From Salvelinus alpinus (Eukaryota > Chordata > Actinopteri > Salmoniformes > Salmonidae), in the NCBI RefSeq assembly GCF_045679555.1, contig NC_092091.1:68227241-68291240 (forward strand): 64,000 bases of DNA, in the 5' to 3' direction. The notes below the pieces were generated by a model. That model was not told the origin of the DNA and did not search any database. It saw only the letters and a list, made by a program, of their open reading frames with translations. Below, piece after piece: positions 1 through 64,000 of this stretch (position 1 is its first letter; the number at the start of each line of letters is the position of its first letter). Made by a program: the position numbers and the translations under genes.

Positions 1-475
1 GGAACAGAGAGAGAGACTGGTGAGGAACAGAGAGAGACTGGTGAGGAACAGAGAGAGAGACTGGTGAGGAACAGAGAGAGAGACTGGTGAGGAACAGAGA
101 GAGAGACTGGTGAGGAACAGAGAGAGAGACTGGTGAGGAACAGAGAGAGAGAGAGAGAGAGAGAGAGACTGGTGAGGAACAGAGAGAGAGACTGGTGAGG
201 AACAGAGAGAGAGACTGGTGAGGAACAGAGAGAGAGACTGGTGAGGAACAGAGATAGAGACTGGTGAGGAACAGAGAGAGAGACTGGTGAGGAACAGAGA
301 GAGAGAGAGAGAGAGAGAGACTGGTGAGGAACAGAGAGAGAGACTGGTGAGGAACAGAGAGAGAGACTGGTGAGGAACAGAGAGAGAGACTGGTGAGGAA
401 CAGAGAGAGAGACTGGTGAGGAACAGAGAGAGAGAGAGAGAGAGACTGGTGAGGAACAGAGAGAGAGAGAGAGAG

Positions 476-511
<36 letters not shown>

Positions 512-908
512 GTGAGGAACAGAGAGAGAGAGAGAGACTGGTGAGGAACAGAGAGAGAGAGAGAGAGAGAGAGAGACTGGTGAGGAACAGAGAGAGAGAC
601 TGGTGAGGAACAGAGAGAGAGACTGGTGAGGAACAGAGAGAGAGACTGGTGAGGAACAGAGAGAGAGACTGGTGAGGAACAGAGAGAGAGAGAGAGAGAG
701 AGAGAGACTGGTGAGGAACAGAGAGAGAGAGAGAGAGAGACTGGTGAGGAACAGAGAGAGAGACTGGTGAGGAACAGAGAGAGAGACTGGTGAGGAACAG
801 AGAGAGAGACTGGTGAGGAACAGAGAGAGAGACTGGTGAGGAACAGAGAGAGAGAGAGAGACTGGTGAGGAACAGAGAGAGAGAGAGACTGGTGAGGAAC
901 AGAGAGAG
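1..908. repeat. GA-rich minisatellite, left part
   Basis: Tandem units of the form CTGGTGAGGAACAGAGAGAGA, with a core of about 14 bases followed by a (GA)n run of variable length. Most unit-to-unit variation is in the GA run, as expected for slippage. The same array resumes at 5869, so the intervening 5 kb is an insertion into one original array. Open frames over it are repeat artefacts. Confidence 0.95.
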
Positions 909-914
909 TAATAA

Positions 915-1407
915 CCTCATCTGCAAGCCGAGAAACTGGGATGGACAGTAACCAAAGAACTGAGAGTGATAACGACAGAGGGGGGACTGAAAATCCCCGA
1001 CCTACTATTCGTGAAAGGTAGACTGGGTGTCGTTGCGGACGTAACAGTGAGATACGAGAGGAACGGGGACACCCTCGAGAAGGGCAGAGCAGAAAAGGTG
1101 GAAAAATACCTCCCCATCGCCCCGATCATTGCGAAACAGTTCAGCCTCAGCAGGGTGCTGGTCTACGGCTTCCCGATGGGAGGCCGCGGGAAGTGGCCCA
1201 CCTCTTAACTTTGAACTGCTGAGAACACTGGGCCTATCAAAGCCGCGAAGTGCGAGGTTCGCGACTCTGATCAGTAGACGAACCCTGCTGTACTCACTGG
1301 ACATCCTAAAGGCCTTTGGCCTAGAATGCAAGGTCGGGCGTCCGGCCGGGACCGGAAGAGAGGACGAGGAAGACGAAATGGAAACGACAGGGCAGGGCCA
1401 ACAGTAG
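915..1407 (+). pseudogene. R2-like retrotransposon protein, C-terminal fragment (restriction-like endonuclease)
   Basis: A 5'-truncated fragment, open from the retroelement border. It reads through a PDLL...VADVTV segment, which fits the PD...D core of the restriction-like endonuclease of R2-clade elements, then an EKVEKY segment. Near 1190-1205 the frame shifts, and the product continues with an ELLRTLGL...LDILKAFG segment that fits the R2 C-terminal tail (an RG-W, then a GL motif). In R2 this enzyme nicks the 28S gene to start target-primed reverse transcription. Reverse transcriptase and DNA-binding domains are missing, so the fragment is dead. Placement with R2, rather than a related NeSL or Hero clade, is strengthened by the 28S sequence that follows at 2251. 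Confidence 0.75.
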
Positions 1408-2249
1408 AATGGTGACTATAGCGGGCAGGAAATATACAAACAAATGGGCCGGGGAACAGGACCCCAATACCTAATAACGGTGACGAGTCCATATAAGTTT
1501 AAGGCCCAAGCAATGGGGCCGTGCCAGCAATAGAACAACGATTATAGCGGGCAAGAAATAATATAAACACTATGGGCGACCTCGAGCGGAAACGAGAGGG
1601 AAACAGGTCGCAACGTGAGCCAAGTGACACAGGATGCACTTCCTGAACGCCGAAAAAAGGTGCCGCCGGTGGGTTGGGTACCACCGGTGAAATCTTCTTA
1701 TCTTGACCCAGTACAGCCTCAGAGGAATGGCAACTCCAAGGAGACTGGTCCTCCCAGGGTTTCTCCATTGGGCCCGACTAATAGGGAGTTTTTATTCCTG
1801 GCCGCCGTACACCGTCTCAAACGCGGTTAGCTCCAAGGAGTACAGGCTGGGTCAGGGGATCCATCGAAGTACAATTTTACCCCGCCTTCCATCACTGACT
1901 TGTAGTGTTCCGAAGGGCCCGTTAGTAGGGAAGTCTGCTGATTATGCCGAATATCATCCCGTTCAACTAAGGCTGGGTTAAAGCTAGATATGTGAGGAGT
2001 GGAAAGGGAATTTTAACCCCACGAGTGTGTTGCATCGTGGAGAGTAAGTAAGGCCTCCGGTCGGTAGGAGGCGGCTGATGCGCAGCCTATAAAACGTAGA
2101 AATGTCAATCTCGCCGGGTTTGGAGCAAGCGGGTGTCAAAGTGAAGATATCCGACCGGCGGAACTCCTGTAGTTGCCCGTGCTCCTCACACTCAGTGTGT
2201 AAATATCGAGGTCGCGCAGGTTACGGCGAGAGCAACTATGACTCTCTTC

Positions 2250-2250
<1 letters not shown>
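1408..2250 (+). other. Probable R2-like 3' untranslated region
   Basis: Non-coding stretch between the R2-like C-terminus and the 28S segment. It holds an imperfect repeat (TATAGCGGGCAGGAAATA near 1417 and TATAGCGGGCAAGAAATA near 1543). Its last 29 bases (2222-2250) resemble the 28S sequence just upstream of the R2 target site, with several mismatches. The short frames here are not credible genes. Confidence 0.55.
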
Positions 2251-2297
<47 letters not shown>

Positions 2298-2321
2298 GAA
2301 CGAGATTCCCACTGTCCCTAC

Positions 2322-2361
<40 letters not shown>

Positions 2362-2371
2362 CAGAATCAGT

Positions 2372-2406
<35 letters not shown>

Positions 2407-2432
2407 TGGCACTGTGAAGAGACATGAGAGGT
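2251..2432 (+). rRNA. 28S rRNA fragment, downstream side of the R2 target site
   Basis: The segment begins GGTAGCCAAATGCCTCGTCA and continues as highly conserved eukaryotic 28S rRNA to GACATGAGAGGT. By eye against the remembered vertebrate sequence I see one difference (near 2371, T for C). Its first base is exactly the first base downstream of the canonical R2 cleavage site. It is only about 180 nt and lies inside a retroelement, so it is a retrotransposed fragment and not a functional rRNA gene. Confidence 0.9.
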
Positions 2433-2454
2433 ACAGGGAAGAGACTCAGGGGTT

Positions 2455-3289
2455 ATGCTAATTTGGTATAGAGCAGACCTAACTCACTCCATTAAATTAA
2501 TCAAAACAGGAACATTTTACATTTGGCTAGAAATTCAAAAGGAAATTATCTTAACAGAGAAAAATGTCCTCCTGTGTGCTACCTATATCCCCCCACTAGA
2601 ATCCCCATACTTTAATGAAGACAGCTTCTCCATCCTGGAGGGGGAAATCAATCATTTCCAGGCCCAGGGACATGTATTAGTCTGTGGCGACCTAAATGCC
2701 AGAACCGGACAAGAACCTGACACCCTCAGCACACAGGGGGACAAACACCTGCCTGCAGGTGACAGCATTCCCTCCCACATATGCCCCCCTAGGCACAACT
2801 ATGACAACATAACCAACAAAAACGGGTCACAACTCCTGCAGCTCTGTCGCACGCTGGGTATGTACATAGTCAATGGTAGGCTTCGAGGGGACTCTTATGG
2901 TAGGTACACCTATAGCTCATCTCTTGGCAGTAGCACTGTAGACTACTTTATCACTGACCTCAACCCAGAGTCTCTCAGAGCGTTCAGTCAGCCCACTGAC
3001 ACCCCTATCAGACCACAGCAAAATGACAGTCTACTTGAACAGAGCAATACTCAATCATGAGGCATCAAAGCCAAAGGAACTGAGTAACATTAAGAAATGC
3101 TATAGATGGAAGGAATGCAGTTTGGAAACCTACCAAAAAACAATTAGGCAACAACAAATTCAATCCCTTTTAGACAATTTCCTGGGTAAAACGTTCCACT
3201 GCAATAGTGAAGGTGTAAACTTGGCAGTAGAAAATCTTAACAGTATATTTGACCTCAGCTTCCCTATCAAATCTAAAAATCTCAAATAG
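2455..3289 (+). pseudogene. LINE ORF2 remnant: APE-type endonuclease part
   Basis: The frame from 2455 carries hallmarks of the apurinic-endonuclease-like domain of non-LTR retrotransposons: VLVCGDLNARTG (the GDxN motif) and STVDYFI. The terminal SDH motif is in another frame near 3009, just before MTVYLNR, so there is a frameshift around 2985-3010. A second shift occurs near 3250-3289. The N-terminal part of the domain is missing, so the 5' junction with the 28S segment is near 2433-2455. The element is inactive. Family placement, Jockey/I-group of the Nimb type, is a guess from general sequence character. Confidence 0.8.
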
Positions 3290-5678
3290 AAAACTGAAGA
3301 AAATGAACAACAATGACAAATGGTTTGATGAAGAATGCAAAAATCTAAGAAAGAAATTGAGAGACCTGTCCAACCAAAAACATAGAGATCCGGAAAACCT
3401 GAGTCTACGCCTTCACTATGGTGAATCACTAAAACAATACAGAAATACACTACGGAAAAAGAAGGAACAGCACGTCAGAAATCAGCTCAATGTAATTGAA
3501 GAATCCATAGACTCTAACCACTTCTGGGGAAATTGGAAAACACTAAACAAACAACAACACGAAGAATTATCTATCCAAAATGGAGATGTATGGGTAAACC
3601 ACTTCTCCAATCTTTTTGGCTCTATAACAAAGAATAAAGAGCAAAAACATATACATGATCAAATACAAATCTTAGAATCAACTATTAAAGACTACCAGAA
3701 CCCACTGGATTCTCCAATTACCTTGAATGAGTCACAGGACAAAATAAAAACCCTCCAACCCAAAAAGGCCTGTGGTGTTGATGGTATCCTTAATGAAATT
3801 ATCAAATATACAGACAACAAATTCCAATTGGCTATACTAAAACTCTTTAACATCGTCCTTAGCTCTGGCATCTTCCCCAATATTTGGAACCAAGGCTGGT
3901 CACCCCAATCCACAAAAGTGGAGACAAATTTGACCCCAATAACTACCGTGGAATATGCGTCAACAGTAACCTTGGGAAAATCCTCTGCATTATCATTAAC
4001 AGCAGACTCGTACATTTCCTCAATGAAAACAATGTACTGAGCAAATGTCAAATTGGCTTTTTCCCAAAATACCGTACAACAGACCATGTATTCATCCTAC
4101 ACACCCTAATTGACAACCAAACAAACCAAAACAAAGGCAAAGTCTTCTCATGCTTTGTTGATTTCAAAAAAGCCTTCGACTCAATTTGGCATGAGGGTCT
4201 GCTATACAAATTGATGGAAAGTGGTGTTGGGGGTAAAACATACGACATTATAAAATCCATGTACACAAACAACAAGTGTGCGATTAAAATTGGCAAAAAA
4301 CACACAAATTTCTTCACACAGGGTCGTGGGGTGAGACAGGGATGCAGCTTAAGCCCCACCCTCTTCAACATATATATCAACGAATTGGCGCGAGCACTAG
4401 AAAAGTCTGCAGCACCCGGCCTCACCCTACTAGAATCCGAAGTTAAATGTCTACTGTTTGCTGATGATCTGGTGCTTCTGTCACCAAACAAGGAGGGCCT
4501 ACAGCAGCACCTAGATCTTCTGCACAGATTCTGTCAGACCTGGGCCCTAACAGTAAATCTCAGTAAGCCCAAAATAATGGTGTTCCAAAGAAGGTCCAGT
4601 CGCCAGGACCACAAATACAAATTCCATCTAGACACTGTTGCCCTAGAGCACACAAAAAACTATACATACCTTGGCCTAAACATCAGCGCCACAGGTAACT
4701 TCCACAAAGCTGTGAATGATCTGAGAGACAAGGCAAGGGTATTCTATGCCATCAAAAGGAACATAAATTTCAACATAGCAATTAGGATCTGGCTAAAAAT
4801 ACTTGAATCAGTCATAGAGCCCATTGCCCTTTATGGTTGTGAGGTCTGGGGTCCGCTCACCAACCAAGACTTCACAAAATGGGACAAACACCAAATTGAG
4901 ACTCTGCATGCAGAATTCTGCAAAAATATCCTCCGTGTACAACGTAGAACACCAAATAATGCATGCAGAGCAGAATTAGGCCGATACCCACTAATTATCA
5001 AAATCCAGAAAAGAGCCATTAAATTCTACAACCACCTAAAAGGAAGCGATTCCCAAATCTTCCATAACAAAGCCATCACCTACAGAGAGATGAACCTGGA
5101 GAAGAGCCCCCTAAGCAAGCTGGTCCTGGGGCTCTGTTCACAAACACACCCCACAGAGCCCCAGGACAACAGCACAATTAGACCCAACCAAATCATGAGA
5201 AAACAAAAAGATAATTACTTGACACATTGGACAGAATTAACAAAAAAACAGAGCAAACTAGAATGCTATTTGGCCCTAAACAGAGAGTACACAGTGGCAG
5301 AATACCTGACCACTGTGACTGACCCAAACTTAAGGAAAGCTTTGACTATGTACAGACTCAGTGAGCATAGCCTTGCTATTGAGAAAGGCCGCCGTAGGCA
5401 GACATGGCTCTCAAGAGAAGACAGGCTGTGCCCACTGCCCACAAAATTAGGTGGAAACTGAGCTGCACTTCCTAACCTCCTGCCCAATGTATGACCATAT
5501 TAGAGAGACATATTTCCCTCAGATTACATAGATCCACAAAGAATTCGAAAACAAATCCAATTTTGATAAACTCCCATATCTACTGGGTGAAATTCCACAG
5601 TGTGCAATCACAGCAGCAAGATTTGTGACCTGTTGCCACAAGAAAAGGGCAACCAGTGAAGAACAAACACCATTGTAA
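3249..5678 (+). pseudogene. LINE ORF2 remnant: reverse transcriptase and C-terminal zinc-knuckle region
   Basis: The frame from 3249 ends in a KACGVDGILNEIIK segment, the entry to the RT domain. After a shift near 3890 the frame to 5461 contains HKSGDKFDPNNYRGI, the VDFKKAFDSIWH palm motif with its catalytic aspartate, GVRQGCSLSPTLFN, and FADDLVLLS, the catalytic Asp pair. Another shift near 5440 lets the C-terminus continue with ELHFLTSCPMYD, part of a Cys/His cluster, to a stop at about 5676. Catalytic motifs are intact but at least four frameshifts across the ORF make it non-functional. It would have copied the element RNA at the target site. Confidence 0.88.
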
Positions 5679-5760
5679 ATACAACCCATATTTATGCTAA
5701 TTTATTTTCCCTTGTGTACTTTAACCATTTGTACAACACTGTGTATATATATATATATAC

Positions 5761-5794
<34 letters not shown>

Positions 5795-5868
5795 CTACCT
5801 CACTTGCTTTGGCAATGTTAACACATGTTTCCCATGCCAATAAAGCCCCTTGAATTGAATTGAATTGA
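5679..5868 (+). other. LINE 3' UTR with TTGAA-repeat tail
   Basis: Non-coding 3' end with a (TA)n stretch at about 5743-5791, an AATAAA-like signal (CCAATAAAGCCCC), and a terminal TTGAATTGAATTGAATTGA. Short 3' microsatellite tails of this kind mark the reverse-transcription start of several non-LTR clades. The minisatellite resumes directly after it, which fixes the 3' border. Confidence 0.8.
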
Positions 5869-5943
5869 GAGAGACTGGTGAGGAACAGAGAGAGAGAGAG
5901 AGACTGGTGAGGAACAGAGAGAGAGAGAGAGAGACTGGTGAGG

Positions 5944-5980
<37 letters not shown>

Positions 5981-6046
5981 GTGAGGAACAGAGAGAGAGA
6001 GAGAGAGACTGGTGAGGAACAGAGAGAGAGAGAGCGACTGGTGAGG

Positions 6047-6093
<47 letters not shown>

Positions 6094-6358
6094 GTGAGGA
6101 ACAGAGAGAGAGAGAGAGACTGGTGAGGAACAGAGAGAGAGAGAGAGAGAGACTGGTGAGGAACAGAGAGAGAGAGAGAGAGAGACTGGTGAGGAACAGA
6201 GAGAGAGAGAGAGAGACTGGTGAGGAACAGAGAGAGAGAGAGAGAGACTGGTGAGGAACAGAGAGAGAGAGAGAGAGAGGTGAGGAACAGAGAGAGAGAG
6301 AGAGACTGGTGAGGAACAGAGAGAGAGAGAGAGACTGGTGAGGAACAGAGAGAGAGAG
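5869..6358. repeat. GA-rich minisatellite, right part
   Basis: Continuation of the array at 1-908 with the same CTGGTGAGGAACAGAGAG core and GA runs, here on average longer. It fades out into GGCTTGCGTTAGGAG at about 6358. Confidence 0.95.
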
Positions 6359-8071
<1,713 letters not shown>

Positions 8072-8072
8072 G

Positions 8073-8123
<51 letters not shown>

Positions 8124-8124
8124 A
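8072..8124. repeat. (CAGG)n microsatellite
   Basis: About 13 tandem GCAG/CAGG tetranucleotides ending in CAGACAGCCAG. Confidence 0.97.
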
Positions 8125-8412
8125 CAGCCAGCCTAATAAGTTCCATGTGCTAACCAGCTGTTAAACAAACAGGCTCAAAAAACACAATGTGCCTATCAAT
8201 GGCTCAGTGCTGTAGTGCCTTATGCTAATAACTTGCTAATAGCAAGCACGGCAACCTTAAAACATACTGGGATGCTACGTATGTAAACCATGCCAATGCA
8301 TTTGGGTTAGCTTGGGACTTTGAAAAAAGGGAGCACTATTCCTTCTCTCCTGCTCTGGCCAGGGACTGGATTCAGGGAACAGTAAAGCAGGTGGCTGATG
8401 GCCTAGTTCTGG

Positions 8413-8704
8413 CCCTGGGCTAGCTAAGCCACGCCAGTACAGCAGCCCTGGGTTAGCTAAGCCACGCCAGTACAGCAGCCCTGGGCTAGCTAAGCCACGC
8501 CAGTACAGCAGCCCTGGGGTAGCTAAGCCACGCCAGTACAGCAGCCCTGGGGTAGCTAAGCCACGCCAGTACAGCAGCCCTGGGCTAGCTAAGCCACACC
8601 AGTACAGCAGCCCTGGGCTAGCTAATCCACGCCAGTACAGCAGCCCTGGGCTAGCTAATCTACGCCAGTACAGCAGCCCTGGGCTAGCAAACCACGCCAG
8701 TACA
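8413..8704. repeat. 33-bp minisatellite, about nine copies
   Basis: Tandem unit beginning CCCTGGGCTAGCTAAGCCAC and ending GCCAGTACAGCAG. Copies differ at a few sites (GGGCTAGC, GGGTTAGC, GGGGTAGC; AAGCCAC, AATCCAC, AATCTAC). The last copy is degenerate. No ORF of interest. Confidence 0.95.
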
Positions 8705-8713
8705 AGGCTGCAT

Positions 8714-8816
8714 TTGAAATGGTACCGTATTACCTATATAGTGCACTACTTTTGACTAGAGCCCTATGACCCCTGGTCAAAAAAAGTGCACTATATAGGT
8801 AATAGGGTGTCGTTGT
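8714..8816. mobile_element. Palindromic MITE (TAGTGCACTA type)
   Basis: Inverted arms: TATTACCTATATAGTGCACT on the left and AGTGCACTATATAGGTAATA on the right, separated by a short loop with GACTAGAGCCCTATGACCCCTGGTC. A related element is at 39791-39882. The family is common in teleost genomes. Confidence 0.8.
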
Positions 8817-9161
8817 GGACGCACATGTGAAGAACCAGGACATTGTGGTCTGTTAGAGAGAGCAACTACTCTCTGTTCTGGTGGAGACAGAGAGGACACT
8901 GTGGTCTATTTCAGAATACAGTACTCCTCTTATATCCCACCATAGCACAGCTCTGAACATGACAGGTAAGGGGGAGTGTTCTGGTGTGAGTTCCCTGGTT
9001 TGTGTTGAGGAAGTACAGGTTAGTTGAAGACGTTCTGTTAGTGCTGGGATGGAACCAAAGCATAGGTGTGTGTGAGAGAGTGTGTTACATGTATATGCAT
9101 ATATTTGTGTGTGTGTTGATGCGCATATGTTTGTTTGTGTGTGTGTTGATGCGCATATGTT

Positions 9162-9267
<106 letters not shown>

Positions 9268-9324
9268 GATGCGCATCCTGACCGGTCTCTTGTTTCAGTC
9301 CCTTGGCCTTCAGCTGATGTGGAA

Positions 9325-9751
9325 AACAGTAAGAGTTTTTAATCTTCAAAAAGTCACAGAAGATGAGGTCTTATCTGCACGATCTGCTATAGATTCTAAG
9401 AAATTCTAAGACAATCTGGATCCATATTTACTCAAGTGTGCGACACTTGCTAGTGTAGTGACGCATATCTTTAATCAAACATTTGTCGTAGGAAAGATTC
9501 CTAAATCTTGGAAAACAGCTTTTGTTTTACCACTCCTCAAGGGAGGTGATGATAGTGAATTGGATAATTATCGGCCCATCTCTAAGCTCTCCTGTTTGGC
9601 TAAAATTCTAGAGTCATTGGTGAATAGGCAACTACAATCTTTTTTAACTGTTAACAATACTCTTTCTAGTAATCAATCTGGCTTCAGACCTAAACACAGT
9701 ACTTTTACAGCCACTGTACATATTGTAAATTATATTACTAATGCTCTAGAT
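9325..9751 (+). pseudogene. LINE (L2-like) reverse transcriptase fragment, left of hAT insertion
   Basis: Reads FNLQKVTEDEVLSA, then after a stop near 9405 continues with a segment containing PKSWKTAFVLPLLKGG, LDNYRPISKLSCLAKI and NQSGFRPKHST, the N-terminal RT motifs of L2/CR1-like non-LTR elements. It ends in VNYITNALD where the hAT element begins. The catalytic palm region, including the F/YADD motif, is missing from both sides of the insertion, so this copy lost its middle. It is not expressed as a functional enzyme. Confidence 0.85.
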
Positions 9752-12407
9752 CAGGGGTGTCAAAGTCAAATGGACGGAGGGCCAAATAAAAAATTTAGCT
9801 ACAAGCCGAGGGCCGGACTGTTCGAATGTTCATTGAAAAAATTTTAAATGACGCATATAGTCTAGTGAACCTAATTGAACCTACTGAAAACCTAACAAAT
9901 ATATTCCAATATGATCAGATAAATAAAGCAATATTTTCTTATGGCTCTGTCAGTAATCTTTAATTTTCAACAGACACAAAAGACAAATTTCCTTTATATA
10001 AAAATCCCCATAACATGAACATTAAATGAAAGAAACCGGTATTCAAGGCACCATCAGTAGCCTATATTTTCTATTTTAGCAAAAGTGGGCTAAATTTACT
10101 TCAAAGAAAAAAACAATAATAGCAATTTTCTATCATCCACTCAACTGAAATATTTTTAAAATATAATTGGATTGAAATACAATAAAATAAAGTGCAAAAA
10201 TCTATTAATCAAAAACAACACTTTGTTTAAGGAGAAGTAACATGCAGTGAAAACAAATATTAAACTTTAACTTTTAAACTTGAACTGAGTAAAAACTCTA
10301 AATATGTGATTGCACAGTAATGTTCACTTGTTTGAGGTTGAGGGTGATACTTGGTGGTGTCCCATCTTTTCCACAAGTTCATCAATGTTCGGGGTAAGGC
10401 TCTGAGCTGAGGAAATCCTCAGAATTGAGTGGAGGTGTTCAGCAGTAAGTCGACTTCTGTGTGATGTTTTGTTCAGGTTCATCAAAGAAAACAGTTGTTC
10501 ACACAGGTATGTGCTGCCAAACATAGACAACGTTTGAGCAGCCTGGATGCGCAGCTGGGGCATTGTGTCGGGGAGGAAACGGGCGAACTCCGCAGCACCC
10601 ACTGCCGCATATTTTGCCCTCAGTGCATCATTGCATTGGAGGTCAATCAACTCCATTTGGAGGTTTGGTGGTGAGCTTTCCACGTCAACAGCAAATGGGT
10701 TACCGAGCAGTTCCAACCTGCTTTTTTGTGCTTCAAAGTCAGCAAATCGGCGTCGAAAGTCAGCGGCAAGCATACCTATTTTATCAGCCAACTGTGCGCT
10801 CGGGAACGCACTGGTAGAGAGCTTCTCTTTCATGGTCTGGCAGCTGGGAAAGTGGCTCAAATTTTCTTTCCGCATCTGCGTCTCCCACAGAGTCAGTTTG
10901 GTTTTAAATGACTTCACTGTACTGTACATATCAGAGATGACATGATCCCGACCCTGCAGCTGCAAGTTCATTGCATTCAGATGACTCGTAATGTCACACA
11001 GAAAAGCCATTTCACACAGAAACATTTCGTCTCGGAGTTGTGTTGTGTCTTTCCCTTTGCTGTCCAAGAACAGACAAATCTCCTCACGAAGCTCGAAACA
11101 TCTTTGAAGCACCTTTCCCTGGCTTAGCCATCGCACCTCTGTGTGATAAGGCAAATCACCATGCTCCGTTTCTAACTCCGTCAGAAATGCCTTGAACTGG
11201 CGGTGATTCAAACCTTTGGCTCTGATAAAGTTAACTGTGCGCGTGATGATGCTCATTACATGCTCCATTTTCAAGGCTTTACCGCACAACGCTTCCTGGT
11301 GTATGATACAATGATAAGCTGTCAGCTCACCTGTCGCGTTTTCCTCTTGCATCTTTTCCCGTATCTTCGCCACCAGTCCGCTCCTGTGTCCACACATCGC
11401 AGGTGCTCCGTCGGTTGTCAAACCCACGAGTTTTTCCCAAGGCAGCCCCATCTCATTTACACATCTTGACACCTCTTCATACAAATCATGCCCCGTAGTT
11501 GTGCCATGCATAGGACGTAAAGCCAAAAACTCCTCTGTCACGCTTAGGCTGGAGTCCACTCCGCGGATGAAAATTGACAACTGGGCAATGTCAGAAATGT
11601 CGGTGCTCTCATCCACAGCCAAGGAATATGCAATGAAATCTTTTCCCTTTTTCACAAGCTGCTCTTTTAGATTGATGGACAACTGGTCTACTCTCTCGGC
11701 AATGGTGTTTCTGCTCAGACTCACATTTAAAAAGAGTTGCCTTTTTTCTGGGCAAACTTCGTCACAAACTTTAATCATGCAGTTTTTGATGAAATCCCCC
11801 TCCGTATGGCCGGGCTGATTTAGCGATCTCTTCTGCCAAAATAAAACTGGCCTTGACAGCAGCCTGGCCTTGTGATTTGGCTTTTTTGAACAGAGCCTGT
11901 CGAGATTTGAGGCCTCGTTTTAATTCCTCTGCCTTTTGTAGCCTTTGTTCCATGTCCATATTCTTGTTTTTGTCCGCGTGTTTCGTTTCATAATGTCGTC
12001 TCAGATTATACTCTTTCAGTACCGCCACACTTTCTCCACACAGAAGACACACAGGTTTTCCAGCTACCTCCGTGAACATATACTCCGACTCCCACCTTGT
12101 TTGAAACCCCCGGTTCTCAGTGTCCACCTTCCGTTTTGCCATTTTTGATGGGTATCTGAAAGTTAATTTTACTGTGATGCTGACGACTGCTGTGCCAATA
12201 AATATTGAAATGAAGCAGCCTACTGCTCGGTGCGTCACCGTTGCATTGTGGGAAATGTAGTATTGGTGCGTGTAAAAGATCTGCGGGCTGCCGGCTTGCT
12301 GCGGTCTGCGGGCCGGTTCTAATAATAAATCAAGATCATCCCAGGGGCCGTAAAAAACCTTCTCGCGGGCCGGATGTGGCCCGCGGGCCTTGACTCTGAC
12401 ATATGTG
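9752..12407 (-). mobile_element. hAT (Charlie-like) DNA transposon, about 2.66 kb
   Basis: The termini are imperfect inverted repeats: CAGGGGTGTCAAAGTCAA at 9752 and TTGACTCTGACATATGTG ending 12407. Flanking 8-mers CTCTAGAT (9744-9751) and CTCTATAG (12408-12415) match at 6 of 8 positions, as expected for a hAT 8-bp target duplication. Subterminal GGGCCGG/CGGGCC patches are present at both ends. The element encodes a transposase on the minus strand with one evident frameshift. It sits inside a broken LINE. Confidence 0.88.
10324..12142 (-). pseudogene. hAT/Charlie-like transposase, nearly intact, one frameshift
   Basis: Starts at ATG 12142 (MAKRKVDTE). An N-terminal BED-type zinc finger shows C-x2-C and H-x4-H spacing (CLLCG...RRHYETKH). 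After a frameshift near 11805, which looks like a 2-nt loss, the 484-residue remainder has VDESTDIS, TTDGAPAMCGHRSG, YHCIIHQEALCGK (hAT RNase-H-like core) and the C-terminal dimerisation block CEQLFSLMNLNKT...LTAEHL. It resembles the GTF2IRD2/Charlie transposase group. The enzyme would excise and insert the element by recognising its terminal repeats. With the frameshift this copy should not make full-length protein, unless the shift is a sequencing error. Confidence 0.9.
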
Positions 12408-13147
12408 CTCTATAGAAACAGGACATGTTTGTCCTCTACAAATAGAAGACAAATTGTGCAAGATACTTTTATGTCCGTTATAGATTATGGGGATATTATC
12501 TACATGCATGCTACGGCATCAACACTTAAATCGCTGGATGCTACTTATCATTGCACACTTAGGTTTATTGCAGGTGCTAGCTACAGAACTCACCACTGTG
12601 TTTTATATCAAAATGTGGGTTGGACTTCGCTGTCCATGAGACGAGAACAACATGCTCTCGTGTTTGTCTATAAGCACTTCTGAATAAACTACCTTATTTA
12701 TCATCACTCATCAATATTAGAGTTATAATTCCTAAAACCAGGTCTCAACATGGATTACACTTGAGGCCCCTGCGATCTCCACAGAGTTGGGTATGGCTGC
12801 CTTTTCCTGTTACGCTCCTTGCCTATGGAATAGCCGGCAGACTAAACTTAAACTTGAGACTCTTGTCTCCCTTGCCCATTTGAAATATATATTGGAGGAT
12901 TTTTATTTTTGTATTGCTTGTAACTGTTTCGGGTAATGCAAGTTCTTGTGCTGTTAGGGGAATAACCTGTGTAAATGTAATAATCTGCTGCTGTATTTTT
13001 TTGTGTTATCTGTGATCGTTTTGTTTGTCTTGTGTAGTTTCTTAATCATTGTACCTAAACTGTATGTGTAACATGTATACGCAGGGCCCAGCTGTAAAAG
13101 AGACCTTGCTCTCAGTCTGTGTTCCTTGTTGAAATAAAGGTATAATA
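12408..13147 (+). pseudogene. LINE (L2-like) C-terminal fragment and 3' end, right of hAT insertion
   Basis: Continues the LINE after the hAT element: a frame to 12683 carries NRRQIVQDTFMSVIDYGDII and VGWTSLSMRREQHALVF, the post-RT C-terminal region of L2-like elements. The rest is 3' sequence ending in GAAATAAAGGTATAATAATG. Sequence from 12423 onward recurs at 55871. Confidence 0.82.
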
Positions 13148-13169
13148 ATGTGTGTGTGTGTGTGTGTGC
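13148..13169. repeat. (TG)n microsatellite, short allele
   Basis: About ten TG repeats just downstream of the LINE 3' end. The second copy at 56597-56620 is 4 bp longer. Confidence 0.9.
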
Positions 13170-13197
13170 AGGTGCACAGGTGTGTGTCTATACTCAC

Positions 13198-13423
13198 TGC
13201 TGGCGATGTGTCGGCTGTCCCCGGCCTGTGGTAGTGTCTCGTGGGCGTCGTGGTAGACCTGAGGCAGCCCTATCGTCCTGTTCATGTCCATTGTGTCCAG
13301 CACCACCGAGCTCTCCTCCCCGTTCACCGTGATGTCACGGACCCCTGTGATGGGGTTGGTGGGCGGGCCTCCCACTGACATCTCATAGTCTGGCGGAATG
13401 TCATCCCCACAGTCAAAGTTGGG
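13198..13423 (-). CDS. rnf150: rnf150 exon 6
   Basis: Acceptor TTTCAG|CCCAAC; encodes [20 protein letters not shown] then [19 protein letters not shown] and further variable tail to DSRHIAS. Donor AGCA|GTGAGT, phase 1. 226 nt. The cytosolic tail is less conserved than the RING. The next exon should carry the acidic C-terminus and stop, but it is not visible between here and position 1. Confidence 0.88.
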
Positions 13424-16400
13424 CTGAAATCAATCAATCAAATATAAACAACAACAACAAAAAACTTTCCAAAAATAAAATCTCTTCAGGATCAGGGTTG
13501 GGAATGAAAGAGAGATGGATAGATTTTGAAAGACAGAAACTCCTTACTGGTATTCCCAGCGCTTTGAGGATGTTCATTTTACACATGGGACAGGTCCGGT
13601 GGTCCAGAAGCCAGGGGTCCACACAGCTTTTATGGAAGATGTGCCTGAGGACAGAGTCACACACACGAACACGCATAGCATTGATGATGTCATCCATAGT
13701 AACAGTCTCCTTGGTAACATAGCATCACTCACCATGCTCTACATATGCTCGCAGGTACAGAACAGAATATTATTGTAGCATATTAATGACTACCAATCAT
13801 TAGCAATAGACCTACTGCAACACATGATCTATCGGAGACAATGATAGTAATGGGTGTCAATGTGTCTGCTCTCTCTAGTTACACTGAAAAATGGGAGAGG
13901 CTGTCGTACCTGCACGGCAATATCCTAACAACATCATTCGCTTTATAGACCTCGATGCACACAGCACAGTTGTCAAAGTCAGACTCCGTTTCCTAGAACA
14001 CCAAACACACAGGAGACATTTGGTTGGTTGTCTAGTCTCGTTTTAATTTCCTGGAAGGTGAATAAAGCGGAGCGGATCAAAAGCCATGCAGCGTGTATAA
14101 TTAATTAAAATTATAACACACACACACACACACAGAAAATAAAAATGAGTCAGTCATTATCATTGGGCTGATGGAAGTTCATTATCAAATGCTGCGCTTA
14201 GCAGGAGCGTGGGGAAACGGTTCGCTTCGGTTTAAAACCCTACAATCAAGGTCATATCCCTGCTACTTAAATAGGTGGTTTTGGAAACACTTTACTTGAA
14301 GAGGGTCTATACATAAGGCATTCATAACACCTTCATGAAACCAGTCATGAAACCTTTACGAGTGTGGCAGTATCATTCATAACAACCTTCGTAACACATT
14401 TATCCAACATCATAGAAGAGGTTAGTAAAGCATGCAGCCAGGTCTACCTTGTCTCCTTTCCTGATGGTTCGTACTTGGAGCTTACTGATGGCCTTCTTGG
14501 CTGCGTCTCCGAGACGTCTCTGCTCATAGAAGATCAAAGAACAACAAAGAAGGTGGGGGAAAGATAAGCAACCCAACCTGGCAACCCAAAAGAGAGAAAA
14601 GAATGTCTGGAATTTCCTATATATCCAATAACCACTGACAAGACAAGGAATGGACACGTTTCAAGGTTAGAGAAAGGGCGTGAGATCCACTGTCCCCATC
14701 TGAACCAAGGTGGACCATATTACTGGTTAATAGATCTGAAGGAGCCGTTCTGAGAGGCTGTGTAATGTTTTAACACGGCAGGATGAACAGTCGCTTAGTG
14801 ATGTTGACATAGCAGCGTCTCTGAGCTGACAGTTAACCACTTGTTGCAGACCAGAGGAGAAAACACAGGCCGAGTCAGGTCATTGAGTTGTGCAAGGTAT
14901 AAAAAAGGGAAAGAGAGAGAAAAAGAGAGGGAGGGAGAGATAGAGAGCTAAATGCATGAGGGAGGGAGGGAGAGATTGAGTGGATAATAGATAAATACTA
15001 AGAGACATTGAGAGAAAGGTAGGCTGCTAACCCTCGCTATCTAGGTCTAGTCTCACTGTGGAAAAGAACTGCATCAGACCAGGCCACTGCCCACAGCTGC
15101 TCTCAATCAATCATCAAGGAAAGTCATTGTGACATCAACAGAGAACAGATTTGTGGTTTCAGGCCTGGCAAGTTCTTGTCACCATGGTGCCCATTCCCCT
15201 TGACAACCCATGTGGTTGTCTGTAACATTTGTGTCAACATTGGACAATCTTAGAAAAAAGATTTCCAAAAAGTTTATTCAGCTGTCCCCATAGGAAAACC
15301 CTTTGAAGAACCCTTTTTGGTTCTATGTAGAACCCTCTGTAGAAAGGGTTCCACATGCAACCCAAAAGGATTTTACCTGGAACCAAAATAATTCTCCCTG
15401 CAACCAAAAAGGGTTCTTCAAAGGGTTCTCATATGGGGACAGCCGAAGAACCCTTTAAGGTTCTAGATAGCACCTTTTTTTCTAAGAGTGTGGGCCACGG
15501 TGTGTGCATTGACTACACGGTCCAACAGGACTACACGGTTGACGGTCCAACAGGTTTCCGCTAGCAAACCCAGCTGTCGCGCAATTTTTAATTTTGGCCT
15601 TCATTTCTGGAAGGAAAAGGCAGGGAAATGTTTGGAGAAGACGAATCACCTCAGAGAAAAGCAACTGCTCTACATATAGATATAGAAAAAGTATGTTCAT
15701 ACTGTGGTAAAACTGCTAGTTTCCGCTGTCATTACGGTCATACCGTACCTGGTTGCGGTCACGAGCGTTGGCATATCTGAACCGCTGTATATAGTAGAAG
15801 ACAACCTGTGTGTGATCAGAGACAACACACTGAAATACAGTAGGATGACTTTACCAACCATGTCTTTGGTTGTCTTACCAACCATGTCTTATAATCCCTT
15901 CAGATGGTTAGTTAAAACGCTACACTCACTACGTGCCTCACATTGATCCGGTACCCGCTGTATATAGCCTCGTTATTGTTATTTGGGGTGTTATTTGGGG
16001 GGGGAGTACTGTGTCTGTACAGTGAACCGTACCTGATTGCGGTCGCGAGCGTTGGCGTATCTGAACCGCTGTATGTAGTAGAAGATGAGCCATGCCAGGG
16101 AGATGATCATCAGGACGATGAAGGAGATGGAGACGAACACCACCGACGTTCTGCTCACATACTTCTGAAGGTTCCTCGTTCCTATGGTGATGTGCACGGT
16201 CACCGTGACGTTGCGTTCTAGTAGAGCGGCGATCTCCCGACCCTTGGGTTCCGGAATCATGATCGCCACGATATCCCCCGTACCTGTTGGAAGAGGAATT
16301 TCCAGGTGAACAAAAAGAAGAGCAGTCGTTGGTAAAGTCAATCAAATATCGATTCGGTTTATTAAAAGTTGCAAAAGGGAGACATTTCTAGAACAGAGCA

Positions 16401-19400
16401 GAGAAAATGTCTAAACGGGCCTCTTGGAGACGGGCACTGTATATTCTAAATCACACAGCACCAGGCTGGTAGGAAGTCAAGACAAACAGGCTGGGACTTT
16501 GTCAGCTGCTACAAAATATATCCAACCAACTATTGTAAATATGTTGTAGTTCATTGGAAATAAACTTAATAAAGGATCTGTTGAGACAACCTAAACATCC
16601 ATATGGGACAATATATTATTTTTGTATGGGACAGAGATCTGCAACATCTGGCTCTGGGACTGCATGTGGCTCTTTGATTGCTCCTTTGTGGCTTCATTTG
16701 ATCCCATTCATTTGTATGGGATTTGAAACCTCTCTGTGGAGGTATCAGACCCCTATTGTGTATCAGGGTTGAGCTAAACTATAAATAACCTGTACTCACA
16801 GAACACTGTCTGTAGAACACAGTGAGTAATTAGCATTAGGCTAGCCTACTGGGAGTTCATTCAGGCAGAGACAGGACGCAGAGCCAACAAAACAAACCCC
16901 TGACTCTCCATGTCTGGGTCAGAGCCCTGTGGTCCTGTTAAGAAGGGAGAAAACGTTACAGATTTAGAACAAATCTGTCGAACAGAAATGATTTGTCAGT
17001 CACAGAGTAAGGAATCATATTAGCTCTATTCATTAGCTGACATTTCTATCAGCAACGTTTTGAACATTTCATGTCACTGGTGTCACAATACCAGACCGCT
17101 TTGATAACACAGTCCAATTGACAATTAGGTCAGGCCCAGCTGCCACTAAAAAGGTTGGATCGGTAACTCATTTAGGGGTCAAACAAAGTACCACACCCCC
17201 CCCAGACACTCTACAAGGGAACATAATTTCATAGCAAAGCCATTAGTTCACACCACCAGATAGTCAACAGAGTGGAAAATTGTAACCACCAAGGATATTT
17301 TAACACTTTCACAACTGAGTCGAAGGTTGTTGAGTTGGATGTTATCAAGGTCATGGACAACAGAAGTGCCACTTTAACACGTTGTGTTTTAACACTTCAG
17401 TTAACTCCTTTCAGAGTTGAAACCAGCAAGTTCTGACAGGGCCTCCCACCAGACATTATTCTCATCCTCACCTCTCATCTAGCCCCTCTCCCTATGGCCT
17501 GTGACCTGACACTTCACACAATCCTCAACCGTCACACCAAAAGATACTATAGCTTCGATATCCCCTTTCTTCACACAGAAAATTATAATTACAGTGATAA
17601 AATATCCTTCAAGTAGGCTAAGTCCTAAGCTAACCCACTAAATAACACAATCGATTCCCCTCAAGATTTCAAAATGGCCACCATTCACGTTCATAAGAAG
17701 CAGGCCAAAAAGCTTCAGCGAGGCAAGACTCCGAGTGCCTTAACTTGCAGCTACAGTATGTACTGCCTACCTGTCTATCGGACATGGACACACTTTAACC
17801 ACTGACTGAAGCATTGGGAGGTGAGGTGAGAGTGATAGATAGGAAGTATAGCCTATCAGAGGTGTCTGAGTGGTTTAAAATCCCAGACAAGAGATTACAT
17901 TCCATGGACACTCCATCTGCAGCCACACATTGAGGTGGGATGATGTCTGTGTCGTCAAGGGCCTAAGTGACTCATTAGCCTTTGGAACTCGGTGACATCA
18001 TTTCCTCTAGGACTCTGCGGCCTTGTTACCGTGGCGTCTGTGCGGAGCCACAGGAACACAGAAGCCCCAGGGTGCTTCACTCCATCTATCAGTAATTTCT
18101 AAAGGAGAGGCTCGTTCACTCTGCCACCACCGCCGCCCGGGCAGCCCGCCAGCCACAGGGCATTGTGGGATACCCTCGGCACCCGGCGGAGGTCTGAGAG
18201 TGGCCAAGGCCATTATATCACCATACCCTGGGGATGGATAGAGAGAAAGAAAAAAAGAGAGAGGAAAGTTGGCACCTAGCAACACCATATTATCACTGCA
18301 GAAGAGACAAAAACAGGTTGGAAAAAGCTGTGACTGAAGAAATAAAAGTAGCTGAAAAACTTTTTGCCCAAGACAGACACAAAGCAAGCAGCAAGGCATT
18401 CAAAAATGGATGACTCAGTCAACCCACTCACTAATGAATTCCGGATTAGAAAAGGAACATTGGACTTTACTCCAGAGACTGAAATATATTCACTAACAAA
18501 TGCAGATTTAAAACCGCCAAAAGATTAGCATACGACACAGTGGGCGCGTCCATAAGGCTAGGAGCTAAGCTTCCCCTAAAGTAAATTGGCAAAATTATAT
18601 AGCCTAATTATCTTACTCCTGTCGATACAGAAATTCATAAAATAATTCAAAATAAGCTACTACACCAGAAAGCATGATTTGGCCACAGAGGATCATTAGC
18701 TTCTTTAAAAACATATAAGCTGTGGATCCTCGTAAAACTGACTATCCTACCGATCCTTGACTTCGGCGATGTAATTTACAAAATAGACTCCAACACTCTA
18801 CTCAGCAAATTGTATGCAGTCTATCACAGTGCCATCCGTTTTGCCACCAAAGCCCCATATACTACCCACCACTGCGACTTGTATGCTCTCGTTGGCTGGC
18901 CCTCGCTTCATATTCGTCGCCAGACCCACTGGCTCCAGGTCATCTATAAGTCTTTGCTAGGTAAAGCTCCGCCTTATCTCAGCTCACTGGTCACCATAGC
19001 AGCAGCAACCCAAAGCACGCACTCCTTATCTCAGCTCACTGGTCACCATAGCAGCACCAACCCATAGCACGCGCTCCAGCTGGTATATTTCACCCCCAAA
19101 GCCAATTCCTCCTTTGGCCACCTTTCCTTCCAGTTCTCTGCTGCCAATGACTGGAATGAATTTCAAAAATCACTGAAGCTGGAGACTCATATCTCCCTCT
19201 CTAACTTTAGGCACCAGCTGTCAGAGCAGCTCACCGATCACTGCACCTGAACATAGCCCATCTGTAAATAGCCCATCCAACTACCCCATCCTCAAACTGT
19301 TATTCTTTTTATTTTAATTGCTCCTTTGCACCCCAGTATCTCTACTTGCACATTCATCTTCTGCACATCTATCACTCCAGTGTTTAATTGCTAAATTGTA

Positions 19401-20387
19401 ATTATTGCGCCACTATGGCCTATTTATTGCCTTACCTCACCTCATTTGCACACACTGTATATAGACTTTTCTATTGTGTTATTGACTGTAATGTTTGTTT
19501 ATTCCATGTGTAACTCTGTGTTGTTGTTTGTGTCGCACTGCTTTGCTTTATCTTGGCCAGGTCGCAGTTGCAAATGAGAACTTGTTCTCAACTGGCCTAC
19601 CTGGTTAAATAAAGGTGAAATAAATAAAAAAAATGTCATTGCCTACAGTCAGAAGGCACCACAATTTAGGCAGCGCGCCTGGCAAATAGCCACATAGATG
19701 ATTGTTGAGTTGCGAATGTCAGTGAAAAGTAGAAGCCCAGCCAGGTATATCGCAATATTTCAAAATACAATTGAAGGAAAACATCATTTGGAAAGCAAAT
19801 GTCTATTGCTGTAAAGAAAAGACAATGAAAATAATAATCTGTCTTTTGGTTATCAAAATTCTCAATTAATTGAGTGAACAGTAAAGCCTATCTTATTAGC
19901 ACCAGCTAATATATGCGCACTCACATTCCTGGTGAGTGCGCATATTCACTCTTTCATGGTTGGATTAGTGCTACTTGAAAGTCAGTTTTTGGACAATAAT
20001 TTCCTCCTCCAGGTTAGATGAACGTCATAATTGTGTGTGTCTACCCTTCTCATAGGACGATTAGATGGATCAGACAACATGGTTTTAATTGATCTGTTTG
20101 TCAGTGTCAGCAGAGTAGGCTACTCTGTAATTTTTGACGTATTAAAAAAAGATTCTGCTAATGTCTCCAGTCATATAAAGTGTAGTAGAATTGCATGAAA
20201 TGTGTTCATATAAGGCCATCTGTCTCAGCCTCCAGTAGCTTGTGTCGGGGGGCTAGGGCCAGTCTGTTATCTGTGTTGTGTTATATATATATATATATAT
20301 CTCTCTCTGCATTTTTCTGGTGAAAATCACGTCAGGTGAACAGGTCAGGGTTCCATAGCTGCAGGCAGAACAGTTGAAACTGGAGTA

Positions 20388-20423
<36 letters not shown>

Positions 20424-23400
20424 TTTCCTCCAATGTGGAGGAGGAAACCCCGTGCACCTGGCTCCCTTGGTTAGCGCGCACTGCGCCCGGCCCGCCACAG
20501 GAGTCGCTGGTGCGCGATGAGACAAGGATATCCCTACCGGCCAAACCGGTAGCCCGGACTACGCTAGGCCAATTGTGCGTCCTCCCGGTCGACCTCCCGG
20601 TCGCGAACCCAGAGTCTCTGGTGGCGCAGCTAGCGCTGCGATGCAGTGCCCTAGACCACTGCGCCACCCGGGAGGCCCCAGGTTCTGGCCTTTCTAGGGA
20701 GTTTTTCCTAGCCACCGTGCTTCTACACCTGCATTGCTTGCTGTTTGGGGTTTTAGGCTGAGTTTCTGTACAGCACTTTGAGATATCAGCTGATGTAAGA
20801 AGGGCTTTACAAATAAATTTGATTTGATATAGCCTACAGCCATGCATTCAATGATTATGTTATATTATTAGCCTAAATTAAGACTATCCAATCTACTCAT
20901 CACATTAGGAATAGTAGGCTATTTTACATAAGTCTGCAAATATGATGATGCATGGAATGCTTTATTATAAAGGTGCATTTTTCTGGTGAAAATTTGCTTC
21001 CCCAAACTTGAATCTCACACGCCTATGGGATACGGCATGCACGGTATGCTAATTTCCCTTGGCAGAGTTGCATGACTCACATCTGTACAGGTCTAGCTAA
21101 CAGTGAGAATAGGTAAAAATACAGTGGGTGAAAGAGGGTGGTCAAAGAACAGAGGGAAGAGATGGAGGAGACAGAATACAACTCTTGTTTCTCTGTTCTC
21201 TCGGTCGGTCGCCATGGCGCCCAGTTTCATGACGTGGTCCTGGAAATAAACCTCAAGGTGTGTGTGTGTGACGCAGGGACTGATCCCCCATGGATCCCCC
21301 AAAGGCGCAATGCATTATTATGCTCATAAATCTCCATATGTAACTAGTTCGTCGTAAGAGACATACAGCCACAGGTTTATGGAGAGAAAGGAGAGCAGAT
21401 CAATAGATCTACATAATAATAATCTTTACTAGCCCAACTCTTCGTATGGGTCCAAAAGCTGCACTCTTGAAGCTTTTTCTCATAGGCGTATTGTCTTGAA
21501 ACGGAAGTTAAAGGGCTACTGGCAAAGTGTGCTTTTTTTCGGCTTCAGATTGCCTAATTGTTTCCAAAAAACTAAAACGACTAGACTAAATCTAATAATA
21601 CACAGCATTCTAATGAAATAAGAGCATCAGGAATGAAGAGCTCTGGAGCCAATGTCCTGGCATAGACGGGGCCTAAATCACATTGTGATGCAACAGTGCA
21701 CAATGGATAGTAGGCCGGAGGCTACTGTGTTATCCTGCATATAGGGTTTACACACAGCAAAGCACAATGCATTAGGTCCAAGGACGCCACATATAGGCCT
21801 ATATGCAAACAAGCGCACACACACACACACACAGTTGGCTGAATTAGCAACGAGTGTTGCAGCAGCACCATGGTTTGTTCATACATAACTGTTAAGGGTA
21901 GCCACTCCTAATGCAATCAGCGGCACAATCACCGGCAGAAAAACAAGGCTGTGTGTGCACGGTAAACAGATCTCACGGCTGCTAATACTATTACGTTAAC
22001 ACTGAGCCCTACACCCTGACAAACGCTACACAGCTTAAAAAAAAACATCATAGGCTTGCTAACCTAACCAGATACCCCTCAACCGATGTGCATAAATAAA
22101 CTGCCTGGACATGAGGGCACAATCCAACATGGATGCCAAAAGTTTAGTAGCAACACATGGCCTCAAGGAGTGGATTAACTTCTTCACCTCTATGAGCCTT
22201 GATAACAATATGACCATGGTAAAGGAACACACTGACAAAGTTGTACGGTCTGCAGAGCTGCTTTTGCACACTGGCCATGCTTCAGCTGTTAAGTATGAGA
22301 TCTTAAGTAGGTAGTGCAGAGTAGACTCAAGGTTTTAGCCATCTTTACCATCTGGGTGGGATTTTGGATTACATAGACTGGTCCCTGATCTGTTTGTGCT
22401 GTCTTGCCAACTCCTATGGTCATAGTCACGTCAATAACCATAGGAGTTGGCAAGACACTACAAACAGATCTGGGACCAGGCTAGAAATTACAACCCAGAT
22501 GAAGGAGACAAGAATACTGACACAAAGATATTCCACAAAGGGGCAACACATTTTATCACCACTGTCTGCAAGTAGTTGGCGAATCCATTTCATTTAGAGA
22601 GAGAGAAAGAACAAGAAAAACAAAATAGCTGCTTCTAAAAATCAAAGCAGTGTGTAATATCAACCGATGGCCCGACAGAGGCTGAACTGGACCAAAATCT
22701 CTCCTCTTTGAGGACACCCATTAGCAAGAATGGTGCATAATAAGCCAAGATGGTGCATAATAAGCCACAATGGTGCATAATAAGGAAAGCCAGGTGGAAT
22801 AGAGAGCGAGTGAGCAGTTGATTTTTAGAGGAAGGGCGCTAACCTGTTTAGTGCTGCTGAGGATTAGCTTTTGCTAGCAGCCTTGAGGGCAGCATAACCT
22901 GCTGTGTAGTGGATAATAGTATTTGGTTAGCTGTAATTAAACAGCACAAATCCTTATTCAATATCAACAGTGTTAGTCTGTCCAGCGAAAATGTGCATAA
23001 AAATATAAAATAATTAATACATGTAGCCACCGAAATTTGCATAGCCAAGATGGCCGACAAAACAACTGCCTAAAAAACCATGGTCAGGAAAGAAAAACTG
23101 AAAGGATCTGGCAGAGGGAGGGAGCCACGTCATACAGTAATCTAGTGATTAATTCCAGCTCTCAGAAAATGTCCTCCACATGCTCATTGCTTTCCCTCCA
23201 TATAAAAGCCAGACTGCAAATGGCAAGTCTTTCATAAAGATCAGCCCTGATAGGATTCATACGTGTCCTGTCCACACAGAGGTCTGAGTGTTCTCATACA
23301 AAAAGGCCTTGTATGCATTCTTTGTCACAGGTGGGGCCAACCTAATTAAGATGAGAGAGAGAGGGAGAGAGAATGAGATTCTTGGCTCTCGGTTACCCTG

Positions 23401-23624
23401 GCCGATACAGTCCACTTCTGTTGGCCCACCGAGGACTGTTCTTTCTCTCGCTTTCTTTTAGTCCCCCTTTCCCTCATCATTACTCTCTCTCTCTCTCTCT
23501 CCTCCATCTCTGTCTGTTCGTCTCAGGGCTGGGAGTATGAGTCTTAGCAGCCCCAGAAATAGCACAGTCTCCTCTTTTCCGTAGGTACCCAGGGACTGCC
23601 GTCCCGCTGTACCCTCTCAGCAGG

Positions 23625-23657
<33 letters not shown>

Positions 23658-26600
23658 GTGTGGCTAGTATCCACATGCTTCCCAGACAAAATAGTTTGGA
23701 AGAGTTAGTGCATATATAATGCAGACTTTTTGTGACGTTTTTGTTCACTTCAGTTGTTCAGGCATACAACAATTGTTTTTGAGGCAGGCGGAAGTCAGTA
23801 GCCGAAGTCTACGCCCCTTCGTCGGTGATTGGTCAATAATAGGGAATCTTCACTAAAGTCTTTGTTGTCATTCAACGAGAGATGACTCATTTTCATGTAA
23901 AAAATAAAATAAGAGATAAATACTGCAAACATCTTAGTTAGATGTAAAATTGCGAGACTAAGATCTCCTCAGCAAAAACTTCAAAATGAATAACAGATTT
24001 CTTGAGTTATCTTAGATTAATTTGGACTATTTTGAAGAAGTGTATACTGGCTACGGCGTCTCAAAATGGACAAACTGGACAAAATGGACAAACAATACTA
24101 TCGCCACTTTTTAACGGAGTATACAAGCACACTTGTTCGGTTCGCCTAGCCGAGCTCGGCGCCAGCTGAACTGAAGAATGCTGACGCCTTAACAGACACA
24201 TCTCCTGGGCCTGTGCCAGCCAAGCAGGGAGGGACCCAATGGAGGTCTCAGAGAGCTCACCAGGGGTGGCCACCCACCCCCCAAACACCTCTCCTCGGCT
24301 GGCCCCATGTGTCTGAAGCATCTGGTAGGGCCTTCCACCATCTCTCCTCACTTCCCCATTAGGAGCCAGCATGCTGGCACACCACTGTCCAGTCCAGGTG
24401 ATGATGCAGATGGGGCTTGGAATCTGTCAGAGACTGCCAGTGAATGTGAACAAAGGGGTTTATATGAATGTAATTACCTGTTGTGATCCACATGGCGTAA
24501 TCCTCAGTTAAAAGAAGCCAAAACGTCAGCAATGGTAACCATTCCATTGACGCCAACGATCATGGCAACCCGATCACCTGCACAGCTTGGATGCCCATAC
24601 AGACAGACACCACTCTGTACTGGTTGGAGGAGGTGTGTCAGTGCTTTTGCAGCAGGCTAATGCAGTTTGGCAGCGTGCTAACAGGGTGATGGGCTGACCG
24701 GCAGTGCATAACCTATTGTGAAGGAGGGTGCTACATTTTACAGCACGTCGTCAAACCAGTCGCACAGTCAGGTTGTGTTAAGACACAGACATGGTTCGTT
24801 TAGTTTCAATCCATTAACATGATCTGTCTCAGTAAACAGAGCTACAGTAAAGACAAACGAGCATAGCCGAGCTCAAAACGTATGTGGGCAACCACACACA
24901 CACGTCAGAGTCATAGAGTGCATTCGGAAAGTATTCAGACCCCTTGACTTTTTCAAAATGTAGTTACATTACAGCCTTATTCTAAAATGTATTAAATCGT
25001 TTTATCCCCCTCATCAATCTAAACACAATACACCATAACAACAAAGCAAAAACAGGTTTTTAGAATTTTTGCAAGTGTATATATATATATAAAAAACTGA
25101 AATTTCACATTTACATAAGTCTTCAGACCCTTTACTCAGTACTTTGTTGAAGCACCTTTGGCAGCGATTACAGCCTCAAGTCTTCTTGGGTATGACACTA
25201 CAAGCTTGGCACACCTGTATTTGGGGAGTTTTTCCCCCAATCTTCTCTGCAGATCCTCTCAAGCTCTGTCAGGTTGGATGGGGAGCGTCGCTGCACAGCT
25301 ATTTTCAGGTCTCTCCAGGGATGTTCGATCAGGATAAAGTCCGGGCCCTCCTGGCTGGGCCACTCAAGGACATTCAGAGACTTTTCCCGAAGTCACTCCT
25401 GCATTGTCTTGACTGTGTGCTTAGGGTCATTGTCCTGATGGAAGGTGAACCTTCACCCCAGGCTGAGGTCCTGAGCACTCTGGAGCAGGTTTTCATCAAG
25501 GATCTCTGTACTTTACCCTGTTCGTCTTTGCCTCAAACCTGACGAGTCTCCCAGTCCCTGCCGTTGAAAGACATCCCCACAGCATGATGCTGCCACCACC
25601 ATGATGCTGCCACCACCATGCTTCATCGTAGGGATGGTGCCACGTTTCTTCCAGACGTGACGCTTGGCATTCAGGCCAAATAGTTCAATCTTCGTTTCAT
25701 CAGACTAGAGAACCTTGTCATTTTCCTTTTATTGAGGAGGGGCTTCCGTCTGGCCACTCTACCATAAAGGCTTGATTGGTGGAGTGCTGCAGAGATGGTT
25801 GTCCTTCTGGAAGGTTCTCCATCTCCACAGAGGAACTCTAGAGCTCTGTCAAGGCCCTTCTCCCCCGATTGCTCAGTTTGGCTGGGCGGCCAGCTCTAGG
25901 AAGAGTCTTGGTGGTTCCAAACTTCTTCCATTTAAAGATTATGGAGGCCACTGTGTTCTTGTGGACCTTCAATGCTGCAGACATTTTTTGGTACCCTTCC
26001 CCAGATCTGTGCCTCAACACAATCCTGTCTTGGAGCTCTACGGAAAATTCCTTGGACCTCGTGGCTTGGTTTCTGCTCTGACATACACTGTCAACTGTGG
26101 GACATCATATGTCACAGGTGTGTGCCTTTCCAAATCATGTCCAATCAATTGAATTTACAACAGGTGGACTCCAATGAAGTTGTAGAAACAACTCAAGGAT
26201 GATCAATGGAAACAGGATGCACCTGAGCTCAATTGAGTCTCATAGCAAAGGGCCTGAATACTTATCTTAAGGTGTTTTTTTACTTGTAATAAATTGGCAA
26301 AAAAAAATCTAAAAACCCATTTTCGCTTTGTCATTATGGGGCATTGTGTGTAGATTGCTCAGGAAAACAAAATATTTTATACATTTTAGAATAAGGCTGT
26401 AACGTAATAAAATGTGGAAATAGACAAGGGGTCTGAATACTTTTCAAGGTACTGTATATGAAGACTAGACTGTATGTGAAAAGATAAGGAATGTGGAGAG
26501 ATGGTATGGATCGTGGATGATCAGGGATAGAGAGGAGAGGAGGAGGGTGTTTTGTGTAGGACTCATAAGATGCCTGAACCCTATGTTTCTCCTAAGACCT

Positions 26601-28927
26601 TTTTCTTTGCACCGATGGTGCAAGTGTACAGAGTGGCCAGAGCCCACCACCACCAAACTGTCACTTGCAGAGCTAGGGGGGCCTACCCAGCCTAGATATT
26701 GAAAGAGAGCGGTCTACAGTGGAAACTTGGCAGCCAGTTAACACCAGTTTTGTCTATTAAAGCCTTCTCTGCTAGCTCCAGTATTGGACCCGGACCAGAC
26801 GGAAACACCTTCGACTGAGGGATAACATACCCAACTGATTAAAATGTCCATTGGATGTGCTTGGGGGGGACTCAGATATTCCCAAGGACAGACTCTCCAA
26901 GCTGGCTCATCTTAAACATGTCCACCCACCACTACGCTGTGATAGTTAAATTAAAAGCACGCCACGAAATCAGATGTCTAAGAAAAGTTGTCATAGTAAC
27001 TGCCGCTTTCTGTAGATGTTCAAGCCAAGGCTAAACAGAGATAACTCAATTAGTACATTTGAATTAGCCTGTCGACCCCATTACTACACTAAGTGTATTT
27101 ATGGTATTTCAGTGTCACCGTTGAATTGGATAGGTTTTATGAGAGCAAACAAACGCTCTTCTACGTGCACACACACACACTAAGTTGACAGAAGCTGTAC
27201 CAATATGGATTGCCATTTGGATCTCTTGCAAAGCAGGAATCAGTTTTACAACCCAAAAATTGAAATAATTTTGGGATGAAATCGTAACTGTGCTAAATCC
27301 TTCTTCCATTAATATTTATGTCCACCTAAAACTAAAATCCTCCTACTTCCTGCCCCCTCTGCTCCTCTTTGTCCTTGATTCTTTCCTACATGGCTCAGGG
27401 TGAGAGCAGGAGAAACCAGCTCTAAATTTATTTTTATTTTTTATTCTGTCTCTTCATCTGCACTGATTGGAACATACTTGACAAGTGAAAACAATAATGG
27501 TGGAAGCTCATCATGAGGCTGGCTTTCACCTGGCAAGTTGTCAGTGCTGAAGAAGAACAGGGAGCGAGGTGAGGTCAGATTTTGATGCGGTAAAGAATGA
27601 GCCGGAGAGAGAAATTACAGGAGAACTCTTTAGCTTACACAACAGCCTCAGCCTGGTCTGAGCCAGTACCATGCCAACCCCTGACTCAACATTTGGCCCA
27701 GTTCAGAATCAGAATCAGCAAGAATCAGATATGCATTACAATTAGATATAGGCTAAACTGTATAGGGAATGTGTAGGATATCAGAGCCTGACTGATGATC
27801 TATCCCAATGCAGTCAGGGAAACATGCATCAATAGTCTATACGAGCTGGGTGGATACAACTCCCAGTGTCATGGTGAGTTCATGCATGAGCTATGCAGCA
27901 TAATATCAACATATATATTTTACACAAGGGGCCCATTTCCTTAAAAAGAAGGCCTGCAATCCTTAATCTAGTTTTGTGGAGAAAAGTTGTTCATTGATAA
28001 TCCTCACACAGCTAGGAGGAATGAGGAGTGATGCCGGTTCACTGTTGAATTATAAACTAATTCATTATCAGTTCACCAAACAGTTGTCTCGACAGACAAT
28101 GATACATCAAAATGGTTTAGGGTTTGAGGACTGCATTGAGCTTACATACTGTTATGATTTGCACTTGTAGGCACAACTGGCAGCAAATGGACAATGTGCT
28201 TCTTTGTTGATTAGTTCAATATATAATAGTGAGTTTGACAGTTTTGAGCTTGTAGCTTACTGACATGAATGCCTTGCCAGTCTTCAACAGCCTAAAACAA
28301 TGTGTGCCATTGCCATAACGACATGATAAGAGGGCAGAGCACTTGTAAACTGTCACCACGTCACAACAGTGACAAGTACAGTGTATCTCATACAAGTGAT
28401 GCAGTGCATCGCATACAGTCATGTAAGCTTGATGAGTATGATGCATTGCTCCCCCGAAAGTGTAGTTTACCTTGATGAGGCATTGTTATGGTATCGTTGA
28501 CATTAGTGGAGCCCACGTTATAAATTATGACTGCAGAAGCGTTGTGGAGTGCAGCGACGTTGCGAATTTTATCTCTGAATGTACAATTCCCTGCAGCTAT
28601 CAACGCCATCCAAGCATTGTTTTGATAAGGCAGGGGATACTTAGCGTTCGGGTCGCAAGCTTGTCTCTCTTGCAAAAGCAAAGGCATCAACACTTGCCCT
28701 CTTGCTTCTTTCTTGGGGGAGTGCTCGCCATATCTTCCACACTCAGTCTTCTCTGTTTTGATTTCTGAAGTCACGGGATCCACATAAGTAATGTTGACAA
28801 ACGCGGTGTACCATTCTTCTTTCTCCGCCACCGTAAAGTCCAGACACAGAAAATGCACGAAGCAAAAGGATAACAGCCATGTTGAGAGAGCTAGACTGCG
28901 GCAGGCTTGGATGAGGGACGTTGCCAT
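13198..28927 (-). CDS. rnf150: RNF150, goliath-family RING-H2 E3 ubiquitin ligase (exons 1-6 of a split gene)
   Basis: Gene-level entry; exons run 28471-28927, 16033-16283, 14448-14519, 13910-13992, 13548-13644 and 13198-13423. Joined in frame they give a signal/hydrophobic N-terminus, a protease-associated (PA) domain facing the lumen, one transmembrane helix ([19 protein letters not shown]), and a cytosolic RING-H2 finger with all eight Cys/His ligands (CAVC, LPC, RH, FH, SC, CPMC). The family transfers ubiquitin at endosomal or ER membranes. N-terminus and motif order match vertebrate RNF150 better than RNF130. All introns have GT/AG ends and phases agree. The last coding exon (acidic C-terminus) was not found below 13198. 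Head-to-head with tbc1d9. Confidence 0.93.
13548..13644 (-). CDS. rnf150: rnf150 exon 5 (second half of RING-H2)
   Basis: Acceptor CCTCAG|GCACATC; encodes [20 protein letters not shown] then [12 protein letters not shown], giving the remaining RING-H2 ligands and the conserved W that contacts E2 enzymes. Donor CCA|GTAAGG, phase 0. 97 nt. Confidence 0.96.
13910..13992 (-). CDS. rnf150: rnf150 exon 4 (first half of RING-H2)
   Basis: Acceptor TTCTAG|GAAACGG; encodes [20 protein letters not shown] then VVRILPC, giving the first zinc ligands. Donor TGCAG|GTACGA, phase 2. 83 nt. It is a small exon hidden from simple ORF scanning. Confidence 0.94.
14448..14519 (-). CDS. rnf150: rnf150 exon 3
   Basis: 72 nt, 24 codons, phase 0/0: [20 protein letters not shown] then KGDK. 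Acceptor GAGCAG|AGACG, donor AAG|GTAGAC. It is the basic linker between membrane helix and RING finger, strongly conserved in the goliath family. Confidence 0.94.
15247..15489. mobile_element. Palindromic MITE (GAACCCTTT type) in rnf150 intron 2
   Basis: Terminal arms TCTTAGAAAAAAGA and CTTTTTTTCTAAGA enclose inner inverted motifs AGCTGTCCCCATA/TATGGGGACAGC, with AAGAACCCTTTTTGGTTCTA and related GAACC-CTTT repeats. This is a typical non-autonomous fold-back element with no ORF. A copy is at 58701-58943. Confidence 0.8.
15749..15805 (-). other. Partial duplicate of rnf150 exon 2 end, possible in-phase mini-exon
   Basis: On the minus strand the sequence reads CACACAG, then 57 nt, then GTACGG. 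The last 17 codons encode exactly the [17 protein letters not shown] end of exon 2; the first two read VV instead of LI. The four base differences within those 17 codons are all third-position synonymous transitions. The segment is 19 codons, phase 0 to 0, so inclusion between exons 2 and 3 would add 19 residues without a frameshift. The branch/polypyrimidine region is only moderate. It could be a cassette exon or a young inert duplicate. Confidence 0.55.
16033..16283 (-). CDS. rnf150: rnf150 exon 2
   Basis: Acceptor CCAACAG then GTACGGGGGATATC; 251 nt. Encodes the end of the PA domain ([31 protein letters not shown]), a luminal stem, the single transmembrane helix and the juxtamembrane [12 protein letters not shown]. 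Donor CAG|GTACGG, phase 0. A 57-nt partial copy of its 3' end lies about 230 bp downstream in the following intron. Confidence 0.95.
18600..19630 (+). mobile_element. L2-like LINE 3' fragment
   Basis: The frame near 18740-19070 reads [20 protein letters not shown], then [14 protein letters not shown] and [15 protein letters not shown], the C-terminal region of an L2-like element. It continues, after a stop, with [21 protein letters not shown] 51-bp segment starting CTTATCTCAGCTCACTGGTC is tandemly duplicated at about 18974-19075. The 3' end is GGTTAAATAAAGGTGAAATAAATA. A copy is at 62054-63084. Confidence 0.82.
19911..19945. repeat. Perfect short hairpin
   Basis: Arms ATATGCGCACTCAC and GTGAGTGCGCATAT of 14 bp with a 7-nt loop. 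Also present at 63365-63399 in the second copy. Confidence 0.85.
20428..20678 (-). mobile_element. tRNA-derived SINE (salmonid type)
   Basis: On the minus strand the tRNA-like head reads GGGTGGCGCAGTGGTCTAGG with box A, followed by GGGTTCGCGACC (box B like), then a body with CACAATTGGCCTAGCG and GGTAGGGATATCCTTGTCTC. It ends at a GA/TC microsatellite. Pol III promoter boxes identify it as a SINE; I do not assign a family name with certainty. Confidence 0.85.
20686..20832 (+). mobile_element. LINE/SINE 3' tail with ATTTG repeat
   Basis: Reads CTAGGGAGTTTTTCCTAGCC and TACAGCACTTTGAGATATCA to AATAAATTTGATTTGAT. This is a frequent teleost retroposon 3' end with a short repeat tail. No coding part is present. 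Confidence 0.65.
22377..22482. mobile_element. Palindromic MITE (GGGACCAGGCT type)
   Basis: Left arm CTTGCCAACTCCTATGGT and right arm ACCATAGGAGTTGGCAAG, preceded and followed by matching GATCTGTTTG/CAAACAGATC and TGGTCCC/GGGACCA. Near-perfect fold-back of about 45-bp arms. Confidence 0.85.
22727..22785. repeat. Short tandem repeat ATGGTGCATAATAAGCCA x3
   Basis: Three adjacent units of about 20 bp. No further meaning is visible. Confidence 0.8.
24914..26456 (-). mobile_element. Tc1-like DNA transposon, full length but decayed
   Basis: Flanked by TA at both ends. Left terminus AGTGCATTCGGAAAGTATTC; right terminus GTCTGAATACTTTTCAAGGT followed by ACTGTA. About 1.54 kb, the usual size of teleost Tc1 elements. 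The transposase is on the minus strand and broken: the HTH region [20 protein letters not shown] and [20 protein letters not shown] is readable at 25838-26020, while DDE-domain pieces are scattered in other frames toward 25144. It is inside rnf150 intron 1. Confidence 0.92.
25838..26020 (-). pseudogene. Tc1-like transposase HTH fragment
   Basis: 60-residue open piece of the transposase DNA-binding domain, with [16 protein letters not shown] (first helix-turn-helix) and the AT-hook-like linker GRPAKLS. The downstream catalytic domain is interrupted by stops and shifts, so no active enzyme is expected. Confidence 0.9.
28471..28927 (-). CDS. rnf150: rnf150 exon 1 (coding part)
   Basis: ATG at 28927 starts [20 protein letters not shown], an N-terminal hydrophobic signal segment like that of vertebrate RNF150. 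It continues with [12 protein letters not shown] and [11 protein letters not shown], then the start of the PA domain ([32 protein letters not shown]) to MPHQ. Potential N-glycosylation sites are NIT, NCT, NAS and NDT. A longer upstream in-frame ATG at 29011 exists, but the conserved start is 28927. Donor AAG|GTAAAC, phase 1. Exon 457 nt coding. Confidence 0.95.
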
Positions 28928-29376
28928 GTTCAGTCCGAGGATATAGCGAGCGTTTCCCTCTCCACCAAGCCTAAAAGCTGCCTCTCGCTGGTAGCCTCCC
29001 CACCTTTCCAAGCTCGACGACTACGATTTCGGACTACCCTGAAGATGAAATACTTGAAAAGTGATGCAGCAAAACAACTGATTAAAGGTAGTTTCTGGTT
29101 GTTGACAGAAATGTTTTTAAACAGTTGGTTGTAGTCGTGCTTCTCCACCCTGCCTACTGCTACCTAAGCGACTGGCCTGTAATGTTGTTGTCAGTCAGCT
29201 GTGCGCGCTGGACAAGCTTTCTTAACATGTGACCTGGGCGGGGATCACGAAGATAGTCGAACCTGTCCCCCATAATACAGGCTAGTGTTCACCTATACAG
29301 GGATCGGCAATAGGCGTCCGCGAATTATTGATTTTCGCCCACCAAAGTTGTTAGTAAAAAAAAGCAAATATATATT

Positions 29377-29605
29377 TACACTACAGGTCAAACGTTTTAG
29401 AATACCTACTCATTCAAGGGTTTTTCTTTATTTTGACTATTTTCTACATTGTAGAATAATAGGGAAGACATCAAAATGAAATACACATATGGAATCATGT
29501 AGTAACCAAAAAAGTGTTAAACAAATCAAAATATATTTTATATTTGAGATTCTTTAAATAGCCACCCTTTGCCTTGATGACAGCTTTGCACACTCTTTTG
29601 ACCGG
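29377..29605 (+). mobile_element. Tc1-like element, left end only
   Basis: Contains ACTCATTCAAGGGTTTTTCT, ACATTGTAGAATAATAGGGA, CATGTAGTAACCAAAAAAGT and CCCTTTGCCTTGATGACAGC, the left-end sequence of a widespread salmonid Tc1 family. It breaks off after TTGCACACTCTTTTG; the transposase is absent. Confidence 0.8.
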
Positions 29606-29742
29606 TATGTGTATATATATATACTTTATTATGGGAGATTTTAGCAGTGGTAAAATAATGTAAAATCATCAGGAATTCAGCCAAAATGTAATTTAATGTA
29701 GAACATATCTTCCCAAGTATTCCAACAAATAAAAAAAGTGTT

Positions 29743-29999
29743 GCTTGCAATGTGTAATCACAATATTTATCCAGCAGAGGGCAATATTGTTTACAGGTCA
29801 CAGACCCCCCCCCCCCCCCCCTCCCCTCCCCTCCCCCCCACACACACACACAATTTACATTGGGGGTTTCGAATTACAGGTTAATACTGTTAAGACACGT
29901 TGCAGAAAAATAACATGACCATAGCCGTGGGTCTGTGACCTGTAATCAAGTAAACATTGCCCTCTGCTGGGTAAATATTGTGATTACATATTGCAAGCA
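29743..29999. repeat. Long imperfect inverted repeat with C-rich loop
   Basis: The left arm (29743-29806) includes GTAATCACAATATTTATCCA, CAGAGGGCAAT and ACAGGTCACAGACC. The right arm (29929-29999) carries their complements GGTCTGTGACCTGT, CCTCTGCTGGGTAAATATTG and TGTGATTAC. The arms are about 65 bp. The spacer starts with a poly-C run of about 16 and a CCCCT-rich and CA tract. Confidence 0.85.
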
Positions 30000-30183
30000 G
30001 TTCTTCAAGTTGACCTCAAGAGAGCACTGTATCCTACTACATGTCCATCATCATGCCAGCCTTTGGAAGAGAGAAAACAGGTGAGTGCGTCATAAGCCCT
30101 ATATACGTCCCAATTAATCACATTCTTTCCAATGAAAGGAAGTCTAGATAAATGCAGTCTAATAATAGTTTTACATGAACTCA

Positions 30184-30480
30184 AATCAAATGATATTTGT
30201 CACACGCTTTGTAAACAACAGGTGTAGACTAACAGTGAAACGCTTACTTACGGACCCATCACTTAGCAACAATGCAGAAAGAAAGAAAATAGAGCAATAA
30301 TAGAAAGCAAAACACGTAATAATAAAACAAATAATAAATACACAATGAGTAACGATATACCCGGGGTACTAGTACCGAGTCAATGTGCAGGGGTACGAGG
30401 TAATTGAGGTAGATATGTACATATAACTAGGAATAAAGTGACATATAAACAGTAGTATATACTATATGTACATACAGTTT
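30184..30480 (+). repeat. Dispersed salmonid repeat (retroelement 3' type)
   Basis: Contains TTTGTCACACGCTTTGTAAA, ACAGGTGTAGACTAACAGTG, AAACGCTTACTTACGGACCC and GAGTCAATGTGCAGGGGTAC. I recognise this as a very common salmonid dispersed repeat but cannot name its class from the sequence alone. Confidence 0.6.
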
Positions 30481-31917
30481 GTGTGATAACCAGCTATAAT
30501 TAGACCCAGGAACATGTACAATACATGGTGAGGGTTAACAGATATCACTCACACACAAACTGTGACTAAGAAACCCTACTATATGTAATTTAGTGTAAAC
30601 AGCAACCCCATGAACAGAGACAGTATATTATTATATGCATTGTATTCTGGAAGGTTCAATAAGTATTTCTAAGTGTCAAGCTTATCATGTTAGGGCATCT
30701 GACCAGCCGGTAGGTCTAAAGCAGTGTTGGGGGGCTCTGGGTAAATCTACATATCCACACTAGCATACCACCTGAATGCATGCCTAATATGGCTTCATGC
30801 TAGGAGATATGTTAGTGTGGATATTGGAACCGAGCCATACAGTCTCAGGCTTGTTGCATTGCCACTATTGATGTGTAATTATTCTGAACACCCAAAATAC
30901 AGCAAGTTAACAATATGAAGTTAGATTAACACAAGACTCGTAACAAACGTTTTATTAACCATGGAGAAATGTAGCCATAAAACAACATGTGCTTCTGTGA
31001 CAAATCTGATTGACCACATATTTCGTGGACACGTTTCTGGACGAGGCTGGATACCAGGAGGATCTGAGAATGACAGACTGTTGTTTAGTACAGTAGCCTA
31101 CACACACACCACTGTGTTCATATAGACAGATGGAGATAGATACAGTAAACCTACATGAGGTTAGATGAGATGGTATATTTCCTCTAGAGAGTATTTTTGT
31201 ACAGTAATAAGGTGACAGGTTGTTGCATTTCCACAGCACAGCCTGGGGAAGGGAGATTTCACTGGAAATAACTATGCCATGTCTCCATCTAATCACTTTC
31301 CTTACCATTTTGAAGTAGGAAACCAAAAGTATTTTATGCCATTGCCACCACATACGAAATGACAAAATCGATTCCATTTGATCTGCATTTGCCAAGGCGT
31401 AAAACTATTGACGTAATACTTTTGGAGTCAATTCAATCAAACTCACAGTGCAGTATTTGCACAAAACTGTATGAATTTGTCCCTCAGTCAGTGGTCAGGT
31501 GCCTTGTTAATAGTAAACAAATTGTGAAATATATATCTCTTGCAGTAGCTGACAGCTAGCTGACATTCATTATGTTGGTATCAGAGACATGGGGGAAGTT
31601 TAAGGAAATGACTCAGAACACAGAATGACACAGAACACATCAACAACAGCACCGTTTCTGTTTGAGCCATCTCATGATACTTTGTGGTGGTTACAGCACC
31701 TACACATAATAACCCCATAATGTCAAAGTGGAATTATATATTTATTTTTTCTACAAATCAATTAAATATGAAAATCTGAAATGTCTTGAGTCAATAAGTA
31801 TTCAACCCCTTTGTTATGGCAAGCCTAAATAAGTTCAGGAGTAAGAATGTGCTTAAGTCACAGAATACAGTAGGTTGCATGGACTCACTATGTGCAATAA
31901 TAGTGTTTAATACTGTA

Positions 31918-32262
31918 GTGGGCTAAATCAGGGTCACAGTGATTATTGGTAGTCTTAAACAAATCTACATTGAAACAAAGTATATACCTCACACACATGG
32001 TTATGGGCTTAAAAAAAAGTCACCTATACCATGTCTGATATAGAGTTGATGTATTACATTTTGATTTTGCATCCCAATATTACACTTTATATACATCACA
32101 AAAGACTGAAATATAACAAAACTGTTTGACAGAAACATTGTAATTTGTCTGTTTTAAAAATATATATTTATTAATAAAACTATGAATAATATTAATAACA
32201 TTCCACCCATGAGGCCAAATAGGGTGCTTTGGTCATTGACTGCAGGAAATGGCTACAATGAT
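31918..32262. mobile_element. Unnamed non-autonomous insertion within the Tc1 relic
   Basis: AT-rich stretch starting TACTGTAGTGGGCTAAATCA and ending near GCAGGAAATGGCTA, interrupting otherwise continuous Tc1 sequence. No ORF. Class not determined; borders approximate. Confidence 0.5.
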
Positions 32263-32337
32263 TTTTGAATGCCTACCTCGTACCCCACACACAATTATCT
32301 GTAACGTCCCTTAGTCGAACAGTGAATTTCAAACAGC

Positions 32338-32565
32338 GCATGCACGCTGACACGGTCGCCAGTTGTACAGTGTTTCCTCCGGCACATTGCTCCTGCTGGC
32401 TTCCGGGTTAAGCGAGCAGTGTGTCAAGAAGTAGTGCGGCTTGACAGGGTCATGTTTCGGTGGATGCATGTCTCTCCACATTAGCCTCTCCCGAGTCCGT
32501 ACGGGAGTTGCAGCGATGGGACAAGACTGTAACTACCAATTGGGTATCATAAAAAAGGGGTAAAA
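32338..32565 (+). mobile_element. SINE body fragment (salmonid type)
   Basis: Reads ACAGTGTTTCCTCCGGCACA, GCTGGCTTCCGGGTTAAGCG, CCGTACGGGAGTTGCAGCGA and GGTATCATAAAAAAGGGGTA. This is the distal body and 3' end of the same SINE group as 20428-20678, which shows its head. The tRNA-like head is missing here. Confidence 0.75.
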
Positions 32566-32658
32566 ACTTTATAAATAAAGCTAAGCACAGACTAAATCCT
32601 AGAGGAAAGCCTGGTTCAGTCTGCTTTCCAACAGACACTGGGAGACAAATTCACCTTT

Positions 32659-33684
32659 TGTCACGTGTGTTCCCTCTCCGGCCTCTAGGTCACCAGGCTG
32701 CTCGTTATGTCGCACACCTGCCACCGTCGTTATGCGTACCTGCGCATTGTCAGACTCATCTGGACTCCATCACTTCCCTATATATATCACTCCCTTTGGT
32801 TCCTTCCCCAGGCGTCATTGTTTATTTTTCTTGTTTTGTATTATGTGCCGTTTATTTTACTAAAACACTCACTCCCTGAACTTGCTTCCCGACTCTCAGC
32901 GCACATTGTTACAGAATGACGCCTCACCTAAGGGAAGCGGGAATGACTTTGTGTCCGGGAGCTGCTACAGGCTTGCATGCCTCAGACAGATCGCCAGGCT
33001 CCCCGGCCTTCGCGGGTTCGTCAGTCTCTCAAGCCTCAGCTGGATCACCAGGCTCCCCTGCTTCCACCGGCTCATCAGGCTCTCATGCCTCAGCTGGATC
33101 GCCAGGCTCCCCTGCTTCCACCAGCTCGTCAGGTTCTCAAGCCTCAGCTGGATCGCCAGGCTCCCCTGCTTCCACCAGCTCATCAGGCTCTCATGCCTCA
33201 GCTGGATCGCCAGGCTCCCCTGCTTCCACCGGCTCGTCAGGTTCTCAAGCCTCAGCTGGATTGCCAGGCTCCCCTGCTTCCACCGGCTCGTCAGGCTCTA
33301 ATGCCTCAGCTGGAACGCCAGGTTCCCGCGCCTCAGCAGGGGTGATCGGTCCGCTCCTGATCCCGGGGATCGTCCCTTTGGTCGGCGTCTTGCGGCTGGA
33401 AGGGGGTACTACCACGTGTGCTTCCTCTCCGGCCTCTAGGTCACCAGGCTGCTCGTTATGGCGCACACCTGTCACCATCGTTACGCGTACCTGCGTGTCG
33501 TTAGACTCACCTGGACGCCATCACTTCCCTGAATGTCACTCTCTTTGGTTCCTTCCCCAGGCATCAATGTTTCTGTTTCATGTCTGTGTGCTGTTAATGT
33601 TTCTTGTTTTGTATTATGTTCCCTTTATTTTCTTAACACTCACTCCCTGAACTTGCTTCCCGACTCTCAGCGCACATTGTTACA
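32659..33684 (+). mobile_element. Small non-autonomous LTR retrotransposon (TRIM-like), 1.03 kb
   Basis: Two direct repeats flank a 496-bp interior: 5' LTR 32659-32913 (starts TGTCACGTGTG, ends CATTGTTACA) and 3' LTR about 33410-33684 (same end, start slightly changed to TACCACGTGTG). A 5-bp target duplication CCTTT is at 32654-32658 and 33685-33689. A purine run GGAAGGGGG precedes the 3' LTR like a polypurine tract. No gag or pol is encoded. It must have been mobilised by another element. I see no clear tRNA primer site. Confidence 0.87.
33000..33335 (+). repeat. 54-bp in-frame tandem repeat inside the TRIM-like element
   Basis: About six units starting GGCTCCCCTGCTTCCACCGG and containing TCTCATGCCTCAGCTGGATC. 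Period 54 keeps frame, so the frame from 32916 encodes an 18-residue repeat SPASTGSSGSHASAGSPG and related forms. All three plus frames remain open across it. Whether it is translated is unknown. Confidence 0.85.
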
Positions 33685-33929
33685 CCTTTCAGCAGGACAA
33701 TAACCTAAAACACAAGGCAAAATATACGCTAGAGTTGCTTACCAAGACAATATTGAATGTTCCTGAGTTTTGACTTAAATCTGCTTGACAGAGCTTGAAG
33801 AAATGTGATTTTTTTTTTAAATATTGTACAATCCAGGGGTGCAAAGCTCTGACTTACCAAGAAATATGCACAGCTGTAATCACTGTTAAAGGGTATTCTA
33901 ACATGTATTAACTCAGGGGTGTGAATACT

Positions 33930-34536
33930 TACACTACTGTTCAAAAGTTTGGGGTCACTTAGAAATGTCCTTGTTTTTGAAAGAAAAGCACATTTTTTGT
34001 CCATTAAAATAACATCAAATTGATCAGAAATACAGTGGAGACATTGTTAATGTTGTACATTACAATTATAGCTCAAAATGGCCAGAAACAAATAACTTTC
34101 TTCTGAAACTCGTCAGTCTATTCTTGTTCTGAGAAATTAAGGCTATTCCATGCGGGAAATTGCCAAGAAACTGAAGATCTCGTACAACGCTGTGTACTAC
34201 TCCCTTCACAGAACAGCGCAAACTGGTTCTAACCAGAATAGAAAGAGGAGTGGGAGGCTCCGGTGCACAACTGAGCAAGAGAACAAGTACATTAGAGTGT
34301 CTAGTCTGAGAAACAGATGCCTCACAAGTCCTCAACTGGCAGTTTCATTAAATAGTACCCGCAAAACACCAGTCTCAACGTCAACAGTGAGGTGTTGAGG
34401 TGACTCCGGGATGCTGGCCTTCTAGGCAGAGTTCCTCTGTCCAGTGTCTGTGTTCTTTTGCACATCTTAATCTTTTATTTTTATCGGCCAGTCTGAGATA
34501 GGGCTTTTTCTTTGCAACTTTGCCTAGAAGGTCAGG
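33930..34536 (+). mobile_element. Tc1-like element, internally deleted and right-truncated
   Basis: Left end CTACTGTTCAAAAGTTTGGG, then after a deletion near 34060 the transposase start ATGGCCAGAAACAAA region and a frame (34150-34398) with MREIAKKLKISYNAVYYSLH and CTTEQENKYIRVSSLRNRC. It ends after GCAACTTTGCCTAGAAGG with no right terminal repeat. Confidence 0.85.
34150..34398 (+). pseudogene. Tc1-like transposase N-terminal fragment
   Basis: 82 residues with the paired-like helix-turn-helix (IAKKLKISYNAVYYSL) and the linker KRSGRLRCTTEQENKYI. The catalytic DDE domain is missing. A frameshift relative to the preceding ATGGCC... start is likely. Inactive. Confidence 0.88.
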
Positions 34537-34813
34537 AATTTTAATTTGGAATTTTCTATTACGGTATCTTTACTTTTACAGAATTATGACAATTGGATAC
34601 CTTTTCCACCACTGGTTAGAGGTAATAATACAGACAACAGCAATAACACAATCTTCAAACAGGCAGACTGTTCTCTTTCTTCAAGACTTCACTATCGACC
34701 CGTTTGATCTGCATGTGGTCTTCTCCATTTCTCAAAAGCCCCCTTCATTCCTTGAATGTGGAACGAATCTGTCAATAACCAATAATAAACTGCCATTTTT
34801 GATTTCCATCACC

Positions 34814-35350
34814 CAGTGGTGGAAAAAGTAGCAGTTGTCAGACTTAAGTAAAAGTATAGATACCTTAATAGAATGTTCCTCAACTAAAAGTGAAAGTCAC
34901 CCAGTAAAATACTACTTGAGTAAAAGTCTAAAAGTATTTGGTTCTGAATATACTTAAGTATCAAAAGTAAATGGAATTACTAAAATATACTTAAACATCA
35001 AAAGTATAAGTATAAATCATTTCAAATTCATTATATTACGCAAAACAGGTGGCACCATTTTCTTGTTTTGAAAATGTACGGATAGCCAGAGGCGGATGAC
35101 CACGCATTCTTTTGATAAGTGCGTGAATTGGACAATTTTCCTGTTCTGCTAAGCATTCAAAATGTAACGAGTACTTTTGGCTGTCAGGGAAAATGAATGG
35201 GGAAAAAAGTACATTATTTTCTTTAGGAATGTAAGTGAAGTAAAAGTGAAAGTTGTCAAAAAGATAAATAGTAAAGTAAAGTACAGATACCCCAAAAATC
35301 TACTTAAGTAGTACTTTAAAGAATTTGTACTTAAGTACTTTACACCACTG
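34814..35350. mobile_element. Non-autonomous hAT element, 537 bp
   Basis: Terminal repeats CAGTGGTGGAAAAAGTA and GTACTTTACACCACTG. Flanking 8-mers CCATCACC and CCTACACC match at 6 of 8. The interior is full of ACTTAAGTA and AGTAAAAGT motifs, the usual subterminal binding-site-like repeats of this teleost hAT group. No transposase ORF. Confidence 0.9.
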
Positions 35351-35404
35351 CCTACACCCTAGAAATAGCCTAAATATGACATACACTAACTATGCTATTC
35401 TGTG

Positions 35405-35668
35405 GTGCCCAGGTAGCCTAGCAGTTAAGAGTGTGGGGCCAGTAACTGAATGATCTCTGGTTTGAATCCCGAGTCGGCAAGATGGAAAAATCTGGTCTTT
35501 TGCCCTTGAGCAAGGCAGTTAAACAACAACTGCGCCGATGACATTGAATAAGGCAGCGCCTTGCACCTCTCTGATTCAGAGGGGTTGGGTAAAATGCGGA
35601 AGACACATTTTGGTTGAATGCATTCAGCTGTGCAGCTGACTAGGTATCCCCCTTTCCTTATTCAGTTA
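35405..35668 (+). mobile_element. tRNA-derived SINE (AvaIII-like)
   Basis: tRNA-like head GGTAGCCTAGCAGTTAAGAG with box B-like GGTTTGAATCCC; body CCCTTGAGCAAGGCAGTTAA; 3' end GTTGAATGCATTCAGCTGTG then ACTAGGTATCCCC. Family name is tentative. Confidence 0.8.
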
Positions 35669-38312
35669 TATACTGGGGAAATCCTTACTTTAGGTGTTTT
35701 CTCCTTCAAGGAGTGTTTACCGTAGCACCACTGTATTGATTTCGGGCTTTTGGCAGCTCACAACAGAACAGGGGCAGGAAAAGCAACATTTCCTTAGAAT
35801 GGGAACCCTTGTTTCAGTTCTGCTTCCGTTTTTTTTAAGGGAAGGACTGCTTCTAAAATGGGGATGTGAGGATGTGTCAGATGCAAAGCTATGGAACAGA
35901 TAGTTCTGTTTTGGTTCTGTGATGGTAAGAGAAGGCAGGGAGGAAGGCCCTACTGCCAAGCGGAAAGCAGCTCTCCACGATCAACTCAACCATGAAGGGT
36001 TTAACTCGACTGGGACTGAGAGCGAAGCTTGAAAGCCTCAATCCCTGATGTCTGCCTGACAGTAAAAAAGCATTGAAGAAATCCCCATCTCTGTCAGGAG
36101 AGCTTGTCTCAGTAGGAGATGGAAGTCTAAGCCATTTAAACTGACAACTATTTCAGTAATGGGATTAAAACATCTAACTAACTGGTTGGATTAGTTTAGA
36201 AAAATGTGTTATTTATTTTTGTGTAGCATAACATTTAATGAACTCTACACATAAACCCAATCCAATTATGAATTAATTTGCCCCTCTGCCCACTAAATGG
36301 CAGAAAGGTAAGCCTCACTTGAATCCTGCCCTAGATTTAAGGTGCTTTTGAGTGACAGAAGAAAAGTTGAGGCTAGAAACACAAAAAGTTTTGTAGATGA
36401 AACAGGGTGAAACTAAGAGGGACTTTTCGATCTAGTGGAAGAGTGTAAAAGGTATCTTTAAGAAAGAAAAGAGAACAGAGTAAACTTCAGTTGGAAATGA
36501 GATCTTGTGAACTCAATTACACGTATTTAGGGGGTCCCTTTGAGTCGGCATTATGTCAGTGGGTTTGTTTGTTAGTCCTAAATGTCAAGTTTCCATCCCC
36601 CACATCTGTGGTTGAAACTGCTCCTCCAGACTATGTACACAAACACTGACTGAACAGAGCCCCTAACATAGCCCCACTGTGGTTACTGGTGAATAGGTGG
36701 AGGGTAAAAAAATTGTGCACTATGCACATCTGCTTGTCCCTACCTTCGGCCTCAGTCTAAACCGACAAAAACAGAAAATGTAGCGACATCAGTCTCGTCT
36801 CTGCAGCGCCGAAACCCTTTTACTTAATGTGGTCTGTCGAGGGAAAGTCGAGCAACCTCAGACAAGGTCTCCCACGCGTCGATGGAAGCTGTGAAACCTT
36901 AAAGTGCAGTCAGTTTAGCAAAGCTAAACCCACACACATATATATATAAAAAAAGCACAGTTAAGTACAGGCCTTTAGCAGACCATGGACCACATACTGT
37001 AGACAGAGAGACGTTGTGGAATATAAACCATTTCTATCTCCATCAAATCCCACATATTTACCCAACATGTTGACACAAACATTTGTTGACTCATGTCTGA
37101 CAGGTTTGTGGGTGTGTGGTGTTGAAGGAACTGATGTTTGAAACTGGATAGGATTTTTGTGTACCTTTTCAGCCCTCTAACTGGGAATTTACAAATTCAA
37201 CGTTTTCATTCTTAAACACCCCCTTCTCAAGTTTTTAAGAAATCCCAAATGTGTGTGGCATGTCATTGTAAAACCCACTGGACATAGGTGTAAGTTATGG
37301 CAATTGTATTTGCTTATAATATTGCTTTGATTGTATTTGCATTAAAGAATAAAGTACAGATGAAGGAAACCATTACAATTGATCCACTAATTGGTACCAG
37401 GTGGCAAAAACAACAAATGCAAAACAGCAAGAGCCAGCAGTGACAGCTTTGCGCCTGAAGACAGCTTCGGCACCTGATATTTGTAAACAGTAGCCAAGTC
37501 ATATCGATGAACAACTTTAGTCATTTGAATTCATACTTTATTACCACGTAGGGCCTAGGCTATAATTATGCAACCACCTCCCACAAAGTTGACGTAGTGA
37601 TGTGGCCACTCTATGACGCGTGTTGTTGATACCGAGCTGTGCCGTAGCGGCGCTAGAGAGTGGGTTGTATTAAATGACATTGTTGTTCGATGTGGAGGCA
37701 GGCAGCATACATATATGTTGGATAGTAGGTTGTAAATAGCCTAATGGATATAACGTGCTTGTGGGCACATTATTTTGCGTCCAACCATCGCTCATTCTGA
37801 AATATCTGACGACCGATGAACGAGGACTCGTCCGCGGCATCGATATCCACCTGACAGCGGTTACAACACAGATGATAAACAACAAAGACCGAACCGAAGT
37901 GTCGCTCTCAGATCCATCCCTACAGAAATCTGTCAGATTCGGTTGTTTTCATGCGAAACCCGCTTTATTGTGCCACCTAGTAATTGAGTTCCACTGAATG
38001 TATTGCACACCTTATTTTTGCATATTTGGCGTGCACGGCTGGAATCCAATCACCTCTCACGCAGCCGTGAATGGAAGTTTGGAGAGTGTATTTTATTTTT
38101 GCGTGTTTTTAGCGAATAAATAGGGCCTTCATGCTGTCATAGTTCTATACCTACCCTGTAACCAAGTTGTCCTTGTCCAATTGTACGTGTTATTCGGTGG
38201 ACCTGCATCGAACCTCAACCACTGGAGAGACCGAACCAGCATTCCAGTTCATTTGACAGGCACCGCCTGAATCAGCTGGATTTGATGTGCTTTTAGAATC
38301 AACAAGACGAAG

Positions 38313-38433
38313 ATGTGGGTGCACCCTGAAGAGGTGTTGCAAGCGGGTGCGTTGTGGATAACCGAGCGAGCAAATCCCTATTTCATCCTCCAGAAACGCA
38401 AGGGCCACGGGGACGGCAGAGGAGGACTAGCGG
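38313..38433 (+). CDS. tbc1d9: tbc1d9 exon 1
   Basis: ATG at 38313, [20 protein letters not shown] then [20 protein letters not shown]. Donor GCGG|GTGAGA, phase 1. 121 nt coding. N-terminus matches vertebrate TBC1D9 closely, including the Gly-rich end. Confidence 0.95.
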
Positions 38434-41400
38434 GTGAGATACATATAACTGTCTCTGCGTCTCTCTCTCCGTCTCTAAATCATGGATTATTGTAGCCAAG
38501 CATAGCTCAACTCCACGAATGTTCTATCGTCGAGTTCAGATATACTTGGCTAGGATTATTTAACGCTATTACAGCTGTGATGCAAGCAGTGCCAAACCAA
38601 ATGATTGTCCCCTGGCCGGGTCTCTCGCTTGGTTTGGGAGATTATTCATGCCTCACAGATGTTTAGTGATGGAGAGAAGATTGCATGCGTAGTGAGGGAT
38701 AGAGGTCAGGTCACTCGGGTATCAAAGGGGTGACAATGGCATGAGGGGATGTAGACCTGTATGAATGAATAGACACGTGACCCTAATAGCCCCTACTACT
38801 ATATTTTATTTATTTAACTAGGCATGTCAGTTAATAACAAATTCTTATTTTACAATGATGGCCAAACCCTCCCCTAACCCGGATGACGCTGGGCCAATTG
38901 CGCGCCACCCTATGGGACTCCCGATCACAGCCGGTTGTGATACAGCCCGGGATCGAATTGAGATGCAGTGCCTTAGGCCGCTGTGCCACTCGGGAGCTAC
39001 TATAACTAGACAAATGCAGGTGTGATTTTATCTGAATGATTTTATCTGAATGTTTTAGGCTCAGAATAGTCATAGGGCCATTGTTGTATGTTTATGGACC
39101 ACCCCCCACAGAACTACATGGAGTTGTACCCTTATGGAGTTAGTGGGCATTCAGCAGCTAATGTACCCTATTGATCAGCATCCCAAGATCTGGGCTATTT
39201 ATGTAGGCCTTTGTACTTTAGGTGATCCTGGAAAATTGTAACTAATATTGTTGCAAAGAGTAAGCCTTCTATATACCCTTTAAACCATTAAGAAAACAAG
39301 GAAAGAAATGCATAGATTTGTTAAATAGATAATCATTGACTGTGCTTAGTTCACTCCAATTGTAATCTCATTAGGCTACTAGCTAGCTAACATAAGGCTG
39401 GACACATCTCCCCTGACAGGGAAGACATATTCCAGCACTTGCGTCTGTTAAAAGGCTCCAATAAATGGAAATGAACATGTGATTGATTAGAGCCCAGCAC
39501 GCCCAGGGAATGTTAAAATGGCTGGTGATGTGTCATTCCCCGTACTGAATTTTGAACGCCACCGAGACAACCCATACACAGGGAGACATGCAGAGCAAAG
39601 GCACACTCTTTCTTCCCGGCAGGAGTAGTTCATGCTGAATCATCTCTCCCTCTCCTTTCTCTACTCCTCTCCTCTATTCCTCTTCTACTTCACTCACTCA
39701 TCCAAATTAGTCCACAGTCACTAGGAGGACTGCTACATCAGGGAGGAGCAATACTTTTAAGGACCATAGGTGGTGGCGACTGTGTCTGCATCTAAAATGG
39801 TGCACTATTTCCTATGTAGTGCACTACTTTTGACCAGGGCTCATGGGGATCTGGTCAAAGGTAGTGCATTATGTAGGGCTTAGGCTGACCTGGATTCAGT
39901 CTGTCTGTTTAATTCATTGCAACTCTGAGAATCCAAAAATATGAAAATGGGTTACGAATGATGCTACCTTGTTTAAAAAAGAAAAAGGATAGAACATGAT
40001 CAGTTGAAAAGTCAGTCAGGTTCATTATAGGTACAGTAGATTCAGTCCAAGTCTTTGACTCTGAGCCATAGAGATGACTCTGTATGGATATATCTATAGC
40101 CCTCTCTATACAGTATCTATGTAGCCCTGCTTTGACTAGACTGGCTGTCGCAGTCATGGTGGGTCAAAGAGAGTTGAACTGTGTGCTGCTGTCCTCAGTG
40201 CCAGTCAGTCACTCCCTCTTCAGTGTCAGCCAGCCAGTAATGAATATGACAAGGGGAGCCAAAATGGCCTGCAAGTATCTCACTTCATTGGTCAGCAACA
40301 AGACATTTCGCTGACGTTTTACTGAAGGACGGAGCCATTATTTTTCCCGCATGCCAGCGACTGAAAGTTAGCCCCCGAACCAACACTCTGCCTCTCCCTA
40401 TTGTCTCGGGGCAGCGACAATAGCGACACAAAGCGCGCGGTGGCGATATGTGATGATGTCATTGTTATGTGAATACTGAGCGGACTGTGTGGTGTGCCAG
40501 TTGGCCTGCTGAGGAGAGGAGAGAGCCCGGGCACAATGACTGGCACTGCCCAGTAAACACCCCCTTTCAGCGGGCAGAGAAAGCCAAGCGAGCACCTGGT
40601 CCTCCTGGGGCATATGGAAGGGCACCAGGGCCAACGCTTTTTGACTTATAGCCATATTTATGAGGCTACTTGATATGAGGAAAAGTCAACATTATCATTT
40701 TTTTGATTTAATTGATTTATAGAGACTGGAAACAGATTTTTCTTTTACAGTTTCATTATAGACGACTAGTTCCCCTAAATCAATCTTAAGTCATAAGATT
40801 TGAAAAATGTCACGCTTCAATTGTGAAATGTTGACGATAATAATTTGGTAGGTGCTTATATTGGTTCTATTTCCCACTTGTACAATTGTGTATTAATACA
40901 CATGTGAATTGGAAATGTTTGTTTTTGCATATCCCCACTCTCCTTGAGACACCCTCGGAGAGTGGTGTCTCTGCCAGGGTCTGCCATTATCTTCGGCGAC
41001 GCTGGAGCAATTTGGGTTAAGTGCTTTGCTCAAGGGCACATGGGCAGATTTTTCACCTTGTCGGTTCGGGAGTTAGAACTAGCGACCTTTCGGGTACTGG
41101 TCCAATGCTCTAACCACTAGGCTACCTTCCACCCCAAATGTTGGATTGTAGCTTATTCACCATATGATACTTTCAATGCAAAAATGGCACTATCCAAGGG
41201 ACAATAAGCTAACCTATATTACCTAACATTTCACAATAGTGTGACATTTTGGAATCGTTATGACCTGAAACTCTACTAGGCCTACATGTGTTGGGTGACT
41301 AACATCACGTACACATGATGACATCGCCCTCAATAGACACTTGGACTAGACTTCTAACCATCGACCTCTTTAACCATCGACCATTACCCACACAATCATC

Positions 41401-44400
41401 TGCTGCTTTACATCACCTATCTGTCTTATCTGGTGACCTCTGACCTGGAGGTACACATTGAGGCTTGGGAAAGAAGAAAAGGAATAACACTACAGTTGTG
41501 TTACAGGGGGTTCGGTTAGAGAAACATGACTTAAAATAACATGTATGGTGTGACTTCGTATCAGGTTCTTGTTATTTGAAACAACATTGATTCTCAGCCA
41601 GTGGGGTGATTAGGTGCTGTGTCAGTACTTGGGAGAATATAGACCAGTGTTTCCTCTGGTGGTGGTGCTGCTGGTGGTGGTGGTGCTGGTGGTGCTGCTC
41701 CACAGCAAAATCATTACCGCCACGTCCCCAAAAATATTGAACATGAGAAAATATTTCTGCCGATGATAGAACAGTCCACATTTACTTTTCCTCTGCAAAC
41801 AACCAAGTAATGAATATAAAAATCGGGTAACCCCGTAGTAGAATAGTTCATCTTTTATAGTCGGCTTGTTTTTGTGTGTTCTATGCAAGATAAATATTAT
41901 TCCCGTGGCACATTCAAGTGCCATAAGGAGGGAAACATGCATTCTGACAAGCAGTCGATGCATGCATATTTCTCAACTCCTAAATATGCACGAACTGCAC
42001 CAGGCAGTTTTTAGTGCATTGGGGATATTTGGGATAAATGTAACACTGGTCAATTGTAGGATAACTTAGAGGTAAAACACCACCATACCTTAAGTACAGG
42101 CAGGGGGTGTGTTACCCCGGGTGACTAGTTACCCTAACAGGTAGCTAGCTCTACATTATATTCACTGTGTTTATGAATAATAACTAGTTAAAATAATTGG
42201 CTAATGATTAGCCCAATAGGGTAACTGCAGACAGGTAGTCCCATGCTTCAGACTATTTATTAGCACTTCTCTGCATCAGTTGGGCTACAGGTGATAATGT
42301 TTATTGCTAATGGCATACCTGATAATATGGACCATGCATAGACTATATGCATTGTCCAATATGTTAAAATATTTTTTCAAAATAATTTTACAAATGTTTT
42401 AGTGCGCTCATTTCTGGAGGTGGAAATTATATTTTAGATGGTGTCAGCATAATTGTATTTTTGTTCATTTTTGGAGTAGAAAGTCATTTTCTTAATAAGT
42501 CACCAGTACTGCGCTACTCAGTCCTTCTCCATAAAAATGATCTGGCAGGGAACCCAGACCCCCAAAGCAAGGGTGAGGAGGGACCCTTCCTTCAATCCCC
42601 ATCGGAACTTCCTCTACACTGCTATACATTTTTCCAGATGAAACACTGAAATAGACCCAACGGAAAGCAGGATGGAGACCGATGAAAAGGAGAGGAAAAC
42701 CGATTGCTTTTGCTCAAAGATGTTTTTTCCCCCCACTCTTGAGTGGAAAGTAGGAACTAGCCGTCTCAGCTGAACAGAGAATGGAGCTTTACTAAGTAAC
42801 AATAGGCAGCCCAGCTTCTGACCTCGTTTCCTGGCTTCTCCAATCTATAAAAAGTCCAAAACATCACATGATGCTGGTCTGTTCTCCAGTCTACTGTATG
42901 TAGACTCGGGCTCGTTTCTTTCCATCCCCACCCACAACAAAGGAAGCATTTCTCATCATTGGAGCTTAGTTTCTGTACATCTTGTTTTTCTTTGGTCGTG
43001 TGTGTGTGTGTTAGTTACGTGGGGGGTGTTGAAAGTACAATCAAATGTATAGGAACATATAGTCACAGACAATTGTGTGGTTTCCCAAAGTTCATGTTAT
43101 AGATTAAAGGGTCAACACTAGGCTATAGGTCTGGGGTCCGCCTTCTCTTCACCATATACAAAACACCACAGTACAGTAGCTCATGTTAACTCTTGTTATT
43201 ATAGCATGGTGTAGGATCCTGTGTTCTGAGGGGAAAGTAGCCCTCTGATCAAAACAAATAATATTGTCACAATGATGTAGGGTGCACTAATTCATTCTTC
43301 ATAAAATACCATGCATACTAATCCTCTCCATTGCTGTTGATATCTTAACTGTGTAGATTATTTGGAGTGCGCGGTGTGAGCTGTAGGTTGCATGCAGTCG
43401 TAGAAGTCACAGGATGTTGTGGGTGTCATCCTTCAGTGTCTCACTCGTCAGTGGTCTCTTTTGTTGTGCTTGACACCTGTATTTCCTGTGTTAACCCCTA
43501 ACACACATCCCTGCAACACCGCTGGGTTCAGGTCATGCCCTGCCTACCCAACTGAGGTGCTTCACAGGTATTGGTTCAGTGTTCTGCAAATCCATGTCTT
43601 GAGGTAACCCCCATGGTTGCACATTTGTTCCAGCACAAGCACATTCAATTCAACTAGTCAACTCATGTTCTTAGTTGAATGTGGTGTTAGTGCTGGGCTA
43701 GACCAAAAATGTGCAACCCTGGGGGTTCCAGAACTGGACTTAACACTGTTCAACAGAAACAAGTGTTTGAAACTGAAAATGTCATTTTATGCCCACAACA
43801 TGTTTGTCAGAAAGGCCCAGATCCTGTCATTTGCCAGCCCCAAGTAACAACAACAGCTTCGGTGTCTGTGCTAACCCTTTGAAATGGAGGCTAACACACA
43901 AACCTTTTGTATATCGGCCAAGCTGTTCTGTTCTCTCCCATCTAGTTTATTTTCTGTTTCCCTGTGATTTCATACTGTAGCTTTGTTCTGCTTTGCCATT
44001 GTAGTTAACACTTGAAACAAATAAATATTATAACTGTACAGTAACCTTATCAATGGTGACTAATGTGAAGATACAGTTGAAAGTTTGTCTGCTGGGTTTT
44101 GTTCACGGTGAGTGCAACTACAGGTATAGGCTTAGTTCAGATGGGAAATCTCAAGCCCTTAACACTTGTCAGAACCGACGGCCATATTGTTTACGACCAT
44201 CCAGTGTGAAACCTGAATTGCCCTTACTGCCTATTAAAGGCCCACTCTGTGATATTTACAGCCGTTTTTGATCATATTCAATTAATATGTTAATGATATA
44301 TTAATTATCTATTTGCCTTTAATCATTATTTAAGCACTTCTCATTGAATTCGTCCTAACCTTTTATTGCGCCCTGCATAGGATTAAAAGAGAGAAAACAG

Positions 44401-47400
44401 GAGAGAGGAGAATAGAGGGAGGGAGAAATGGAGCCCCAGAGATGTAATTGTATTCAGATGTCTTCATTAGAGCAGCTAGTGGAGATGAGTGGTGTCCCAG
44501 AAGTCCTCCAGCAGACATTATGTATAGAGGGAAGAATATCATCCAGACTGGCTGTTTTGGTTTCTCTTGCTCCATTTCTGCATGTCTATCTCTCTCCCTG
44601 TCTGTCTCTGTCCCCCTCTCTCCCCATATTGCTCTTTTCGTCTATCTCGGTCTGTGTGACTCATAGAATTGTATGCGTCTGATGCGCCACTGGCAAAAAG
44701 CTGTCGTGGCAATGGTAAAATTCCCAATAGGGAATAAAGTTTCGGGGCAAACTGTGGAATATGGCAGTCAAAAAGCTTCTTTCTATCAAAGGTTGAGTTT
44801 GTTGGAGTGTCATTTCCACTCAAACTTTGATGACAACATGTTAGTGTAGACCCCAAGGCATAAAAAAAACGAGACTTTTTTTTGAATTGTGGTACCAGTT
44901 TCTTCTGATTTTCTGATCTTGTGGTTTACAATAGACAGTAGCTAGACACTAGTCATGTATTATTACTGTATCAGAGATGAGAAGCATTAGAGTGATAAAA
45001 CAACTCTTAGAGACAGGAGTTATTGGCTTCTTTCAGCTGTCATAAGTCCGTAATCTGTCCATCTATCTCTCCACTTCCCTCGTTCACTAGATTATAGGGG
45101 ATTCATCCCTTCTCCATTAGATTATAGGGGATTCGTCCTTTTTATTCCAGGTGACTTTACTCTCACCTTCTCTCCGCATCGATCTGTCACATGGGAAATC
45201 TGAGCTCTGTGCCATCTGCCCATCCACCCCACTTCTCCATACAAGAACATTGATACCAGATTCACACATTAGTGCCAACCTGAACCGAACTGTGCTGGCT
45301 GGGATATTTTTTTAACTTTCTTTTCCAGCACAGTTCCAGCAACTAGGGTGGATGTGTAACCAGGCCAGCCCAGACCCCATCCACTAAATGTCTCAGAGTA
45401 GGAGTGCTGATCTAAGATCAGGTCCCCACCTGTCCATATAAACGTATCTAATTACGATCTAAAAGGCTAAACCGATCTGAGTTCAGCACTCCTACTCTGA
45501 GATGCTTTGTAGATACGGGCACAGCCCTGGTTTGTGTGGCTCGGTTTGGTCCTATAATATAAATTGGGCATGAAGCAGTCAAGACAGGAAAGCCACAGCT
45601 GCCCGTCAGCCCTAAATGCCCCTTCCTCCTCCCTCTATTTCATAAGTGGTGATCTCATAGCCGGAGGGCTCCATCAAGGGCCTTTCGAGGAGAGCATAAG
45701 TGGTCTAACAAGGGTTAATGTACCAGAACGGTCTGCTGTCTCACATGGTGGAGGGGGGTGCTTTGTTACGTGTCCGAAATGGGCTAAAACAGAAACTCTT
45801 TTGTTGGGTTTTGCTTTGAAGTCATTTTTTAGGGGGAGGATTCATGACTTGTTTGTATTTGCTTTTAAGTTCTTGGATCACTTACAGGTTTTATTTTCCA
45901 TCCTCAAGACAATCAATGCATTATCTATTCAATTTCCAAAGAATGTTGTATACATGATCATGATATTCCCACAGTGTCTCCCTCCCTAACCCACGGTATT
46001 CCCTGCTCCTCCCACCGCAGGTCTGTTGGTGGGAACACTGGACGTGGTGCTGGACTCCAGTGCTCGAGTGGCCCCCTACAGAATCCTTTACCAGACACCT
46101 GACTCCCTAATCTACTGGATCATTGCTCATGGTGTGTACTGTGTGTGTACTGTCTGTGTATAGTTCTCTCTCGCTCTTTCTTTCTCTCCCCCCTCCCCCT
46201 TGCACACAAGGTCCTCTCTTCCTGCACCATGTTCTCACTTCCTGCTAATGCCAAGCATCACGTCATGGCCCACTGCTCTTAAAGGGCTAGACTGGGGGGA
46301 AACGGATACCAGGAATGGGAATTGATGGTGATTCGCTTAAAATATGAGGGGCTGTCATGATTTTTTTTGTTAATTAGCTAGCATGGTAAATCTTACATTA
46401 CATCTGCTCACTTCATCCGTTAACACTCTCTCTTTGCATGTTAAAGGGTTAACCACCCTAATGTCCTATATGGAAAAGCTAAAAGGTTAACTCAGGGCTG
46501 TAAATGTAAGATACTGACATGATCTCAACCAAATGGGCTATCTCATCACACCTCTTTTGGCTAGTTACAATGGTTTGTGACATCACAGAAACCCCAATCT
46601 TCACCTGCCTCTTTCCTTGAGCAGTTATGTCACACAAATCATTTATTACTGCGGAGGAGCCATGATGCAATCACACGGACCCAACATGACAAGCGGGCGG
46701 GAAAGGAAAGATTTATTTTTAAAGAGGGATCATTGTGTAAGTAAGGAGAGGCTTCAGAACTATACTCCCCAGACGTAATGAACAATGGCTCTGTTGTTAA
46801 ATGAACGGAGAGACACACTCACACTGCAACCCTTTTGACCATGACTCTTGAGTTTAGTTTTAGTTAGGGGGTCACGGGTGCCAGGTAGGTCATGCCTACC
46901 GGTAATGTTTTGATTTCTCCTTTTTGTTTGTGAGTCAGTCTCATCTGTCAGACATATAGTCTAGACCAATACAAAGGACTGATGACAAAGTCGGTATTAG
47001 AATGTAAACTTTTCCTAAGTCCTTATAACATTGATAGAAATAACTTAGTTATTTTGCGTTGTATTACCCAAAATGAAATGATCACGGAAATAATAAGATC
47101 AAAACACATTGCACACAACAATTTGACTTTTCTCATCACAAAAGAATAATATGTTGACTTAGGAAAGTCCTGCACACACACAGCATCCATGATACAATAG
47201 AAAGGTCTGTAGCTCAATCTGGCTTTATGGGGGGAAGACGGAGGTGGTGGATCGAAAAGCCTGTGTTGTGTTGGAGGACTTTGAATAGTGTGTGACTACG
47301 CGCATGTGTATTTGCCTTAGTGAGTGCTCCCATATGGAAAAAGGAGTAGGGGAAAGAAACAGGAGAGAAGACCCTCTCTGAAATGGAAGCCCAGAGAAGA

Positions 47401-50400
47401 AGACTCCTGAGGGCTGGCAACCACTCCTTCCTCCCCTCTCCCTATCTGCCCATCCTCCAGCACAGAGGGAGAGTGGAGCAGTCTGTCTGCCAGACGTCAT
47501 CACTAATGTAGCTAAGAGATGAGCAGCAGTGGGCTACTTACAGGGGAGACGGATGAGGCCTCTAACGATAGTGGACACTGCACTGAGGTTTCTGTGCTAG
47601 CAGGCTCTGCCTTGACTGGCTCTCAGATTTCACTAGCGCTAAGTAGCTGCTAACAAGTAGCCACAGTAGCACCAATAGGGATTTGCCTGCCAATACTATT
47701 CAAAATTCTCCCTGAATTTAAGGTGTGCTGTATCGCAGGGCATTATTATTTCACCTTTTTAAGTAGGATCGTAACATATCTGAAGCTAATTAGCCAATAG
47801 CGCTCTAGCCATGAACTTATCGCCATATGTGTGGTAGTAAATCTAGGCCGAGCAGAGGGGATGGCCAAGTAATCTCAGTGGCTGGGCTGTCTAGATTTAA
47901 TCAAACTTTATTTATATAGCACATTTCTTAGAGGATGCGTTTTAAAGTGCTTAACAAATAAAATAAAAGGTGAGAAAGATAAAAACAAAGTTTTCTATTT
48001 AAATGACTAAGACAATAAAAAATGTAAGAGACAACTTAAAATAGTAAAATAACAGTACACATGAGGCTAATGCATTAAAATAAATGTGATTATATATGGG
48101 AATATGATTAAAAAGAACCCTAAGTAAAAGCATGTCTAGAGGCTGTTCTAAAGGCCAGGACCATAGTGGTTGAAGGCAGCCTCACCAAACGTTGTGGTTC
48201 AGAGTGACCTTTGGAACAGCTGAAAGGCCAGTGATAGAGGATCTGAGGGACAACCTGACACATATGCTTTTAAGATATCAGACATGTATTCAGGTGCAAA
48301 CCCACGTAGTGCTTTAAAAATCAATAAAGCCATTTTAAAATCCGCTCTAAAACAAACAGGCAACCAATGCAGTGACTGTGCTCTCCTCCTGGCCTTTGGA
48401 AGCACACGTGCTGCGGCATTCTGAATGAATTAAAGCTGGCCAATGTTTTTTTTTGAGGGGGGAGACCAGACAGGAGTGCATTGCAATAATCAAGCCTGTC
48501 AGTAATAAAGACATGCATTAGTCAGTGTGGACTTGACAGAGGAATGGTCACACTTTGACAATATTTCTAAGGTAATTAAAAAGCTTATTTGGTCACATTT
48601 CTGATGTGGGCCTTCACTGGCCCAATGCTCTAGCCTAGTGGTTAGAGCGTTGGGCCAGTAAACGAAAGGTTGCTAGATTGAATCCCCGAGCTGACAGGGT
48701 AAAAATCTGTTGTTCTGCCCCTGAACAAGGCAGTTAACCCACTGTTGCTAGGCCGTCATTGTAAATAAGAATTTGTTCTTAACTGACTTGCCTGGTTAAA
48801 AAAAAATATATATATTTTTTAGGTCAGTCTAAAATAACACCTAGGTTTATAGCCTGGTGGGTTGTGTCTAGTAGTCTTGATTAGCCGTCTGAACAGCTGG
48901 TTACTGCTGTCTGTACTGTCTTTCCCCTTGTCTCTGTTACTGGTCCTGAATCATGTACTTCCATACTACTTAGTATCCAGAAGAGTAGGTTAGGATTCCA
49001 AGTATGATAAACATGTTTAATTTGCATACAATTGTAAGAATGATGAAGAGCGTATCAGACGACATGCTGTAATGTCTCAAAGAAAATGAGGAATGGGTGA
49101 ATCTCCATGCCTCCACATTCTCCTGGGAGCCCATTGTAATCTCCTCCTCCGTCTCTTCTCCCCTCCCTCGTTCCATAGGGTGCTCCCGTAAGGAGATCAC
49201 AGAGCACTGGGAGTGGCTGGAGCAGAACCTCCTGCAGACACTGTCCATCTTTGAGAACGAGAATGACATCACTACCTTTGTCAAGGGCAAAGTTCAGGTA
49301 CTGTTTAGTGTATATATGAGTCACTTAGCACATGCTGGTCTCTAAAGAAACAGTATGGACTTCTCTGGGATTTGGAAGGTTGGTTGTGTTTAGAGGGGTT
49401 GCATGGTGGGGTTTGGAATTTCACAATTCTTTGTGATGGTGTTTGTGACAATAGTAATGGTGGTTGTCAGCAATTCATTTTGACAGTTTGGACATTGAAA
49501 CGTATGACATTTACCTGTGAAATGTTTGTCATGCCAGGTGTAATATTAGCCTAGCATGTAGTCAAACTAGTATTGTCAAAATAACTCCTGCCAGGGGCAA
49601 AATAACAAAGCCCGGCTGTATTTACTATTGTAACCTAAAAACAGGTCCAGCTACTGACACAGCCTCTAAATCAGGTTCTGTATTTATCTGTATGGAGATA
49701 AAGTCGTTCTTACTCAATGAATAGATTACAAAAGCTAGCCAGACAAGATTTATTTTGTTCTCTCACTTTGTCTGCCACTCACTCTCTCACTTTCTTGCTA
49801 TCTCTATTTTAAAATGAATTGTTGAACTTTTATTGATTGTCTCTCTCAAAGTCCTTCACTCCCTCTATTTCTCTCTTGCCCCAGGGTATTATCGCCGAGT
49901 ACAACAAGAACCACGACGTGAAGGAGGACGATGACACTGACAAATTCAAGGAGGCCATCTGTACGTTCCGTAAGCTGTTTGGCATGCCTGAAGAGGAGAA
50001 GCTGGTCAACTACTACTCCTGTAGCTACTGGAAGGGCCGTGTGCCCCGGCAGGGCTGGCTCTACCTCAGCATCAACCACATCTGCTTCTACTCTTACCTG
50101 CTGGGGAAAGAAGGTAGGGACCACTGGCATGCTGGCACAGGTACACACACCACTGCATCACTGGTGGGTACTACATACCGATTATGCATAGCTTTTGAAG
50201 ACCCTTCAGAAGTCCCAAAAATAGTACAACCCCTTGATATTTTTCTGGGTGGATACAATGTATTTTTTAAGATGAAGTGATGTATATTTGAAACGATCAG
50301 CTTTTATGCAACCAAAAAAATGAATAAAGGCAACCATCTATCTTTCCCTCTCTGTCTCTCTCGCCCTCTTTCTTCCCCCCTCAGCCAAGCTGGTGATCCG

Positions 50401-50760
50401 CTGGGCCGACATCACCCAGCTGGAGAAAAGCGCCACCCTCCTCCTCCCCGATGCAGTCAAGGTGAGCCTTGTAAATGATATCAACTATACTGCATGTTAC
50501 CATCGCTTTAACGTCTCTTTTGTCCATCCACACACCCCTCTAACCTTCATTCATGCTTCCATTCCTCGGGCCAAGGTGAGCACTCGGGTGACTGAGCACG
50601 TCTTCTCGGTCTTCCTCAACATCAACGAGACCTTCAAGCTGATGGAGCAGCTGGCCAACATCGCCATGAGACAGCTCCTTGACAACAAGGGCTTTGAGCA
50701 GGACCGCTCTCTGCCCAAACTCAAGAGGAAGACACCCAAAAAGGTGTCTGCCCTCAAGAG
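38313..50760 (+). CDS. tbc1d9: TBC1D9, GRAM/TBC Rab-GAP family protein (exons 1-6 of a split gene)
   Basis: Gene-level entry; exons 38313-38433, 46021-46131, 49179-49297, 49885-50113, 50385-50461 and 50576-50760. Joined in frame they encode about 280 residues: [40 protein letters not shown], a helical [19 protein letters not shown], and the first GRAM domain ([20 protein letters not shown] to [14 protein letters not shown]), then VSALKR. TBC1D9 family members are membrane-associated and carry two GRAM domains, a TBC Rab-GAP domain and an EF-hand. The second GRAM, TBC and EF-hand exons are absent because a minisatellite and gap follow. Intron ends are GT/AG and phases agree. Confidence 0.94.
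38803..38998 (-). mobile_element. tRNA-derived SINE (salmonid type), full length
   Basis: On the minus strand: head AGCTCCCGAGTGGCACAGCG with box B-like TTCGATCCC, body CAATTGGCCCAGCGTCATCC and GGGAGGGTTTGGCCATCATT, and 3' end GAATTTGTTATTAACTGACA then GCCTAGTTAAATAAA. The 3' end is shared with the HpaI-type element at 48640. Confidence 0.88.
39791..39882. mobile_element. Palindromic MITE (TAGTGCACTA type)
   Basis: AATGGTGCACTATTTCCTAT, GTAGTGCACTACTTTTGACC and the inverted GGTCAAAGGTAGTGCATTAT. Same family as 8714-8816, more diverged. Confidence 0.78.
41004..41136 (-). mobile_element. tRNA-derived SINE, head portion
   Basis: On the minus strand: GGTAGCCTAGTGGTTAGAGC (box A), GTCGCTAGTTCTAACTCCCG (altered box B) and GCCCTTGAGCAAAGCACTTA. 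The 3' tail is missing. Confidence 0.82.
45387..45505. mobile_element. Palindromic MITE (CTCAGAGTAGGAGTGCTGA type)
   Basis: Left arm TCTCAGAGTAGGAGTGCTGA and right arm TCAGCACTCCTACTCTGAGA are exact inverted 20-mers. GATCTAAGATCAG and CGATCTGA patches lie inside. Confidence 0.88.
46021..46131 (+). CDS. tbc1d9: tbc1d9 exon 2
   Basis: Acceptor CACCGCAG|GTCTG; encodes [20 protein letters not shown] then [16 protein letters not shown]. Donor CATG|GTGTGT, phase 1. 111 nt. It lies in no long ORF and was found by its protein similarity and splice sites. Confidence 0.93.
47895..48525 (-). mobile_element. L2 LINE 3' fragment, antisense to tbc1d9
   Basis: Minus-strand frames read [16 protein letters not shown] (48518 downward) and, shifted, [20 protein letters not shown] then [13 protein letters not shown], the C-terminal region of L2. 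The 3' end, at lower coordinates, is GTGCTATATAAATAAAGTTT, the typical L2 tail. Frameshifts make it inactive. Confidence 0.88.
48640..48808 (+). mobile_element. HpaI-type salmonid SINE
   Basis: Head TAGCCTAGTGGTTAGAGCGT, box B-like GATTGAATCCCC, body ATCTGTTGTTCTGCCCCTGA and CCACTGTTGCTAGGCCGTCA, tail AATTTGTTCTTAACTGACTT then GCCTGGTTAAAAAAAA. This is a well-known salmonid SINE and the best taxonomic marker here. Confidence 0.9.
49179..49297 (+). CDS. tbc1d9: tbc1d9 exon 3
   Basis: Acceptor TTCCATAG|GGTGC; encodes [20 protein letters not shown] then [19 protein letters not shown]. Donor CAG|GTACTG, phase 0. 119 nt. Confidence 0.95.
49885..50113 (+). CDS. tbc1d9: tbc1d9 exon 4 (first GRAM domain, start)
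   Basis: Acceptor GCCCCAG|GGTATT; encodes [20 protein letters not shown], then [20 protein letters not shown] and [20 protein letters not shown]. The GRAM domain begins near FGMP. Donor GAAG|GTAGGG, phase 1. 229 nt. Confidence 0.96.
50385..50461 (+). CDS. tbc1d9: tbc1d9 exon 5 (GRAM domain)
   Basis: Acceptor CCCCTCAG|CCAAG; encodes [20 protein letters not shown] then PDAVK. Donor AAG|GTGAGC, phase 0. 77 nt. Confidence 0.95.
50576..50760 (+). CDS. tbc1d9: tbc1d9 exon 6
   Basis: Acceptor GGGCCAAG|GTGAGC; encodes [40 protein letters not shown] and [16 protein letters not shown] then VSALKR. Donor AGAG|GTGAGG, phase 2. 185 nt. It is the last tbc1d9 exon present. Confidence 0.95.
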
Positions 50761-51370
50761 GTGAGGTTTGATGGAGGGGGTTCTGGGGAGGTTCTGGGAA
50801 GGTTTGGTGAGGCTGGATGTTGTAGTTGAGAGATTTTTGTTGATCTCCCCTCAATAGGTTCGGTTGATAGTTGAGGAGGATTGGTTTCTGGGGAGATGCA
50901 GTAAGTTTAGTCATGATGTAGTCATTTATAATGCTGCACAACATTCTTTGCTGCGGGTGACCTATAACCATTCACAACCATTCCATGTGGTTGCATGGCG
51001 TTGTAAGTTTTACACAGTTTAATAAACAATATACCAAGACTTAACTCAATGACTACATAAGACCACCAACAAACAACTAAAATGACTTCAGAGGAAAGAA
51101 ATGTATAGTCTTGTTCCAACATGCCTGAAGGAAAAGCAGCTGAGGAGGTGTTAGTAGTATATTAAAACGGGCTTCCTTTCTAGTAGTTTGGCTCACAGCC
51201 ACTTTTGCATTCTTTAAATCTACAGCACGACTTTGTCATAATCCTTTTAGGTACAGCTCAACTTTTACTGGCGCTATTAACTTTGAACACCCAAGCTTGC
51301 GTCATTGGCCCAAGACTTTCAAATGTATTACCCTCAAGACAGATTCCAACTTTCTAACCACTACCCATAC
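50761..51370 (+). other. Start of tbc1d9 intron 6
   Basis: Begins with the donor GTGAGG after exon 6. No coding region seen. The stretch leads into the 35-bp minisatellite. Confidence 0.7.
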
Positions 51371-54300
51371 TGTTGCCCCATCTAGATGTCTATTGTAGTA
51401 GTAACTGTTGCCCCATCTAGATGTCTATTGTAGTAGTAACTGTTGCCCCATCTAGATGTCTATTGTAGTAGTAACCGTTGCCCCATCTAGATGTCTATTG
51501 TAGTAGTAACCGTTGCCCCATCTAGATGTCTATTGTAGTAGTAACCGTTGCCCCATCTAGATGTCTATTGTAGTAGTAACTGTTGCCCCATCTAGATGTC
51601 TATTGTAGTAGTAACTGTTGCCCCATCTAGATGTCTATTGTAGTAGTAACTGTTGCCCCATCTAGATGTCTATTGTAGTAGTAACTGTTGCCCCATCTAG
51701 ATGTCTATTGTAGTAGCAGCTGTTGCCCCATCTAGATGTCTATTGTAGTAGTAACTGTTGCCCCATCTAGATGTCTATTGTAGTAGCAACTGTTGCCCCA
51801 TCTAGATGTCTATTGTAGTAGTAACTGTTGCCCCATCTAGATGTCTATTGTAGTAGTAACTGTTGCCCTATATAGATGTCTATTGTAGTAGTAACTGTTG
51901 CCCTATATAGATGTCTATTGTAGTAGCAGCTGTTGCCCCATCTAGATGTCTATTGTAGTAGTAACTGTTGCCCCATCTAGATGTCTATTGTAGTAGTAAC
52001 TGTTGCCCCATCTAGATGTCTATTGTAGTAGTAACTGTTGCCCCGTCTAGATGTCTATTGTAGTAGTAACTGTTGCCCCATCTAGATGTCTATTGTAGTA
52101 GTAACTGTTGCCCCATCTAGATGTCTATTGTAGTAGCAGCTGTTGCCCTATATAGATGTCTATTGTAGTAGTAACTGTTGCCCTATATAGATGTCTATTG
52201 TAGTAGTAACTGTTGCCCTATATAGATGTCTATTGTAGTAGCAGCTGTTGCCCTATATAGATGTCTATTGTAGTAGCAGCTGTTGCCCTATATAGATGTC
52301 TATTGTAGTAGTAACTGTTGCCCTATATAGATGTCTATTGTAGTAGTAACTGTTGCCCTATATAGATGTCTATTGTAGTAGCAACTGTTGCCCTATATAG
52401 ATGTCTATTGTAGTAGTAACTGTTGCCCTATATAGATGTCTATTGTAGTAGTAACTGTTGCCCTATATAGATGTCTATTGTAGTAGTAACTGTTGCCCCA
52501 TCTAGATGTCTATTGTAGTAGCAACTGTTGCCCCATCTAGATGTCTATTCTAGTAGCAACTGTTGCCCCATCTAGATGTATATTGTAGTAGTAACTGTTG
52601 CCCCATCTAGATGTCTATTGTAGTAGTAACTGTTGCCCCAGCTAGATGTCTATTGTAGTAGTAACTGTTGCCCCATCTAGATGTCTATTGTAGTAGTAAC
52701 TGTTGCCCCATCTAGATGTCTATTGTAGTAGTAACTGTTGCCCCATCTAGATGTCTATTGTAGTAGTAACTGTTGCCCCATCTAGATGTCTATTGTAGTA
52801 GTAACTGTTGCCCCATCTAGATGTATATTGTAGTAGTAACTGTTGCCCTATATAGATGTCTATTGTAGTAGCAGCTGTTGCCCCATCTAGATGTCTATTG
52901 TAGTAGTAACTGTTGCCCCATCTAGATGTCTATTGTAGTAGCAACTGTTGCCCCATCTAGATGTCTATTGTAGTAGTAACTGTTGCCCCATCTAGATGTC
53001 TATTGTAGTAGTAACTGTTGCCCCATCTAGATGTCTATTATAGTAGTAACTGTTGCCCCATCTAGATGTCTATTGTAGTAGTAACTGTTGCCCCATCTAG
53101 ATGTCTATTGTAGTAGTAACTGTTGCCCCATCTAGATGTCTATTCTAGTAGTAACTGTTGCCCTATATAGATGTCTATTGTAGTAGTAACTGTTGCCCTA
53201 TATAGATGTCTATTGTAGTAGTAACTGTTGCCCCATCTAGATGTCTATTGTAGTAGGAACTGTTGCCCCATCTAGATGTCTATTGTAGTAGGAACTGTTG
53301 CCCCAGCTAGATGTCTATTGTAGTAGTAACTGTTGCCCCAGCTAGATGTCTATTGTAGTAGTAACTGTTGCCCCAGCTAGATGTCTATTGTAGTAGTAAC
53401 TGTTGCCCCGTCTAGATGTCTATTGTAGTAGTAACTGTTGCCCCGTCTAGATGTCTATTGTAGTAGTAACTGTTGCCCCGTCTAGATGTCTATTGTAGTA
53501 GTAACTGTTGCCCCATCTAGATGTCTATTGTAGTAGTAACTGTTGCCCCATCTAGATGTCTATTGTAGTAGTAACTGTTGCCCCATCTAGATGTATATTG
53601 TAGTAGTAACTGTTGCCCCATCTAGATGTATATTGTAGTAGTAACTGTTGCCCCATCTAGATGTCTATTGTAGTAGTAACTGTTGCCCCAGCTAGATGTC
53701 TATTGTAGTAGTAACTGTTGCCCCGTCTAGATGTCTATTGTAGTAGTAACTGTTGCCCCGTCTAGATGTCTATTGTAGTAGCAGCTGTTGCCCCGTCTAG
53801 ATGTCTATTGTAGTAGTAACTGTTGCCCCGTCTAGATGTCTATTGTAGTAGTAACTGTTGCCCCATCTAGATGTATATTGTAGTAGTAACTGTTGCCCCA
53901 TCTAGATGTCTATTGTAGTAGTAACTGTTGACCCATCTAGATGTCTATTGTAGTAGTAACTGTTGCCCCATCTAGATGTCTATTGTAGTAGTAACTGTTG
54001 CCCCATCTAGATGTCTATTGTAGTAGTAACTGTTGCCCCATCTAGATGTCTATTGTAGTAGTAACTGTTGCCCCGTCTAGATGTCTATTGTAGTAGTAAC
54101 TGTTGCCCCATCTAGATGTCTATTGTAGTAGTAACTGTTGCCCCATCTAGATGTCTATTGATAGTAGTAACTGTTGCCCTCATCATAGATGTCATATTGT
54201 AGTAGTAACTGTTGCCCCATCTAGATGTCTATTGTAGTAGTAACTGTTGCCCCATCTAGATGTCTATTGTAGTAGTAACTGTTGCCCCATCTAGATGTCT

Positions 54301-55770
54301 ATTGTAGTAGTAACTGTTGCCCCATCTAGATGTCTATTGTAGTAGTAACTGTTGCCCCGTCTAGATGTCTATTGTAGTAGGAACTGTTGCCCCATCTAGA
54401 TGTCTATTATAGTAGTAACTGTTGCCCTATATAGATGTATATTGTAGTAGTAACTGTTGCCCCATCTAGATGTCTATTGTAGTAGTAACTGTTGCCCCAT
54501 CTAGATGTCTATTGTAGTAGTAACTGTTGCCCCGTCTAGATGTCTATTGTAGTAGTGAACTGTTGACCCCATCTAGATGTCTATTGTAGTAGGAACTGTT
54601 GCCCCATCTAGATGTCTATTGTAGTAGTAACTGTTGCCCCATCTAGATGTCTATTGTAGTAGTAACTGTTGCCCCATCTAGATGTCTATTGTAGTAGTAA
54701 CTGTTGCCCCATCTAGATGTCTATTGTAGTAGTAACTGTTGCCCCATCTAGATGTCTATTGTAGTAGTAACTGTTGCCCCATCTAGATGTCTATTGTAGT
54801 AGTAACTGTTGCCCCATCTAGATGTCTATTGTAGTAGCAACTGTTGCCCCATCTAGATGTCTATTGTAGTAGTAACTGTTGCCCCATCTAGATGTCTATT
54901 GTAGTAGTAACTGTTGCCCCATCAGATGTCTATTTAGTAGACTGTTGCCCCATCAGATGTCTATTGTAGTAGTAACTGTTGCCCCATCTAGATGTCTATT
55001 GTAGTAGTAACTGTTGCCCCATCCAGATGTCTATTGTAGTAGCAACTGTTGCCCCATCTAGATGTCTATTGTAGTAGTAACTGTTGCCCCATCTAGATGT
55101 CTATTGTAGTAGTAACTGTTGCCCCATCTAGATGTCTATTGGTAGTAGGCTAGACTGTTGACCCCATCTAGATGTCTATTGTAGTAGTAACTGTTGCCCT
55201 ATATAGATGTCTATTGTAGTAGTAACTGTTGCCCCATCTAGATGTCTATTGTAGTAGTAACTGTTGCCCCATCTAGATGTCTATTGTAGTAGTAACTGTT
55301 GCCCCATCTAGATGTCTATTGTAGTAGTAACTGTTGCCCCATCTAGATGTCTATTGTAGTAGTAACTGTTGCCCCATCTAGATGTCATATTGTAGTAGTA
55401 ACTGTTGCCCCATCTAGATGTCTATTGTAGTAGTAACTGTTGACCCATCTAGATGTCTATTGTAGTAGTAACTGTTGCCCCATCTAGATGTCTATTGTAG
55501 TAGTAACTGTTGCCCCATCTAGATGTCTATTGTAGTAGTAACTGTTGCCCCATCTAGATGTCTATTGTAGTAGTAACTGTTGCCCCATCTAGATGTCTAT
55601 TGTAGTAGTAACTGTTGCCCCATCTAGATGTCTATTGTAGTAGTAACTGTTGCCCCATCCAGATGTCTATTGTAGTAGTAACTGTTGCCCCATCTAGATG
55701 TCTATTGTAGTAGTAACTGTTGCCCCATCCAGATGTCTATTGTAGTAGTAACTGTTGCCCCATCTAGATG
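51371..55770. repeat. 35-bp minisatellite, about 125 copies, ending at the gap
   Basis: Unit TGTTGCCCCATCTAGATGTC followed by TATTGTAGTAGTAAC, period exactly 35 over most of the array. Recurrent variants are CCCTATATAG, CCCCGTCTAG, CCCCAGCTAG and a GTAGCAGC/GTAGCAAC end. Variants occur in blocks, e.g. TATATAG mainly at 51866-51910 and 52146-52480, and CCCCAGCTAG then CCCCGTCTAG at 53300-53510. From about 54160 short indels disturb the period. The true length is unknown because the array runs into N. Confidence 0.97.
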
Positions 55771-55870
55771 NNNNNNNNNNNNNNNNNNNNNNNNNNNNNN
55801 NNNNNNNNNNNNNNNNNNNNNNNNNNNNNNNNNNNNNNNNNNNNNNNNNNNNNNNNNNNNNNNNNNNNNN
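55771..55870. other. Assembly gap, 100 N
   Basis: Exactly 100 N, the usual placeholder for a gap of unknown size. The minisatellite ends in it on the left; on the right begins a copy of 12423 onward. Confidence 0.99.
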
Positions 55871-56595
55871 ACATGTTTGTCCTCTACAAATAGAAGACAA
55901 ATTGTGCAAGATACTTTTATGTCCGTTATAGATTATGGGGATATTATCTACATGCATGCTACGGCATCAACACTTAAATCGCTGGATGCTACTTATCATT
56001 GCACACTTAGGTTTATTGCAGGTGCTAGCTACAGAACTCACCACTGTGTTTTATATCAAAATGTGGGTTGGACTTCGCTGTCCATGAGACGAGAACAACA
56101 TGCTCTCGTGTTTGTCTATAAGCACTTCTGAATAAACTACCTTATTTATCATCACTCATCAATATTAGAGTTATAATTCCTAAAACCAGGTCTCAACATG
56201 GATTACACTTGAGGCCCCTGCGATCTCCACAGAGTTGGGTATGGCTGCCTTTTCCTGTTACGCTCCTTGCCTATGGAATAGCCGGCAGACTAAACTTAAA
56301 CTTGAGACTCTTGTCTCCCTTGCCCATTTGAAATATATATTGGAGGATTTTTATTTTTGTATTGCTTGTAACTGTTTCGGGTAATGCAAGTTCTTGTGCT
56401 GTTAGGGGAATAACCTGTGTAAATGTAATAATCTGCTGCTGTATTTTTTTGTGTTATCTGTGATCGTTTTGTTTGTCTTGTGTAGTTTCTTAATCATTGT
56501 ACCTAAACTGTATGTGTAACATGTATACGCAGGGCCCAGCTGTAAAAGAGACCTTGCTCTCAGTCTGTGTTCCTTGTTGAAATAAAGGTATAATA
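55871..56595 (+). pseudogene. LINE (L2-like) C-terminal fragment, second copy
   Basis: Same sequence as 12423-13147: NRRQIVQDTFMSVIDYGDII to KHF and then the 3' end. It starts abruptly at the gap, 15 bases inside the point where the hAT element ends in the first copy. Confidence 0.85.
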
Positions 56596-56649
56596 ATGTG
56601 TGTGTGTGTGTGTGTGTGTGCAGGTGCACAGGTGTGTGTCTATACTCAC

Positions 56650-56875
56650 TGCTGGCGATGTGTCGGCTGTCCCCGGCCTGTGGTAGTGTCTCGTGGGCGT
56701 CGTGGTAGACCTGAGGCAGCCCTATCGTCCTGTTCATGTCCATTGTGTCCAGCACCACCGAGCTCTCCTCCCCGTTCACCGTGATGTCACGGACCCCTGT
56801 GATGGGGTTGGTGGGCGGGCCTCCCACTGACATCTCATAGTCTGGCGGAATGTCATCCCCACAGTCAAAGTTGGG
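56650..56875 (-). CDS. rnf150: rnf150 exon 6, second copy
   Basis: Same exon as 13198-13423, with intact TTTCAG acceptor and GTGAGT donor. It follows a TG repeat 4 bp longer than in the first copy. Confidence 0.88.
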
Positions 56876-56999
56876 CTGAAATCAATCAATCAAATATAAA
56901 CAACAACAACAAAAAACTTTCCAAAAATAAAATCTCTTCAGGATCAGGGTTGGGAATGAAAGAGAGATGGATAGATTTTGAAAGACAGAAACTCCTTAC

Positions 57000-57096
57000 T
57001 GGTATTCCCAGCGCTTTGAGGATGTTCATTTTACACATGGGACAGGTCCGGTGGTCCAGAAGCCAGGGGTCCACACAGCTTTTATGGAAGATGTGC
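57000..57096 (-). CDS. rnf150: rnf150 exon 5, second copy
   Basis: Same as 13548-13644: [20 protein letters not shown] and on to GIP, splice sites intact. Confidence 0.93.
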
Positions 57097-57361
57097 CTGA
57101 GGACAGAGTCACACACACGAACACGCATAGCATTGATGATGTCATCCATAGTAACAGTCTCCTTGGTAACATAGCATCACTCACCATGCTCTACATATGC
57201 TCGCAGGTACAGAACAGAATATTATTGTAGCATATTAATGACTACCAATCATTAGCAATAGACCTACTGCAACACATGATCTATCGGAGACAATGATAGT
57301 AATGGGTGTCAATGTGTCTGCTCTCTCTAGTTACACTGAAAAATGGGAGAGGCTGTCGTAC

Positions 57362-57444
57362 CTGCACGGCAATATCCTAACAACATCATTCGCTTTATAG
57401 ACCTCGATGCACACAGCACAGTTGTCAAAGTCAGACTCCGTTTC
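57362..57444 (-). CDS. rnf150: rnf150 exon 4, second copy
   Basis: Same as 13910-13992, carrying the CAVC ligands of the RING-H2; splice sites intact. Confidence 0.92.
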
Positions 57445-57901
57445 CTAGAACACCAAACACACAGGAGACATTTGGTTGGTTGTCTAGTCTCGTTTTAATT
57501 TCCTGGAAGGTGAATAAAGCGGAGCGGATCAAAAGCCATGCAGCGTGTATAATTAATTAAAATTATAACACACACACACACACACACAGAAAATAAAAAT
57601 GAGTCAGTCATTATCATTGGGCTGATGGAAGTTCATTATCAAATGCTGCGCTTAGCAGGAGCGTGGGGAAACGGTTCGCTTCGGTTTAAAACCCTACAAT
57701 CAAGGTCATATCCCTGCTACTTAAATAGGTGGTTTTGGAAACACTTTACTTGAAGAGGGTCTATACATAAGGCATTCATAACACCTTCATGAAACCAGTC
57801 ATGAAACCTTTACGAGTGTGGCAGTATCATTCATAACAACCTTCGTAACACATTTATCCAACATCATAGAAGAGGTTAGTAAAGCATCCAGCCAGGTCTA
57901 C

Positions 57902-57973
57902 CTTGTCTCCTTTCCTGATGGTTCGTACTTGGAGCTTACTGATGGCCTTCTTGGCTGCGTCTCCGAGACGTCT
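57902..57973 (-). CDS. rnf150: rnf150 exon 3, second copy
   Basis: Same as 14448-14519. One substitution lies 14 bases beyond the donor in the intron (57888), none in the exon by eye. Confidence 0.92.
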
Positions 57974-58700
57974 CTGCTCATAGAAGATCAAAGAACAACA
58001 AAGAAGGTGGGGGAAAGATAAGCAACCCAACCTGGCAACCCAAAAGAGAGAAAAGAATGTCTGGAATTTCCTATATATCCAATAACCACTGACAAGACAA
58101 GGAATGGACACGTTTCAAGGTTAGAGAAAGGGCGTGAGATCCACTGTCCCCATCTGAACCAAGGTGGACCATATTACTGGTTAATAGATCTGAAGGAGCC
58201 GTTCTGAGAGGCTGTGTAATGTTTTAACACGGCAGGATGAACAGTCGCTTAGTGATGTTGACATAGCAGCGTCTCTGAGCTGACAGTTAACCACTTGTTG
58301 CAGACCAGAGGAGAAAACACAGGCCGAGTCAGGTCATTGAGTTGTGCAAGGTATAAAAAAGGGAAAGAGAGAGAAAAAGAGAGGGAGGGAGAGATAGAGA
58401 GCTAAATGCATGAGGGAGGGAGGGAGAGATTGAGTGGATAATAGATAAATACTAAGAGACATTGAGAGAAAGGTAGGCTGCTAACCCTCGCTATCTAGGT
58501 CTAGTCTCACTGTGGAAAAGAACTGCATCAGACCAGGCCACTGCCCACAGCTGCTCTCAATCAATCATCAAGGAAAGTCATTGTGACATCAACAGAGAAC
58601 AGATTTGTGGTTTCAGGCCTGGCAAGTTCTTGTCACCATGGTGCCCATTCCCCTTGACAACCCATGTGGTTGTCTGTAACATTTGTGTCAACATTGGACA

Positions 58701-58943
58701 ATCTTAGAAAAAAGATTTCCAAAAAGTTTATTCAGCTGTCCCCATAGGAAAACCCTTTGAAGAACCCTTTTTGGTTCTATGTAGAACCCTCTGTAGAAAG
58801 GGTTCCACATGCAACCCAAAAGGATTTTACCTGGAACCAAAATAATTCTCCCTGCAACCAAAAAGGGTTCTTCAAAGGGTTCTCATATGGGGACAGCCGA
58901 AGAACCCTTTAAGGTTCTAGATAGCACCTTTTTTTCTAAGAGT
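58701..58943. mobile_element. Palindromic MITE (GAACCCTTT type), second copy
   Basis: Same element as 15247-15489. Confidence 0.8.
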
Positions 58944-59202
58944 GTGGGCCACGGTGTGTGCATTGACTACACGGTCCAACAGGACTACACGGTTGACGGT
59001 CCAACAGGTTTCCGCTAGCAAACCCAGCTGTCGCGCAATTTTTAATTTTGGCCTTCATTTCTGGAAGGAAAAGGCAGGGAAATGTTTGGAGAAGACGAAT
59101 CACCTCAGAGAAAAGCAACTGCTCTACATATAGATATAGAAAAAGTATGTTCATACTGTGGTAAAACTGCTAGTTTCCGCTGTCATTACGGTCATACCGT
59201 AC

Positions 59203-59259
59203 CTGGTTGCGGTCACGAGCGTTGGCATATCTGAACCGCTGTATATAGTAGAAGACAAC
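59203..59259 (-). other. Partial duplicate of rnf150 exon 2 end, second copy
   Basis: Same 57-nt in-phase segment as 15749-15805, with the same splice-like borders. Confidence 0.55.
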
Positions 59260-59486
59260 CTGTGTGTGATCAGAGACAACACACTGAAATACAGTAGGAT
59301 GACTTTACCAACCATGTCTTTGGTTGTCTTACCAACCATGTCTTATAATCCCTTCAGATGGTTAGTTAAAACGCTACACTCACTACGTGCCTCACATTGA
59401 TCCGGTACCCGCTGTATATAGCCTCGTTATTGTTATTTGGGGTGTTATTTGGGGGGGGGGTACTGTGTCTGTACAGTGAACCGTAC

Positions 59487-59737
59487 CTGATTGCGGTCGC
59501 GAGCGTTGGCGTATCTGAACCGCTGTATGTAGTAGAAGATGAGCCATGCCAGGGAGATGATCATCAGGACGATGAAGGAGATGGAGACGAACACCACCGA
59601 CGTTCTGCTCACATACTTCTGAAGGTTCCTCGTTCCTATGGTGATGTGCACGGTCACCGTGACGTTGCGTTCTAGTAGAGCGGCGATCTCCCGACCCTTG
59701 GGTTCCGGAATCATGATCGCCACGATATCCCCCGTAC
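59487..59737 (-). CDS. rnf150: rnf150 exon 2, second copy
   Basis: Same as 16033-16283: end of PA domain, transmembrane helix and juxtamembrane region. A single A/G difference sits in the G run just downstream (59459). The matching exon 1 would lie beyond the window, if it exists. Confidence 0.93.
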
Positions 59738-62053
59738 CTGTTGGAAGAGGAATTTCCAGGTGAACAAAAAGAAGAGCAGTCGTTGGTAAAGTCAATCAAA
59801 TATCGATTCGGTTTATTAAAAGTTGCAAAAGGGAGACATTTCTAGAACAGAGCAGAGAAAATGTCTAAACGGGCCTCTTGGAGACGGGCACTGTATATTC
59901 TAAATCACACAGCACCAGGCTGGTAGGAAGTCAAGACAAACAGGCTGGGACTTTGTCAGCTGCTACAAAATATATCCAACCAACTATTGTAAATATGTTG
60001 TAGTTCATTGGAAATAAACTTAATAAAGGATCTGTTGAGACAACCTAAACATCCATATGGGACAATATATTATTTTTGTATGGGACAGAGATCTGCAACA
60101 TCTGGCTCTGGGACTGCATGTGGCTCTTTGATTGCTCCTTTGTGGCTTCATTTGATCCCATTCATTTGTATGGGATTTGAAACCTCTCTGTGGAGGTATC
60201 AGACCCCTATTGTGTATCAGGGTTGAGCTAAACTATAAATAACCTGTACTCACAGAACACTGTCTGTAGAACACAGTGAGTAATTAGCATTAGGCTAGCC
60301 TACTGGGAGTTCATTCAGGCAGAGACAGGACGCAGAGCCAACAAAACAAACCCCTGACTCTCCATGTCTGGGTCAGAGCCCTGTGGTCCTGTTAAGAAGG
60401 GAGAAAACGTTACAGATTTAGAACAAATCTGTCGAACAGAAATGATTTGTCAGTCACAGAGTAAGGAATCATATTAGCTCTATTCATTAGCTGACATTTC
60501 TATCAGCAACGTTTTGAACATTTCATGTCACTGGTGTCACAATACCAGACCGCTTTGATAACACAGTCCAATTGACAATTAGGTCAGGCCCAGCTGCCAC
60601 TAAAAAGGTTGGATCGGTAACTCATTTAGGGGTCAAACAAAGTACCACACCCCCCCCAGACACTCTACAAGGGAACATAATTTCATAGCAAAGCCATTAG
60701 TTCACACCACCAGATAGTCAACAGAGTGGAAAATTGTAACCACCAAGGATATTTTAACACTTTCACAACTGAGTCGAAGGTTGTTGAGTTGGATGTTATC
60801 AAGGTCATGGACAACAGAAGTGCCACTTTAACACGTTGTGTTTTAACACTTCAGTTAACTCCTTTCAGAGTTGAAACCAGCAAGTTCTGACAGGGCCTCC
60901 CACCAGACATTATTCTCATCCTCACCTCTCATCTAGCCCCTCTCCCTATGGCCTGTGACCTGACACTTCACACAATCCTCAACCGTCACACCAAAAGATA
61001 CTATAGCTTCGATATCCCCTTTCTTCACACAGAAAATTATAATTACAGTGATAAAATATCCTTCAAGTAGGCTAAGTCCTAAGCTAACCCACTAAATAAC
61101 ACAATCGATTCCCCTCAAGATTTCAAAATGGCCACCATTCACGTTCATAAGAAGCAGGCCAAAAAGCTTCAGCGAGGCAAGACTCCGAGTGCCTTAACTT
61201 GCAGCTACAGTATGTACTGCCTACCTGTCTATCGGACATGGACACACTTTAACCACTGACTGAAGCATTGGGAGGTGAGGTGAGAGTGATAGATAGGAAG
61301 TATAGCCTATCAGAGGTGTCTGAGTGGTTTAAAATCCCAGACAAGAGATTACATTCCATGGACACTCCATCTGCAGCCACACATTGAGGTGGGATGATGT
61401 CTGTGTCGTCAAGGGCCTAAGTGACTCATTAGCCTTTGGAACTCGGTGACATCATTTCCTCTAGGACTCTGCGGCCTTGTTACCGTGGCGTCTGTGCGGA
61501 GCCACAGGAACACAGAAGCCCCAGGGTGCTTCACTCCATCTATCAGTAATTTCTAAAGGAGAGGCTCGTTCACTCTGCCACCACCGCCGCCCGGGCAGCC
61601 CGCCAGCCACAGGGCATTGTGGGATACCCTCGGCACCCGGCGGAGGTCTGAGAGTGGCCAAGGCCATTATATCACCATACCCTGGGGATGGATAGAGAGA
61701 AAGAAAAAAAGAGAGAGGAAAGTTGGCACCTAGCAACACCATATTATCACTGCAGAAGAGACAAAAACAGGTTGGAAAAAGCTGTGACTGAAGAAATAAA
61801 AGTAGCTGAAAAACTTTTTGCCCAAGACAGACACAAAGCAAGCAGCAAGGCATTCAAAAATGGATGACTCAGTCAACCCACTCACTAATGAATTCCGGAT
61901 TAGAAAAGGAACATTGGACTTTACTCCAGAGACTGAAATATATTCACTAACAAATGCAGATTTAAAACCGCCAAAAGATTAGCATACGACACAGTGGGCG
62001 CGTCCATAAGGCTAGGAGCTAAGCTTCCCCTAAAGTAAATTGGCAAAATTATA

Positions 62054-63084
62054 TAGCCTAATTATCTTACTCCTGTCGATACAGAAATTCATAAAATAAT
62101 TCAAAATAAGCTACTACACCAGAAAGCATGATTTGGCCACAGAGGATCATTAGCTTCTTTAAAAACATATAAGCTGTGGATCCTCGTAAAACTGACTATC
62201 CTACCGATCCTTGACTTCGGCGATGTAATTTACAAAATAGACTCCAACACTCTACTCAGCAAATTGTATGCAGTCTATCACAGTGCCATCTGTTTTGCCA
62301 CCAAAGCCCCATATACTACCCACCACTGCGACTTGTATGCTCTCGTTGGCTGGCCCTCGCTTCATATTCGTCGCCAGACCCACTGGCTCCAGGTCATCTA
62401 TAAGTCTTTGCTAGGTAAAGCTCCGCCTTATCTCAGCTCACTGGTCACCATAGCAGCAGCAACCCAAAGCACGCACTCCTTATCTCAGCTCACTGGTCAC
62501 CATAGCAGCACCAACCCATAGCACGCGCTCCAGCTGGTATATTTCACCCCCAAAGCCAATTCCTCCTTTGGCCACCTTTCCTTCCAGTTCTCTGCTGCCA
62601 ATGACTGGAATGAATTTCAAAAATGACTGAAGCTGGAGACTCATATCTCCCTCTCTAACTTTAGGCACCAGCTGTCAGAGCAGCTCACCGATCACTGCAC
62701 CTGAACATAGCCCATCTGTAAATAGCCCATCCAACTACCCCATCCTCAAACTGTTATTCTTTTTATTTTAATTGCTCCTTTGCACCCCAGTATCTCTACT
62801 TGCACATTCATCTTCTGCACATCTATCACTCCAGTGTTTAATTGCTAAATTGTAATTATTGCGCCACTATGGCCTATTTATTGCCTTACCTCACCTCATT
62901 TGCACACACTGTATATAGACTTTTCTATTGTGTTATTGACTGTAATGTTTGTTTATTCCATGTGTAACTCTGTGTTGTTGTTTGTGTCGCACTGCTTTGC
63001 TTTATCTTGGCCAGGTCGCAGTTGCAAATGAGAACTTGTTCTCAACTGGCCTACCTGGTTAAATAAAGGTGAAATAAATAAAAA
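62054..63084 (+). mobile_element. L2-like LINE 3' fragment, second copy
   Basis: Same as 18600-19630, with two substitutions noted (62291 and near 62625). Confidence 0.82.
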
Positions 63085-63841
63085 AAATGTCATTGCCTAC
63101 AGTCAGAAGGCACCACAATTTAGGCAGCGCGCCTGGCAAATAGCCACATAGATGATTGTTGAGTTGCGAATGTCAGTGAAAAGTAGAAGCCCAGCCAGGT
63201 ATATCGCAATATTTCAAAATACAATTGAAGGAAAACATCATTTGGAAAGCAAATGTCTATTGCTGTAAAGAAAAGACAATGAAAATAATAATCTGTCTTT
63301 TGGTTATCAAAATTCTCAATTAATTGAGTGAACAGTAAAGCCTATCTTATTAGCACCAGCTAATATATGCGCACTCACATTCCTGGTGAGTGCGCATATT
63401 CACTCTTTCATGGTTGGATTAGTGCTACTTGAAAGTCAGTTTTTGGACAATAATTTCCTCCTCCAGGTTAGATGAACGTCATAATTGTGTGTGTCTACAC
63501 TTCTCATAGGACGATTAGATGGATCAGACAACATGGTTTTAATTGATCTGTTTGTCAGTGTCAGCAGAGTAGGCTACTCTGTAATTTTTGTCGTATTAAA
63601 AAAAGATTCTGCTAATGTCTCCAGTCATATAAAGTGTAGTAGAATTGCATGAAATGTGTTCATATAAGGCCATCTGTCTCAGCCTCCAGTAGCTTGTGTC
63701 GGGGGGCTAGGGCCAGTCTGTTATCTGTGTTGTGTTATATATATATATATATATCTCTCTCTGCATTTTTCTGGTGAAAATCACGTCAGGTGAACAGGTC
63801 AGGGTTCCATAGCTGCAGGCAGAACAGTTGAAACTGGAGTA

Positions 63842-63875
<34 letters not shown>

Positions 63876-63879
63876 TTTC

Positions 63880-64000
63880 CTCCAATGTGGAGGAGGAAAC
63901 CCCGTGCACCTGGCTCCCTTGGTTAGCGCGCACTGCGCCCGGCCCACCACAGGAGTCGCTGGTGCGCGATGAGACAAGGATATCCCTACCGGCCAAACCG
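63880..64000 (-). mobile_element. SINE, second copy, cut by the window end
   Basis: Matches the distal part of 20428-20678. The tRNA-like head lies beyond position 64000. Confidence 0.8.

Follow-up and report, generated by a model that had tools for sequence, protein, structure and literature searches.

A putative R2-28S rRNA-LINE chimera within a GA-rich minisatellite of Salvelinus alpinus

Positions 909-5867 of a 64,000-nucleotide stretch of the Salvelinus alpinus genome (the window) form a block that consists of a fragment of an R2 element, a piece of 28S rRNA and an APE-type LINE, all in the sense orientation and with no filler. The block most probably arose from one LINE-driven insertion with an RNA donor, a reading to which we give a probability of roughly 0.8, the ligation of two RNAs before copying being counted within it. 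An initial annotation of the sequence had proposed a single LINE-driven insertion, and this is favored by the GA repeats at the readable 3' ends of the LINE family and by the lack of GA between the 28S and LINE parts. We infer that the R2-28S donor was RNA, and the switch to it may have been a template jump rather than a prior ligation of two RNAs.

In the proposed series of events, an APE LINE that targets GA repeats would nick the minisatellite and start target-primed reverse transcription from the 3' end of its own RNA. Copying would reach LINE position 2433 and then continue, from a point 180 nt past the R2 site, on another template, the read-through RNA of an R2-interrupted 28S gene. The copy would run back through the 28S, then the R2 3' UTR and then the last part of the R2 ORF, stopping at position 909, where the cDNA end would be linked to the minisatellite on the opposite side.

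Minisatellite flanks and integrity of the block

The left flank (1-908, forward strand) is a GA-rich minisatellite, the target of the LINE, made up of a 23-nt unit, GGAACAGAGAGAGAGACTGGTGA, and longer GA variants; the array extends beyond the left edge of the window. The right flank (5867-6358, forward strand) shares the repeat and belongs to the same array. The exact array 25-mer AGAGACTGGTGAGGAACAGAGAGAG had 52 copies in the 2.37-Gb genome, 39 to the left of the block and 13 to the right, and was found nowhere else in it. This bears out the earlier observation that one minisatellite bounds the block on both sides, and the R2, 28S and LINE parts do follow one another in the expected 5'-to-3' order, all three in sense with a single array around them. 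The first 28 nt of the right flank are identical to the last 28 nt to the left of the block, a match that is not diagnostic in a tandem repeat: a target duplication here is indistinguishable from the periodicity of the array, so the match is uninformative.

It is very improbable that the block is an assembly artefact in which unplaced rDNA or R2 sequence was misjoined to a LINE. Misjoins do happen where, as in this genome, an intact rDNA array is unseen and the LINE is very numerous, but the exact 25-mer lies on both sides of the block and nowhere else, a second joint of this kind occurs at another locus (L016, below), and the block contains no N bases. The sole N run of the window is at 55771-55870. 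The initial annotation had named two observations that would speak against its reading, an assembly break inside the block and separate loci with their own target duplications; the block has no gap, and no copy of the target lies between its parts.

The R2 fragment and the 28S piece

The R2 remnant (909-2252) represents the 3' end of the element, with approximately 165 codons followed by the 3' UTR. The C-terminal ORF fragment (909-1407, forward strand) is 5'-truncated and interrupted by one frameshift, so that it is read in frames 915-1208 and 1051-1407. The first of these encodes an R2-type C-terminal protein that matched R2 proteins in the PDB (9nl2, E = 4.7e-16; 9nl3, 6.9e-14; 9dou, 8.5e-14), and the remaining C-terminus, past the frameshift, was recognized in the second (E = 0.0043). 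The ORF end and the 3' UTR (1408-2252, forward strand) are also present in two sister copies, L043 and L044; BLAST homology to the sister copies starts near 925. A 45-nt direct repeat (1390-1434 and 1516-1560, 78% identity, spacing 126) straddles the start of the 3' UTR. The R2 3' end lies at the canonical 28S site, with 28S beginning with TAGCC at 2253.

The C-terminal ORF fragment was found at eight places in the genome, including the window. No copy of this R2 family with 180 nt of 28S behind it was found elsewhere, either among the 40 of 72 candidates that were scored or at the eight places, all of which were covered. No copy of the window R2 was found in rDNA, and an intact rDNA array was not seen in the genome by a search that skipped very common words. 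The block places R2 sequence outside rDNA, as had been suggested. The case is not unique: L043, L044 and L023 are also outside 28S.

The 28S piece (2253-2432, forward strand) comprises 180 nt (+1 to +180) that begin exactly at the R2 site, on its downstream side, and falls within a match to Rfam RF02543 (220 bits). Three of four published fish 28S primer sites were found without a mismatch; in the fourth, the match stops beyond the first three bases. It differs from the consensus of 16 loci at three of 180 positions; two of these are CpG transitions, and one is common to six other loci. In a plasmid collection, 19 haloarchaeal records matched approximately 99 nt around the 28S piece; these are probably LSU genes.

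The last part of the R2 3' UTR is itself similar to 28S. This tail (2214-2252, forward strand) has five mismatches and one gap over the 40 Rfam positions before the R2 site, and fainter 28S similarity extends upstream of 2214. The 28S-like sequence just before 2253 belongs to the R2 3' UTR. Differences from 28S were more frequent in the tail (6/40, against Rfam) than downstream (3/180, against the local consensus; p = 0.0014), and a plain 28S fragment from this genome (L061) differed from the tail at 14 of 55 positions and from the downstream 28S at 0 of 66 (p = 5.8e-6). When the pan-eukaryote Rfam consensus was used on both sides, the step was not significant (6/40 versus 10/180, p = 0.084). 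Rfam gave no LSU match in 905-2250, nor in 2125-2252 alone, and since there was no match without the downstream 28S, the tail is not called 28S by itself. The argument for a single event does not draw on this tail.

Judged by sequence, a tail less like 28S than the 28S that follows it would place the element with fish R2 whose 3' UTR is derived from 28S. In the available text of PMC5035012, R2Gs, R2Pt, R2Bs-A, R2Bs-B, R2Sb, R2Kp and R2Op have a 28S-like 3' UTR, and in these families, as in the window, it is less 28S-like than the true 28S past the canonical site; the tails were compared by their description. Unlike the fish R2 listed in that text, the window R2 is a fragment outside rDNA (PMC5035012). 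A 5' boundary shifted by 110-130 nt upstream in 28S would also be expected of an R2 of this kind; the window copy is 5'-truncated.

The LINE and its joint with 28S

The LINE (2433-5867, forward strand) is 5'-truncated, has a decayed ORF (frames 2428-3060, 3231-4040 and 3863-5461) and ends in the 3' tail TTGAATTGAATTGA. Frame 3863-5461 contains an RVT_1 domain (E = 9.7e-40), and frame 2428-3060 gave two endonuclease matches (2.3e-4, to Exo_endo_phos_2 and under its curated cut-off, and 0.0029), both sub-threshold. With an endonuclease of this type and a reverse transcriptase, the element belongs to the APE class of LINEs. The family is very numerous (2,614 candidates), and over 468 nt the window LINE shares 99% identity with other copies. 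Given this identity and the three differences in 180 nt of 28S, both parts look young. No relatives of the block were found in viral contigs; among genome contigs, one bacterial MAG contig contained approximately 100-120 nt of similar LINE, which was read as fish contamination.

Judged by its 3' ends across copies, the LINE is specific for GA repeats. Of 20 3' ends fetched, 16 were readable, and by eye 15 of these enter GA-type repeats and one enters GATA. Under a fixed rule that required 14 or more of the 19 steps in the following 20 nt to be GA/AG, 13 of the 16 passed, compared with 11 of 13,035 background 20-mers. The window's own right flank scored only 10/19, being a GA-rich minisatellite unit and not a pure GA run. 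Kibi and Koshi are microsatellite-specific LINEs. Others are Togen, at (TG)n in fish, and some HERO families (PMC4640811). These, like the window LINE, are found at simple repeats, but in the available text of that paper Togen and HERO have a restriction-like endonuclease, while the endonuclease match of the window LINE is of the APE type and the element lies at GA repeats (PMC4640811).

A joint between 28S and LINE had been placed at 2433-2455. The joint exists, but its position is 2432|2433, on the forward strand and with no filler. The sequence from base 2433 onward is present in 39 other scored copies of the LINE. This full coverage is partly a matter of selection because the 40 scored were the best of 2,614 candidates, but it does identify these bases as LINE. 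Over the first 60 bases, the LINE differs from the copy at L050 at three positions. The upstream LINE bases seen in ten fetched copies are missing at the window joint, and at L054 just a few of them are left before GA. In other words, non-LINE sequence is fused straight onto the 5' end of the LINE at 2432|2433, as in known RNA/LINE chimeras. The check for microhomology that had been suggested was run against the LINE bases that precede the joint in other copies (...GTGTGAA|ACAGGG); none was present, and the joint is blunt. Neither microhomology nor untemplated bases, the signs by which a template jump would be recognized, are present, which counts against a jump.

Two separate insertions, with R2-28S entering the minisatellite alone and the LINE subsequently arriving at its edge, or with the two in the opposite order, are extremely unlikely. 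The LINE part opens with 20 nt that are minisatellite-like (only 25 of 3,245 LINE 20-mers score as high), which would speak for two insertions, but this reading was rejected, as other LINE copies carry the same 20 nt as LINE. Ten LINE 5' regions were fetched, of which seven continue as LINE and three end; two of the three visible ends lie directly in GA and one has approximately 12 other nt before GA. In the window, a GA flank is found at the R2 end of the block and there is none between 28S and LINE. The recurrence of a similar joint at L016 also argues against two insertions.

A possible, though rather unlikely, variant of the single event is that R2-28S RNA was ligated end to end with LINE RNA before reverse transcription and the fusion was copied by ordinary retrotransposition. 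A blunt joint without microhomology fits this, and ligation is, with template switching, one of two published explanations of sense 28S/LINE-1 chimeras in the available text of PMC13174262. However, it requires LINE RNA already 5'-truncated at the joint, and 12 nt of repeated LINE bases at the LINE start of L016 look more like polymerase slippage.

The human 28S/LINE-1 chimeras described in that text (n = 18, 83% sense, median 269 nt; PMC13174262) share with the window a sense 28S fragment on the 5' end of a LINE. Their partner is 28S alone and their LINE is L1 (PMC13174262); the window instead combines an R2-28S read-through with a LINE that targets GA repeats, and the sequence added to the LINE measures 1,524 nt. 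For U6/LINE-1 and other small-RNA/LINE-1 chimeras, template switching or ligation at the LINE 5' end is likewise proposed in the available text, but the partner RNAs are short and the LINE is L1 (PMC13174262). Searches of open-licence PMC papers listed no R2-28S-LINE chimera; the window differs from the known 28S/LINE-1 chimeras in its R2-28S read-through partner, its LINE type and its host. The block extends RNA/LINE chimeras to another type of LINE and another host; in it, the RNA of a site-specific LINE, still joined to rRNA, was apparently copied by a different LINE. The block would keep a trace of an rDNA-resident R2 and its read-through transcript, though no rDNA array was seen, and would give rDNA-bound R2 sequence a way out of rDNA.

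Other 28S loci in the genome

A search for further joints, as the initial annotation had suggested, identified a second one among 40 scored 28S loci, at L016, with a tail that is only R2-like. There, 28S from +1 to +173 is followed by the same LINE family from approximately 4200, in sense, with 12 nt between the BLAST ends, which read as the repeated LINE bases. The 28S is preceded by an R2-like 3' UTR not proven to be R2, and the breakpoints differ from those of the window. No target duplication was found at L016, and its right flank is loosely GA-like. By chance, approximately 0.0005-0.009 of 40 loci would be expected to have a head-to-tail adjacency within 10 nt, a rough estimate that assumed LINE numbers of 2,614-50,000, and two were seen; the two adjacencies are not due to chance.

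With two independent joints that have different tails and breakpoints, it is tentatively suggested that the APE LINE repeatedly captures read-through RNA of R2-type elements and 28S. If so, the LINE enzyme would meet rRNA read-through often enough to export R2 to GA repeats. Since this numerous LINE includes near-identical copies, a genome-wide catalogue of its 5' junctions would measure the frequency directly.

Another reading is that the end of a LINE cDNA was joined during repair to a broken piece of R2-interrupted rDNA. In its favor, pieces of 28S preceded by a 28S-like tail occur dispersed through the genome (23 of 28 loci by eye, with near-duplicates counted). Such capture at the DNA level is nonetheless improbable. 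Both known cases, only two in number, have the joint at the 5' end of the LINE and in the sense orientation, and the dispersed pieces differ from the window in tail and in 28S: most have another tail, and their 28S is 90-97% identical to the window's (99% in L025, lower in several), while the window 28S is near the consensus.

In 28 loci, the upstream sequence yielded no R2 ORF of the kind seen in L043 or the window, and the similarity of the other tails' 3' UTR to the window was weak (0 to 87 of 1,000 shuffles reached the score at the seven loci tried); the other tail families, such as those of L016 and L040, are therefore called R2-like only. The 3' UTR of L016 is shared by further R2-like copies, for example at C20:46791695. 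An apparent cluster of 28S breakpoints at +171 to +182 (L025, L016, the window and L040) was dropped, as breakpoints scatter by eye from approximately +53 to +206. L040 was not counted as a third chimera, since its break may be the neighboring repeat's own end: 28S breaks there at approximately +182 beside a repeat with 5,319 candidate copies, and 28S ends at query position 57, with 39 other scored places starting at 54-79. Reverse transcriptase matches were seen at two of the 28 loci, L018 and L040, both downstream.

R2 and 28S portions of the block

The block inside the GA-rich minisatellite (909-5867) begins with 499 nt that encode, in two frames, the C-terminal portion of R2. The frame at 915-1208 matched the R2 proteins 9nl2, 9nl3 and 9dou (E 4.7e-16 to 8.5e-14), and the frame at 1051-1407 contained the rest of the R2 C-terminus, with a weaker match (E 0.0043). 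The R2 3' UTR followed, ending at 2252; its repeat of about 126 nt was present in two copies in the window and in several tandem copies at two other loci of this genome, L045 and L046. The 28S portion (2253-2432, 180 nt) opens with TAGCC, the bases that directly follow the site cleaved by R2 (R2 site). It had 10 differences from the Rfam consensus over 180 nt and 3 from the consensus of 16 loci in the same genome: two CpG transitions and one change common to six other loci. Three of the four fish 28S primer sites in the available part of PMC5035012 were exact in the window, and the fourth breaks after its first three bases.

The 40 nt immediately 5' of 2253 resembled the 28S that precedes the R2 site, with five mismatches and one gap. 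Identity changed abruptly at the R2 site when measured against the local consensus (6/40 differences upstream versus 3/180 downstream, p=0.0014) or against L061, a plain 28S fragment from this genome (14/55 versus 0/66, p=5.8e-6); against the pan-eukaryote Rfam consensus the step was not significant (6/40 versus 10/180, p=0.084). The same tail was found at L043, L044 and L023, and only 3 nt of 28S come after it in L043 and 6 nt in L023, a further demonstration that it belongs to R2. It is like the 28S-like tails reported for seven fish R2 families (Kojima 2016; available part of PMC5035012). The block thus contains an ordinary R2 3' end and then true 28S, rather than an R2 inserted at a shifted site.

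L043 (C23:50646600-50654600) is itself an R2 copy outside 28S, with remains of a long ORF in several frames in which cysteine-histidine fingers, RT and the C-terminal region were recognized by eye. Its 3' end is AAGGTAG, followed by unrelated sequence, and it looks like an R2 that either inserted off target or was moved later as a copy.

The LINE and its target

The LINE (2433-5867) was identified by an RVT_1 match (9.7e-40) and sub-threshold matches to APE endonuclease. Where it starts was the decisive doubt, since the junction has ACAGGGAAGAGACT, which is similar to the minisatellite. When the genome was searched with 2433-2900, 2,614 candidates were returned, and the best 40, including the window, were scored; all 40 covered base 1 to 468 at at least 99%, which, as these copies were selected for coverage, shows only that the bases from 2433 are LINE. 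Ten upstream flanks fetched from these copies read ...CCAGGTGTGAA/ACAGGGAAGGGACTC. The coverage and the flanks together place the beginning of the LINE at 2433, joined to the 28S with no filler; the check for microhomology proposed in the initial annotation, run against the ten flanks, found none.

The 3' ends of 20 of the 39 other scored copies were fetched. L073, L082 and L084, which contain N, and L086, which passes into a different repeat before its LINE reaches the 3' end, were left out. By eye, 15 of the 16 readable ends, with the tail TTGAATTGA..., ran into GA-type repeats and one into GATA. Under a fixed rule, which required 14 or more GA/AG steps among the 19 of the first 20 nt after the LINE, 13 of these 16 flanks qualified, versus 11 of 13,035 background 20-mers from fetched loci L010-L049. 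The window's own right flank, a unit of the GA-rich minisatellite rather than a pure GA run, scored 10. Seven of ten fetched 5' regions continued as LINE and three ended, two directly in GA (L054, L056) and one (L051) in about 12 other nt and then GA. The minisatellite is therefore the usual kind of target for this LINE.

That the same minisatellite lies on both sides of the block, as first annotated, was borne out by the exact 25-mer AGAGACTGGTGAGGAACAGAGAGAG, which occurred 52 times in the 2.37-Gb genome (exact matches only), always at this locus on C6: 39 to the left of the block, 13 to the right and none elsewhere. The two outer flanks therefore belong to a single array. The 28 nt that end at 908 are identical to the 28 nt that begin at 5867; a target duplication would account for this, but tandem repeats are expected to show such a match anyway.

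Origin of the block and a second joint

The start of synthesis would have been set by the LINE 3' end at GA. A GA flank would be expected 5' of the LINE but sits at the R2 end instead, so the R2-28S part would have been joined either to the LINE copy as it grew or to the LINE RNA, and one colinear R2-28S co-transcript would supply all of 909-2432. For 28S/LINE-1 chimeras in sense orientation in human (n=18, 83% sense), the published explanations are template switch and RNA ligation (PMC13174262, available part), and one of these two, inseparable here, is the most likely route of addition. The initial reading is supported for a single LINE-driven insertion with R2-28S added at the LINE 5' end; its jump of the reverse transcriptase is inseparable from prior RNA ligation. 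Capture of the R2-28S piece as DNA is possible, with lower weight.

A genome search with the 180-nt 28S query gave 42 candidates, 40 of which were scored, including the window; no rDNA array was seen in this search, which skipped very common words and may miss intact arrays. The 39 other loci had kilobases of flank in 28 cases and about 60-130 nt in 11, six of these on the downstream side only. BLAST against the LINE found it joined to 28S in one of the 39, L016; L011 and L041 had only a 59-nt LINE tail, kilobases from the 28S. In L016, 28S positions +1 to +173 downstream of the R2 site are followed by 12 nt, read as repeated LINE bases, and then by the LINE from 4200, in sense and about 94% identical to that of the window. 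Upstream are a 28S-like tail and about 435 nt of repeated R2-like 3' UTR. The search for further R2-28S-LINE junctions that had been suggested thus yielded one locus, which by its sequence is surely a 28S-LINE joint; it is only probably an R2-28S-LINE joint, because its 3' UTR is weakly similar to that of the window and no R2 ORF was seen upstream of its 28S. With assumed LINE numbers, a rough estimate of what chance adjacency would give in 40 loci is 0.0005 to 0.009.

Chimeras of RNA with LINEs, even of 28S with LINEs, are already known. The human examples join 28S to LINE-1 (PMC13174262, available part), whereas the window has an R2 read-through partner and a GA-targeting LINE. In the open-licence PMC literature we found no report of R2 read-through RNA as a LINE chimera partner, of a GA-targeting LINE as the engine of such a chimera, or of the probable recurrence of such a joint in one genome.

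Dispersed 28S loci and a repeat in the window

In 23 of the 28 dispersed 28S loci among L010-L049 (by eye, near-duplicates counted), a diverged 28S-like tail rather than plain 28S preceded the R2 site. No R2 ORF was found upstream of the 28S in these 28 loci, and in L013 and L042 the 28S continues to its 3' end. They may form a dispersed R2-like/rDNA family. L025 (C14:9198612-9198767) is an isolated 28S piece of 156 nt that shares 99% identity with the window 28S and runs into TTAAAAAATATATA; it resembles a 28S fragment that was retro-inserted recently. L040 (C17:14375281-14375455), where 28S breaks at about +182 and adjoins a repeat with more than 5,000 candidate copies, is a possible further fusion.

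Elsewhere in the window, about 8.1 kb is repeated at 99.8% (12423-20548 and 55871-64000). The second copy starts directly after the window's only N run (55771-55870), which itself follows a 35-nt satellite array (51369-55770); the repeat may reflect false duplication where scaffolds were joined, or else a duplication that happened very recently.
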